Part shown: in pieces, positions 1 to 30,512 of the stretch | Layout of the letters: every line of letters begins with the position of its first letter | How positions within the stretch are numbered: the stretch's first letter is position 1 | Virus record (IMG/VR): IMGVR_UViG_3300030105_002630 | Coordinates: 1 to 30,512 of that record | Direction: 5' to 3' (one strand) | DNA: 30,512 bases | Source: a virus | Translations under genes and position numbers: made by a program | Notes under the pieces: model-generated | Told to the model about the DNA's origin: nothing | Databases searched by the model: none | What the model saw: the letters and a program-made list of their open reading frames with translations, nothing else

Positions 1-185
1 CCATTTGATTGTAGTACAGCGCCTGAAGCTCCTCCAACATTCCATTGATAAGTTGATCCTGGGGTGTTTGTAACAAAGTATTGTTCGCCTATAGCACTAG
101 CACACACTGTGTCTGCATTGGTGGTTATTTGTGCTTGTGTTTGTAGTCCAAGTAAGACTAATAATAATAATAATACTTTTTTCAT
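1..185 (-). CDS. Secreted Bacteroidota-type surface protein, N-terminal fragment
   Basis: The first 61-62 residues of a protein that runs off the left edge of the window. It starts MKK followed by a long Leu/Val stretch and a signal-peptidase-like TQAQ site near residue 19. The mature part begins ITTNADTVCAS and contains YQWNVGGASG. This style is common at the start of Bacteroidota surface proteins with PKD-like repeats that end in gliding-motility or T9SS C-terminal domains, but the C-terminus is not visible. The leader is A-rich without a Shine-Dalgarno sequence, as for the neighbouring lipoprotein 18 bases upstream. Export by Sec is well supported; the function is unknown. Confidence 0.7.
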   Translation of the reverse strand, partial: MKKVLLLLLVLLGLQTQAQITTNADTVCASAIGEQYFVTNTPGSTYQWNVGGASGAVLQSN

Positions 186-203
186 AATTTTATTTTTGTT
201 TTA

Positions 204-728
204 TTAAAGTTTTGTAAGCCATACTCTAGCTCTTAAGTTATTGTTATGGTCTTTGATAATTGTTTTTACTTTCATCTTAATACCATCATTTTGTACGACT
301 CTAAATTTACATTGTGTAAACTGATTATCTGGTATTCTATCTACTAATTTAAAAGTATTTGGTTGATTTGTCGGAACCATGGTACCACTTCTACAAAAGC
401 TAAACTCACCGGTAATTGGATTCATTCTAGATACTTTAAAACTAGTACCATCAAAATGCCAACGCTGTATATTTGGTAATGCCTCTGCCTTTTTATACGG
501 TCCTACTAAAAAGTTAGAAGCTCCCCATGTACCAGCTACCCATTGAATAGCTACCCTTTCCCAAACACCTGTTAGGGCTAGCTTTGTTACATAGTTCTCT
601 TCGTTTTCAAAGTCTAAATCTCTCTTTACTTCAAATCCACGTGTATAATTCTCCTCTAAAGGAGCTGTGTCTGGTTTCTTGCATCCTACTAATGCAACTG
701 TCATTATTAATAATAATATTTTTTTCAT
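204..728 (-). CDS. Putative lipoprotein, lipocalin-like start
   Basis: A 174-residue protein with a short hydrophobic signal and a lipobox-like LVGC ending at Cys16, followed by KKPD, so it is predicted to be lipid-anchored. The mature part is rich in beta-strand-like segments and has an LTGVWERV motif near residue 51, reminiscent of the GxW motif of lipocalins and lipocalin-like Bacteroidota lipoproteins. That similarity is weak. Two further Cys are present, in the FCRSG and QCKF segments. There is no SD before the ATG, only an A-rich leader. It follows the largest intergenic gap here and precedes another exported protein, so the pair may act at the host envelope, for example in superinfection exclusion; this is inference. 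Confidence 0.75.
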   Translation of the reverse strand: MKKILLLIMTVALVGCKKPDTAPLEENYTRGFEVKRDLDFENEENYVTKLALTGVWERVAIQWVAGTWGASNFLVGPYKKAEALPNIQRWHFDGTSFKVSRMNPITGEFSFCRSGTMVPTNQPNTFKLVDRIPDNQFTQCKFRVVQNDGIKMKVKTIIKDHNNNLRARVWLTKL

Positions 729-752
729 TGTTATTTTGTTTTGGTTTTAAAA

Positions 753-867
753 AATCAAGGCTCTTTTCGACTCCAATCAAATGCTGACATAGTTCTTCTT
801 CGCATATAAATTGATAGGAATTGATAATAGTTCAAGCAAGAAACTATAAAAATCACTTTCCTTGATT
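753..867 (-). ncRNA. Possible structured RNA (three-way junction) or complex terminator
   Basis: This 137-base gap, the largest in the window, can fold on the transcribed strand. An 8-bp closing stem pairs 860-867 with 753-760 (AATCAAGG with CCTTGATT). Inside are a hairpin pairing 842-847 with 827-832 (ATAGTT with AACTAT) and a longer arm pairing 811-815 with 776-780, 802-805 with 781-784, and 817-818 with 773-774. The 3' side of the closing stem runs directly into six T residues, as in an intrinsic terminator. The 5' side overlaps the stop codon of the ATPase gene. It is about 115 nt and lacks a T-arm, so it is not a normal tRNA. The folding was done by eye. Confidence 0.3.
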
Positions 868-1990
868 ATTTATTTTCATCTATATTAAAAATATCTTGGT
901 CTTCAGTTGCCATATGTTTTTGAATAACTTGCTTTACAAAGGTTCTTTCTGAATCTGATCCTCCTGATGCATCAAAGAATGGTAACACTGCTACTTGGGT
1001 AGTTTCTGCTAAATCAAATCCATCTGATAATAATTCACACATTCTAACTGTCATACGAGTTGATATCATTGTGGATAGTTTACCTTCTTCAGATCTCCAT
1101 TCTTTTCTAGTTACATCTGCAATATCTGCAACCGATCGTAATAGTTCATCAGACAAATTCTGGTATCTGTTACCTAACAATGATAATTCTTGTTCTAAAC
1201 TTAAAATATCTACTTCAATAATTTCAAATCGATCCATCAAAGCTCTATCTAATACTCTAGTAGAAGTATATTCCGTACCAATATTAGCCGTTGCTATAAA
1301 TGAAACCCCTTTAGCTACATTAATTACAGGAGAGTCAAATGATTCGTCTAATCTCAAATATCTTTGTTCCTCATCCAACACAGTCATTAATATATTCCAT
1401 GCTTCTGGATGTGCTCTCGATAACTCATCTAATAAAATAATTGCATTCTCAGTTTCTAGTGCCTTAACAAACGGAGACTTATCAAACAATGTCTCACCAT
1501 CTTTAAAATGGGTATTACCAATTAGAGTTGATCTAGGATCTTGAGTAGCACCCAAATTAAAATAAAAGAATGGTTGATTGGTTGCTTCTGGTAATGACTT
1601 TGCTGCTTGAGTTTTACCACAACCTGCAGGTCCTACCATCATTATATTTTTACCTCGAACTACCGATCTAATTAAATACTTCCATTTAGTATCTGACATT
1701 TCTAAGTTAGCTGGCTTAATTGATGGTGCATTTTTAATAAATGCAATTACCGGATCATTGTCTTTAATTTTTGCCTTTGGGACATCAACTGTAGTTTCTG
1801 AAGTTACGTTAGATAATTCAATACGTTTACCTCTTCCAGTATCTTCATTAAATTCTAATCCTTGACCATTTTCATATGCTTTCTTGATCATATCTGGTCT
1901 AAACAAATGTGTAATATGTTTACCATCAAATGTAAAGACAACTAAATTTCCATCTAACTCTTTAATACTTCCTTGAATCTTTTCTTTCAT
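866..1990 (-). CDS. MoxR/CobS-like AAA+ ATPase
   Basis: A 374-residue AAA+ ATPase. The first ~85 residues form a phage-specific N-terminal region. The ATPase core follows with a Walker A motif GPAGCGKT near residue 120, Walker B AIILLDE near 188, a sensor-1 FIATAN near 232, and an arginine-rich LDRALMDRFE just after it. The order matches MoxR-family ATPases and the CobS-like ATPases common in marine T4-like phages. MoxR proteins usually work as chaperones that mature partner proteins, often with a VWA-domain partner; none is visible here. The ATG at 1990 is followed by KEKIQGSIKEL, and the upstream gap of 67 bases is very AT-rich, so it may have its own promoter. The phage role is unknown. 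Confidence 0.88.
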   Translation of the reverse strand: MKEKIQGSIKELDGNLVVFTFDGKHITHLFRPDMIKKAYENGQGLEFNEDTGRGKRIELSNVTSETTVDVPKAKIKDNDPVIAFIKNAPSIKPANLEMSDTKWKYLIRSVVRGKNIMMVGPAGCGKTQAAKSLPEATNQPFFYFNLGATQDPRSTLIGNTHFKDGETLFDKSPFVKALETENAIILLDELSRAHPEAWNILMTVLDEEQRYLRLDESFDSPVINVAKGVSFIATANIGTEYTSTRVLDRALMDRFEIIEVDILSLEQELSLLGNRYQNLSDELLRSVADIADVTRKEWRSEEGKLSTMISTRMTVRMCELLSDGFDLAETTQVAVLPFFDASGGSDSERTFVKQVIQKHMATEDQDIFNIDENK

Positions 1991-2057
1991 AGCTTTAATT
2001 TAATAATTATACTAATAATATAGTTAAAAAATTGCAACTATCCAAGAAAAATTTAAA

Positions 2058-2297
2058 TTATTTTAAAGGATATAATCCTTCTAATAATTGCATCATATAT
2101 ACATTTATTAAATGATGTTTGTATTCAAGAGTTTCATCTAAATGCATTATTTTAGTAATATATTTACATATAGGACTATTTGGTTCAGTGGTTATAGCAT
2201 CACTTTTAATATATAGATCTGATACTCTTTCGGCACCATTTTCCTTAAATGCCGATATAATTACTTGTTTGCTTATATATCTTTTATGAAATCCCAT
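2058..2297 (-). CDS. Hypothetical small phage protein
   Basis: A 79-residue protein beginning MGFHKRYIS and ending LLEGLYPLK. It has no signal peptide, membrane segment or cysteine pair; its single Cys lies in the SPICKYI segment. The sequence looks largely alpha-helical, with a His/Tyr-rich second half (EYKHHLINVYMM). I do not recognise a family. It lies between the basic Cys protein upstream and the MoxR-like ATPase downstream, read in the same direction. Composition and clean reading make it a credible gene, but nothing supports a function. Confidence 0.65.
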   Translation of the reverse strand: MGFHKRYISKQVIISAFKENGAERVSDLYIKSDAITTEPNSPICKYITKIMHLDETLEYKHHLINVYMMQLLEGLYPLK

Positions 2298-2310
2298 AAC
2301 TTTTTATTTT

Positions 2311-2361
2311 TTATAACGATGTATCGGGATACCAATCATCCCACACATCTGGTTCTACCAT
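2311..2361 (-). CDS. Possible 16-residue micro-ORF
   Basis: An ATG overlaps the TAG stop of the upstream 117-residue gene (ATGGTAG), the same kind of overlap used by real genes here. It opens a short frame MVEPDVWDDWYPDTSL that ends before the next gene. Two Trp, one Tyr and five Asp in 16 residues are unusual for chance translation of AT-rich DNA. It could be a real microprotein, a remnant, or coincidence. Confidence 0.22.
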   Translation of the reverse strand: MVEPDVWDDWYPDTSL

Positions 2362-2708
2362 TTTTTGCATGACCAATACCCTGCTGTTGTTTTATCTTTC
2401 TTCTGATGGCATTTATGTCTAGCTCGGAAAGACTTTCTGGCTTTAGGATTATTCTTTCGTATACGCATTGTTTTTTGTCCAGCTTTCTTTGCTGAAGTTC
2501 CTCCGTGTCCAAAGTTAACTTTAATTACATTGCCTTTAGGATTTTTTACATATACTTTAAACTTTTTAACGTCGCCACGCGTTGGTTTATTTAATGTAAC
2601 TTTACGTCCTTTATATTCTGCTTCGGTTAATGATTCTCCAAGTACTCCTTCTCGTATATCTTTCATCATTGATAATCCACAAGCTTCGCAAATTGTTGTT
2701 TCTTCCAT
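2355..2708 (-). CDS. Basic Cys-containing phage protein, possible processed head protein
   Basis: A 117-residue, strongly basic protein. The N-terminus has a CEAC pair (residues 8-11). At residues 26-31 there is ESLTEA, a perfect LxE|A site for a T4-type prohead protease. The C-terminal half, with RKSFRARHKC, KKDKTT and GYWSCKKW, resembles short Lys/Cys-rich modules seen in marine phage proteins, here used alone. High charge would suit DNA contact inside a capsid, as for T4 internal proteins; this is inference. An AGGA ribosome site lies about 9 bases before the ATG. The gene follows the metallopeptidase immediately. The family resemblance is from memory of similar phage sequences. Confidence 0.72.
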   Translation of the reverse strand: MEETTICEACGLSMMKDIREGVLGESLTEAEYKGRKVTLNKPTRGDVKKFKVYVKNPKGNVIKVNFGHGGTSAKKAGQKTMRIRKNNPKARKSFRARHKCHQKKDKTTAGYWSCKKW

Positions 2709-2709
2709 A

Positions 2710-3483
2710 TTATAATTCCTGTCTTATTCCTAGTTTAGGTAACATTGTTCTCCAACGCTTTAATATTATTTCTTTTTGTTCGGCAGTCATGGTGCCATTG
2801 TTAACCCATATATCTAAATAAGTATTAACTACTAATGCAAAAGGCTTACGCTCTTTCTTTGCTCTAGTATATAATCCTTGTATCATTGCCGGCTGTTCTT
2901 TTTGTAACAAGAAATATTGATATTTATCAATCTCCCCACGATCAATTTTCTCTCTACGAGTAGCATCTGATCTCAAATATTTACCCTGCATAACATTCCA
3001 ACCACTTTGTGTTGTATGTTCTATTTCGTGTCGCAAAACATCTTTAAGATTCATAGAAACTTCTGAAAGTATATCCGGATATTCAACAGGATCAATTTCA
3101 AATCTAATTTCTATGAGTGGTGGACTATCAACTTTAGACGGATCTTTAGCAGAGTCATTAAATGCATCTCCTCCTACACGATAATCATCTAGACCTTCTA
3201 CCCATTGAACTTTAAGACTTAAAAAAAATTCTAATGGAATATCCAATGCTTCTACTTCTTCAAAATATATCTCGGGTTGTAAATCTCGGCCGCTATCATC
3301 TGCTGCAACTATATTTGGTACAGTTTCATTTTCTGTATAATATATTTTATGACCCGCAAATTTTCCGTCTGTAGATTGAGTTGAGGAGTAACTATTTTTA
3401 ACTACATTTAACAGTTTATTTGATAGCCTTGTAACTAAGCTGTCATATCGACCTTCTATAATTAATTTACTCAATGATATCAT
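2710..3483 (-). CDS. Putative HExxH metallopeptidase with capsid-targeting-like N-terminus
   Basis: A 257-residue protein. Residues 1-12 are MISLSKLIIEGR, which fits the tag shared across this region, with an IxE|G cut predicted after Glu10. A zinc-binding motif HEIEH lies at 152-156, after a helix rich in charged residues, and a candidate third ligand, Glu196, sits in the segment KEQPAMIQGLY. This layout is that of gluzincin-like peptidases. The start ATG overlaps the TGA stop of the upstream large metallopeptidase-like gene (ATGA), so the two are translationally coupled and may be made in a fixed ratio. The substrate is unknown: candidates are cell-wall crosslinks, head proteins or host proteins. 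Confidence 0.78.
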   Translation of the reverse strand: MISLSKLIIEGRYDSLVTRLSNKLLNVVKNSYSSTQSTDGKFAGHKIYYTENETVPNIVAADDSGRDLQPEIYFEEVEALDIPLEFFLSLKVQWVEGLDDYRVGGDAFNDSAKDPSKVDSPPLIEIRFEIDPVEYPDILSEVSMNLKDVLRHEIEHTTQSGWNVMQGKYLRSDATRREKIDRGEIDKYQYFLLQKEQPAMIQGLYTRAKKERKPFALVVNTYLDIWVNNGTMTAEQKEIILKRWRTMLPKLGIRQEL

Positions 3484-5255
3484 AATAAATTTTTTAATTT
3501 TATGCGTTTAACTCTATTAATAGATCTATTAATAGATATCCACTCACTTAATTTATTGGTTTGTGTTTTTAAATTGTTAACTTGTTTTGCTATTTGCGTC
3601 CTTAATGTTTTTAATCCTGCAGGATCTTTTTTTGACATCGCGTCAAAAAACATTTTAATATCCGCTCGTTCATATCCTAGTATATCAGCAGCATCATCGC
3701 TCCATTGGGTATCTACTCCTTTAGCCCAATTTTCTATTTGATTTAATGCAGATAATGTTTTTTGTTTTCCTATTAAATATCCTTTCTGTTTTGTAGTTTT
3801 AACCATATGACCTAAAACTTGCGGTGTAATTGCATTAACTTCAAATGGATGGAGATAATATGTATTCCAGAATGTTTTACCTGCATCAGCTGGATCTTTT
3901 GAAAGATTGAAACTAGTATATGCTGGTAAATTTTTATCGCTTGGGCTATATCTTGCAGCTAATTTAGGACTAACAAATGAGGGATCTTTAATATGTGCAA
4001 GTTCATGAACAATAATACTTTCAATTTCGGCTTCTGAACGTTGTTTAACAAAATTAACATCGAATATTATTTTATTTTCAGGAAATCCGTAATGTTTAGG
4101 TGTAGCCCAAGCTCTTGTATATCCTCGTTTCCACATATCTGGGTAGTCTTTTTTTACGTCTATGACTTCCATTGTTACATCTACTAATTGATTTTTTGGT
4201 GTTTTTGATACAAATTTTGTCTTCATTAAACCTTTACTTTTGGCTGCTTTGGCTAATAAATCTGCTATTTCTAGGTCGGCAGCTGAAAATTTAATACCTT
4301 GGGTTATTGCGTATTTTGGATTTATTGATTTTCTTGATAAATCTAATACATCATCAAATTTATATGTTCTGTTTAATACTTTAGATTTAATAGTAGCAAT
4401 CTCTGTTGGACTTAGAGTTTTTAACCATTTATTGATACCTTTATCAGCATGTAATTGTTTCATTACTGACAATGGTAATGCCAATTCTTTTTTGATTATA
4501 TTTTGGTTTTTTAATAATTCATTTATTATTACCTGCTCTTTAGGTGTTAACTGTTGTTTATTTACAATTTTCCTAGCTAGTTTAGCAGCTACGTTAGCTG
4601 TTAATTTTTTAACAATTGGTATTCGTTTTACAATAGCACCAACACCTGGTAATAATCCGAATATTGCAGCTAGTCCTGCAGCCTGCTTATTGTCTTGTTT
4701 ATAATATGCATATGAATCTATTAACATAAATCCAGAACTTACTAACAATCCAATAATTGGTATAAATGCAGTTGCAAATGCCAATCCCTCCAATATTTCA
4801 TGTGGCATCATTGTTAACATTTTTATAGGAGCTAGATCTTTATAGCTAAGTCCTTTACTTAATTCTTTTTTAAGTTCAGGTGATGTCCACTTTTCGCCGC
4901 CTCTCCCAAACTCAGATCGATATTCACTAAAAACTTTATCGCCATATGGATATACAGTCCATGCATATGATGATGGAGATGATATATTCATTAAATGATC
5001 TAATACAACTTTATTTTGATTAAAATTATCTAAAAAACTTACTAAATATTCTCCAAGTCCCCTACCATCTGTTAATTTAATTAGCTGTTGTTCTACCTGT
5101 TCTAATTGAGTTTCATTTTTTATAGACTTTACTGCATTGATTGCATCAGATTCATTATCATATGTATAACCCTTTGCATAATAAATTTTATTAGCAATTT
5201 TTTTAGCGTTAAACTTTGTAGACTGTTCTTTTATTATGTTACTGAGCTTCATCAT
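3480..5255 (-). CDS. Large tagged protein: membrane hairpin plus HExxH metallopeptidase
   Basis: A 591-residue protein starting MMKLSNIIKEQS, a predicted capsid-targeting tag with an IxE cut after Glu10. Residues 15-80 form a helical module (KKIANKIYYAKGYT, then DGRGLGEYL). Residues about 150-215 hold two hydrophobic stretches separated by a polar turn, with FIPIIG and LLPGVG motifs, as in the pre-toxin regions of polymorphic toxins. The C-terminal part carries HELAH at 417-421 and a likely third zinc ligand, Glu472, in LHPFEVNA. The protein could therefore be a membrane-inserting, zinc-dependent peptidase carried in the virion; this is inference. The last residues, IKLKNLL, resemble the tag consensus but are C-terminal. 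The stop overlaps the next start. Confidence 0.82.
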   Translation of the reverse strand: MMKLSNIIKEQSTKFNAKKIANKIYYAKGYTYDNESDAINAVKSIKNETQLEQVEQQLIKLTDGRGLGEYLVSFLDNFNQNKVVLDHLMNISSPSSYAWTVYPYGDKVFSEYRSEFGRGGEKWTSPELKKELSKGLSYKDLAPIKMLTMMPHEILEGLAFATAFIPIIGLLVSSGFMLIDSYAYYKQDNKQAAGLAAIFGLLPGVGAIVKRIPIVKKLTANVAAKLARKIVNKQQLTPKEQVIINELLKNQNIIKKELALPLSVMKQLHADKGINKWLKTLSPTEIATIKSKVLNRTYKFDDVLDLSRKSINPKYAITQGIKFSAADLEIADLLAKAAKSKGLMKTKFVSKTPKNQLVDVTMEVIDVKKDYPDMWKRGYTRAWATPKHYGFPENKIIFDVNFVKQRSEAEIESIIVHELAHIKDPSFVSPKLAARYSPSDKNLPAYTSFNLSKDPADAGKTFWNTYYLHPFEVNAITPQVLGHMVKTTKQKGYLIGKQKTLSALNQIENWAKGVDTQWSDDAADILGYERADIKMFFDAMSKKDPAGLKTLRTQIAKQVNNLKTQTNKLSEWISINRSINRVKRIKLKNLL

Positions 5256-5271
5256 AGTACACTAATAAATA

Positions 5272-5820
5272 TCACTCAAGTAAATTATAGTTCCAATAAC
5301 GTTCCTTGTCTTGATTATAAGGATTACCACTTTGTTGATAGTAACAATTAATACAAAGCATCTGTAAATTCTCTATGCAATGATTGGTTATATCACCATC
5401 GATATGATCTAATCGAAGTGGTACAGTGTCATCGGTTATTCGACGTTCTGCATACCCACAACTGTTACATGACTCTGGAAGAATAGCAAGTGCTAAAAGT
5501 CTATTGCGAAGTTTCCATACAGGATACTTAGGATGTTTACCTGTTAATATATTGTCTATAGAATATATTCCTTTATTGGCTTTTACTACATCTTTTGGTA
5601 TTCCAACACCAAATTGATTTTTATGAAGCTCATACAATGTTTTATCAGTGTCTCGATCAATATACATCTTAGCATATTTTTTATATGAAGTAAATGATAT
5701 TTTCAAGAAGCGAGCTGCTGCAGCATTGGACTTTGTGTTTTCCATTGCATAGCGAATGTCTGTTTCAGGGACATTTAACGCAGTTCGACCTTGACCATAT
5801 ACGTACTTATATTCACTCAT
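5272..5820 (-). CDS. HNH endonuclease
   Basis: A 182-residue protein. The N-terminal 50 residues contain a helix-turn-helix-like segment (SNAAAARFLKIS then SYKKYAKMY) that probably binds DNA. The C-terminal part is an HNH nuclease with structural CNSC and CINC zinc pairs around the core LRLDHIDGD and NHCIENLQMLC, supplying the His and Asn residues expected of the fold. It probably nicks or cuts DNA, either as a free-standing homing endonuclease or as a phage DNA-processing enzyme. It lacks the tag seen on its neighbours. Its start overlaps the upstream stop as TAATG, which argues for stable integration in the gene string. Confidence 0.85.
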   Translation of the reverse strand: MSEYKYVYGQGRTALNVPETDIRYAMENTKSNAAAARFLKISFTSYKKYAKMYIDRDTDKTLYELHKNQFGVGIPKDVVKANKGIYSIDNILTGKHPKYPVWKLRNRLLALAILPESCNSCGYAERRITDDTVPLRLDHIDGDITNHCIENLQMLCINCYYQQSGNPYNQDKERYWNYNLLE

Positions 5821-6206
5821 TAATATACTTTACGCTTCTTTAAAAATTCTACAGTATCTCGTACTGACGTTTTAGTTTTATATAAATCTTGTAATTCTAC
5901 TTGTAAATTAGATGTTAAATCTTTAAATGTTCTAGAATAAACTCCACTACGAGTTTGAACTTTGTCTATCCAATATGAATATACCGGGTATAAATCATTG
6001 AATTGATCTGTTGCTGTTCTATTTTCTACATGTTCAATCTGATCTTTTAGTGGCCATAAGTGAAATGGAACATTTGGATCCTTTCGTCGACCTGGTAATT
6101 GTTCGGTATGTTTATTTCTACGTTCATTTCTTGTTATGAACTTGTCCATTAAATTTGCGGATCTGTCTTTTGGTGACTCACCAGAGTGTGCTGCTTTCTT
6201 ACCCAT
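5820..6206 (-). CDS. Hypothetical basic protein
   Basis: A 128-residue protein that I do not recognise. The first 50 residues are polar and rich in Lys, Arg and Asn (AAHSGESPKDRS, then NERRNKHTEQLPGRRKDP), probably disordered. The rest looks helical, with FHLWPLKDQIEH and a Tyr-rich VYSYWIDKVQ. It has no cysteine, membrane segment or signal. The start overlaps the upstream stop by 8 bases, and its stop overlaps the HNH start, so it belongs to a tightly packed string running from the UVR-motif gene to the HNH gene. A DNA-associated or assembly role would fit, but nothing specific supports one. Confidence 0.68.
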   Translation of the reverse strand: MGKKAAHSGESPKDRSANLMDKFITRNERRNKHTEQLPGRRKDPNVPFHLWPLKDQIEHVENRTATDQFNDLYPVYSYWIDKVQTRSGVYSRTFKDLTSNLQVELQDLYKTKTSVRDTVEFLKKRKVY

Positions 6207-6387
6207 CGATTGGTTTATTTTTATTTGTTAATATAACTATTTGTTTCCAAACATCTTCGGCTCGGTATATATATTTTTTAAATTTTACGATATCCTGTTG
6301 TTTTCTTACAATCTGTGCCTTCTTTAGTGTTCGGTGATACTTGGCATGAAGAATTCCTATTCGTATTTTTCTTAAATATTTAAACAT
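6199..6387 (-). CDS. Hypothetical small basic protein
   Basis: A 62-residue, strongly basic, apparently all-helical protein (KYLRKIRIGILHAKYH, then KKAQIVRKQQDIVKFKKY). I recognise no family. It overlaps the ClpS-like gene upstream and the 128-residue gene downstream by 8 bases each, so its translation is probably coupled to both. Position next to a ClpS-like adaptor raises the idea of a small partner protein, but that is only context. Confidence 0.6.
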   Translation of the reverse strand: MFKYLRKIRIGILHAKYHRTLKKAQIVRKQQDIVKFKKYIYRAEDVWKQIVILTNKNKPIDG

Positions 6388-6670
6388 TTCGTTGTTGTTT
6401 TTTCATTGTAACTGTTAACCCAGCTTCTATTAAATGATCTTTTATATTAGAACATATGTTATACTTGTCTACAACAATTGAACATCGTTTTGTATTATGT
6501 GTTAGCAAAGCACATTGATTTGCTTGATATTCATTGTGACCACAAATTTCAACTAAACATGTTATAACATGATCAAAACTAATTGTTTGATCGTTGTGGA
6601 GTATTAATTCCCACGTTCCTCGTTTAGTTAATTTCTTCTTGGACATCTCGTATAATTGCACATTGTTCAT
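6380..6670 (-). CDS. clpS: ClpS-like protease adaptor
   Basis: A 96-residue protein matching the ClpS fold through most of its length. The segment ELILHNDQTISFDHVITCL corresponds to the conserved NDxxT/xFV start of ClpS. CALLTHNTKRCSIVV aligns with the His-containing helix and strand, and IKDHLIEAGLTVTM with the C-terminal strand. Cellular ClpS binds N-terminal destabilising residues and delivers proteins to ClpA or ClpC for ClpP degradation. The His and Asn that line the N-degron pocket appear retained. A phage copy may redirect host proteolysis or speed turnover of chosen proteins; this is inference. An internal ATG at 6646 (MSKKKLTKRG) is an alternative start. It overlaps the upstream UVR-motif gene. 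Confidence 0.8.
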   Translation of the reverse strand: MNNVQLYEMSKKKLTKRGTWELILHNDQTISFDHVITCLVEICGHNEYQANQCALLTHNTKRCSIVVDKYNICSNIKDHLIEAGLTVTMKKQQRNV

Positions 6671-6812
6671 ATAACTCTAACTCTTCTGCATATTGCAATG
6701 ATTCTGATAGAAACTTATTTTTACGTGTATTATCCCATCTATTCGGCCATTCCCAATTATCAGTTTTCATATGATTAATTGATTGAATAAATAATTGTTC
6801 TACGTAATTCAT
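6624..6812 (-). CDS. Small UVR-motif protein
   Basis: A 62-residue protein from the ATG at 6812 (MNYVEQLF); an upstream in-frame ATG at 6836 would add eight residues. The C-terminal 25 residues, with YAEELELYEQCAIIRDVQEEI, fit the UVR motif, a helical hairpin found in UvrB, UvrC, ClpC and the ClpC-activating adaptor McsA. The N-terminal part has a Trp-rich NWEWPNRWDNTR segment. The gene overlaps the ClpS-like gene by 23 or 47 bases depending on the ClpS start. A UVR motif beside a ClpS homologue suggests a shared role in controlling a Clp machine, but a repair-related role is also possible. Confidence 0.65.
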   Translation of the reverse strand: MNYVEQLFIQSINHMKTDNWEWPNRWDNTRKNKFLSESLQYAEELELYEQCAIIRDVQEEIN

Positions 6813-6874
6813 TGTTTTATAACTGCCTGTATACATATTAATATAATAGTAAATATATTGAAAATAACCAAATA

Positions 6875-7531
6875 TTATCTAAGTTTAAGCTTCTGGCCAG
6901 GCTTAATAGGCGTATCTATGTTTATTCCATTTGCTTTGGCAATAGTTAACATTGTTATACCTTTTGGTTGCTTTGATGCAATTGATGATAACGTGTCACC
7001 GTCTTGAACTATATATACCTTAAGACTGTCAGCATAATATTTAAATTTACCATAATTCCAACCCATTCTGGTTTTAACACCAGGATCGCCTTTTTTATAT
7101 TCATTGTGATTGATATATTCTTTAGCAGCTTCTTGCCATTTATTTTGTTTCATTAATTTTACAGTGTTGTGTGTTACTATTAATTCCCCACGAAACATTG
7201 CATTAACTAATGCTTGTTGTACATATCTTGGTAAAGAGTTAATGTCAATACCCAATAGATTTTTAATTTTATATATTGCTTTATCTATATCGTCTTTTAA
7301 AAGATTTGTTGCATATTTTTCTGTAATACCTTTGCTAAAATCTTCTCCAGATTGTATCTTATGGCCATATGCAATAGTTTTTGCTCCGCCTTCTACACTC
7401 TTATGTGGATACCATAATTTCTTTTTACTGTTCCATCCTGACATTACTGAGTTTTCAAATTGTTTCATTAACTTAAGAAAACTACCAGTAGCGATAATTG
7501 ATTCATTTAATATATTACTAAGTCGTATCAT
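6875..7531 (-). CDS. Lysozyme-like protein with LysM domain and capsid-targeting-like tag
   Basis: A 218-residue protein. The first residues, MIRLSNILNES, fit the regional tag with an LxE cut after Glu10. Residues about 20-165 resemble GH24 phage lysozymes: a candidate catalytic Glu26 in QFENSV, then GGAKTIAYGHKI matching the TIGIGH region of T4 lysozyme, and NAMFRGE further on. The catalytic Asp position is less clear because of an insertion. Residues about 170-218 are a LysM peptidoglycan-binding domain (YIVQDGDTLSSIA, ending PGQKLKLR). A lysozyme packaged in the particle would act during entry, unlike the untagged amidase at 19805-20722. The start overlaps the upstream stop (ATGA). Confidence 0.82.
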   Translation of the reverse strand: MIRLSNILNESIIATGSFLKLMKQFENSVMSGWNSKKKLWYPHKSVEGGAKTIAYGHKIQSGEDFSKGITEKYATNLLKDDIDKAIYKIKNLLGIDINSLPRYVQQALVNAMFRGELIVTHNTVKLMKQNKWQEAAKEYINHNEYKKGDPGVKTRMGWNYGKFKYYADSLKVYIVQDGDTLSSIASKQPKGITMLTIAKANGINIDTPIKPGQKLKLR

Positions 7532-8451
7532 TTCTTTCCTGCTTTCATATTAGCACACCAATGGTACATTTTGCCTCGTTCACCACCATATTTTTTAGCT
7601 TTGGCCCGTAAACTACTTACAGAGCCTTTACAACTAGCACCAGAGCGTTTAACTCTACCTGGTCTGCTTTTTCCTTTAACCTTTTTATCAGCAAAATTTT
7701 CTGTTACATCTCTGTAATTAAGGCCTGGAGGGAATGTCCCCATTTTTCTTTTAGCTGCAGCTTTAGTCTTATACGGTCCAAATTCTTGTGTTATACCTGG
7801 AGAAAATGGATTATCTTGTCTATAATAATATTTATCTCCTCGTTTTTCTATAGCACGATATCTGTTGCTACTCGGATTACCAAATCCTGACGAAGCTGGA
7901 GTACCACTTATTGTTTCTTTTACCTTTTTATATCCAGATCCATATGGTGCTGCTTTACCATCATGATTAGGCGCAATGCTTTCAGATTTTCTCATTCTTT
8001 GAGTTTTCTCTTTAGACGCAGCTTTCTTCTTTTTAATATATTCAAATGCAGAACGTAAACGTTTTTTCTTTTCAGGATCTTTTGTACGATCAACTGCTGC
8101 ACGTAATCTTTGATGTATAAGATTTATAATTTGTGATTGACGTTTATGAGATTTGTTTTTAAAACTAGATTTATTTAAAGTGTCAACAACATCTTGTTTA
8201 GTTTTAAACTTTACCGACACAGTGTCGTTTGGATTTTCATCTGTATATAAACGACGACTAGACCCTTTTGGTTTCTTACCAGTTCCCTTTTTAGGATCTT
8301 CTTTTAATTGTGGAGTATTATCATGGCCGCATTTATGACATATATATAAATCATCACCACCATCTTTTATTTTCCAAGACCATCCACAGTTATCACATTT
8401 AATTGAATTACCAATAATAGCTTCAGTTAATATGTGTTTTAATTTAATCAT
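7528..8451 (-). CDS. Modular basic Cys-rich protein with zinc ribbon and tag
   Basis: A 307-residue protein; I chose the ATG at 8451 because it gives MIKLKHILTEA, the clearest regional tag (LxE|A), and lies one base after the upstream stop. Next comes a zinc-ribbon-like module with CDNCGWSW and CHKCGHD, then a Lys/Arg-rich helical region (PEKKKRLRSAFEYIKKKKAA), a Gly/Tyr-rich stretch, and a C-terminal cassette with GASCKGSVSSLRAKAKKYGG and YHWCANMKAG. Such short cassettes recur in different orders in marine phage proteins. The strong basic charge suits DNA binding within the head. No enzymatic motif is visible. Confidence 0.78.
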   Translation of the reverse strand: MIKLKHILTEAIIGNSIKCDNCGWSWKIKDGGDDLYICHKCGHDNTPQLKEDPKKGTGKKPKGSSRRLYTDENPNDTVSVKFKTKQDVVDTLNKSSFKNKSHKRQSQIINLIHQRLRAAVDRTKDPEKKKRLRSAFEYIKKKKAASKEKTQRMRKSESIAPNHDGKAAPYGSGYKKVKETISGTPASSGFGNPSSNRYRAIEKRGDKYYYRQDNPFSPGITQEFGPYKTKAAAKRKMGTFPPGLNYRDVTENFADKKVKGKSRPGRVKRSGASCKGSVSSLRAKAKKYGGERGKMYHWCANMKAGKK

Positions 8452-8452
8452 T

Positions 8453-9247
8453 TTACTTTTTTGACTTATTGCCCCAATTAGCTGCACCCTTTTTTCTGCA
8501 TTGAACTAATGCTCCGGATGCATATGCACTAGGCCATACTTTGTATCTGGCTTTAACTTTATGGTAACACGCATCTCGCTTTTTTGTTTTTGATTTTTCA
8601 TCTAAAACAGATTCTTTTTTTGTTGTGCTAGAAACATTTTTAGCTTTACCACGTCGATTTTTCTTTGGATCTTCTCTTCGTTTTTTACGAACTGCAGCAC
8701 CTCTTTCTTCTTTAGACATACTAGCCGCAGCTTTTTTTGAAAGACATTTTGGTTTACCTTCGCCTTTCTTTCTATCGCCACACTTACCAATTTTTTCTCC
8801 TTTGGTATTGTAACGATCCCATCCGCCTCCAGATGAACTACCTTTTGCACCCGTACCAAACCAAGATCTTAAATCTTCTTCAATCTCATCTTCATACATG
8901 ATCATTTGATCTTTTTCAGAAAATCCATCATCTGGAAGTTTTGCTTCTTGCTTTACACAATTAGGAACACGCTTTCCGAACATGGTTTTCATGCCCTTCT
9001 TTTTATATCCTTTCCAACAACGGGTACCTTTTTCATTTAATGAATCCTCATCAACTATATCTGGTAAGTTTTTATGTTTAGTTGAAGCATATTTATCAAC
9101 ATCTTTCTTTGTCATACTTTTAGCTACTTTACCAGCTTCACCCTTTTTAGGTATATCGCCTTTTTTCATAGCTTTAACTACACCAAAGAATTTTTGCTGT
9201 TGTTTAGATACTGACTTTTCCGTTAATAGGTCTTTAAGTTTAATCAC
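8453..9247 (-). CDS. Modular basic protein with DUF3008-like module and tag (GTG start)
   Basis: A 264-residue protein starting at a GTG that overlaps the TGA of the superoxide dismutase gene. This start gives (M)IKLKDLLTEKS, the regional tag; the ATG 24 bases upstream would bury it. Residues 15-60 (QQQKFFGVVKAMKKGD, then KDVDKYASTKHKNLP) resemble DUF3008. A CWKGYKKKGMKTMFGKRVPNCV cassette follows, split here as CWKGYKKKGM and RVPNCV, then a Gly-rich WDRYNTKGEKIGKCG to PKCLSKKAA cassette, and a C-terminal KARYKVWPSAYASGALVQCR cassette. All are short, basic and Cys-containing. The likely role is as an internal head protein; the biochemical function is unknown. Confidence 0.78.
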   Translation of the reverse strand: MIKLKDLLTEKSVSKQQQKFFGVVKAMKKGDIPKKGEAGKVAKSMTKKDVDKYASTKHKNLPDIVDEDSLNEKGTRCWKGYKKKGMKTMFGKRVPNCVKQEAKLPDDGFSEKDQMIMYEDEIEEDLRSWFGTGAKGSSSGGGWDRYNTKGEKIGKCGDRKKGEGKPKCLSKKAAASMSKEERGAAVRKKRREDPKKNRRGKAKNVSSTTKKESVLDEKSKTKKRDACYHKVKARYKVWPSAYASGALVQCRKKGAANWGNKSKK

Positions 9248-9882
9248 AATCTTTCCTCTACTACTTTCCAATCAACAACACGAAAGAAATCATTGATATA
9301 AGAACCACGTTTGCTTCGATGTTTTAAGTAATATGCATGTTCCCAAACGTCCATACCTAATATAGGTGTTCTACCCATTCCTGGCTCGAAAGCTGGATTA
9401 TCTTGATTAGCAGTGCTTTTGATATCTAACTTTCCATTGTTAGCACACAACCAAACCCAACCAGATCCAAATTGATCTAATCCTGATTGTTTAAATTCTT
9501 CTTTAAATTCAGTGAAACTACCAAATGAATCATTAATCATTGCCATTAACTTTACACTTGGTGCTTTATAATTAGGAGTCATGTTTTCAAAATATAACAA
9601 ATGATTTATATATCCTCCGCCATTGTTTCTAATAGCATCTTTTTTATAATGTTTTTTGCATATGTCTATAGCTCGTTCTAATAATCCATGTTTATCTGAT
9701 GAATATTTAAACTCTTTACATGCAGCATTAAATTTATCAGTGTATCCTTTGAAGTGCTTTTTATAATGTTCTTCCATTGTAGCAGTATCAATAACTGGAT
9801 TCAATGCAGACAATTTATATACCAATGGAAGTCGTTTAAAGTCTTGTTGCTTTGCTTCCGTTAAAATACTCATTAATTTCAT
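9244..9882 (-). CDS. sod: Fe/Mn superoxide dismutase with capsid-targeting-like tag
   Basis: A 212-residue protein of the Fe/Mn superoxide dismutase family, which turns superoxide into oxygen and hydrogen peroxide. The metal ligands are visible in order: His in KKHFKGY, His in GGGYINHLLYFEN, Asp and His in MDVWEHAYYLKH. The conserved GSGWVWL is also present, so it should be active. Ordinary members begin at about the LPLVYKL segment; this one has an extra N-terminus MKLMSILTEAKQQDFKR with an LTE|A site after Glu9. No cell-export signal is present. The tag predicts packaging in the phage head, where it might protect the particle or the newly infected cell. Its start overlaps the upstream stop (TAATG). 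Confidence 0.93.
   Translation of the reverse strand: MKLMSILTEAKQQDFKRLPLVYKLSALNPVIDTATMEEHYKKHFKGYTDKFNAACKEFKYSSDKHGLLERAIDICKKHYKKDAIRNNGGGYINHLLYFENMTPNYKAPSVKLMAMINDSFGSFTEFKEEFKQSGLDQFGSGWVWLCANNGKLDIKSTANQDNPAFEPGMGRTPILGMDVWEHAYYLKHRSKRGSYINDFFRVVDWKVVEERL
9251..9259 (-). promoter_or_regulatory. Ribosome binding site that fixes a GTG start
   Basis: The transcribed strand reads AGAGGAAAG here, with the AGAGG core 7 bases before the GTG at 9247. It lies inside the end of the superoxide dismutase gene. It supports the GTG start, which exposes the tag, over the upstream ATG at 9271. Confidence 0.5.
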
Positions 9883-10031
9883 TATTCATCTTCCTTGGGT
9901 TTAACAGAAACTAATTTTTCCATTATTTTTTCATATTCTTTATATGTAATATTAGTAGCATCAACTGCTTCTAAGTATCCTTTAAGCCATTGCACAAATT
10001 CATGTGCTGTTATTTTTTCGTAATTTGACAT
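9882..10031 (-). CDS. Hypothetical 49-residue protein
   Basis: A small gene between two longer ones, linked to both by TAATG overlaps: its ATG overlaps the stop of the 98-residue gene and its TAA overlaps the superoxide dismutase start. The product starts MSNYEKITAHEFVQWLKGYL and ends VKPKEDE. It has a single amphipathic helical pattern and no cysteine or membrane segment. The HEFVQWLKGYL segment resembles short phage proteins of unknown role. The exact fit between neighbours is the main evidence for it. Confidence 0.65.
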   Translation of the reverse strand: MSNYEKITAHEFVQWLKGYLEAVDATNITYKEYEKIMEKLVSVKPKEDE

Positions 10032-10327
10032 TATTTGCCTTTCAACGCGCCTTTCAATACTCCTTTTAAAGTCATATCAGTAGCTTTATTATGCATAGGT
10101 CTAGATTCTGCACCTCTTACATAATGAGTCATATAATCTTTTACTTTATTCATGTAATCAGAAGCCAATGTTATTTTAGCTTCTAACCATTCTGGTAAAT
10201 CATCAGTTTCTTGAATCATATTAGCTATATCCATTGCATCTTCAGCACATTCTATAGCAGAATATTTTGCCATTTTGCCTTCACGTTCTTCGTGTCCACA
10301 ACCACAATCTTCTTCTAATTCTTTCAT
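10031..10327 (-). CDS. Small phage protein with DCGCG motif
   Basis: A 98-residue protein starting MKELEEDCGCGHEE. The middle, with AEDAMDIANMIQETDDLPEWL and SDYMNKVKDYMTHY, is a helical module that I recall from many marine T4-like phage genomes (an IT/xASDYM pattern) without a known function. The C-terminus is a short basic tail (KGVLKGALKGK). The Cys pair echoes the DCGCD motif of the protein encoded just upstream, and its start overlaps that gene's stop (ATGA). The two are probably partners or share a metal-binding or structural element; this is inference. Confidence 0.72.
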   Translation of the reverse strand: MKELEEDCGCGHEEREGKMAKYSAIECAEDAMDIANMIQETDDLPEWLEAKITLASDYMNKVKDYMTHYVRGAESRPMHNKATDMTLKGVLKGALKGK

Positions 10328-10497
10328 TTTTTTCCCTTATAAATAGACCAATTCTTTGTTTTTTCATTCAACCAATCTTGGCGCTTATCACATCCACAAT
10401 CTTCATCTAGTATCTTTGCAATTCGCTCAGACAATTTGTCTAATCGTGTTGCTGATGTAATTTTTTTTATATCATCACCTAATCCTTTTGACTTCAT
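10324..10497 (-). CDS. Small phage protein with DCGCD motif
   Basis: A 57-residue protein from the ATG at 10497, which overlaps the upstream TGA (ATGA). A GGAGGAGG ribosome site lies within the end of the upstream gene. It starts MKSKGLGDDIKKITSATRLDKL and carries EDCGCDKRQDWLNEKT. The GLGDxIKKIT...DCGCDKRxxxLN pattern recurs in phages of Bacteroidota and in marine phages, from memory. Its function is unknown. The pairing with the next DCGC protein is notable. Confidence 0.7.
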   Translation of the reverse strand: MKSKGLGDDIKKITSATRLDKLSERIAKILDEDCGCDKRQDWLNEKTKNWSIYKGKK

Positions 10498-10964
10498 GTT
10501 ATAGGGCCTCCTCCAACCCACGCATCACAACTTCTTGCTCCTGCACATTTAAACCAAAAGAATTCACAAAATCCAATATTTGCATTTTTTACTACTGTTT
10601 TACCATCATCTCCTATAGCTTTTTCAATTTTAGCTAATGTAGATTTTTTTTGATCAAATGCACCACAATTTGAACATGTTGATTGTTTTGCAGCTTCTGG
10701 AGTAGTATTCCAAAGTTCTGCTTTATCTTCCCAAAAAGACTTTGAGCCTTTTTCGTCATCTGGATTAATTGGTCCGTAGCTATACTCTTTAATAGTTAAA
10801 TTTCTATTTTTTGTATTAAAATCTAATTCAGTGATAGCGTCTTCTGGCTTCTTTTTCTTAGTTTGTTTATCGTTCTTTAATGCAATAGGAGTATTATATC
10901 CTGGCCAATCAGATAGCCTTCCTTCTAGGATAGTATCTTTGAGTAATGTTTTTAATGTTTTCAT
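10494..10964 (-). CDS. Cys-motif phage protein with tag-like N-terminus
   Basis: A 156-residue protein. The N-terminus MKTLKTLLKDTILEGR is a longer variant of the regional tag, with an ILE|G cut predicted after Glu14. After a polar linker (TKKKKPEDA) the C-terminal half has STCSNCGAFDQ, then GFCEFFWFKCAG, then RSCDAWVGGGP. Five cysteines in a CxxC...C...C...CxxW arrangement recall the cluster pattern of high-potential iron-sulfur proteins, though spacing differs, so this is only a suggestion; a zinc site is equally possible. I have seen this C-terminal pattern in marine phage proteins of unknown function. The gene follows a gap with an inverted repeat. Confidence 0.72.
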   Translation of the reverse strand: MKTLKTLLKDTILEGRLSDWPGYNTPIALKNDKQTKKKKPEDAITELDFNTKNRNLTIKEYSYGPINPDDEKGSKSFWEDKAELWNTTPEAAKQSTCSNCGAFDQKKSTLAKIEKAIGDDGKTVVKNANIGFCEFFWFKCAGARSCDAWVGGGPIT

Positions 10965-10982
10965 ATATTAATAAATATTTAC

Positions 10983-11009
10983 TTAGTAAAGATTATAAAA
11001 TTTTACTAA
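10983..11009 (-). terminator. AT-rich inverted repeat, possible weak terminator
   Basis: TTAGTAAA and TTTACTAA form a perfect 8-bp inverted repeat with an 11-base loop, directly after the stop of the 133-residue gene. The stem is nearly all A-T and no uninterrupted U run follows, so termination would be weak. It could instead be an operator or mRNA-stability element. Confidence 0.2.
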
Positions 11010-11012
11010 ACG

Positions 11013-11414
11013 TTATTTTTCTTTATCGCCCAATTCTGGATGAAATCCTAAATGTACTTTTTTTACTGAATCATCAAATGACTTACCATCACCTTTTAAT
11101 TCTGCAGGAACTATATTTGTTGGATCTTTATACCAATATTGAACATCATACCCTCCAGATTTCTTCCATGTTACTATTAGTCCTCTATCATATTCATCAC
11201 TTTCAGCATGTAATATTATTTTTTGACCTTGTGGTAATTTTAAATCAGATGTTATTGACTTATCCTTTTTGGAATGTTTATCTTCACTAACAGTGTCTTT
11301 ACCACCTTGTTGTTCAAACTCAGTAAGTCCATTTTTTGATAAATAGGAACGACTCCATCGTTTAGGAGCAGTTGACTGTTCCCAACCTTTTAATATATTT
11401 TTTAGTTTCATCAT
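11013..11414 (-). CDS. Hypothetical protein with tag-like N-terminus
   Basis: A 133-residue protein starting MMKLKNILKGWEQS, which matches the regional tag up to residue 8 but has GWE where others have xE. A second LxE, in NGLTEFEQQ near residue 32, could be the actual processing site. A Lys/Asp/Ser-rich linker follows, then a compact C-terminal domain with PQGQKIILHAESDEYDRG, VTWKKSGGYDVQYWYKDP and DDSVKKVHLG. That domain looks like a small beta-rich fold; I do not recognise it. The start overlaps the upstream stop (ATGA). A packaged head protein is the best guess. Confidence 0.65.
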   Translation of the reverse strand: MMKLKNILKGWEQSTAPKRWSRSYLSKNGLTEFEQQGGKDTVSEDKHSKKDKSITSDLKLPQGQKIILHAESDEYDRGLIVTWKKSGGYDVQYWYKDPTNIVPAELKGDGKSFDDSVKKVHLGFHPELGDKEK

Positions 11415-12652
11415 TTTTTATATCCCGTTTGTTTTAACATATTAGCTAATTCTTGACTACGACCTGAACCAATACCTTTTGTAGGCGTTTTACCCGGTCC
11501 TTTTTTAAAATCAGTCTTGTGATGATGTCCTGTTCCCCATGGGCCGCCATAGTCTGCATAATTGTGTTCTTTACCAAATGGTCCAGCAAAGTCTTGTTCA
11601 GTCATTACGTTCATGTCAGTGAGACGTATTCTTAATTTTTTTAACAATGTGTTCTGTTCTGGAGTAACAGGTATTTCAAATACTTGTCCTCCCGGGTACC
11701 CATAATCATTATCTGGATGCATCATTTTAGTATCACCAGTATCATCAATACCCAAAACTTTGTAGTTAACATTGTTCATTGTTATGTTACCACTAGGTAT
11801 CATAGTGCACTTACCTGGATGTTTCAATTGACCTTCTGAATCTGCAACGGCATCTGTGTGTTTCATTACACGTTGCCATCCTTCTTTGTCTAATAATTTA
11901 CGTTTTGTGATATGAGCTGCTAATTCATCTACTACGGTATCATACTGTTCTTCTACAACGGCTTCTACTCGAAGTTGATTCATTGTTATCTCTTTACGTA
12001 GTTGTTTAATATGAGCGAGTAACCCTTTATTCCTAATTCGTTTAAAAGCTAAATTTTCTGCAGAATATTCTCCTTCAGCTTCTAATCCAGTTTTACGCAT
12101 TTTATATAAACGACTTAATATAGTTTTTAATTTATATTCAAGTTTTGGATCGTGTTCATCTAAATTGCTTATCTCATATTCCAATGGAGCTGCTTTGGCT
12201 TCTATAATTTCATCATCAATTGATATTACATCCGCATTAGGTTTTTTCAACCATTTGTCTTGCATCAATGAATATTGTCCTACTGAAGAATGAAGTTGTG
12301 TGTTTGAATCTTGTGCATATAATTCTATATCCATTCCTTTATATGTTAATGGATAATTATTAAACCATATGCTTTTTTTAGCCATCATGTAATTTTTAAC
12401 TAAATGCACATTGCTACCAACTGCTCGATGATCAATAATTATATGTAGATCTATATCAGATTTAGCAGTCCAATTATAATTTGCATTACTTCCTATTAGT
12501 ATTACGTCTAATACTGGAACTTCATCAATTTCTAAAAATTCAAAGAATGCTTTTGCAATTCGAAGAAATTTATGTCTTAGTCCTTTTTTAAGACGATCAC
12601 CTTCCCATAGTTTAGGATTCAGTGTGCTCTGTGTTTCATATTCTGTTAACAT
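11411..12652 (-). CDS. Pol-beta-type nucleotidyltransferase domain protein
   Basis: A 413-residue protein. Residues 1-4 are MLTE, a minimal LxE site, followed by TLNPKLWEGDRLKKGLRHK. The nucleotidyltransferase signature is clear at about residues 53-71: GSNANYNWTAKSDIDLHII, with the DxD metal ligands, and a likely third acidic residue in MDIELYAQD. Such domains move a nucleotide onto protein, RNA or a small molecule. The middle is helical. The C-terminal ~140 residues contain HPGKCTMIPSG, HPDNDYGYPGG and a His-rich GGPWGTGHHHKTD, modules seen in other marine phage proteins. If it is carried in the head it could modify a host target on entry; this is inference. Its start overlaps the upstream stop (TAATG). 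Confidence 0.82.
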   Translation of the reverse strand: MLTEYETQSTLNPKLWEGDRLKKGLRHKFLRIAKAFFEFLEIDEVPVLDVILIGSNANYNWTAKSDIDLHIIIDHRAVGSNVHLVKNYMMAKKSIWFNNYPLTYKGMDIELYAQDSNTQLHSSVGQYSLMQDKWLKKPNADVISIDDEIIEAKAAPLEYEISNLDEHDPKLEYKLKTILSRLYKMRKTGLEAEGEYSAENLAFKRIRNKGLLAHIKQLRKEITMNQLRVEAVVEEQYDTVVDELAAHITKRKLLDKEGWQRVMKHTDAVADSEGQLKHPGKCTMIPSGNITMNNVNYKVLGIDDTGDTKMMHPDNDYGYPGGQVFEIPVTPEQNTLLKKLRIRLTDMNVMTEQDFAGPFGKEHNYADYGGPWGTGHHHKTDFKKGPGKTPTKGIGSGRSQELANMLKQTGYKK

Positions 12653-14580
12653 TAGTCTATATCCTCTTCATATGTATATTCTTCTGCACCAATTGGTTCA
12701 TATTCACTTAAAGCATCGAATTGAAATCCAAATGATCCAGCAAATATTTCTACCTGGTCTTTTGCTCGTCCGGTAAGCTCTCCAACTTGTTCTAATTGTT
12801 TAGCTCCAACTGCATATGTTCCAGGCATTGCTGATAGTATTGCCCATTTTGTTAATGGTACTAGTCCAACTTCTTTTAATTGCTCTGGACTATCAAATCC
12901 CATTCCAGCACCTGCTAATTGCAATTCATCATAAATTATATCTACATTTTTAGCAAATTGTAATTGAACTCCTTTTGAAAATCCGCCACTTATAATTTCA
13001 TTTACTTTATTACTTTTATATCCACTCCAAAGTACATTTTCATTTTTTATTGATTGGTTTACTAACGTTTCAGCTAAATTTTTAGAAATTTCAGGAGACT
13101 CCTTTCCAAATTTGGTAAAAAATGCTGTAGTACCATCTGTAGATCTAAGCAATGAATCCAAATCTACAATATTTCCTGATGTATATTTTTTTAATGAAGG
13201 AGTATCTGCTAAAACTTGTAATACTTTTTTTTGGTCTTTAACTGTTAATCCTTTTATTTGTTTTTGCATTTGGGCAACTACTACATCTCTTTGTTGTTTA
13301 CTACCAAACTTTGTTAGAAATCCTAATCGATCTGGTCGGGTTAATGTTGTTGCAATAAATCTTTCTTCTGTTGCTATAGCCATCTTTGCTAATTTTTTAT
13401 CAGGATAAAAAGGAAGTTTCTTTAATCGAGGAAGAAAATTTAACGTCAATGAATTTAAAACTTTTTTAGAAGTTCTAAATAAGCTAAACGATCGTTTGGT
13501 TGTATCTTTAACTTTATCTGCTGCTTTTAACCCAATAACTGCATCGTCCCATCCTTTACCTGCTTTAGTAAGTGTGTTAGCAGCATCATCTAAATTTTTA
13601 GTAACGGCTCCTGCACCAAAAAACTTTTTTGTTGAATTACTCATTAATGCAGTCTTTTTACCAAACCCGTTAAATGCACTACTTATGTCAGACATTTGAT
13701 TGACACTTAAACCTCCAGTTTTGTGCAATGATACACCCAGAGATTCTATAGCTTTAGGATCTCCTTTTAACCACCAACGTTTAATTAATCCAGTTGCGCC
13801 TGCTTTTGTTAATCCTTTTGCTCCTGCTTTAAGTGCACTTTTAACACCTAAACTAATTACACTTCCTACTACTGGTATTATAGCTATGAGTGATAAAAAT
13901 CCTTCAAAATATCTACCTCGCCAAAAATAAATACAAGCATTAATGGCATCTAATGCATCACCTATAACGGGAATCAATCCCGCATAATCTAATATTTGTT
14001 GAAGTGGATCAAGCCATGATTTATATTCAGCTCCCGGATCAACATCTGCGCCGGCATCGGCTGTCTGATTAAATCTACCTTGTGAGTCTATAGTAGCTAA
14101 TATTACATTAGAAACAGCAGTTGAAACTATTGCATCTGGATTTTTTGATAATAGTTGTATTTTGTTATTATCATATGCATAGCCAATTGTTTTTTGCTGA
14201 TTAAAATCATATACAGATCCATCTTCATAAAATTGAAATAAATTTTTATATGATGCTGTTCTCTTACTTCCTTTAATTGTTGATGGATCTATGTTTATTG
14301 TTACTTCATAATTAGGAGGTGTTGTACTAGACTTTTCTTTAACAGGAATGCCTTTCTTTTGAAGATTTTTAAAAAACTGTTGAACTTTATCTTTTGGTGC
14401 TGGCCATTCATCTGAAGTATTATCTTGTTCCGATAAAACATTTAAATTATTTGTCTTATTAAGATCTTTTTGTTTTTGAGAAAACTCTTCTTTTGCTAAT
14501 TGCAAATGTTCTTGTACAAGTTGCAATTTAACATTCAATGTTTCTTGCTGTATTAATTTTTTTAAATAGATATTATTCAT
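12652..14580 (-). CDS. Large protein with pre-toxin-like hydrophobic hairpin
   Basis: A 642-residue protein. The N-terminus (MNNIYLKKLIQQETL) is a loose version of the tag; a better prohead-protease-like site is NVLSEQ at about 47-52, after a coiled-coil-like stretch. Residues 90-170 look beta-rich. Residues 190-250 form two hydrophobic helices joined by a polar turn, with LIPVIGDALDA and IIPVVG motifs. This is the style of pre-toxin regions in polymorphic toxins and closely parallels residues 150-215 of the protein at 3480-5255. The remaining ~390 residues are long, helical and without a recognised catalytic motif, ending in an acidic tail. A membrane-active internal head protein is plausible but unproven. 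The gene begins after a small gap. Confidence 0.72.
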   Translation of the reverse strand: MNNIYLKKLIQQETLNVKLQLVQEHLQLAKEEFSQKQKDLNKTNNLNVLSEQDNTSDEWPAPKDKVQQFFKNLQKKGIPVKEKSSTTPPNYEVTINIDPSTIKGSKRTASYKNLFQFYEDGSVYDFNQQKTIGYAYDNNKIQLLSKNPDAIVSTAVSNVILATIDSQGRFNQTADAGADVDPGAEYKSWLDPLQQILDYAGLIPVIGDALDAINACIYFWRGRYFEGFLSLIAIIPVVGSVISLGVKSALKAGAKGLTKAGATGLIKRWWLKGDPKAIESLGVSLHKTGGLSVNQMSDISSAFNGFGKKTALMSNSTKKFFGAGAVTKNLDDAANTLTKAGKGWDDAVIGLKAADKVKDTTKRSFSLFRTSKKVLNSLTLNFLPRLKKLPFYPDKKLAKMAIATEERFIATTLTRPDRLGFLTKFGSKQQRDVVVAQMQKQIKGLTVKDQKKVLQVLADTPSLKKYTSGNIVDLDSLLRSTDGTTAFFTKFGKESPEISKNLAETLVNQSIKNENVLWSGYKSNKVNEIISGGFSKGVQLQFAKNVDIIYDELQLAGAGMGFDSPEQLKEVGLVPLTKWAILSAMPGTYAVGAKQLEQVGELTGRAKDQVEIFAGSFGFQFDALSEYEPIGAEEYTYEEDID

Positions 14581-14614
14581 ATACAGATTCCATATTATTT
14601 TTATATAAATATAG

Positions 14615-14962
14615 TTATTTCCAAAAGAGCTGTATAAATATAATTGTAACTGCTAAAGTTAAACATGTAGCTGTTTTCATTGTAATAACTTCACCACGAA
14701 ATAAATAAGTCATTACGGTAAATATGAGCATTCCAGAAACAAATGAAACAAATCTACCTGGCCAAAAGGCTCCTTCAAATCCAGTTACTGCTAGCTTTGT
14801 TGCTTCCATAAAAACATATGTTATAGGAACACCCAAAAACATTAACGCCCAACGCCATTCTTTGGCCCAGGGCCATATGATAGGACCATTTACTTGTATC
14901 CAAACAATTCCCTGACCTAGTATAAATAGTAAAGCTGATGTAATTATATATTTTAAATTCAT
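14615..14962 (-). CDS. Small polytopic membrane protein
   Basis: A 115-residue integral membrane protein with about four hydrophobic segments (residues 5-22, 38-56, 72-90 and 96-113). Landmarks are WIQVNGPIIWPWAKEWRW, GVPITYVFMEATK and FEGAFWPGRFVSF, ending IQLFWK. This pattern, especially WPGRF and the QLFWK end, is familiar from small membrane proteins in marine phage genomes, but no function is known to me. It lies between the exported thioredoxin-like protein and the tagged-protein block. A role in the host inner membrane, such as exclusion of other phages, is possible. Confidence 0.75.
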   Translation of the reverse strand: MNLKYIITSALLFILGQGIVWIQVNGPIIWPWAKEWRWALMFLGVPITYVFMEATKLAVTGFEGAFWPGRFVSFVSGMLIFTVMTYLFRGEVITMKTATCLTLAVTIIFIQLFWK

Positions 14963-15006
14963 TAATATATTATAAGAAATATATATTAAAATTCAAATGA
15001 TATACT

Positions 15007-15351
15007 TTAAAATCCACTCATTTGGATTTCATCTATCTTGCCTTGTACCTGTGATTTAGTAGCTTTCATACTAAATGATATATCTGCTTGGTATCGTTTA
15101 ACTTCTTTCCCATGATCAAATATAATAATTGTAGGTACAACTACTATTTCATACTTTGTTGCCGATTTTGTATCAGTAGCAATATCACATTTTTTTACCT
15201 TAGCATCACTTAAATTATAAATCCATTTTACATTGTTAGCTGAATTCCAACCTGCATTGAAATGTACTATTGTTAAATCACTTCCAATTTTCATTTGGCT
15301 AAGTAATGTAAATGGAAGAAAGAATAATAGTATTAATATTAATTTTTTCAT
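15007..15351 (-). CDS. Exported thioredoxin-like protein lacking CxxC
   Basis: A 114-residue protein with a signal peptide (MKKLILILLFFLPFTLLSQ). The mature part follows the thioredoxin fold: strand TIVHFNAGWNS, then CDIATDTKSATKYEIVVVPTIIIFDHG with the conserved cis-proline motif VPT and the following strand, then an SxxxxxKI helix. Where thioredoxins have WCxxC this protein has GWNSANN, so both active cysteines are missing and it cannot act as a dithiol oxidoreductase. It probably serves as a binding or chaperone domain in the periplasm. A GAGG ribosome site lies 5 bases before the ATG. Confidence 0.78.
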   Translation of the reverse strand: MKKLILILLFFLPFTLLSQMKIGSDLTIVHFNAGWNSANNVKWIYNLSDAKVKKCDIATDTKSATKYEIVVVPTIIIFDHGKEVKRYQADISFSMKATKSQVQGKIDEIQMSGF

Positions 15352-15364
15352 AAAAACCTCGGTT

Positions 15365-15649
15365 TTATCTTAATTGATCAATTTTATTTTCGATTCTATC
15401 TAAGTCGTCTTTTAATTCCTCAACGTCTGTTGCTGTATTTTGGATAGTTAAGCGGATGTTCTTATCTTTCATATCGAATTCCATTCTAGTAACATCTGGT
15501 GGTGGTGGAACTGGTAGTTCTTTAGCTTCTGCTATGTCTGCTTGTAAAATAAACCACATACTAATAATGGTTGCCATACTAACACCTATACCTGCTAATG
15601 TTTTAATACTTACTTTAAATCCTGTGTCTTCGTTTAATTCTTTAGCCAT
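15365..15649 (-). CDS. Single-span membrane protein with C-terminal coiled coil
   Basis: A 94-residue protein with a short charged N-terminus, one transmembrane helix at about 13-36 (IGVSMATIISMWFILQA), a Pro-rich linker (ELPVPPPPDVTR) and a C-terminal coiled coil (DVEELKDDLDRIENKIDQL). Similar short proteins are common in marine T4-like phages. The layout resembles inner-membrane spanin or holin-associated proteins, but the lysis pair is 4 kb upstream, so this is only a possibility. A GGAG ribosome site 7 bases before the ATG supports the start. Confidence 0.75.
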   Translation of the reverse strand: MAKELNEDTGFKVSIKTLAGIGVSMATIISMWFILQADIAEAKELPVPPPPDVTRMEFDMKDKNIRLTIQNTATDVEELKDDLDRIENKIDQLR

Positions 15650-15660
15650 TGCTATCTCCG

Positions 15661-16731
15661 TTAAAATACTACGTAATTTATTCCTACACTAAAGTCGTGC
15701 CAATTACGATTCCAATATTTATTATATTTACCTTCTAAAAATATTCCTAAACTTTTATTAAACTTATATCCAAAAATTAATCCTCCGGAGTAGTCTACCC
15801 ATTGTCCTTGATTAAATGTATGATATGAAAATTCATTTCCTGTCTTTATATGATACGGCATTATATTACCCCATGAGTGAATCCAAAATTCTTTTGTATA
15901 ATGATAAAAATCAAAGCCTAATACAAAAGAGTATTCAATTTGAGAAGATAATTCATTTCTTTTCTTTTCTGTGTAATCTGATAACATAGAAGGAATAGCT
16001 ACCGCTTCCCATACTTCTGTACTTGTTGCAACTGAATTACCATTAGGATCAAAATATTCAATAGCACCACTACCATCAAACTCAACTCTATATCCTTCTT
16101 GTATAGCTAAGTCAGTGTAATGTAAGTTACCATTAGATAACATCCACTCTTCTAAAGGATTATATCCATATGGTTCCGAAAGTCGTTGTACAGCTCCTAT
16201 ATTCAAAGAAAACTTACCTTGTTTATCTATTTTTTGTCTGTATCTCTGAGATGCTTCAAAGTATTCTATATCAGCAAACCCATCTTGAAGATATTCTACT
16301 TTAGCTATCCAACGATCAGCTACATATCGTAAGAAGTGATGTTGATTCAGGAAGTTAGTTCCTTGCTGTCTAGTATAATCAGCTTCAAATAAAAATTCAA
16401 ATCCTTTTATTTTACCTATAGTAGCAGCATCAGAGTATGACTTTTCTGTACCATCATAAAATACATTAGCTCTATTTTCATATCCTAGTCTTGCAATCTT
16501 TCTTATACCTAATGCAATTGAAAAATCAAAAGGAGTTTTAATAGTGCTCGTCTCTAATCCGTTTGTAACTGAATACACATCTACATCTGATATAGAGTTA
16601 CCTCCATTAACGGCTCCATATACCGTTGCAAATTTAAACGTCTTTTTTAACGTTCTTTTAAATTTACCTTGCTCTTGTGCATTAATATTTAAAACGTTTA
16701 ATGCAAATAATAATATTAATAACTTTTTCAT
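15661..16731 (-). CDS. Outer-membrane beta-barrel protein
   Basis: A 356-residue protein with a clear signal peptide (MKKLLILLFALNVLNINAQ). The mature part has many alternating strands with aromatic ends, such as GFEFLFEADYTR, WIAKVEYLQDG, FSLNIGAVQRL and YSFVLGFDFYHY, and ends in SVGINYVVF, a terminal Phe typical of outer-membrane barrels. No enzyme motif is seen. Its ATG overlaps the TGA of the T9SS cargo gene upstream (ATGA), so the two are coupled and likely function together at the host outer membrane, for example as anchor and surface part. Masking a phage receptor is another option. It may have been acquired from a Bacteroidota host. Confidence 0.8.
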   Translation of the reverse strand: MKKLLILLFALNVLNINAQEQGKFKRTLKKTFKFATVYGAVNGGNSISDVDVYSVTNGLETSTIKTPFDFSIALGIRKIARLGYENRANVFYDGTEKSYSDAATIGKIKGFEFLFEADYTRQQGTNFLNQHHFLRYVADRWIAKVEYLQDGFADIEYFEASQRYRQKIDKQGKFSLNIGAVQRLSEPYGYNPLEEWMLSNGNLHYTDLAIQEGYRVEFDGSGAIEYFDPNGNSVATSTEVWEAVAIPSMLSDYTEKKRNELSSQIEYSFVLGFDFYHYTKEFWIHSWGNIMPYHIKTGNEFSYHTFNQGQWVDYSGGLIFGYKFNKSLGIFLEGKYNKYWNRNWHDFSVGINYVVF

Positions 16732-19499
16732 TGTTTTATTATTCTTTTACTATATTGTTTATTTTCATATGAAATAGTCATATTATAGACTCCTGCAGTT
16801 AATTTTGATAAATCAATTCGCATTGTGTTATTTTCTGGTCTAACTATTTCAGATATAACTCTCCCCATCATATCAAGTACTTGTACTTCTATATCTAAAT
16901 GAGTGTCTATAAATAATATGTTATTAGTAGGATTAGGATATACTATAATACCTAAAGCTGAGGCATCGTCTAAACCTGCAGGCCATCCGTTTTGACAATA
17001 ATTATACATTGACTGACAGCTAGCATCCCAATCAGTACTACAACAATATTCATCTACATCTATTACCCATGCAAAGCATCCATCATTTAACCAATAAGGC
17101 AATCCTTCTCCTTGATAACATCCCGCATCATATAAACAGGCTGTTGAATCAGTTACATTTGCTGTTGGATCATAATTAGTAGCTGATACATCCGTACATC
17201 CTATAACTGGTAGTATACAATTTCCATTAGTTGTATTGGCTAATGGATCATAATTTAAAGCAGTTGAGTCTGTACATCCAAATATAACTTCTATACAACT
17301 TCCATTGTCTATATTTGCTAATAGATTATAATTAAATGATGTTATATCCATACAACCATATACTATCTCTATACACGATCCATTATCTGTATTAGCCAAA
17401 GGATCATAATTAAATGAGTTAGGGTCTGTACAACCCGGTATTGGGTAGATACATCCACTATTAACAGTTGCATTAGGATTATAATTTAATGCTATTATAT
17501 CCGTGCATCCTATATAATAACATGAACCATCATCTGTATTTGCTGTAACGTTATAATTATCTGCTGTTGCGTCCATACATCCCGTTATAATTGATACACA
17601 ACTATTATCATCTACATTAGCATTAGAATCATAATTAAATGCTAAATCATTTGTACATCCTTCTACTATTGCAACGCAACTTCCATCGTCTGTGTTAGCA
17701 TTAAGGTTATAATTAAATGACGTTGAATCCATACACCCCAAAACTGTTGGTATACAATATGTTCCACAGAATGGTAATGCGGTGTATTTTGTAAAGAATG
17801 GTGCTTTAAATCCTTGTAATGCACCTTGACCATTATTAGCAAATGGGTTAATTCCTTCATACATTAACTCAACACCATTTGCATTTGTTAATTTGAATGA
17901 ATTATGCCAAGTTTGAAATTGTACTTCTTGTGGTGGCTGCTGCGGTCCTCCTACTTCAAAATAAAATACTTCTACTAGAATACCTGGATCTAATAATATG
18001 TTAAATGTTTGTTGATATGTACCCGGTCCCATTGTATATGTTCCTAAGTCTATACCATTTTGATATACACCGATATATGAGTTACCCCATCCGTCACCAC
18101 CAGCATCAAATATTTCTAATGTGTAATTACAATCTGGCACTAAGTCCATTATGGTAGCTGCAGGATCATAATTAAATGCTGCAGGATCTATACAACCATA
18201 TATGTGTAAGATACTACATGATCCATCATCTACTGTTGCTAATGGATCAAATTCTTGATAATCATCATTTGTACATCCTAATATATCTGAAATTATAATA
18301 CAAGGTGTTGCTGTCTGTGGTCCTGAGTATAATACCTCCCCAAAGCCTGGATTGTCCATATACCAAATAGTATCTCCCGAACAATTGTAAATAACAATTG
18401 TACCATCCATTGTTCCACCAGATGTAGAACCTGCCATCCCATCACCATACTCATCATTAACTATCAATTCAAATCCAGCATTCTGATCTACGCAAAAGTT
18501 ATAAGTATATGTTTGACCTATGTCATTAAAGTCATACTCACCCATTGTAGCTTCTCCTATAACACCTAGACTATTCATTATCCAAGACGTTTCACTAGGC
18601 CAATTATCAAATGTAATTTCCATTGTTATCTGATATTGAGTTGATGTATCACAAGTTGTACCAGCACATGAACCATCATCATTAGTTGCCCATGGATTAT
18701 AAGATTCTTGTGTAGGATCTGTACAGCCATCAATGCATGGGGTTGGAGTGTAAGCAATAGTATCAGATAATGTACCATCTGCAAACTCTACTTGTAAATA
18801 ATGTTCTACACTCCAATTAGGTGGCATCTGACCATTACCTGCATTAACCGCAAAGTTAGTTGCATCTGGTCCAACATTATATTGATATGGTCCAACACCT
18901 TCTTCATTGGTATACCATACCTTAACAATTTCACATGAAGGGTTATACTGCCCTAACGTCCACTCAAATGTAATTAATGCCTGGCCTCCTGGATAGCAAT
19001 TTTGATATGCATTAGACGACAAAATCCCGTCACATGCAGGGTAGGTACAAGTACTATTTTCTACGAATGCGTTGGGATCATAATTAAGTGCATTTGGATC
19101 TGTACAACCTGGTATAGGTGGGGCACAAGGTGCAATAGTTAATGTATCTGTATACAATGATCCAAAGTCTCCAGCAACAAATGATATAGTATCTTGACAA
19201 TTATTTTGTATTAAGAATGACCCATCAGTTCCACCAAATAGACTAGCACCTAAACCATCACCAAAAACATCATATAAATTAAATGTGTAAGTTCCAGCAT
19301 CTAAATTTATTATAGTATCTAAAAGTGAATTTATTATATAATTAGAATCACTCTCTACTACTACCGATCCATATCCATCTAACACTTCCCAACTAATCTC
19401 TGATGGATAATTGTCCGATAAGTATTGAATGTTTATCCAACTATTCTGTGCGGTTAGCATTGTTGGTAGAAATGCTAATAAAAATAATAACTTTTTCAT
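16728..19499 (-). CDS. T9SS-exported surface protein with Cys-repeat array
   Basis: A 923-residue protein from the ATG at 19499 (MKKLLFLLAFLPTMLTAQ), chosen because it starts a clean signal peptide; the longer frame adds 21 unlikely residues. The N-terminal half has domains with YGDG/GDGW motifs (DVFGDGLGAS, DEYGDGMAG, DAGGDGWGN), known in Bacteroidota surface proteins. Twelve GCxDxxxxNYxxxAxxxxGSC repeats follow the pattern of calcium-type surface repeats, eight of them in tandem. The last ~75 residues (IIVYPNPTNNILFI ... LSKLTAGVYNMTI ... YSKRIIKQ) are a T9SS type A sorting domain. The protein should be exported by Sec and then T9SS and anchored or released at the host surface. Phage location makes an adhesin, receptor mask or virion decoration possible. 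Confidence 0.9.
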   Translation of the reverse strand: MKKLLFLLAFLPTMLTAQNSWINIQYLSDNYPSEISWEVLDGYGSVVVESDSNYIINSLLDTIINLDAGTYTFNLYDVFGDGLGASLFGGTDGSFLIQNNCQDTISFVAGDFGSLYTDTLTIAPCAPPIPGCTDPNALNYDPNAFVENSTCTYPACDGILSSNAYQNCYPGGQALITFEWTLGQYNPSCEIVKVWYTNEEGVGPYQYNVGPDATNFAVNAGNGQMPPNWSVEHYLQVEFADGTLSDTIAYTPTPCIDGCTDPTQESYNPWATNDDGSCAGTTCDTSTQYQITMEITFDNWPSETSWIMNSLGVIGEATMGEYDFNDIGQTYTYNFCVDQNAGFELIVNDEYGDGMAGSTSGGTMDGTIVIYNCSGDTIWYMDNPGFGEVLYSGPQTATPCIIISDILGCTNDDYQEFDPLATVDDGSCSILHIYGCIDPAAFNYDPAATIMDLVPDCNYTLEIFDAGGDGWGNSYIGVYQNGIDLGTYTMGPGTYQQTFNILLDPGILVEVFYFEVGGPQQPPQEVQFQTWHNSFKLTNANGVELMYEGINPFANNGQGALQGFKAPFFTKYTALPFCGTYCIPTVLGCMDSTSFNYNLNANTDDGSCVAIVEGCTNDLAFNYDSNANVDDNSCVSIITGCMDATADNYNVTANTDDGSCYYIGCTDIIALNYNPNATVNSGCIYPIPGCTDPNSFNYDPLANTDNGSCIEIVYGCMDITSFNYNLLANIDNGSCIEVIFGCTDSTALNYDPLANTTNGNCILPVIGCTDVSATNYDPTANVTDSTACLYDAGCYQGEGLPYWLNDGCFAWVIDVDEYCCSTDWDASCQSMYNYCQNGWPAGLDDASALGIIVYPNPTNNILFIDTHLDIEVQVLDMMGRVISEIVRPENNTMRIDLSKLTAGVYNMTISYENKQYSKRIIKQ
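17130..17738 (-). repeat. Tandem array of eight Cys-containing repeats (about 26 residues each)
   Basis: The coding strand carries eight consecutive units of the form GCxDxxxxNYxxxAxxxxGSC plus a 3-5 residue linker, about 78 bases per unit. Units vary at third codon positions and in the linkers, so they are old or selected, not a recent expansion. Four further copies lie at about 18170-18280, 18665-18730 and 19045-19110. Confidence 0.85.
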
Positions 19500-19506
19500 A
19501 TTTATT

Positions 19507-19746
19507 TTAGTTTTCGTCTGATTGTTTAGATTTAAATATTTTCCCTGCTTCAGCAATACCAAAACTTCCTAAGGTTATCCATAAGAATGAGTTATAAATA
19601 AAGTCGTTAATTACTAAGTCAGTACCAGTCCAACCAGTTACTACATCAGCAACAGCAAATATTACCATTACTGCAAATGATGCAAATCCTACTACGCTTT
19701 TTTCGTTGATGTCATTGTCATCTTTAAAGATGTTTCCAAATGCCAT
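19507..19746 (-). CDS. Holin-like small membrane protein
   Basis: A 79-residue protein from the ATG at 19746 (MAFGNIFKDDNDINEKS); an upstream ATG at 19782 would add 12 basic residues. It has two hydrophobic segments (VVGFASFAVMVIFAVADVV and FIYNSFLWITLGSFGIAEA) and a short charged tail (KIFKSKQSDEN). Its size, two spans and position directly after the endolysin gene fit a holin, which permeabilises the inner membrane at lysis. No sequence motif proves this, and similar small proteins in marine phages are often unannotated. Confidence 0.68.
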   Translation of the reverse strand: MAFGNIFKDDNDINEKSVVGFASFAVMVIFAVADVVTGWTGTDLVINDFIYNSFLWITLGSFGIAEAGKIFKSKQSDEN

Positions 19747-19804
19747 AATTTTACTTTTTAAATTTAGAAGTAACTTGTTCATAATATAAAAACTTTTTGT
19801 TTGT

Positions 19805-20722
19805 TTATAATTGTTTTAACATTTCTACTAATTCAGGTTGAGGAAAACAATCAAATTTGTCTTTCCTAACATTTGTATGTGTCCATAAACCAAATTGTTT
19901 GGCATTATAAGCATCTGTGTTGAACTCAAATGCATCTGCTGGATCAACGCCTTCTTTAAGTAATTTGGGAAGTCCATTGACTAAATCCATTTTAGGATAA
20001 ATATCACGTAGGTGAAGAATTAATAGACGTAAACTTTCAATTTGTTTATCCGAATATGCGTGCCAATATCTTTTACCTCTAAACTCATATCCTAGATCGC
20101 ATACAAATTCTTCTTTAACTTCGGTGTTAACGTATGTATAATACTTATCTCCTTTCTTAGTTAAGTATCCAAAGTTATTAAGCTCTACACCTCCTGAAAA
20201 TTTAGATATAGCAAACTTACCTACTTTACCTAAATGCCATCCTAAATAGTTATTAGGAAAACATTCTACTACTACACCATCATGTTTAGCTTCTTTACCT
20301 TTAACATTAGAACCTCCAATACAATATTGAGTAGCTACTCTACCACGTTTATCATTGTTCCAGTTTCTGATAGTAGCATATGGATTATCCCATCCTGCTG
20401 TATGATGAATAAAAAATCCTAATGGTTCTATTTTACCGTAGTCTCTTACATACTCATCTTTGTCTAAGTATTGGCGATCAATAACTAATCCATCTTTTGT
20501 TGTATATTCTGTTTCTGCAGCTGCCTCAAATGAATCAGTGTCTATTCCAATAGCTTCCCATGTTCCTGGGCCAACTAATCCGTCAACTGCTAATCCATTA
20601 TCTTTTTGAAATTTCTTTACTGCTGCTTCTGTGCCAGAACCAAATACGCCGTCCGATCCTATACTTAAAGCCGTCTGTAACTGCTTTACTTCTTCGCCTC
20701 TAGAGCCTTTTTTCAATAACAT
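19805..20722 (-). CDS. Endolysin: peptidoglycan-binding plus N-acetylmuramoyl-L-alanine amidase
   Basis: A 305-residue protein. Residues 1-60 are a PG_binding_1 domain (LLKKGSRGEEVKQLQ, DGVFGSGTEAAVKKFQ, DGLVGPGTWEAIG). Residues about 95-305 are an Amidase_2 zinc amidase: FFIHHTAGW gives the first zinc His (106/107), and the C-terminal THTNVRKDKFDCFP has the His...Lys...Asp-Cys spacing of T7-lysozyme-type amidases. It should cut the bond between N-acetylmuramic acid and L-Ala in peptidoglycan. There is no signal peptide, so a holin would be needed, and a holin-like gene follows. An AAGG ribosome site precedes the ATG. It has no capsid tag, unlike the lysozyme at 6875-7531. Confidence 0.92.
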   Translation of the reverse strand: MLLKKGSRGEEVKQLQTALSIGSDGVFGSGTEAAVKKFQKDNGLAVDGLVGPGTWEAIGIDTDSFEAAAETEYTTKDGLVIDRQYLDKDEYVRDYGKIEPLGFFIHHTAGWDNPYATIRNWNNDKRGRVATQYCIGGSNVKGKEAKHDGVVVECFPNNYLGWHLGKVGKFAISKFSGGVELNNFGYLTKKGDKYYTYVNTEVKEEFVCDLGYEFRGKRYWHAYSDKQIESLRLLILHLRDIYPKMDLVNGLPKLLKEGVDPADAFEFNTDAYNAKQFGLWTHTNVRKDKFDCFPQPELVEMLKQL

Positions 20723-20841
20723 ATTTTACCTTTTAATAATAAATATGTAATGTTAAAGATTCCTGTAAATTTATTAAGATTATTCTGTTATAACTGCACG
20801 ACCTTCTTAGATTTGCCAATCTTTATGTTGTCCTACTATTC

Positions 20842-21609
20842 CTATTTTTTGCATAACTTATAATCTTTTTGTTTTTTTGTAGGATACCATCCCCATTTAT
20901 ATTTAAAATAATCGTGACATAATATTTCTAGCTGTTGCTTCTTTTTCTTTTCTTGAGCTGTTGCTTCTGTACCAATAGATACAAAGTGATAAAAATGACA
21001 CTTATGCGTTCTAACTAAATCAAATCCAGCTAAATCACACTTATGGAAAAACTCCCAATCAACAACCCACGCACCAGGATACGACTCATCCCACCCGCCT
21101 ACTGTTAAGTAATCTTGTTTTGACATAAAAAATGGAAGTGTAGAACCTTTAGATGTTAATTTATCTTGAGAAAGTTTATTAGCTAATTCATAAAATGCAT
21201 CTTTGTGAAACACATCAGGTGCACCAAAATCCATAATAACAAACTCATCAAATATACTCGGATTGGGTTCTATTTGATTAGGTGTTACAACTCTACCTTT
21301 TTTATATGTAGATAATAATTGAACATCCCAGTTTGGCGGAAACACATTATCATCGTTAACAATTAATATTTTATCAAATTCTGCGTTATATACACCTAAA
21401 TTTGTAGCTTTACATAAACCTTGGTTGTCCTCTAGATCAAGTATACTAATTTTATCTTTATATGTATCTAACACACTTCTGTTTAAGTCGTAAAATCCAT
21501 CAACTACAACGATAATTTGATTATCATGAGTTTGATTTGATATTGCAGACTGTATACATATCTCTAATGCTTCTGGAGCTTTATATGTTGGAATTATTAC
21601 ACTAATCAT
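20842..21609 (-). CDS. Family 2 glycosyltransferase
   Basis: A 255-residue GT-A glycosyltransferase. It starts MISVIIPTYKAPEALEICIQ, the classic GT2 opening, with IIVVVDGFYD next and a metal/nucleotide-binding acidic motif LIVNDDNVFPP near residue 85. A GWDESYPGAWVVDWEFF segment supplies the later (E/W)D-type motif. It probably transfers a sugar from a nucleotide donor to the glycan made by this operon. It is the last gene of the operon; its start overlaps the upstream stop (ATGA), and a 119-base gap separates it from the endolysin gene. Confidence 0.88.
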   Translation of the reverse strand: MISVIIPTYKAPEALEICIQSAISNQTHDNQIIVVVDGFYDLNRSVLDTYKDKISILDLEDNQGLCKATNLGVYNAEFDKILIVNDDNVFPPNWDVQLLSTYKKGRVVTPNQIEPNPSIFDEFVIMDFGAPDVFHKDAFYELANKLSQDKLTSKGSTLPFFMSKQDYLTVGGWDESYPGAWVVDWEFFHKCDLAGFDLVRTHKCHFYHFVSIGTEATAQEKKKKQQLEILCHDYFKYKWGWYPTKKQKDYKLCKK

Positions 21610-22289
21610 ACTTTACTCCAATCAGTTAATGGTGATAACCATGCAGTTTCGCCGTGTGTTGCATAGCCTGGTAAGGGTGTTATTAACAGTTCATTGTTAT
21701 CTCTTAGCTCTAAAAACATTTGAAAGTCGTTTGGATGTGTTTCTGATGTCCATTTTCTTAAAATTGACTCAACTCTTTTAAGAGTACTAACTTTAGCTGC
21801 AAATGTCATGGTTGTTGAATTTGTAACTTTCCAATGACATGAATCTGTAAGATACACTCTAGTATCTTCCCCACCACCTTCGCAATATGGGTTACCGCCT
21901 CTCAACGGATCTAAGTACTTATCAGGGTGATCATAAAGAGAAACAAATGATGCACCTAAACTAAATCCTTCATTAATAATATCAGATGACTCTTTTTTAT
22001 GAATATAATCATTTTCTACAAAATAAACTATCTCATCATCATCATACGTTAAAGCTATATCTAACGCTAAATTAAATGTTCCTGCACCATGGCCAACACT
22101 AACATGTTTAATAGAAACTTCGTGTTGTTGAATCATTTCTCTTGTATTATCTGAAATATTATCAGCCATAACTAATATATCATGATCTTGAAATGTCCAT
22201 ACAAAGTTACTTAAACATTTTTTATTATCTATATATTCTGGTTTTTCTTTTTTATAACCAGTATCTGATATTCTATATATTATTTTCAT
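21606..22289 (-). CDS. Glycosyltransferase-like protein
   Basis: A 227-residue protein. It has a GT-A-like layout without the usual GT2 opening: MKIIYRISDTGYKKEK, then DILVMADNISDNT, a GAGTFNLALDIAL segment, and an acidic motif VYFVENDYIHKK around residue 93 in the DxD position. Later segments are Gly-rich (LRGGNPYCEGGGEDT) and end HGETAWLSPLTDW. I place it as a probable glycosyltransferase from this motif order and its position between two sugar genes; the family is unassigned. It overlaps the PseB-like gene by 17 bases. Confidence 0.72.
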   Translation of the reverse strand: MKIIYRISDTGYKKEKPEYIDNKKCLSNFVWTFQDHDILVMADNISDNTREMIQQHEVSIKHVSVGHGAGTFNLALDIALTYDDDEIVYFVENDYIHKKESSDIINEGFSLGASFVSLYDHPDKYLDPLRGGNPYCEGGGEDTRVYLTDSCHWKVTNSTTMTFAAKVSTLKRVESILRKWTSETHPNDFQMFLELRDNNELLITPLPGYATHGETAWLSPLTDWSKV

Positions 22290-23190
22290 GTATTAATTTT
22301 TCTAATTCGTGTTTTGACATATCTATTGCATTCCTAGATGAGTGCTCTTCATGTAAATTTTTATTCTGTTTTGTTGTGTGTATAAATACAAAGTCATCAA
22401 CTGTATTTGTATATGGTAGTTCATTTCTACTAATTAATGTTTCGTTAAGTTTTTCACCTGGCCGTTTGCCTATAATCTCCACCTCTTTATCTGACAGATT
22501 TTTGGCTAACGATAATAGATTTACATTCTTCATAATCTTACATAATATAAATGATTCTGTCATTTTCATAGCACTTACTATAGATGTATAAACTAATTCA
22601 GCTGATTCTTCTTTTGAAAACATTAATCGATTCATCCCTGCATCTGTTAACTTTAATGCATTTCCTTTACTAGCTTGTGATATCCAGAATGGTATAACAG
22701 AACCATTACTACCTGCTACATTAGCAAATCTAGTGCAAACAAATTTTGTTTTTTGATTATGATGTTCCATAAACATTTTCTCCATCATCTTTTTTGTATA
22801 GCCATACACACTATCAGGATCACAAGCTTTATCTGTACTAATCCCAACTGTTAATGGAACTCCGGCTCGCACACTAGCTTTAATAACATTAAGACTACCT
22901 CTAATATTTATTTTTATAGCACTAGTTGGATTTTCCTCTGCTAAATTTATATGCTTTAACGCTGCGGAGTGGATTACTATATCAGGCTTAATTTGCTCAA
23001 AAATATTTATTAAATGCTCTAAGTCAAGAATGTCTCCTACATGGCTCTCTACTTTAGGGTAATTTTGTTTTAGTTCTGCAATGTTATTTTCGTTTCTACT
23101 AACATTATAAAACTTATATTTACTATAATATTTTTTTATAAACGCCGTACCCACTGTACCGGTACCTCCTGTTATCAATACTCGCTTCAT
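22273..23190 (-). CDS. PseB-like NAD(P)-dependent nucleotide-sugar 4,6-dehydratase
   Basis: A 305-residue short-chain dehydrogenase-type enzyme from the ATG at 23190, which follows an AGAGGAG site and overlaps the upstream TGA. The Rossmann motif VLITGGTGTVG is at residues 4-14. The catalytic segment has STDKACDP and SVYGYTKK, matching the Asp-Lys and YxxxK residues of FlaA1/PseB-type UDP-GlcNAc 4,6-dehydratases. A CapD-like protein with another substrate is also possible. The product would be an early intermediate for a nonulosonic acid or deoxyamino sugar. The matching aminotransferase (PseC) is not in the window. Confidence 0.85.
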   Translation of the reverse strand: MKRVLITGGTGTVGTAFIKKYYSKYKFYNVSRNENNIAELKQNYPKVESHVGDILDLEHLINIFEQIKPDIVIHSAALKHINLAEENPTSAIKINIRGSLNVIKASVRAGVPLTVGISTDKACDPDSVYGYTKKMMEKMFMEHHNQKTKFVCTRFANVAGSNGSVIPFWISQASKGNALKLTDAGMNRLMFSKEESAELVYTSIVSAMKMTESFILCKIMKNVNLLSLAKNLSDKEVEIIGKRPGEKLNETLISRNELPYTNTVDDFVFIHTTKQNKNLHEEHSSRNAIDMSKHELEKLIHENNI

Positions 23191-24203
23191 ACTATCTCCT
23201 CTAAACACTTTATATATTGCTCTGCTGATGTAAATGTAACACCGCCTGCAATATTATTATCTATAAACTCTTTATACTTACCATGCATTACTTGCTCTGT
23301 TAAGTTCTTGAATATCTCAACTCTGTTAAGATTAACTAATCCGTAATAATCTTTATAACATCCAATTGCACCACTACCTTTAATCAGTATAGTAGGTATA
23401 CCTAACTGTATCGGTTTAAATGCTAAGGTAGATGGAGCAGATAATACTAAAGCTGAATCAGCTATCAACTGATCTATGTTATCTGTATTTGCTACAACAC
23501 TACATTTTAATAAACTGTTAACATACTCTACACTTGCTCTATAATCAGGGTTATCTAATCTTGTCTTTATCTTAACAATAATAGGTAGATTATAATGATT
23601 ACTTATTTCAACTATACCCGTTTCGTTAATGAATCTTTGATCTAAGTTAACAGAGTATGGTGAAGATCTATTACCTAGAAAGTTAGCTATAAGTAGTATG
23701 TGATTATTTCTACGCACCACACTTTTAAGAGTGTCATTTGCTGGAATTCCACCTGTTTTAAAATCCATTTTCACATCATAACTTACACCTAATGCATCAT
23801 GAGGTGTATCTTCATTACCATGTGAATTACCTATGACCATTATATTTTTATCATTACATTCTTGATATAATGCTGGTATGTTATATTCAGACATACTTCT
23901 ATTATCATCAAATATTACTTTACTATACATATTGATATCAATATACGAACTCAAATCCGCACTAATAACATCTCCATGATATTTTATACCAGGTCCATTG
24001 ATAATTTTATCCAAATACTTATTGTATTTGTTTACCATTATTTCACGTTCGTCTATATCACCAATCCACGGTGTCTCATAACTCATTAACCCTATCATAA
24101 ATAAGTCTACTATATATTTATCTGCTAACATAGGGATAATTGGCCATAGTTTCTCTGCTACTCTATGGTTAGTAAATAGTAATAAAACTCTACTCTTTGA
24201 CAT
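23187..24203 (-). CDS. Putative GT-B-like glycosyl- or glycerophosphotransferase
   Basis: A 338-residue protein from the ATG at 24203 (MSKSRVLLLFTNHRVAEKL); an upstream ATG at 24239 lies deeper inside the previous gene. It has two Rossmann-like halves: the first with VLLLFTNHRVAEKLW and NIMVIGNSHGNEDTPHD, the second with HILLIANFLGNRS, SALVLSAPSTLAFKPIQLG and PTILIKGSG. That second part resembles the donor-binding half of GT-B or CDP-glycerol-type transferases. I cannot assign a family. Context supports a role in sugar or polymer transfer. It overlaps the upstream gene by 14 bases and the next by 4. Confidence 0.68.
   Translation of the reverse strand: MSKSRVLLLFTNHRVAEKLWPIIPMLADKYIVDLFMIGLMSYETPWIGDIDEREIMVNKYNKYLDKIINGPGIKYHGDVISADLSSYIDINMYSKVIFDDNRSMSEYNIPALYQECNDKNIMVIGNSHGNEDTPHDALGVSYDVKMDFKTGGIPANDTLKSVVRRNNHILLIANFLGNRSSPYSVNLDQRFINETGIVEISNHYNLPIIVKIKTRLDNPDYRASVEYVNSLLKCSVVANTDNIDQLIADSALVLSAPSTLAFKPIQLGIPTILIKGSGAIGCYKDYYGLVNLNRVEIFKNLTEQVMHGKYKEFIDNNIAGGVTFTSAEQYIKCLEEIV
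23196..23202 (-). promoter_or_regulatory. Strong SD fixing the dehydratase start
   Basis: The transcribed strand reads AGAGGAG 5 bases before the ATG at 23190, inside the last codons of the upstream gene. It makes the start at 23190 much more likely than the in-frame ATG at 23208. Confidence 0.55.
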
Positions 24204-24909
24204 ATCTTTTCTCTCTAGGTAATGTTGCAAATTCATCACTCAATTGCAAGTTTCTATTTTTATAGTAGTGTGCAACAAATGTTTTATTGATAGCGTTAAC
24301 ACGTATATCTGGCTGCTTCCATAATCCGTACATCATAGGTTGCATATCTTCTGTATTCCAATCTGCTACCTCTTTGAACCACCACTCATTAAGTTTAATA
24401 ATGTTGTCTGTATTTCTTCTGAATAATATACCATTTTCATACATTCCTATATCACGTGGATAACCATTGTCTTCATACCTCTTCACCTGATTAATTAGTG
24501 ACTCTTGGCTATCTCTCAAAGGAACTCTCTTTAATCCACCTTCATATGTTTCTTGATATAAACAATTCCTATCACAGTGTTTATGAACAGCTAGATCATA
24601 CTCACCTAAGTAATGTTCAAATAAAGATCTTACATCATATTTGAAATATATCTGGTGATCCATCCATAACCAGGCATCGTATCCTGGTAGTAATTCTTGT
24701 GGAGATGTTTTACACTTTCTTGCAGTCCATCTACCATCTCTCCACACATCCATCTGCCTAACATCCCAGAAGTCAGATTTTAAATATTTACTATTTGTAA
24801 AGCATACATAATCCACACCCTCTTTAGGATGATTATAAGGTATTATGTCACCGTATAAGTAATCAGGATCATCTGTAAATAACGCTGTATAAACTACTAA
24901 CTTCTCCAT
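24190..24909 (-). CDS. DUF616/TOD1-like glycosyltransferase
   Basis: A 239-residue protein starting MEKLVVYTALFTDDPDYLY. The segments VDYVCFTNSKYLKSDFWDVR, RKCKTSPQELLPGYDAWLWMD and ENGILFRRNTDNI match the pattern of DUF616 (TOD1/MUCI70-type) glycosyltransferase-like proteins, with the acidic WMDHQI segment in the likely DxD position. Such proteins are found in bacterial capsule clusters. The acceptor is unknown. The gene starts just after the stop of the upstream GT2 gene, with a GGGTAAT sequence before the ATG. Confidence 0.78.
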   Translation of the reverse strand: MEKLVVYTALFTDDPDYLYGDIIPYNHPKEGVDYVCFTNSKYLKSDFWDVRQMDVWRDGRWTARKCKTSPQELLPGYDAWLWMDHQIYFKYDVRSLFEHYLGEYDLAVHKHCDRNCLYQETYEGGLKRVPLRDSQESLINQVKRYEDNGYPRDIGMYENGILFRRNTDNIIKLNEWWFKEVADWNTEDMQPMMYGLWKQPDIRVNAINKTFVAHYYKNRNLQLSDEFATLPREKRYVKE

Positions 24910-24910
24910 A

Positions 24911-25558
24911 TTACCCTATTCCTTTCCATGTTGCTCCATTAGGAGTCCAATAATGATTACATTTTTGACTACCATCATATAGATAAGTATAATTTTTACT
25001 TACCATATCTATAGCCCAATATCTATCTTCTTTACCTTGAAGTGTTTCGTCAAATGGATTATCTAATAACGTTTGTTTATTATAAAAACAAAATGCATTA
25101 TGTAAAAAGTGACGATCTTCAATTTCTGAGTATAAATTTTGTTTGCGACCATTACCAAAATGACTCCAAATATATCTTTTCGTAATTTTTTTTCCTCTAT
25201 ATATAGGAGTTTGATTACCAAATACTGCGGAATGATATTTTAAATCTTCTTGTATACATCCATAATCTATATTTGTAATTTGTGCATGTGCTGATAAAAT
25301 TAATATAGTTTCATATGTACAATGTTTGACACCTTCATTTAAAGCTGCACCAGGGCTATAATCATCAATAGTTACTATTTTTAACTGTTGTTTAAGTGTT
25401 GGTCTAAACATACTAACAACTTCGATTGAATTATCTGTTGAGTTATTATCAACAATTATAATTTCAGGTTTATTAAAATGATCTAGTACGGATTGTATAG
25501 CAAATCCTATATATTGCTCTTCATTCCTATTTCTTATAATAACACTAATCCTATCCAT
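24911..25558 (-). CDS. Family 2 glycosyltransferase
   Basis: A 215-residue GT-A enzyme from the ATG at 25558 (MDRISVIIRNRNEEQYIG), which a strong SD supports; a longer in-frame version at 25618 would lie inside the NeuB-like gene. Motifs are IIIVDNNSTDNSIEVV (nucleotide binding) and ETILILSAHAQI, with the later FDETLQGKEDRYWAID giving the ED-type catalytic motif. It is probably the transferase closest in function to the CMP-sugar made by the genes upstream, but GT2 members use many donors. Its ATG overlaps the NeuB-like stop by 8 bases. Confidence 0.87.
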   Translation of the reverse strand: MDRISVIIRNRNEEQYIGFAIQSVLDHFNKPEIIIVDNNSTDNSIEVVSMFRPTLKQQLKIVTIDDYSPGAALNEGVKHCTYETILILSAHAQITNIDYGCIQEDLKYHSAVFGNQTPIYRGKKITKRYIWSHFGNGRKQNLYSEIEDRHFLHNAFCFYNKQTLLDNPFDETLQGKEDRYWAIDMVSKNYTYLYDGSQKCNHYWTPNGATWKGIG

Positions 25559-26354
25559 TAAATCTCCCTTCATAATTTTTTCTTGAATCTTCTTCAAAGC
25601 TTTGAAATCCATCTCCATGAGATATAAACATATCTTCTCTTATTTTTATATAGTCTGTTAAATCTTTCATTTGATGTGGTAGTATAGCAAACTTATTATC
25701 TCTACCAGGTAAGTCGTTATCTATCGTAAAGTGCTTCTCAATTACTTCGGCGCCTTCTCCTATAGCAACTTTAGCAGATTCGACTCCTTGAATATGATCT
25801 GAATAACCTATATTACTATTAGTTATTTTCATTAGATTTTTCATTTTTAAAATATTAGCTTGCCTAGGGTCACATGGATAAGTTGATACACAATGCATAA
25901 GAACCCATTCTGCGTCCCCTCTTAACATCTCACTCTGTTTTATTTCTTTTAAAGTTGATGTACCTGTTGACATAAATACAGTTTTAAAATGCAAATTGCA
26001 AAATAAAATCAAATCATGATTTCTTGATTCAAAACTTGGTATTTTAACTTCTTTACAACCCAACTCAACTAATAGTTTTGCATCAGCAATACTAAATACA
26101 CTTGACAAGAACTTAATTCCTATTTTATTACAATAATTAATTAATTCAATATGATCTTCTTTTGATAATTCTGCTTTTTCATAAATTTGTCGTCTACCAT
26201 CATCATCCCAACTTCCTGACTTTAATCTATTTACTGACCAAGTTTGATATTTAGCGTATGTAGCTCCACTATCTTTAGCTGCCTTTGCCATATCTTTTGC
26301 TAGTTGCATATCACCACAATGATTCCATCCTATTTCTGCTATAACTTTTATCAT
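25551..26354 (-). CDS. NeuB/PseI-type nonulosonic acid synthase, short form without SAF domain
   Basis: A 267-residue TIM-barrel enzyme related to sialic, legionaminic and pseudaminic acid synthases, which condense phosphoenolpyruvate with a hexosamine. Family motifs are in order: AEIGWNHCGD, AKYQTW, FLSSVFS, EVKIPSFE, MSTGTS, LMHCVSTYPC, IGYSDHIQG, EKHFTIDNDLPGRDN. Family members are usually about 340 residues with a C-terminal SAF (antifreeze-like) domain that closes over the sugar. Here the protein stops at NYEGRFNG, where that domain would begin. It may work with a different substrate or a separate SAF partner. The start overlaps the upstream stop (ATGA). Confidence 0.9.
   Translation of the reverse strand: MIKVIAEIGWNHCGDMQLAKDMAKAAKDSGATYAKYQTWSVNRLKSGSWDDDGRRQIYEKAELSKEDHIELINYCNKIGIKFLSSVFSIADAKLLVELGCKEVKIPSFESRNHDLILFCNLHFKTVFMSTGTSTLKEIKQSEMLRGDAEWVLMHCVSTYPCDPRQANILKMKNLMKITNSNIGYSDHIQGVESAKVAIGEGAEVIEKHFTIDNDLPGRDNKFAILPHQMKDLTDYIKIREDMFISHGDGFQSFEEDSRKNYEGRFNG
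25564..25570 (-). promoter_or_regulatory. Strong SD embedded in the NeuB-like C-terminus
   Basis: The transcribed strand reads AAGGGAG 5 bases before the ATG at 25558. The same bases encode the last residues of the NeuB-like protein (NYEGRFNG), so the two genes are translationally coupled and the end of NeuB is constrained. Confidence 0.55.
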
Positions 26355-27190
26355 TTATTGTATTCTTTTAATTTTTCTATAAATGTTTGTACTTGTGTAT
26401 CTAATGCATTATATAATGCGTTAGCTATATGAGGTGATATAAAAACATTATCTAGTTTAAGTAAACGATTATCATATTTAATAGGTTCATTTTGTACAAC
26501 ATCCAAAAAAGCTCCTCGTATTTGTTTAGTTGTTAATGCATTAAATAAGTCATCTTCGTTTATAGTTTCTCCACGTCCTATATTTAAAATATATGAATTT
26601 TTATTCATTTTTCCAAATGTTTCTGTGGTAAAGTAGTTAATAGTTTCATGTGATAGCGGAAGTGTATTTATAACAAAATCATAAGGTAATTCTTTAAGAT
26701 TGGTTATATGAGTATGTCTATCCAAATTTGTTATTTTCATTCCTAATGCAGATAATAATCGATCGATCTCTTTTCCAATACGACCATATCCTACTATTAA
26801 ACATGATATTTGATTAAATGGTTTAATATAATCAATATTTTTATCAAATTCCAATCTATTATTTGACATTCTATCTAAACCTCGTAGTAAATGTAAAACT
26901 CCTGCAACAGCATACTCTGCAACACCATTTGAACTATTAGGAGTGTTTGTCACTAATATATCATCTGGTAAATTAAATTTACCTGTACCTGTTTTAGAAA
27001 GATGTACCCATTTTAAATGAGGCATTACTTCAAGATGTTGTTGTGTTATTTTATCGCCCCAATATACTTCTGCATTCGGATTAATAATTGTAGTAATTTT
27101 AACATCACATTGGCTTTCAACCATATGAATCATTTCATCAGTTAATGTATAATTTTTGGTTCTATTACATAGATCAGTGTATACAATCAT
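26351..27190 (-). CDS. D-2-hydroxyacid dehydrogenase
   Basis: A 279-residue NAD(P)-dependent enzyme. The cofactor loop is VGYGRIGKEIDRLL near residue 145. The catalytic residues are present: Arg in NIGRGETINEDD, Glu in VVQNEP, His in FISPHIANAL. The family interconverts 2-keto acids and D-2-hydroxy acids. Members are usually 310-340 residues, so this one is a little short at the N-terminus. It lies between the NeuB-like and enolase-family genes, with 4-base overlaps on both sides, so it probably acts on a keto acid in the same pathway. No such step is part of the classic sialic or pseudaminic routes. Confidence 0.87.
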   Translation of the reverse strand: MIVYTDLCNRTKNYTLTDEMIHMVESQCDVKITTIINPNAEVYWGDKITQQHLEVMPHLKWVHLSKTGTGKFNLPDDILVTNTPNSSNGVAEYAVAGVLHLLRGLDRMSNNRLEFDKNIDYIKPFNQISCLIVGYGRIGKEIDRLLSALGMKITNLDRHTHITNLKELPYDFVINTLPLSHETINYFTTETFGKMNKNSYILNIGRGETINEDDLFNALTTKQIRGAFLDVVQNEPIKYDNRLLKLDNVFISPHIANALYNALDTQVQTFIEKLKEYNK

Positions 27191-28260
27191 AACTTAAAGT
27201 TTTTTGATTTATTTAACATATACTTATCTTTGACTTTATCTGAGATATATATTCCAATACCAATATTCTCGGATTGTATTTCATCGTTTATCTGAAGCTC
27301 CATCATGGGTACTTCTAAATAAGATACATCAAACGCTTTTGCAAAATGTTTATTAGCATTAATTGCTACTTGACTACCCCATACATGCATTGCTGTGTTA
27401 TTTTTTCCATATGTATTAACAATAGCTGCACAATCTCTAATACCGCCACTGTTTGTTACATCTGGTTGTATAATATCAACAGCATGGATATCTTTATATA
27501 AATTAAATTCTAACATTTGATTTAATGCTTCTCCGCCGGCAATAGAGATATTACTTTTACTACGTAGACGTGCATATGTATAAGCATCTGTTGGTATAAA
27601 TGGTTCTTCCAACCAGTAAGTATCAAACATTTCAAGCTCATTAGTCCATTTTAGTGCGGTTTCAAAATCCCACTTTGTTGGATTTGTACCCATAATTGCA
27701 TCTACCATTAATGTATGAGAACCTAAACACTCTCTGGCTATCGATAATCGTTGTAAGTCAATATCTTTATCCTGTAAACCAATTCTCATTTTATATGATG
27801 TATAACCTTTGTCAAGAATCATTTTTACATCTTGCTCTATCTGCTCTGGCGTAAATACAGCTGATCCGTTGCTGGCATATTCAGGTATTTCGTTATCACC
27901 ACCTAAATACTCATATAACGGAACACCTTGTGCTTTACTTATAATATCATGTAATGCAATATCAATGCCACTCGATATACATTTAATTAAACCACTCCGT
28001 CCAATGTACGGTATATTATTTAATACATCTATACTACTCACTTCTGAGCCAATTAAATAGGATTCTAAGTATTTTACTGTTGGTTCAATTAATTCTGCAC
28101 AATATACACCGGCATATGTTTCGCCAAATCCTACCATACCACATTCAGTATGTACCTCTACAATACCAATATTCTTCGTATCACTTTGATATCCATAATA
28201 TGTATGACCACCTTTTACCGGTGATGATAATCCGTATCCTATAACTTTACTTATTTTCAT
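27187..28260 (-). CDS. Mandelate racemase/muconate lactonizing-type enzyme (acid-sugar dehydratase-like)
   Basis: A 357-residue enolase-superfamily enzyme. The N-terminal capping domain contains GHTYYGYQSD and GMVGFGETYAG. The barrel shows YKMRIG (catalytic Lys strand), metal ligands Asp in LMVDAIMG, Glu in WLEEPF and Glu in AGGEALN, and a His-Asp dyad from IQPDVTNSGG and MHVWGSQ. This set fits the mandelate racemase subgroup, many of whose members dehydrate acid sugars to 2-keto-3-deoxy acids. The substrate cannot be told from sequence. Its position between CMP-sugar synthetase and hydroxyacid dehydrogenase genes suggests an acid-sugar step in glycan synthesis. It overlaps NeuA by 14 bases. 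Confidence 0.9.
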   Translation of the reverse strand: MKISKVIGYGLSSPVKGGHTYYGYQSDTKNIGIVEVHTECGMVGFGETYAGVYCAELIEPTVKYLESYLIGSEVSSIDVLNNIPYIGRSGLIKCISSGIDIALHDIISKAQGVPLYEYLGGDNEIPEYASNGSAVFTPEQIEQDVKMILDKGYTSYKMRIGLQDKDIDLQRLSIARECLGSHTLMVDAIMGTNPTKWDFETALKWTNELEMFDTYWLEEPFIPTDAYTYARLRSKSNISIAGGEALNQMLEFNLYKDIHAVDIIQPDVTNSGGIRDCAAIVNTYGKNNTAMHVWGSQVAINANKHFAKAFDVSYLEVPMMELQINDEIQSENIGIGIYISDKVKDKYMLNKSKNFKL

Positions 28261-28945
28261 TTTCTAATATAAACTTTGCTAACATTAAATCTCTAGGTTC
28301 ATCAATGTTAATAGTTCTTTCTTGAGACATAATATATGGTCTAGTTATAGGACCTAATCTTCGCTCTTTAATGTTAATTTGTTCCCATTTCATAGCATAT
28401 ATTGATCCATTTCTTACATACGCTGGTGGTTGTAGATCTTGTCTTCTTTGGCCAGGAATATCTGGATCTTCCTCAGGATTTAATCCTATTAATACATCAT
28501 CTACAATATACTTTACTCTAGAAGGATGATTGTCCCATATTCTTACAACTGATACAACTGAATCGGCTTTTGTAGAATCTAGTTTATCTATAACTCCATC
28601 TATATCTTCTACTGTTTTAAGTGGATTAGTACACATAATTTCTATAACATAATCATATGTATTTAGTGTGCTGTTTAACACTTCTAATAATCCATCTGCA
28701 GAAGTTTGGGTATCAGCTACTTTTTTTCTTTTAAAACATTCTATTTTATTATTTAAACATACCTGTTCAATATCAACATCATCGGTTGCAACGATATATC
28801 TATCTATATATTTACTTTTGATAACTTCATCAGTAGTATAAGATAACAATGGTTTATCATTAATTGAAACAATATTTTTTTTAATAATTCCTCTACTGCC
28901 TCCACGAGCAAGTGTAATAGCTAAAACTGTTTTTCTGTTTATCAT
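28247..28945 (-). CDS. CMP-nonulosonic acid synthetase (NeuA/PseF type)
   Basis: A 232-residue nucleotidyltransferase with the NeuA/KdsB-family opening LAITLARGGSRGIIKKNI (residues 8-25), followed by DKPLLSYT and YIVATDDVDI. Later motifs are MCTNPLKTVEDIDG and VRNGSIYAMKW, ending RTINIDEPRDLMLAK. It should activate a 3-deoxy-2-keto sugar acid with CTP to give the CMP-sugar used by glycosyltransferases. Together with the NeuB-like gene three genes downstream it shows that the pathway product is a nonulosonic or similar acid. The start overlaps the upstream stop (ATGA). Confidence 0.9.
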   Translation of the reverse strand: MINRKTVLAITLARGGSRGIIKKNIVSINDKPLLSYTTDEVIKSKYIDRYIVATDDVDIEQVCLNNKIECFKRKKVADTQTSADGLLEVLNSTLNTYDYVIEIMCTNPLKTVEDIDGVIDKLDSTKADSVVSVVRIWDNHPSRVKYIVDDVLIGLNPEEDPDIPGQRRQDLQPPAYVRNGSIYAMKWEQINIKERRLGPITRPYIMSQERTINIDEPRDLMLAKFILENENK

Positions 28946-29877
28946 AAGTCAAAGCTTTTAAGTGGTCCGTTGATTGGATCATGATGATAAAAATTCCATA
29001 ACAATGTATCTTGATAACTCTCTTTAACAGCTTCAAAGGAATTCCTATCTCCGTAATTAAATCCCCACCTATTCTCCCACACTTCATGATGGTTAAATTT
29101 ACTAAAATAATGCTCACGTGTCTTTACATCACCAATTGGTGAATTCTCAGGTATACCATATGGTGTTTTTGTGTTCTGATCGTGGGCTAGACAAAATTGG
29201 GGTAACACAATATTATATACGTTTTTGTTTAAAAATTGGAAAGCTATATCATCCCATGAATGGAACATATGATATTCTGATGTAGGTATTATATGTTTTT
29301 GATATTGTGCAATATTTATCACACCAACAGTCCACATAATTGATTCAACAGCATATGGCTTATTCCACTTATCATCATACCTTACACGTGTCTTGGGCCA
29401 ATATTTATTACTTCTGTAATATAAATCTCCAGGCTCTAGTGGTGTTCTAGCTGTTGTTCGTAAAGGTGTATTGTCACCATCATAATCCTTAATCTCATAA
29501 CTATCATGTAATATATTAAACCCAATTGTTCCAAAATTACTTAAATCTGTTTCTGTAAGATATGTATTGAGTTTATTAAAGAAGTCAGGCGTTTTAGGAT
29601 AACAGTCATGTGAAAAGTATAGTATATATTCAATACCACGCTTTTTATAATAATTACTTGCTGTCTCTAGATTCCACAACATACCTCGTTGATCTCTGTC
29701 CATGTATAATACATCTTGCTCTTTGCATATTTGCTTACCTAACTTTTTCTGCTCAGGGGTTGAATCTTCATCAATGCTAATTATTTCATATCCGTCTGTA
29801 TTTACCTGACTACACCAGTTACCAAGTAGTTGATAATTATTTCTACTTGTAAAAACTATTCCAATTTTTTTAACCAT
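28942..29877 (-). CDS. Glycosyltransferase-like protein
   Basis: A 311-residue protein starting MVKKIGIVFTSRNNYQLLG, with EIISIDEDSTPEQKKLG and an acidic ILYFSHDCYPKTPDF motif at about residue 90 as in GT-A enzymes. A FHSWDDIAFQFLNK segment supplies a possible catalytic DD. The C-terminal ~80 residues are rich in His, Tyr and Trp (FNHHEVWENRWGFNYG). I assign it as a glycosyltransferase by motif order and context; substrate unknown. The stop overlaps the NeuA start and its start overlaps the Gmd stop by 8 bases. Confidence 0.8.
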   Translation of the reverse strand: MVKKIGIVFTSRNNYQLLGNWCSQVNTDGYEIISIDEDSTPEQKKLGKQICKEQDVLYMDRDQRGMLWNLETASNYYKKRGIEYILYFSHDCYPKTPDFFNKLNTYLTETDLSNFGTIGFNILHDSYEIKDYDGDNTPLRTTARTPLEPGDLYYRSNKYWPKTRVRYDDKWNKPYAVESIMWTVGVINIAQYQKHIIPTSEYHMFHSWDDIAFQFLNKNVYNIVLPQFCLAHDQNTKTPYGIPENSPIGDVKTREHYFSKFNHHEVWENRWGFNYGDRNSFEAVKESYQDTLLWNFYHHDPINGPLKSFDL

Positions 29878-30512
29878 GTTTACTCTTTTTATAATATTCT
29901 AGCCAATAATCAACCATTTCTTCCATCATTTCTTTAAATGTATATTTAGGTTTCCATCCTATCTCATTTCTAATTTTTGTAGAATCACCTCTTAAGTAAG
30001 GCAGCTCTTCAGGTCTTAAAAATTTAGGGTTTTGTACAACGTAATCTTTATAATTTAAATTTAAATAATCAAAAACTAATTCACACATTTCTCTAACTGA
30101 ATGTGTTTCCATGGTTGATACAATCCAATCGCCAGGCTTATCATGTTGCACCATTAAATGCATAGCCCTAACATAATCCCATGAATGTCCCCAGTCTCTA
30201 TATGAATCCATATTACCTAACTCTAATTTATCTTGTAACCCTAACTTTATTTTAGCAGCTGCTTTTACAACTTTATTTGTTACAAAATTACTACCTCTTC
30301 GGGGAGACTCATGATTAAAAAGTATACCATTAGTTGCATGTAATCCATATGCTCTTCTATAATTTCTAACAATATTATAACCAAACACTTTCGAACATCC
30401 ATATGGAGATACAGGATTCATAAGAGTTGTTTCTCTTTGAAAGTTATCTTCTTCAACAGAAAGACCAAACATCTCAGAACTACTTGCTTGATAAAATTTT
30501 GCAGTTGGGCAT
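29870..30512 (-). CDS. gmd: GDP-mannose 4,6-dehydratase, C-terminal part
   Basis: The last ~213 codons of a gene that starts beyond the right edge; reading continues without a stop to the window end (CPTAKFYQASSSEMFG). This matches the FYQASTSELFG region of Gmd. Further family segments are SPYGCSKVFGYNIVRNYR with the catalytic YxxxK, NGILFNHESPRRGSNFV, DWGHSWDYVRAMHLM and METHSVREMCE. The enzyme makes GDP-4-keto-6-deoxymannose, the precursor of fucose, rhamnose and related sugars. It points to a second sugar branch next to the nonulosonic one. The C-terminus ends WLEYYKKSKHG. Confidence 0.93.
   Translation of the reverse strand, partial: CPTAKFYQASSSEMFGLSVEEDNFQRETTLMNPVSPYGCSKVFGYNIVRNYRRAYGLHATNGILFNHESPRRGSNFVTNKVVKAAAKIKLGLQDKLELGNMDSYRDWGHSWDYVRAMHLMVQHDKPGDWIVSTMETHSVREMCELVFDYLNLNYKDYVVQNPKFLRPEELPYLRGDSTKIRNEIGWKPKYTFKEMMEEMVDYWLEYYKKSKHG

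What the first reader, a model, noticed from the sequence alone, without database searches (positions are those of the whole stretch)
9244..9882. Superoxide dismutase predicted to be packaged in the phage head
Seen: an apparently active Fe/Mn SOD (all four metal ligands kept) with an added N-terminal MKLMSILTEA that normal SODs lack and that matches the tag of its neighbours. Known: chloroviruses carry an SOD in the virion, so the idea has a precedent outside phages. Inferred: the enzyme could protect packaged DNA or blunt an oxidative response at entry.
Basis: partly seen in the sequence, partly recalled or inferred. Interest (0 to 1): 0.7.

Follow-up and report, generated by a model that had tools for sequence, protein, structure and literature searches.

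The report
Phage superoxide dismutase tagged for capsid
A phage that probably infects Bacteroidota carries an intact-looking superoxide dismutase whose first nine residues look like the cleavable address label that T4-like phages use to load proteins into their heads, and related phages carry the same enzyme flanked by such cut sites, often inside long polyproteins, so it is probably injected into the host with the DNA.

Summary
Window 9244-9882 (-) encodes a 212-aa Mn-type Fe/Mn SOD with all catalytic residues, preceded by MKLMSILTE|A, a form shared with five more genes of its cluster. The tag matches the T4 capsid-targeting propeptide, which ends in [LI]xE and is cut by the prohead protease. 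Relatives strengthen the packaging inference. (1) The tag's Glu is invariant in 19 of 19 aligned phage SODs while P2 varies. (2) In other phages the same SOD lies inside 1,000-1,600-aa polyproteins whose shuffled modules begin and end at such sites (31 of 39 homology-defined N-boundaries against 12.9 expected). (3) Of 32 SOD contigs searched, 12 hold the S77 prohead protease and 13 the T4-type capsid protein; most others are short fragments. (4) Tagged viral SODs are neutral to basic (window pI about 9); bacterial and untagged viral SODs are acidic. A separate freshwater clade, partly on 270-290-kb T4-like contigs, has the same site just before SOD. Packaging is well supported but inferred: no virion proteome was available, and the window lacks its own capsid genes. 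Role (defusing superoxide at entry, or guarding DNA) is untested. New variant of a known kind.

The parts
9244..9882 (-). Mn-type Fe/Mn superoxide dismutase, 212 aa
   Evidence: Pfam Sod_Fe_N and Sod_Fe_C; all ligands kept; SOD fold predicted
9856..9882 (-). Putative capsid-targeting propeptide MKLMSILTE; predicted cut after Glu9 (LTE|A)
   Evidence: Glu9 invariant in 19 of 19 aligned phage SODs; P3 L/I, P2 variable; low-confidence end of the model; T4 CTS described in PMC9026906
8453..9247 (-). Tagged neighbour MIKLKDLLTE|K (GTG start), DUF3008 domain, very basic
7528..8451 (-). Tagged neighbour MIKLKHILTE|A: Zn-ribbon-like stretch, an internal LKE|D site, then a GTGKKP module; both are separate modules of polyproteins in relatives
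   Evidence: Zn-ribbon named by eye
6875..7531 (-). Tagged neighbour MIRLSNILNE|S: phage lysozyme plus LysM
3480..5255 (-). Tagged neighbour MMKLSNIIKE|Q, 591 aa, HELAH metallopeptidase-like motif (weak matches only)
2710..3483 (-). Tagged neighbour MISLSKLIIE|GRYD, HEIEH metallopeptidase-like motif; internal module in L017, L076 and Immutovirus
10494..10964 (-). Probable cargo with longer leader MKTLKTLLKDTILE|GR; homologues in phage records annotated high potential iron-sulfur protein
   Evidence: 6 records, 30-37% identity; no Pfam match
11013..11414 (-). Possible cargo (MMKLKNILKGWE); homologue in L038 starts MKIKDILLE|E, and it is an internal module in L017
2355..2708 (-). Possible cargo: basic module preceded by internal SLTE|A
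   Evidence: (46-62% identity in five loci of related phages)
9882..10031 (-). 49-aa ORF whose stop overlaps the SOD start codon (TAATG)

Best explanation
The gene encodes a catalytically competent Mn-type superoxide dismutase that is head cargo of a T4-like phage. Step 1 (inferred by homology): the N-terminal MKLMSILTE acts as a capsid-targeting sequence that brings the protein into the prohead core. Step 2 (inferred, strongly supported by the conserved [LI]xE site): the S77 prohead protease cuts after Glu9 and leaves a SOD of about 203 residues in the head. Step 3 (inferred from T4): the enzyme is ejected with the DNA and is active at once in the new host, before any phage gene is expressed, removing superoxide made by the host or by a defence response; protection of packaged DNA is a second possible benefit. 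The same SOD is one module of a swappable cargo set (metallopeptidase-like, lysozyme, iron-sulfur-like, copper-protein and nucleotidyltransferase-like modules), made as separately tagged genes in some phages and as polyproteins with protease-type sites in others.
For: Tag on 6 clear genes of one window cluster; 142 of 906 genes against 3.35 in shuffles. All 38 SODs of L002-L039 carry the tag or an internal site at that place (33 N-terminal, 5 internal). Glu9 invariant in 19 of 19. SOD as a module inside open frames of 1,014-1,616 aa in L015, L017, L074, L075, L076, with sites at homology-defined module edges: N 31 of 39 (expected 12.9), C 29 of 44 (expected 14.3). L031 and L035 keep a full second tag between two fused cargo domains. 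Prohead protease and gp23 in SOD contigs; SOD lies upstream of terminase and portal in L038. Twelve contigs with the window's AAA gene or its 11411-12652 gene at 69-78% identity: gp23 8 of 12, S77 8 of 12. MCP propeptide edges carry like sites (KQLVVE, FLINE|A; edge placed by position). Charge: bacterial SOD median pI 5.3, marine viral 7.3, freshwater viral 9.4, window 8.95. T4 precedent: a 10-residue CTS suffices (PMC9026906); packaged beta-galactosidase forms active tetramers (PMC10229621).
Against: No virion proteomics or activity data. The window has no terminase or sheath match and no capsid or protease family among the 20 window proteins scanned with PHROGs; the contigs of its nearest relatives L007, L009 and L010 (up to 47.6 kb) have no gp23, S77, terminase or sheath match. 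So T4 kinship of the window is indirect. SOD is accessory: 0 of 12 long related contigs have it. In MCPs of the marine group the matching P3 residue is V, not L/I. [ILVM]xE is a weak motif: long N-terminal extensions often hold one by chance, so the 77-of-80 count alone proves little. Among non-SOD genes, tagged proteins are not significantly more basic (median pI 8.2 against 6.6, P = 0.19). Delivery and role rest on T4 analogy.
Confidence: 0.75

Rival explanations
1. An ordinary auxiliary enzyme: the SOD is expressed in the infected cell and protects host and replicating phage from oxidative stress; the N-terminal extension is incidental.
For: Proposed in print for freshwater phage ROS genes including SODs (PMC6802176, passage read). 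Untagged SODs exist in other viral contigs.
Against: An incidental extension would not keep an invariant Glu at a fixed position, be shared by neighbours, recur as module junctions in polyproteins, or go with a charge change. Both roles could coexist.
Confidence: 0.12
2. The SOD is packaged but mainly as a structural, DNA-condensing basic core protein; its catalysis is a relic.
For: Basic charge of tagged SODs; T4 IPs are basic (PMC9026906).
Against: All ligands and second-shell residues kept in 35 of 35 marine and 39 of 39 freshwater viral sequences, which implies selection for catalysis.
Confidence: 0.07
3. The tag directs the protein to another place (tail, membrane, or a scaffold that is fully degraded) rather than to the mature head interior.
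For: The tag is predicted as a short helix, and the lysozyme neighbour could act in a tail.
Against: Similarity to the T4 CTS with the LxE cut; neighbours are diverse enzyme-like proteins; the SOD gene lies beside head genes in several relatives.
Confidence: 0.06

Closest known systems
Phage T4 internal proteins IPI-IPIII and Alt, with the capsid-targeting sequence
   Same: Short N-terminal propeptide ending [LI]xE, basic cargo, phage with S77 protease and gp23-type capsid (in relatives)
   Different: Cargo is a complete cellular-type antioxidant enzyme, not an IP or Alt homologue; in relatives cargo comes as polyproteins
Polyvalent proteins of phages and conjugative elements (Iyer et al. 2017, PMC5512222)
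   Same: Multidomain, mix-and-match proteins with metallopeptidase domains thought to be injected
   Different: That paper does not contain the term superoxide dismutase (search listing) and proposes processing by zincin domains (passages); here module edges carry prohead-protease-type sites. The window SOD itself is a separate gene
Phage P1 DarB and the Dar proteins (PMC9024508)
   Same: N-terminal signal sends a large protein into the head (passages)
   Different: Different signal; antirestriction role
Chlorovirus PBCV-1 virion superoxide dismutase A245R (PMC7019647)
   Same: Active SOD packaged in the virion, lower superoxide in infected cells (passage)
   Different: Cu/Zn SOD of a eukaryotic virus, unrelated fold and packaging route
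Phage ROS-defence genes as host-expressed auxiliary genes (PMC6802176)
   Same: SOD genes in freshwater phages
   Different: Interpreted there as expressed in the host; no capsid delivery proposed in the passage read

Membership tests
Fe/Mn superoxide dismutase | Sod_Fe_N and Sod_Fe_C domains above Pfam cut-off | tested here: met
Fe/Mn superoxide dismutase | Three His and one Asp metal ligands; His30, Tyr34, Glu170 | tested here: met
   (39 of 39 in the tagged clade; numbering recalled)
Fe/Mn superoxide dismutase | Enzyme activity and metal preference | not testable with these tools
   Gly77 and Gln146 equivalents suggest Mn (recalled rule)
T4-type CTS head cargo | Short N-terminal propeptide ending [LI]xE | tested here: met
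   9 residues to the predicted cut; T4 IPs 10-19 residues, Alt six at ITE-6 (PMC5694885)
T4-type CTS head cargo | S77 prohead protease and gp23-type capsid in the same phage | tested here: inconclusive
   Not seen in the 30.5-kb window nor in contigs of L007, L009, L010; S77 in 12 and gp23 in 13 of 32 SOD contigs and each in 8 of 12 SOD-less related contigs
T4-type CTS head cargo | Basic mature protein | tested here: met
   window SOD pI about 9, charge about +5 to +6
T4-type CTS head cargo | Found in the virion, cleaved, ejected into the host | not testable with these tools
   needs virion proteomics and infection assays
Polyvalent protein | Several effector domains in one polypeptide | tested here: not met
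   Window SOD is a single-domain gene; met by relatives L015, L017, L074-L076

The most novel reading that the evidence does not exclude
Aquatic T4-like phages, including jumbo ones, use the prohead protease as a polyprotein-processing enzyme: freely shuffled enzyme modules separated by [LI]xE sites are packed as one chain or as separately tagged genes, cut inside the prohead and injected together as a ready-made kit, with superoxide dismutase and other redox proteins (cupredoxin, iron-sulfur-like) acting in the first minutes against superoxide made by the host or its defences.
Probability: 0.45. Interest if true: 0.85.

Novelty: new variant of a known kind. Interest (0 to 1): 0.7.

Why it matters
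If true, phages deliver working antioxidant enzymes as proteins, not only as genes, which would make superoxide handling part of the entry step and suggests an unrecognised oxidative pressure there. It also makes many unnamed phage proteins readable: an [LI]xE leader or junction predicts head cargo. And it would change the usual reading of such SOD genes as metabolic helpers expressed in the host.

Tried and rejected
A counting test of [ILVM]xE anywhere upstream of the first ligand (77 of 80 viral, 6 of 80 bacterial) was set aside as main evidence, because viral N-termini are longer and the motif is common; I relied on fixed position and module edges instead. Seven viral loci were dropped from that count (L042, L043, L045-L049: truncated or not matched by my patterns); two of them, L045 and L046, have no tag, so 77 of 82 is fairer. 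L044, one of the three without a site, is cut at the contig end, so its N-terminus cannot be judged. In one search (22 of 22 module starts, 6.0 expected) I picked the module marks by eye after seeing the sequences; one search takes edges from alignments instead, though from only six polyproteins that share ancestry.

Phage-collection SOD hits at 36-46% identity (H1-H13) look like bacterial DNA in phage records; I checked only H11, whose neighbours are bacterial-type genes. The PA5oct-like SODs are too divergent to use. A link through the window's own contig to capsid genes failed; it was made through the AAA gene instead. Virion proteomics in print was sought without result. Searches for print on phage SOD packaging; by their listings none is about a packaged phage SOD (open-licence PubMed Central papers only, not all listed papers were opened).

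Full report
What is there. The window is a 30.5-kb IMG/VR virus record, with nearly all likely genes on the minus strand. At 9244-9882 (-) lies a 212-aa Fe/Mn SOD with both Pfam domains, all four metal ligands and the second-shell residues. It aligns best with Mn and cambialistic SODs of solved structure. AlphaFold2 gives a confident SOD fold (mean pLDDT 86.6); residues 1-10 are the only stretch under 50 and form a short helix.

The tag. The first residues, MKLMSILTE|A, lie outside the SOD domain. Five other genes of the same cluster begin alike: MISLSKLIIE|G, MMKLSNIIKE|Q, MIRLSNILNE|S, MIKLKHILTE|A, MIKLKDLLTE|K. A seventh gene matches only on a doubtful start. Over the window and loci L002-L049 the pattern marks 142 of 906 called genes against a mean of 3.35 in 20 shuffles. 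In T4 the internal proteins and Alt carry short N-terminal propeptides; ten residues of IPIII suffice for targeting, and the protease gp21 cuts them off (PMC9026906, passages read); Alt is cut at ITE-6 and LTE-619 (PMC5694885, passages read). The window tag has the same build.

Conservation. A scan of viral contigs gave 48 relatives. All 38 SODs of L002-L039 carry the tag at the N-terminus (33) or the site internally (5: L015, L017, L022, L031, L035). In an alignment of 19 of these, Glu9 is invariant, P3 is Leu (18) or Ile (1), and P2 takes five different residues. That is how a protease site, not a random extension, should look. In L031 and L035 two cargo proteins are fused and a full second tag, [MI]KMSDILLE|A, stays between them.

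Polyproteins. In L015, L017, L074, L075 and L076 the SOD sits inside single open frames of 1,306, 1,253, 1,014, 1,411 and 1,616 residues (the last three counted from stop to stop). Modules include a nucleotidyltransferase-like domain, HExxH metallopeptidase-like domains (by eye), a plastocyanin-type cupredoxin (6.7e-14 in L017, 4e-16 in L075), an acetyltransferase and a zeta-toxin-like kinase. Homologues of window proteins 2710-3483, 7528-8451 and 11013-11414 are internal modules there. Their order differs between phages. Taking module edges only from BLAST alignments among six polyproteins (the sixth from Immutovirus), 31 of 39 N-edges and 29 of 44 C-edges have an [ILVM]xE site close by, against 12.9 and 14.3 expected. 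The junction before the GTGKKP module in L075 (KINE|ADPKKGTGKKP) and the tag end of the separate gene in L005 (DILAE|ADPKKGTGKKP) are nearly the same, so tag and junction look interchangeable.

A second clade. A profile scan matched at least 600 stretches and kept 80. A freshwater group has SOD in open frames of about 220-740 aa with sites such as LITE|MKKIGIEKLPYSY just before the domain; Glu stands at the same place in 27 of 32 distinct sequences, with Ile or Leu at P3 and a variable P2. Some lie on 273- and 294-kb contigs with S77 protease and gp23. In a tree of 157 SODs built without the tag, the marine and freshwater viral groups lie apart from each other and from 80 bacterial SODs (quick method, deep branches weak). 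Whether the site arose once or twice is open. I sorted loci into the two groups by number, and two of the freshwater set (L086, L129) fall with the marine group in the tree.

Head machinery. S77 protease and gp23 occur together in 6 of 14 SOD contigs searched first; in a second set of 18, S77 in 6 and gp23 in 7. Contigs of the untagged SODs L045 and L046 (167 and 266 kb) have neither. In L038 the SOD lies upstream of a T4-type terminase and portal; from the coordinates the protease is about 10-16 kb away in five of six contigs and about 76 kb away in G002. The window itself is too short to hold these genes. Its AAA gene has many relatives; of 12 long contigs chosen for that gene or for gene 11411-12652 (69-78% identity), 8 have gp23, 8 have S77 and none has SOD, so the window most likely comes from a T4-like phage and SOD is an accessory part. 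MCPs of both groups carry like sites at the place where the propeptide should end (KQ[LI]V.E in the marine group, FLINE|A or HLINE|S in the freshwater group), placed by position, not by experiment.

Charge. T4 internal proteins are basic. Median pI of the SOD domain is 5.3 in 80 bacterial, 7.3 in 35 marine viral and 9.4 in 39 freshwater viral sequences; the window's is 8.95. Untagged viral SODs are acidic: 4.6-4.8 in L040, L041, L044 and 6.2-6.3 in L045, L046 (L044 is cut at the contig end). Against this, non-SOD tagged genes are not significantly more basic than untagged ones (63 against 392 genes, P = 0.19). Related sequences are not independent, so the P values overstate the case.

How it most likely works. 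The tag brings the SOD into the prohead core; the S77 protease removes it; the enzyme stays with the DNA and enters the host at infection. T4 can package and deliver beta-galactosidase and other foreign enzymes by a CTS or IPIII fusion, so a SOD dimer is not too large. Kept catalytic residues in 74 of 74 viral sequences counted argue for a working enzyme. Its benefit is inferred: superoxide removal before phage genes are expressed, or protection of packaged DNA. A chlorovirus precedent exists: PBCV-1 packages a Cu/Zn SOD, and infected cells show less superoxide than with a virus lacking it (PMC7019647, passage read).

Comparison with what is known. Freshwater phage SODs were read in print as host-expressed defence against oxidative stress (PMC6802176, passage read). 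Injected multidomain proteins are known as polyvalent proteins (PMC5512222, passages read), with processing by zincin domains proposed and, by the search listing, no mention of superoxide dismutase. I found no paper on a packaged phage SOD in the open library (listings). Hence: new variant of a known kind.

Limits. No proteomics, no activity data, no cultured phage with this SOD. The cultured phage with the closest prohead protease, Immutovirus (78% identity to that of L050), has no SOD match but has a 908-aa polyprotein with a like peptidase junction VMAE|GRYD.

Noticed in passing
window 16728-19562 (-): 944-aa protein with a T9SS type A sorting domain (6.6e-13): points to a Bacteroidota host and is odd in a phage.
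   Followed up: no
window 22273-28945 (-): Sugar cluster with PseB-like, NeuB and PseF-like genes plus glycosyltransferase-like genes: possible nonulosonic acid synthesis by the phage.
   Followed up: no
window 15007-15351 (-): Thioredoxin-like protein with a signal-like N-terminus, another redox protein near the cargo cluster.
   Followed up: no
L352:2983-3531 (Pseudomonas phage MIJ3): Divergent SOD of the PA5oct group starts MNDSIKKYISIAE|A, which also resembles a capsid tag; it lies beside ClpS and small heat-shock genes.
   Followed up: partly
L091:5923-7458, L094:562-2118, L133: Freshwater SOD proteins carry a C-terminal region that by eye resembles a PD-(D/E)XK nuclease; no Pfam match in L091 and L094.
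   Followed up: no
L064:12132-14855 (Immutovirus): 908-aa protein annotated as NMN adenylyltransferase is a multi-module chain with two HExxH-type stretches and VMAE|GRYD; the annotation covers only part of it.
   Followed up: partly
L354 (MW462191.1): Record called Bacteriophage sp. has bacterial-type genes around its SOD; probably host DNA.
   Followed up: partly
L076:4219-9024: Polyprotein with a zeta-toxin-like kinase module (7e-10) beside SOD.
   Followed up: no

Follow-up and report, generated by a model that had tools for sequence, protein, structure and literature searches.

The stretch of DNA analysed here, referred to as the window, is the 30,512-nucleotide IMG/VR virus record IMGVR_UViG_3300030105_002630. 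Its minus strand encodes, from an ATG start at positions 16728..19499, a protein of 923 residues that a first-pass annotation had described as a phage-encoded cargo of the host T9SS, with a signal peptide, 12 cysteine repeats and a type A sorting domain. Each of these features holds up. The protein begins with MKKLLFLLAFLPTMLTAQ (residues 1-18; 19446..19499, minus strand), followed by N; on visual inspection and under a simple rule, this start looks like a Bacteroidota signal peptide. The 12 repeats of the form GCxDxxxxNY...C span residues 131-788 (17136..19109, minus strand), with 8 in tight tandem at residues 588-788 and the rest interspersed between β-sandwich domains; a non-overlapping pattern recovers 11 of them, whereas 2000 shuffled versions of the protein gave 0.04 on average and never more than 2. 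The protein contains 42 cysteines in its 923 residues. An AlphaFold2 model predicts an Ig/FnIII-like β-sandwich at residues 151-255 (18735..19049, minus strand), whose structural matches (VIA-align Z of at most 8.5, rmsd 2.7 over 92 residues) speak to the fold only. A fold search with the whole model returned only generic β-sandwich matches covering this same segment, and the other parts of the protein were barely tested by it. Ahead of the sorting domain lies a Cys/Trp-rich helical module that includes CCSTDWDASCQSMYNYC (residues 794-840; 16980..17120, minus strand), with invariant cysteine columns in our alignment A1 and modelled helices at residues 807-837. Searches of Pfam, NCBIfam and PHROGs detected no enzymatic domain. 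The cargo is a long, cysteine-rich, adhesin-like and apparently non-enzymatic protein, in which β-sandwich domains are combined with a Cys-repeat stalk.

The type A sorting domain occupies residues 853-923, the last being the C-terminal residue of the protein (16731..16943, minus strand), and is recovered well above the respective cut-offs by both TIGR04183 (48.5 bits, cut-off 23, E=6.4e-13, residues 853-923) and PF18962 (50.2 bits, cut-off 27, E=3.3e-13). The YPNP, G-x-Y and terminal lysine motifs are present and conserved, with Y854, P855, N856, P857, G879, G903, Y905 and K922 invariant across 23 homologues. The domain is under purifying selection, the dN/dS over 85 pairs having a median of 0.26 and a maximum of 0.55. 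A tblastn search of isolate phages with the C-terminal domain of the window yielded just two weak matches, both to uncultured giant phage records, and a profile search was therefore needed; the profile of the phage C-terminal domains (A3) matches the solved T9SS sorting domains 8glk, 8glj, 5hfs (gingipain R2), 7pq4 and 8qb1 (mirolase). Among homologues with an intact 3' end the domain is kept in 107 of 111, and a variant short tail without YPNP is seen in L169 and in four complete homologues (L040, L041, L043 and L140). A single sorting-domain match per record was found in 21 of 26 virus records; of the remaining five, two stop within the gene and the tail is variant or divergent in the other three.

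The cargo gene lies, as had been noted earlier, between a lysis pair and a block of tagged proteins. Just upstream, and likewise on the minus strand, are a gene for a holin-like small membrane protein (19507..19782), which forms a conserved cluster across 27 loci and has no match in Pfam or PHROG, and an endolysin (19805..20722) combining a peptidoglycan-binding domain with an N-acetylmuramoyl-L-alanine amidase (PF01471, PF01510; PHROG endolysins). The holin-like homologue in Flavobacterium phage immuto sits immediately ahead of the endolysin of that phage. On the other side of the cargo, and on the same strand, follow a secreted outer-membrane β-barrel protein of about 12 strands (15661..16731), a 94-residue protein with one transmembrane segment, a proline stretch and a coiled coil (15365..15649), and a secreted thioredoxin fold lacking the CxxC active site (15007..15351; PF00085, E=1e-5). 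The start of the barrel gene and the stop of the cargo gene share 4 bases, the corresponding gap ranging from -4 to 19 bases across loci, and the cargo is present in all 68 barrel loci with at least 4.5 kb on each side (these are the closest relatives, and the loci overlap so that not all are independent). Where 3 kb is available on each side, the 94-residue protein is found in 27 and the thioredoxin fold in 28 of 29 loci. No PorP/SprF-type T9SS partner could be recognized in the barrel, there being no Pfam or NCBIfam family match at E 0.01 for 15661-16731; fold searches recovered generic barrels only, and no homologue was found in isolate phages. A role for the thioredoxin fold as a disulfide foldase for the cysteine-rich cargo is ruled out, for none of the 34 secreted members contains a CxxC. 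Farther along, at about 2355-14580, lies the tagged block, whose proteins bear an LxxE-type tag at the N-terminus, while a truncated secreted ORF (3-185) and a lipoprotein (204-728) at the edge of the window have no relatives among the fetched loci.

The cargo thus lies in an operon-like block with the endolysin, the holin-like protein, the barrel, the membrane/coiled-coil protein and the CxxC-less thioredoxin fold. Scans for promoters and terminators, including the T4 late promoter TATAAATA, performed no better than shuffles. Co-expression of the cargo with the lysis genes and the outer-membrane barrel is probable, though there are no data on expression timing. The tight same-strand clustering with the endolysin and holin-like gene, and the short cargo-to-barrel gaps, raise the alternative that the cargo, barrel, membrane/coiled-coil protein and thioredoxin fold together weaken or open the outer membrane after the endolysin has acted, replacing spanins. 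The 94-residue protein is indeed laid out like an inner-membrane spanin, with one transmembrane segment followed by a coiled coil, and in distant phages the barrel, coiled-coil and thioredoxin module adjoins peptidases or amidases and holin-like genes. However, those phages retain the barrel genes, the thioredoxin-fold genes or both in the absence of the cargo, which is therefore not essential to that module and is not needed for the proposed job. Moreover, no enzymatic or membrane-active domain was found in the cargo, and a surface-exposed protein is poorly placed to bridge the periplasm. We accordingly regard an envelope-disrupting role for the cargo as unlikely.

Homologues of the cargo are found in about 100 IMG/VR loci on contigs of up to 171 kb, one set of 45 homologous loci including contigs of 145, 171 and 138 kb. 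The longest of these relatives (G007; 171 kb), which is syntenic with the window, encodes a T4-like terminase, portal, gp23-type major head protein and tail sheath, along with a DnaB-like helicase, ribonucleotide reductase and GroEL, and is a T4-like myovirus. In the 30.5-kb record of the window itself no structural (head or tail) genes were recognized, and its phage origin rests on the endolysin and holin-like genes and on the syntenic relatives. Of the relatives with a large contig, the nearest (G001) additionally encodes a protein with a type B sorting domain (PF13585, TIGR04131). A signal-peptide-like start was recorded by the simple rule in 87 of the 92 homologues whose 5' end is complete, and by eye in the other 5. 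The N-terminal part is variable among homologues, as is the number of repeats (7-33); even near relatives differ in their exposed N-terminus and in how many repeats they have, whereas the C-terminal domain and the signal peptide remain constant.

This distribution also disposes of the objection, raised with the original claim, that the locus might be a chimeric assembly or a host island rather than a phage gene. The repeats and sorting domain are cellular in character, and the gene is held by one GTDB MAG; yet about 100 phage loci share the same neighbourhood, and of 119 Flavobacteriales genomes just one has the full-length cargo with its barrel, and there both lie on a phage-like contig of that MAG. 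This contig carries endolysin and DNA-replication genes like those of the phage relatives, and its DNA is about 84-93% identical to one of the virus contigs (L127). The contigs have in effect refuted the objection. The MAG that contains this phage contig encodes SprA.

The Cys repeats themselves are found in 46 of the 119 small-genome Flavobacteriales genomes, in proteins with up to 51 copies. Like the cargo, these proteins of small-genome marine Flavobacteriales have GCxDxxxxNY...DDGSC repeats (about 50-59% identity), some have a signal peptide, and several end in the same kind of T9SS sorting domain; unlike the cargo they are cellular, about 2000 residues long (in those read) and have other N-terminal domains, the match of the cargo to these giant proteins being limited to the repeats. 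Together with the architecture of a repeat stalk and an Ig/FnIII-like domain, such tagged cellular relatives might point to adhesion or aggregation, with the surface cargo attaching infected cells, or their debris, to particles or fresh host cells and so aiding spread, or altering gliding. A cohesin cargo in immuto lies beside a secreted C-type lectin protein, and a PA14-domain protein is among the cargo of Cryophage (PMC7468147), both of which would suit this reading. No ligand-binding domain has been identified in the cargo, however, and gliding is unknown in the likely small-genome hosts, and we consider such a role possible but doubtful.

The only isolate phage matching the cargo is the cyanophage S-CAM3, in which the same Cys repeats occur in a virion protein; they are also present in large proteins of the related phages L129 and L132. 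These occurrences are what could be said for decoration of virions by the cargo. Unlike the cargo, the S-CAM3 and L132 proteins have neither signal peptide nor sorting domain; moreover, the cytoplasm is where capsids and tails are built, so that an exported protein would meet virions only after lysis. Of the roles listed in the first-pass annotation (receptor block, aggregation, gliding and virion decoration), none of which has been shown, virion decoration is the least supported and in our judgement very improbable. S-CAM3 also bears on whether homologues exist in phages of hosts lacking T9SS: it shares the repeats only, and no T9SS sorting domain was found anywhere in its genome. The associated statement that T9SS is restricted to Bacteroidota was too narrow, since the system is found in the broader Fibrobacteres-Chlorobi-Bacteroidetes group (PMC7468147).

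Taken together, the sorting domain, its conservation and the phage loci support the cargo as a phage protein that is exported by the host T9SS to the surface of the infected Bacteroidota cell, a reading to which we assign a probability of about 0.85. Export, cleavage and anchoring are all inferred, the route being drawn from established T9SS biology; likewise, that the host of the window phage has a T9SS is an inference, no host being proven. On this route, Sec would carry the cargo over the inner membrane by means of its signal peptide, and the T9SS would then recognize its C-terminal domain, transport it through the outer membrane and cut off the sorting domain, leaving on the cell surface a protein assembled from the same parts as the giant proteins of small-genome marine Flavobacteriales. 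Since many uncultured marine phages encode, within their lysis block, a protein with the Bacteroidota address label for the outer surface, such a phage very probably remodels the exterior of the dying cell.

The purpose of such display is inferred with less assurance than export. The explanation we favour as the most likely, albeit tentatively, is that the cargo shields or occupies surface receptors and thereby effects superinfection exclusion, such that the shielded dying cell and its debris would not take up progeny or rival phages. Phage-resistant F. columnare carries mutations in T9SS and gliding genes (sprA, gldM, gldN and others; PMC9233685), and hence T9SS-dependent surface proteins matter for phage entry. 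The constancy of the C-terminal domain and signal peptide, as against the changing exposed N-terminus and repeat number, is also counted in favour of receptor shielding. More speculatively, and with considerable doubt, the cargo might belong to an envelope programme of marine Bacteroidota phages, in which a T9SS-delivered surface coat, the barrel, the inner-membrane coiled-coil protein and the inactive periplasmic thioredoxin fold would jointly bar other phages and prepare the envelope for lysis, while the outward-facing part of the coat would diversify as modules are exchanged and the repeat number changes. Bacteroidota phages are abundant in the sea, but how they act on the host surface is poorly known. 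Conservation of a phage protein that bears the T9SS address of its host shows that display on the surface of infected cells is selected for, and offers a testable link between superinfection control and a secretion system that flavobacterial phages often need for entry.

Among known systems, T5 Llp, N15/phi80 Cor, lambda Lom and the PA-2 Lc porin are phage-encoded outer-membrane or surface exclusion proteins. Like the cargo as proposed here, they are phage products located in, or on the surface of, the outer membrane of an infected cell; they differ in being lipoproteins or barrels of enterobacterial phages rather than T9SS cargo, and exclusion has not been shown for the cargo. Another comparison is with gp015 of vB_FspM_immuto (YP_010114427.1), a T4-like myovirus that by its portal (52%) is the nearest isolate with a Bacteroidota host. 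The product gp015 resembles the cargo in having both a signal peptide and a sorting domain of T9SS type A; unlike the cargo, gp015 has only 243 residues, contains a cohesin domain in place of Cys repeats (its annotation reads only cohesin domain-containing protein) and lies elsewhere in the genome, with neither a barrel nor a secreted thioredoxin fold found among its neighbours. With its own T9SS cargo, immuto and Flavobacterium sp. LMO8 form a cultured pair in which the idea is testable now. T9SS type A cargo genes had already been reported in 2020 from Cryophage, with an inferred Bacteroidetes host and a supposed hijack of the host system (Bellas et al., PMC7468147). The 76-kb circular Cryophage genome has three of them (endoglucanase, GH39 and PA14), all variable, flexible genes (PMC7468147), whereas the family described here comprises one non-enzymatic, Cys-repeat type A cargo per genome, which in many marine phages, T4-like ones included, has a fixed place next to the lysis genes. 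Phage T9SS cargo as such was therefore known once before, and what is new is a conserved, widespread and lysis-linked family.

The window spans an entire linear IMG/VR record (30,512 bases) and encodes on its minus strand (16728-19499) a T9SS type A cargo protein of 923 residues. Its N-terminus (MKKLLFLLAFLPTMLTAQ) has the appearance of a typical Bacteroidota signal peptide, and at the C-terminus a T9SS type A sorting domain extends to the last residue, scoring well over the curated Pfam and NCBIfam cut-offs. It contains 12 GCxDxxxxNY...C repeats; a non-overlapping pattern counts 11, against a mean of 0.04 in shuffled sequence. These results bear out the first-pass annotation in all its particulars, including the signal peptide, 12 cysteine repeats and type A domain.

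Of 111 homologues whose end is intact, 107 match the sorting-domain profile, and the YPNP motif, G-x-Y and the terminal lysine are invariant in 23/23 aligned proteins. Over 85 pairs (76 distinct domains), pairwise dN/dS for this domain never exceeds 0.55 and its median is 0.26. A profile of the phage domains finds solved structures of T9SS sorting domains, among them 8glk, 8glj, gingipain R2 and mirolase. The sorting domain is maintained by selection, in contrast to the exposed part of the protein, which varies. The relative loci L039 and L009 encode identical sorting domains with only 60% identity over the first 250 residues, and the homologues in L013, L016 and L034 contain 19, 24 and 14 repeats, respectively, with sorting domains 96-98% identical. 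In five further loci (L040, L041, L043, L140 and L169) a variant short tail, ...ITDLLGRPTKIIKN..LLYIYSDGxVKRKLIKE, replaces the standard domain; that of L040 has no NCBIfam match, and the tail is possibly an unmodelled T9SS signal.

The possibility raised earlier, that the locus is a chimeric assembly or a host island, is ruled out. A single-protein search recovered 45 viral loci with cargo relatives, on contigs of up to 171 kb, and viral loci sharing both the cargo and the adjacent outer-membrane β-barrel protein exclude a chimera. Of more than 570 stretches matching the barrel, the best 80 were retained. The cargo is present in every one of the 68 barrel loci flanked by 4.5 kb or more on each side; these loci are the closest relatives, some sharing one contig, and all co-occurrence counts are drawn from such nearest relatives. 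No structural genes were recognised in the window itself; the 171-kb relative encodes a T4-like terminase, portal, major head protein, sheath and tail fibre, and further a DnaB-like helicase, ribonucleotide reductase and GroEL. Of 119 Flavobacteriales genomes searched, just one, a MAG that holds a phage contig with the block, has the barrel; over shared stretches, the DNA of this contig is about 84-93% identical to that of virus contig L127. The MAG encodes SprA, the T9SS translocon. A phage fragment of the cargo group (L064; G027:C32, NZWA01000061.1) is binned in the GTDB Flavobacteriales MAG NAT55.

In minus-strand order, an endolysin (19805-20722) and a holin-like protein (19507-19782) precede the cargo, and the barrel (15661-16731; its start and the cargo stop overlap by 4 bases), a 94-residue protein containing a single membrane segment and a coiled coil (15365-15649), and a secreted thioredoxin fold (15007-15351) follow it. 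As intergenic gaps are -4 to 22 bases and a scan found no terminator-like sites between these genes, the block looks like one operon, a prediction from sequence alone. Of the 29 relatives that have 3 kb or more on each side of the cargo, all 29 possess the barrel, 28 the thioredoxin fold, 27 the coiled-coil protein and 20 the holin-like gene, the usual order being cargo-barrel-coiled coil-thioredoxin-holin. That the cargo, encoded among these genes, serves as an aid to lysis is a reading we consider unlikely. In more distant phages (L171-L187), the available DNA includes the barrel gene, the thioredoxin-fold gene or both but no cargo, which therefore appears to have been added to an older module. 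The barrel, coiled-coil protein and CxxC-less thioredoxin fold (15007-16731) form a separate, cargo-free module in L171, L173, L176, L177, L182 and L187, distant and differently built phages (L182 with siphophage-like head-tail genes), where its neighbours are holin-like genes and peptidases or amidases. This module could represent a spanin-like or exclusion system of Bacteroidota phages that has gone unrecognised.

The cysteine repeats are common in small-genome Flavobacteriales, with matches in 46 of 119 genomes, nearly always only over about cargo residues 580-800. The proteins concerned have about 2000 residues and up to 51 repeats; several end with a sorting domain of the cargo's type, and some have a signal peptide. 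On sequence grounds, the cargo thus shares its building blocks with proteins of its likely hosts, the host itself being inferred. A protein with a type B (CHU_C/Bac_Flav_CTERM) sorting domain is also encoded by G001 (L056:18995-19963), the closest of the relatives that have large contigs.

Sorting domains were sought in other flavophage genomes, as the first-pass annotation had envisaged, and one is present in Flavobacterium phage vB_FspM_immuto, by portal protein (52% identity) the nearest isolate with a Bacteroidota host. Its gp015 combines a signal peptide, a cohesin domain and a T9SS type A domain and adjoins a secreted C-type lectin protein; gp013-gp015 (L188:10527-13422, NC_055915.1) encode consecutively the lectin protein, another secreted protein and the cohesin-domain cargo. 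As an isolated phage, immuto offers a ready laboratory system. S-CAM3 and Mel-JY01, phages of cyanobacterial record, are without any sorting domain, and S-CAM3 shares only the cysteine repeats, located in a virion protein. Such a distribution would be expected of a tag that follows the host secretion system, although with three genomes the test is a small one. Decoration of the virion by the cargo appears very improbable. Large proteins of related phages (L129:2-2590, L132:1105-5610) likewise have cysteine repeats without a sorting domain. Mel-JY01 (PP395634.1, L192-L195) is recorded as a Microcystis phage, with a portal (52%) equal to immuto's in closeness to the marine Bacteroidota phages, and its host assignment may deserve a check.

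By established T9SS biology, the cargo would be exported by Sec, recognised through its C-terminal domain by the host T9SS, moved across the outer membrane, and retained at the surface after removal of the sorting domain. Flavobacterium columnare becomes phage-resistant through mutations in T9SS and gliding genes (PMC9233685), and T9SS-dependent surface proteins therefore matter for phage entry. A look-alike coat displayed late in infection could spare progeny and rivals being wasted on a dying cell. Coating of the surface against such uptake is our favoured, inferred purpose, with a probability of about 0.4; a role in adhesion or aggregation is doubtful, if somewhat less so than one in lysis. 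Confidence in the structure models is moderate (mean pLDDT 65 and 68).

Elsewhere in the window, many proteins at about 2355-14580 open with MKLxxILxE-like tags (MMKLSNIIKE, MIRLSNILNE, MIKLKHILTE, MKLMSILTE) resembling T4 capsid-targeting sequences cleaved after LxE/IxE; by this analogy they may be internal head proteins that are injected together with the DNA. At 3-185, a further secreted protein with a signal peptide runs off the record end, its C-terminus, and any sorting domain there, lying outside the window. By appearance, 20842-30512 is a glycosyltransferase and sugar-gene block with epimerases, a NeuB-like protein (25551-26354) and a CMP-sugar synthetase-like protein (28247-28945), which suggests that the phage may also alter or build surface glycans.

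A full-text search, its coverage leaving out most subscription papers and most preprints, found no report of phage T9SS cargo beyond Cryophage (2020), where three type A cargo genes were termed a unique occurrence and superinfection exclusion was already proposed (PMC7468147). New here are a cargo family conserved in many marine phages, including T4-like ones, and associated there with lysis genes and with an outer-membrane barrel of the phage, and the apparently overlooked cargo of the cultured phage immuto. The Cryophage genes were placed among the variable, flexible genes, whereas the family represented in the window is conserved.
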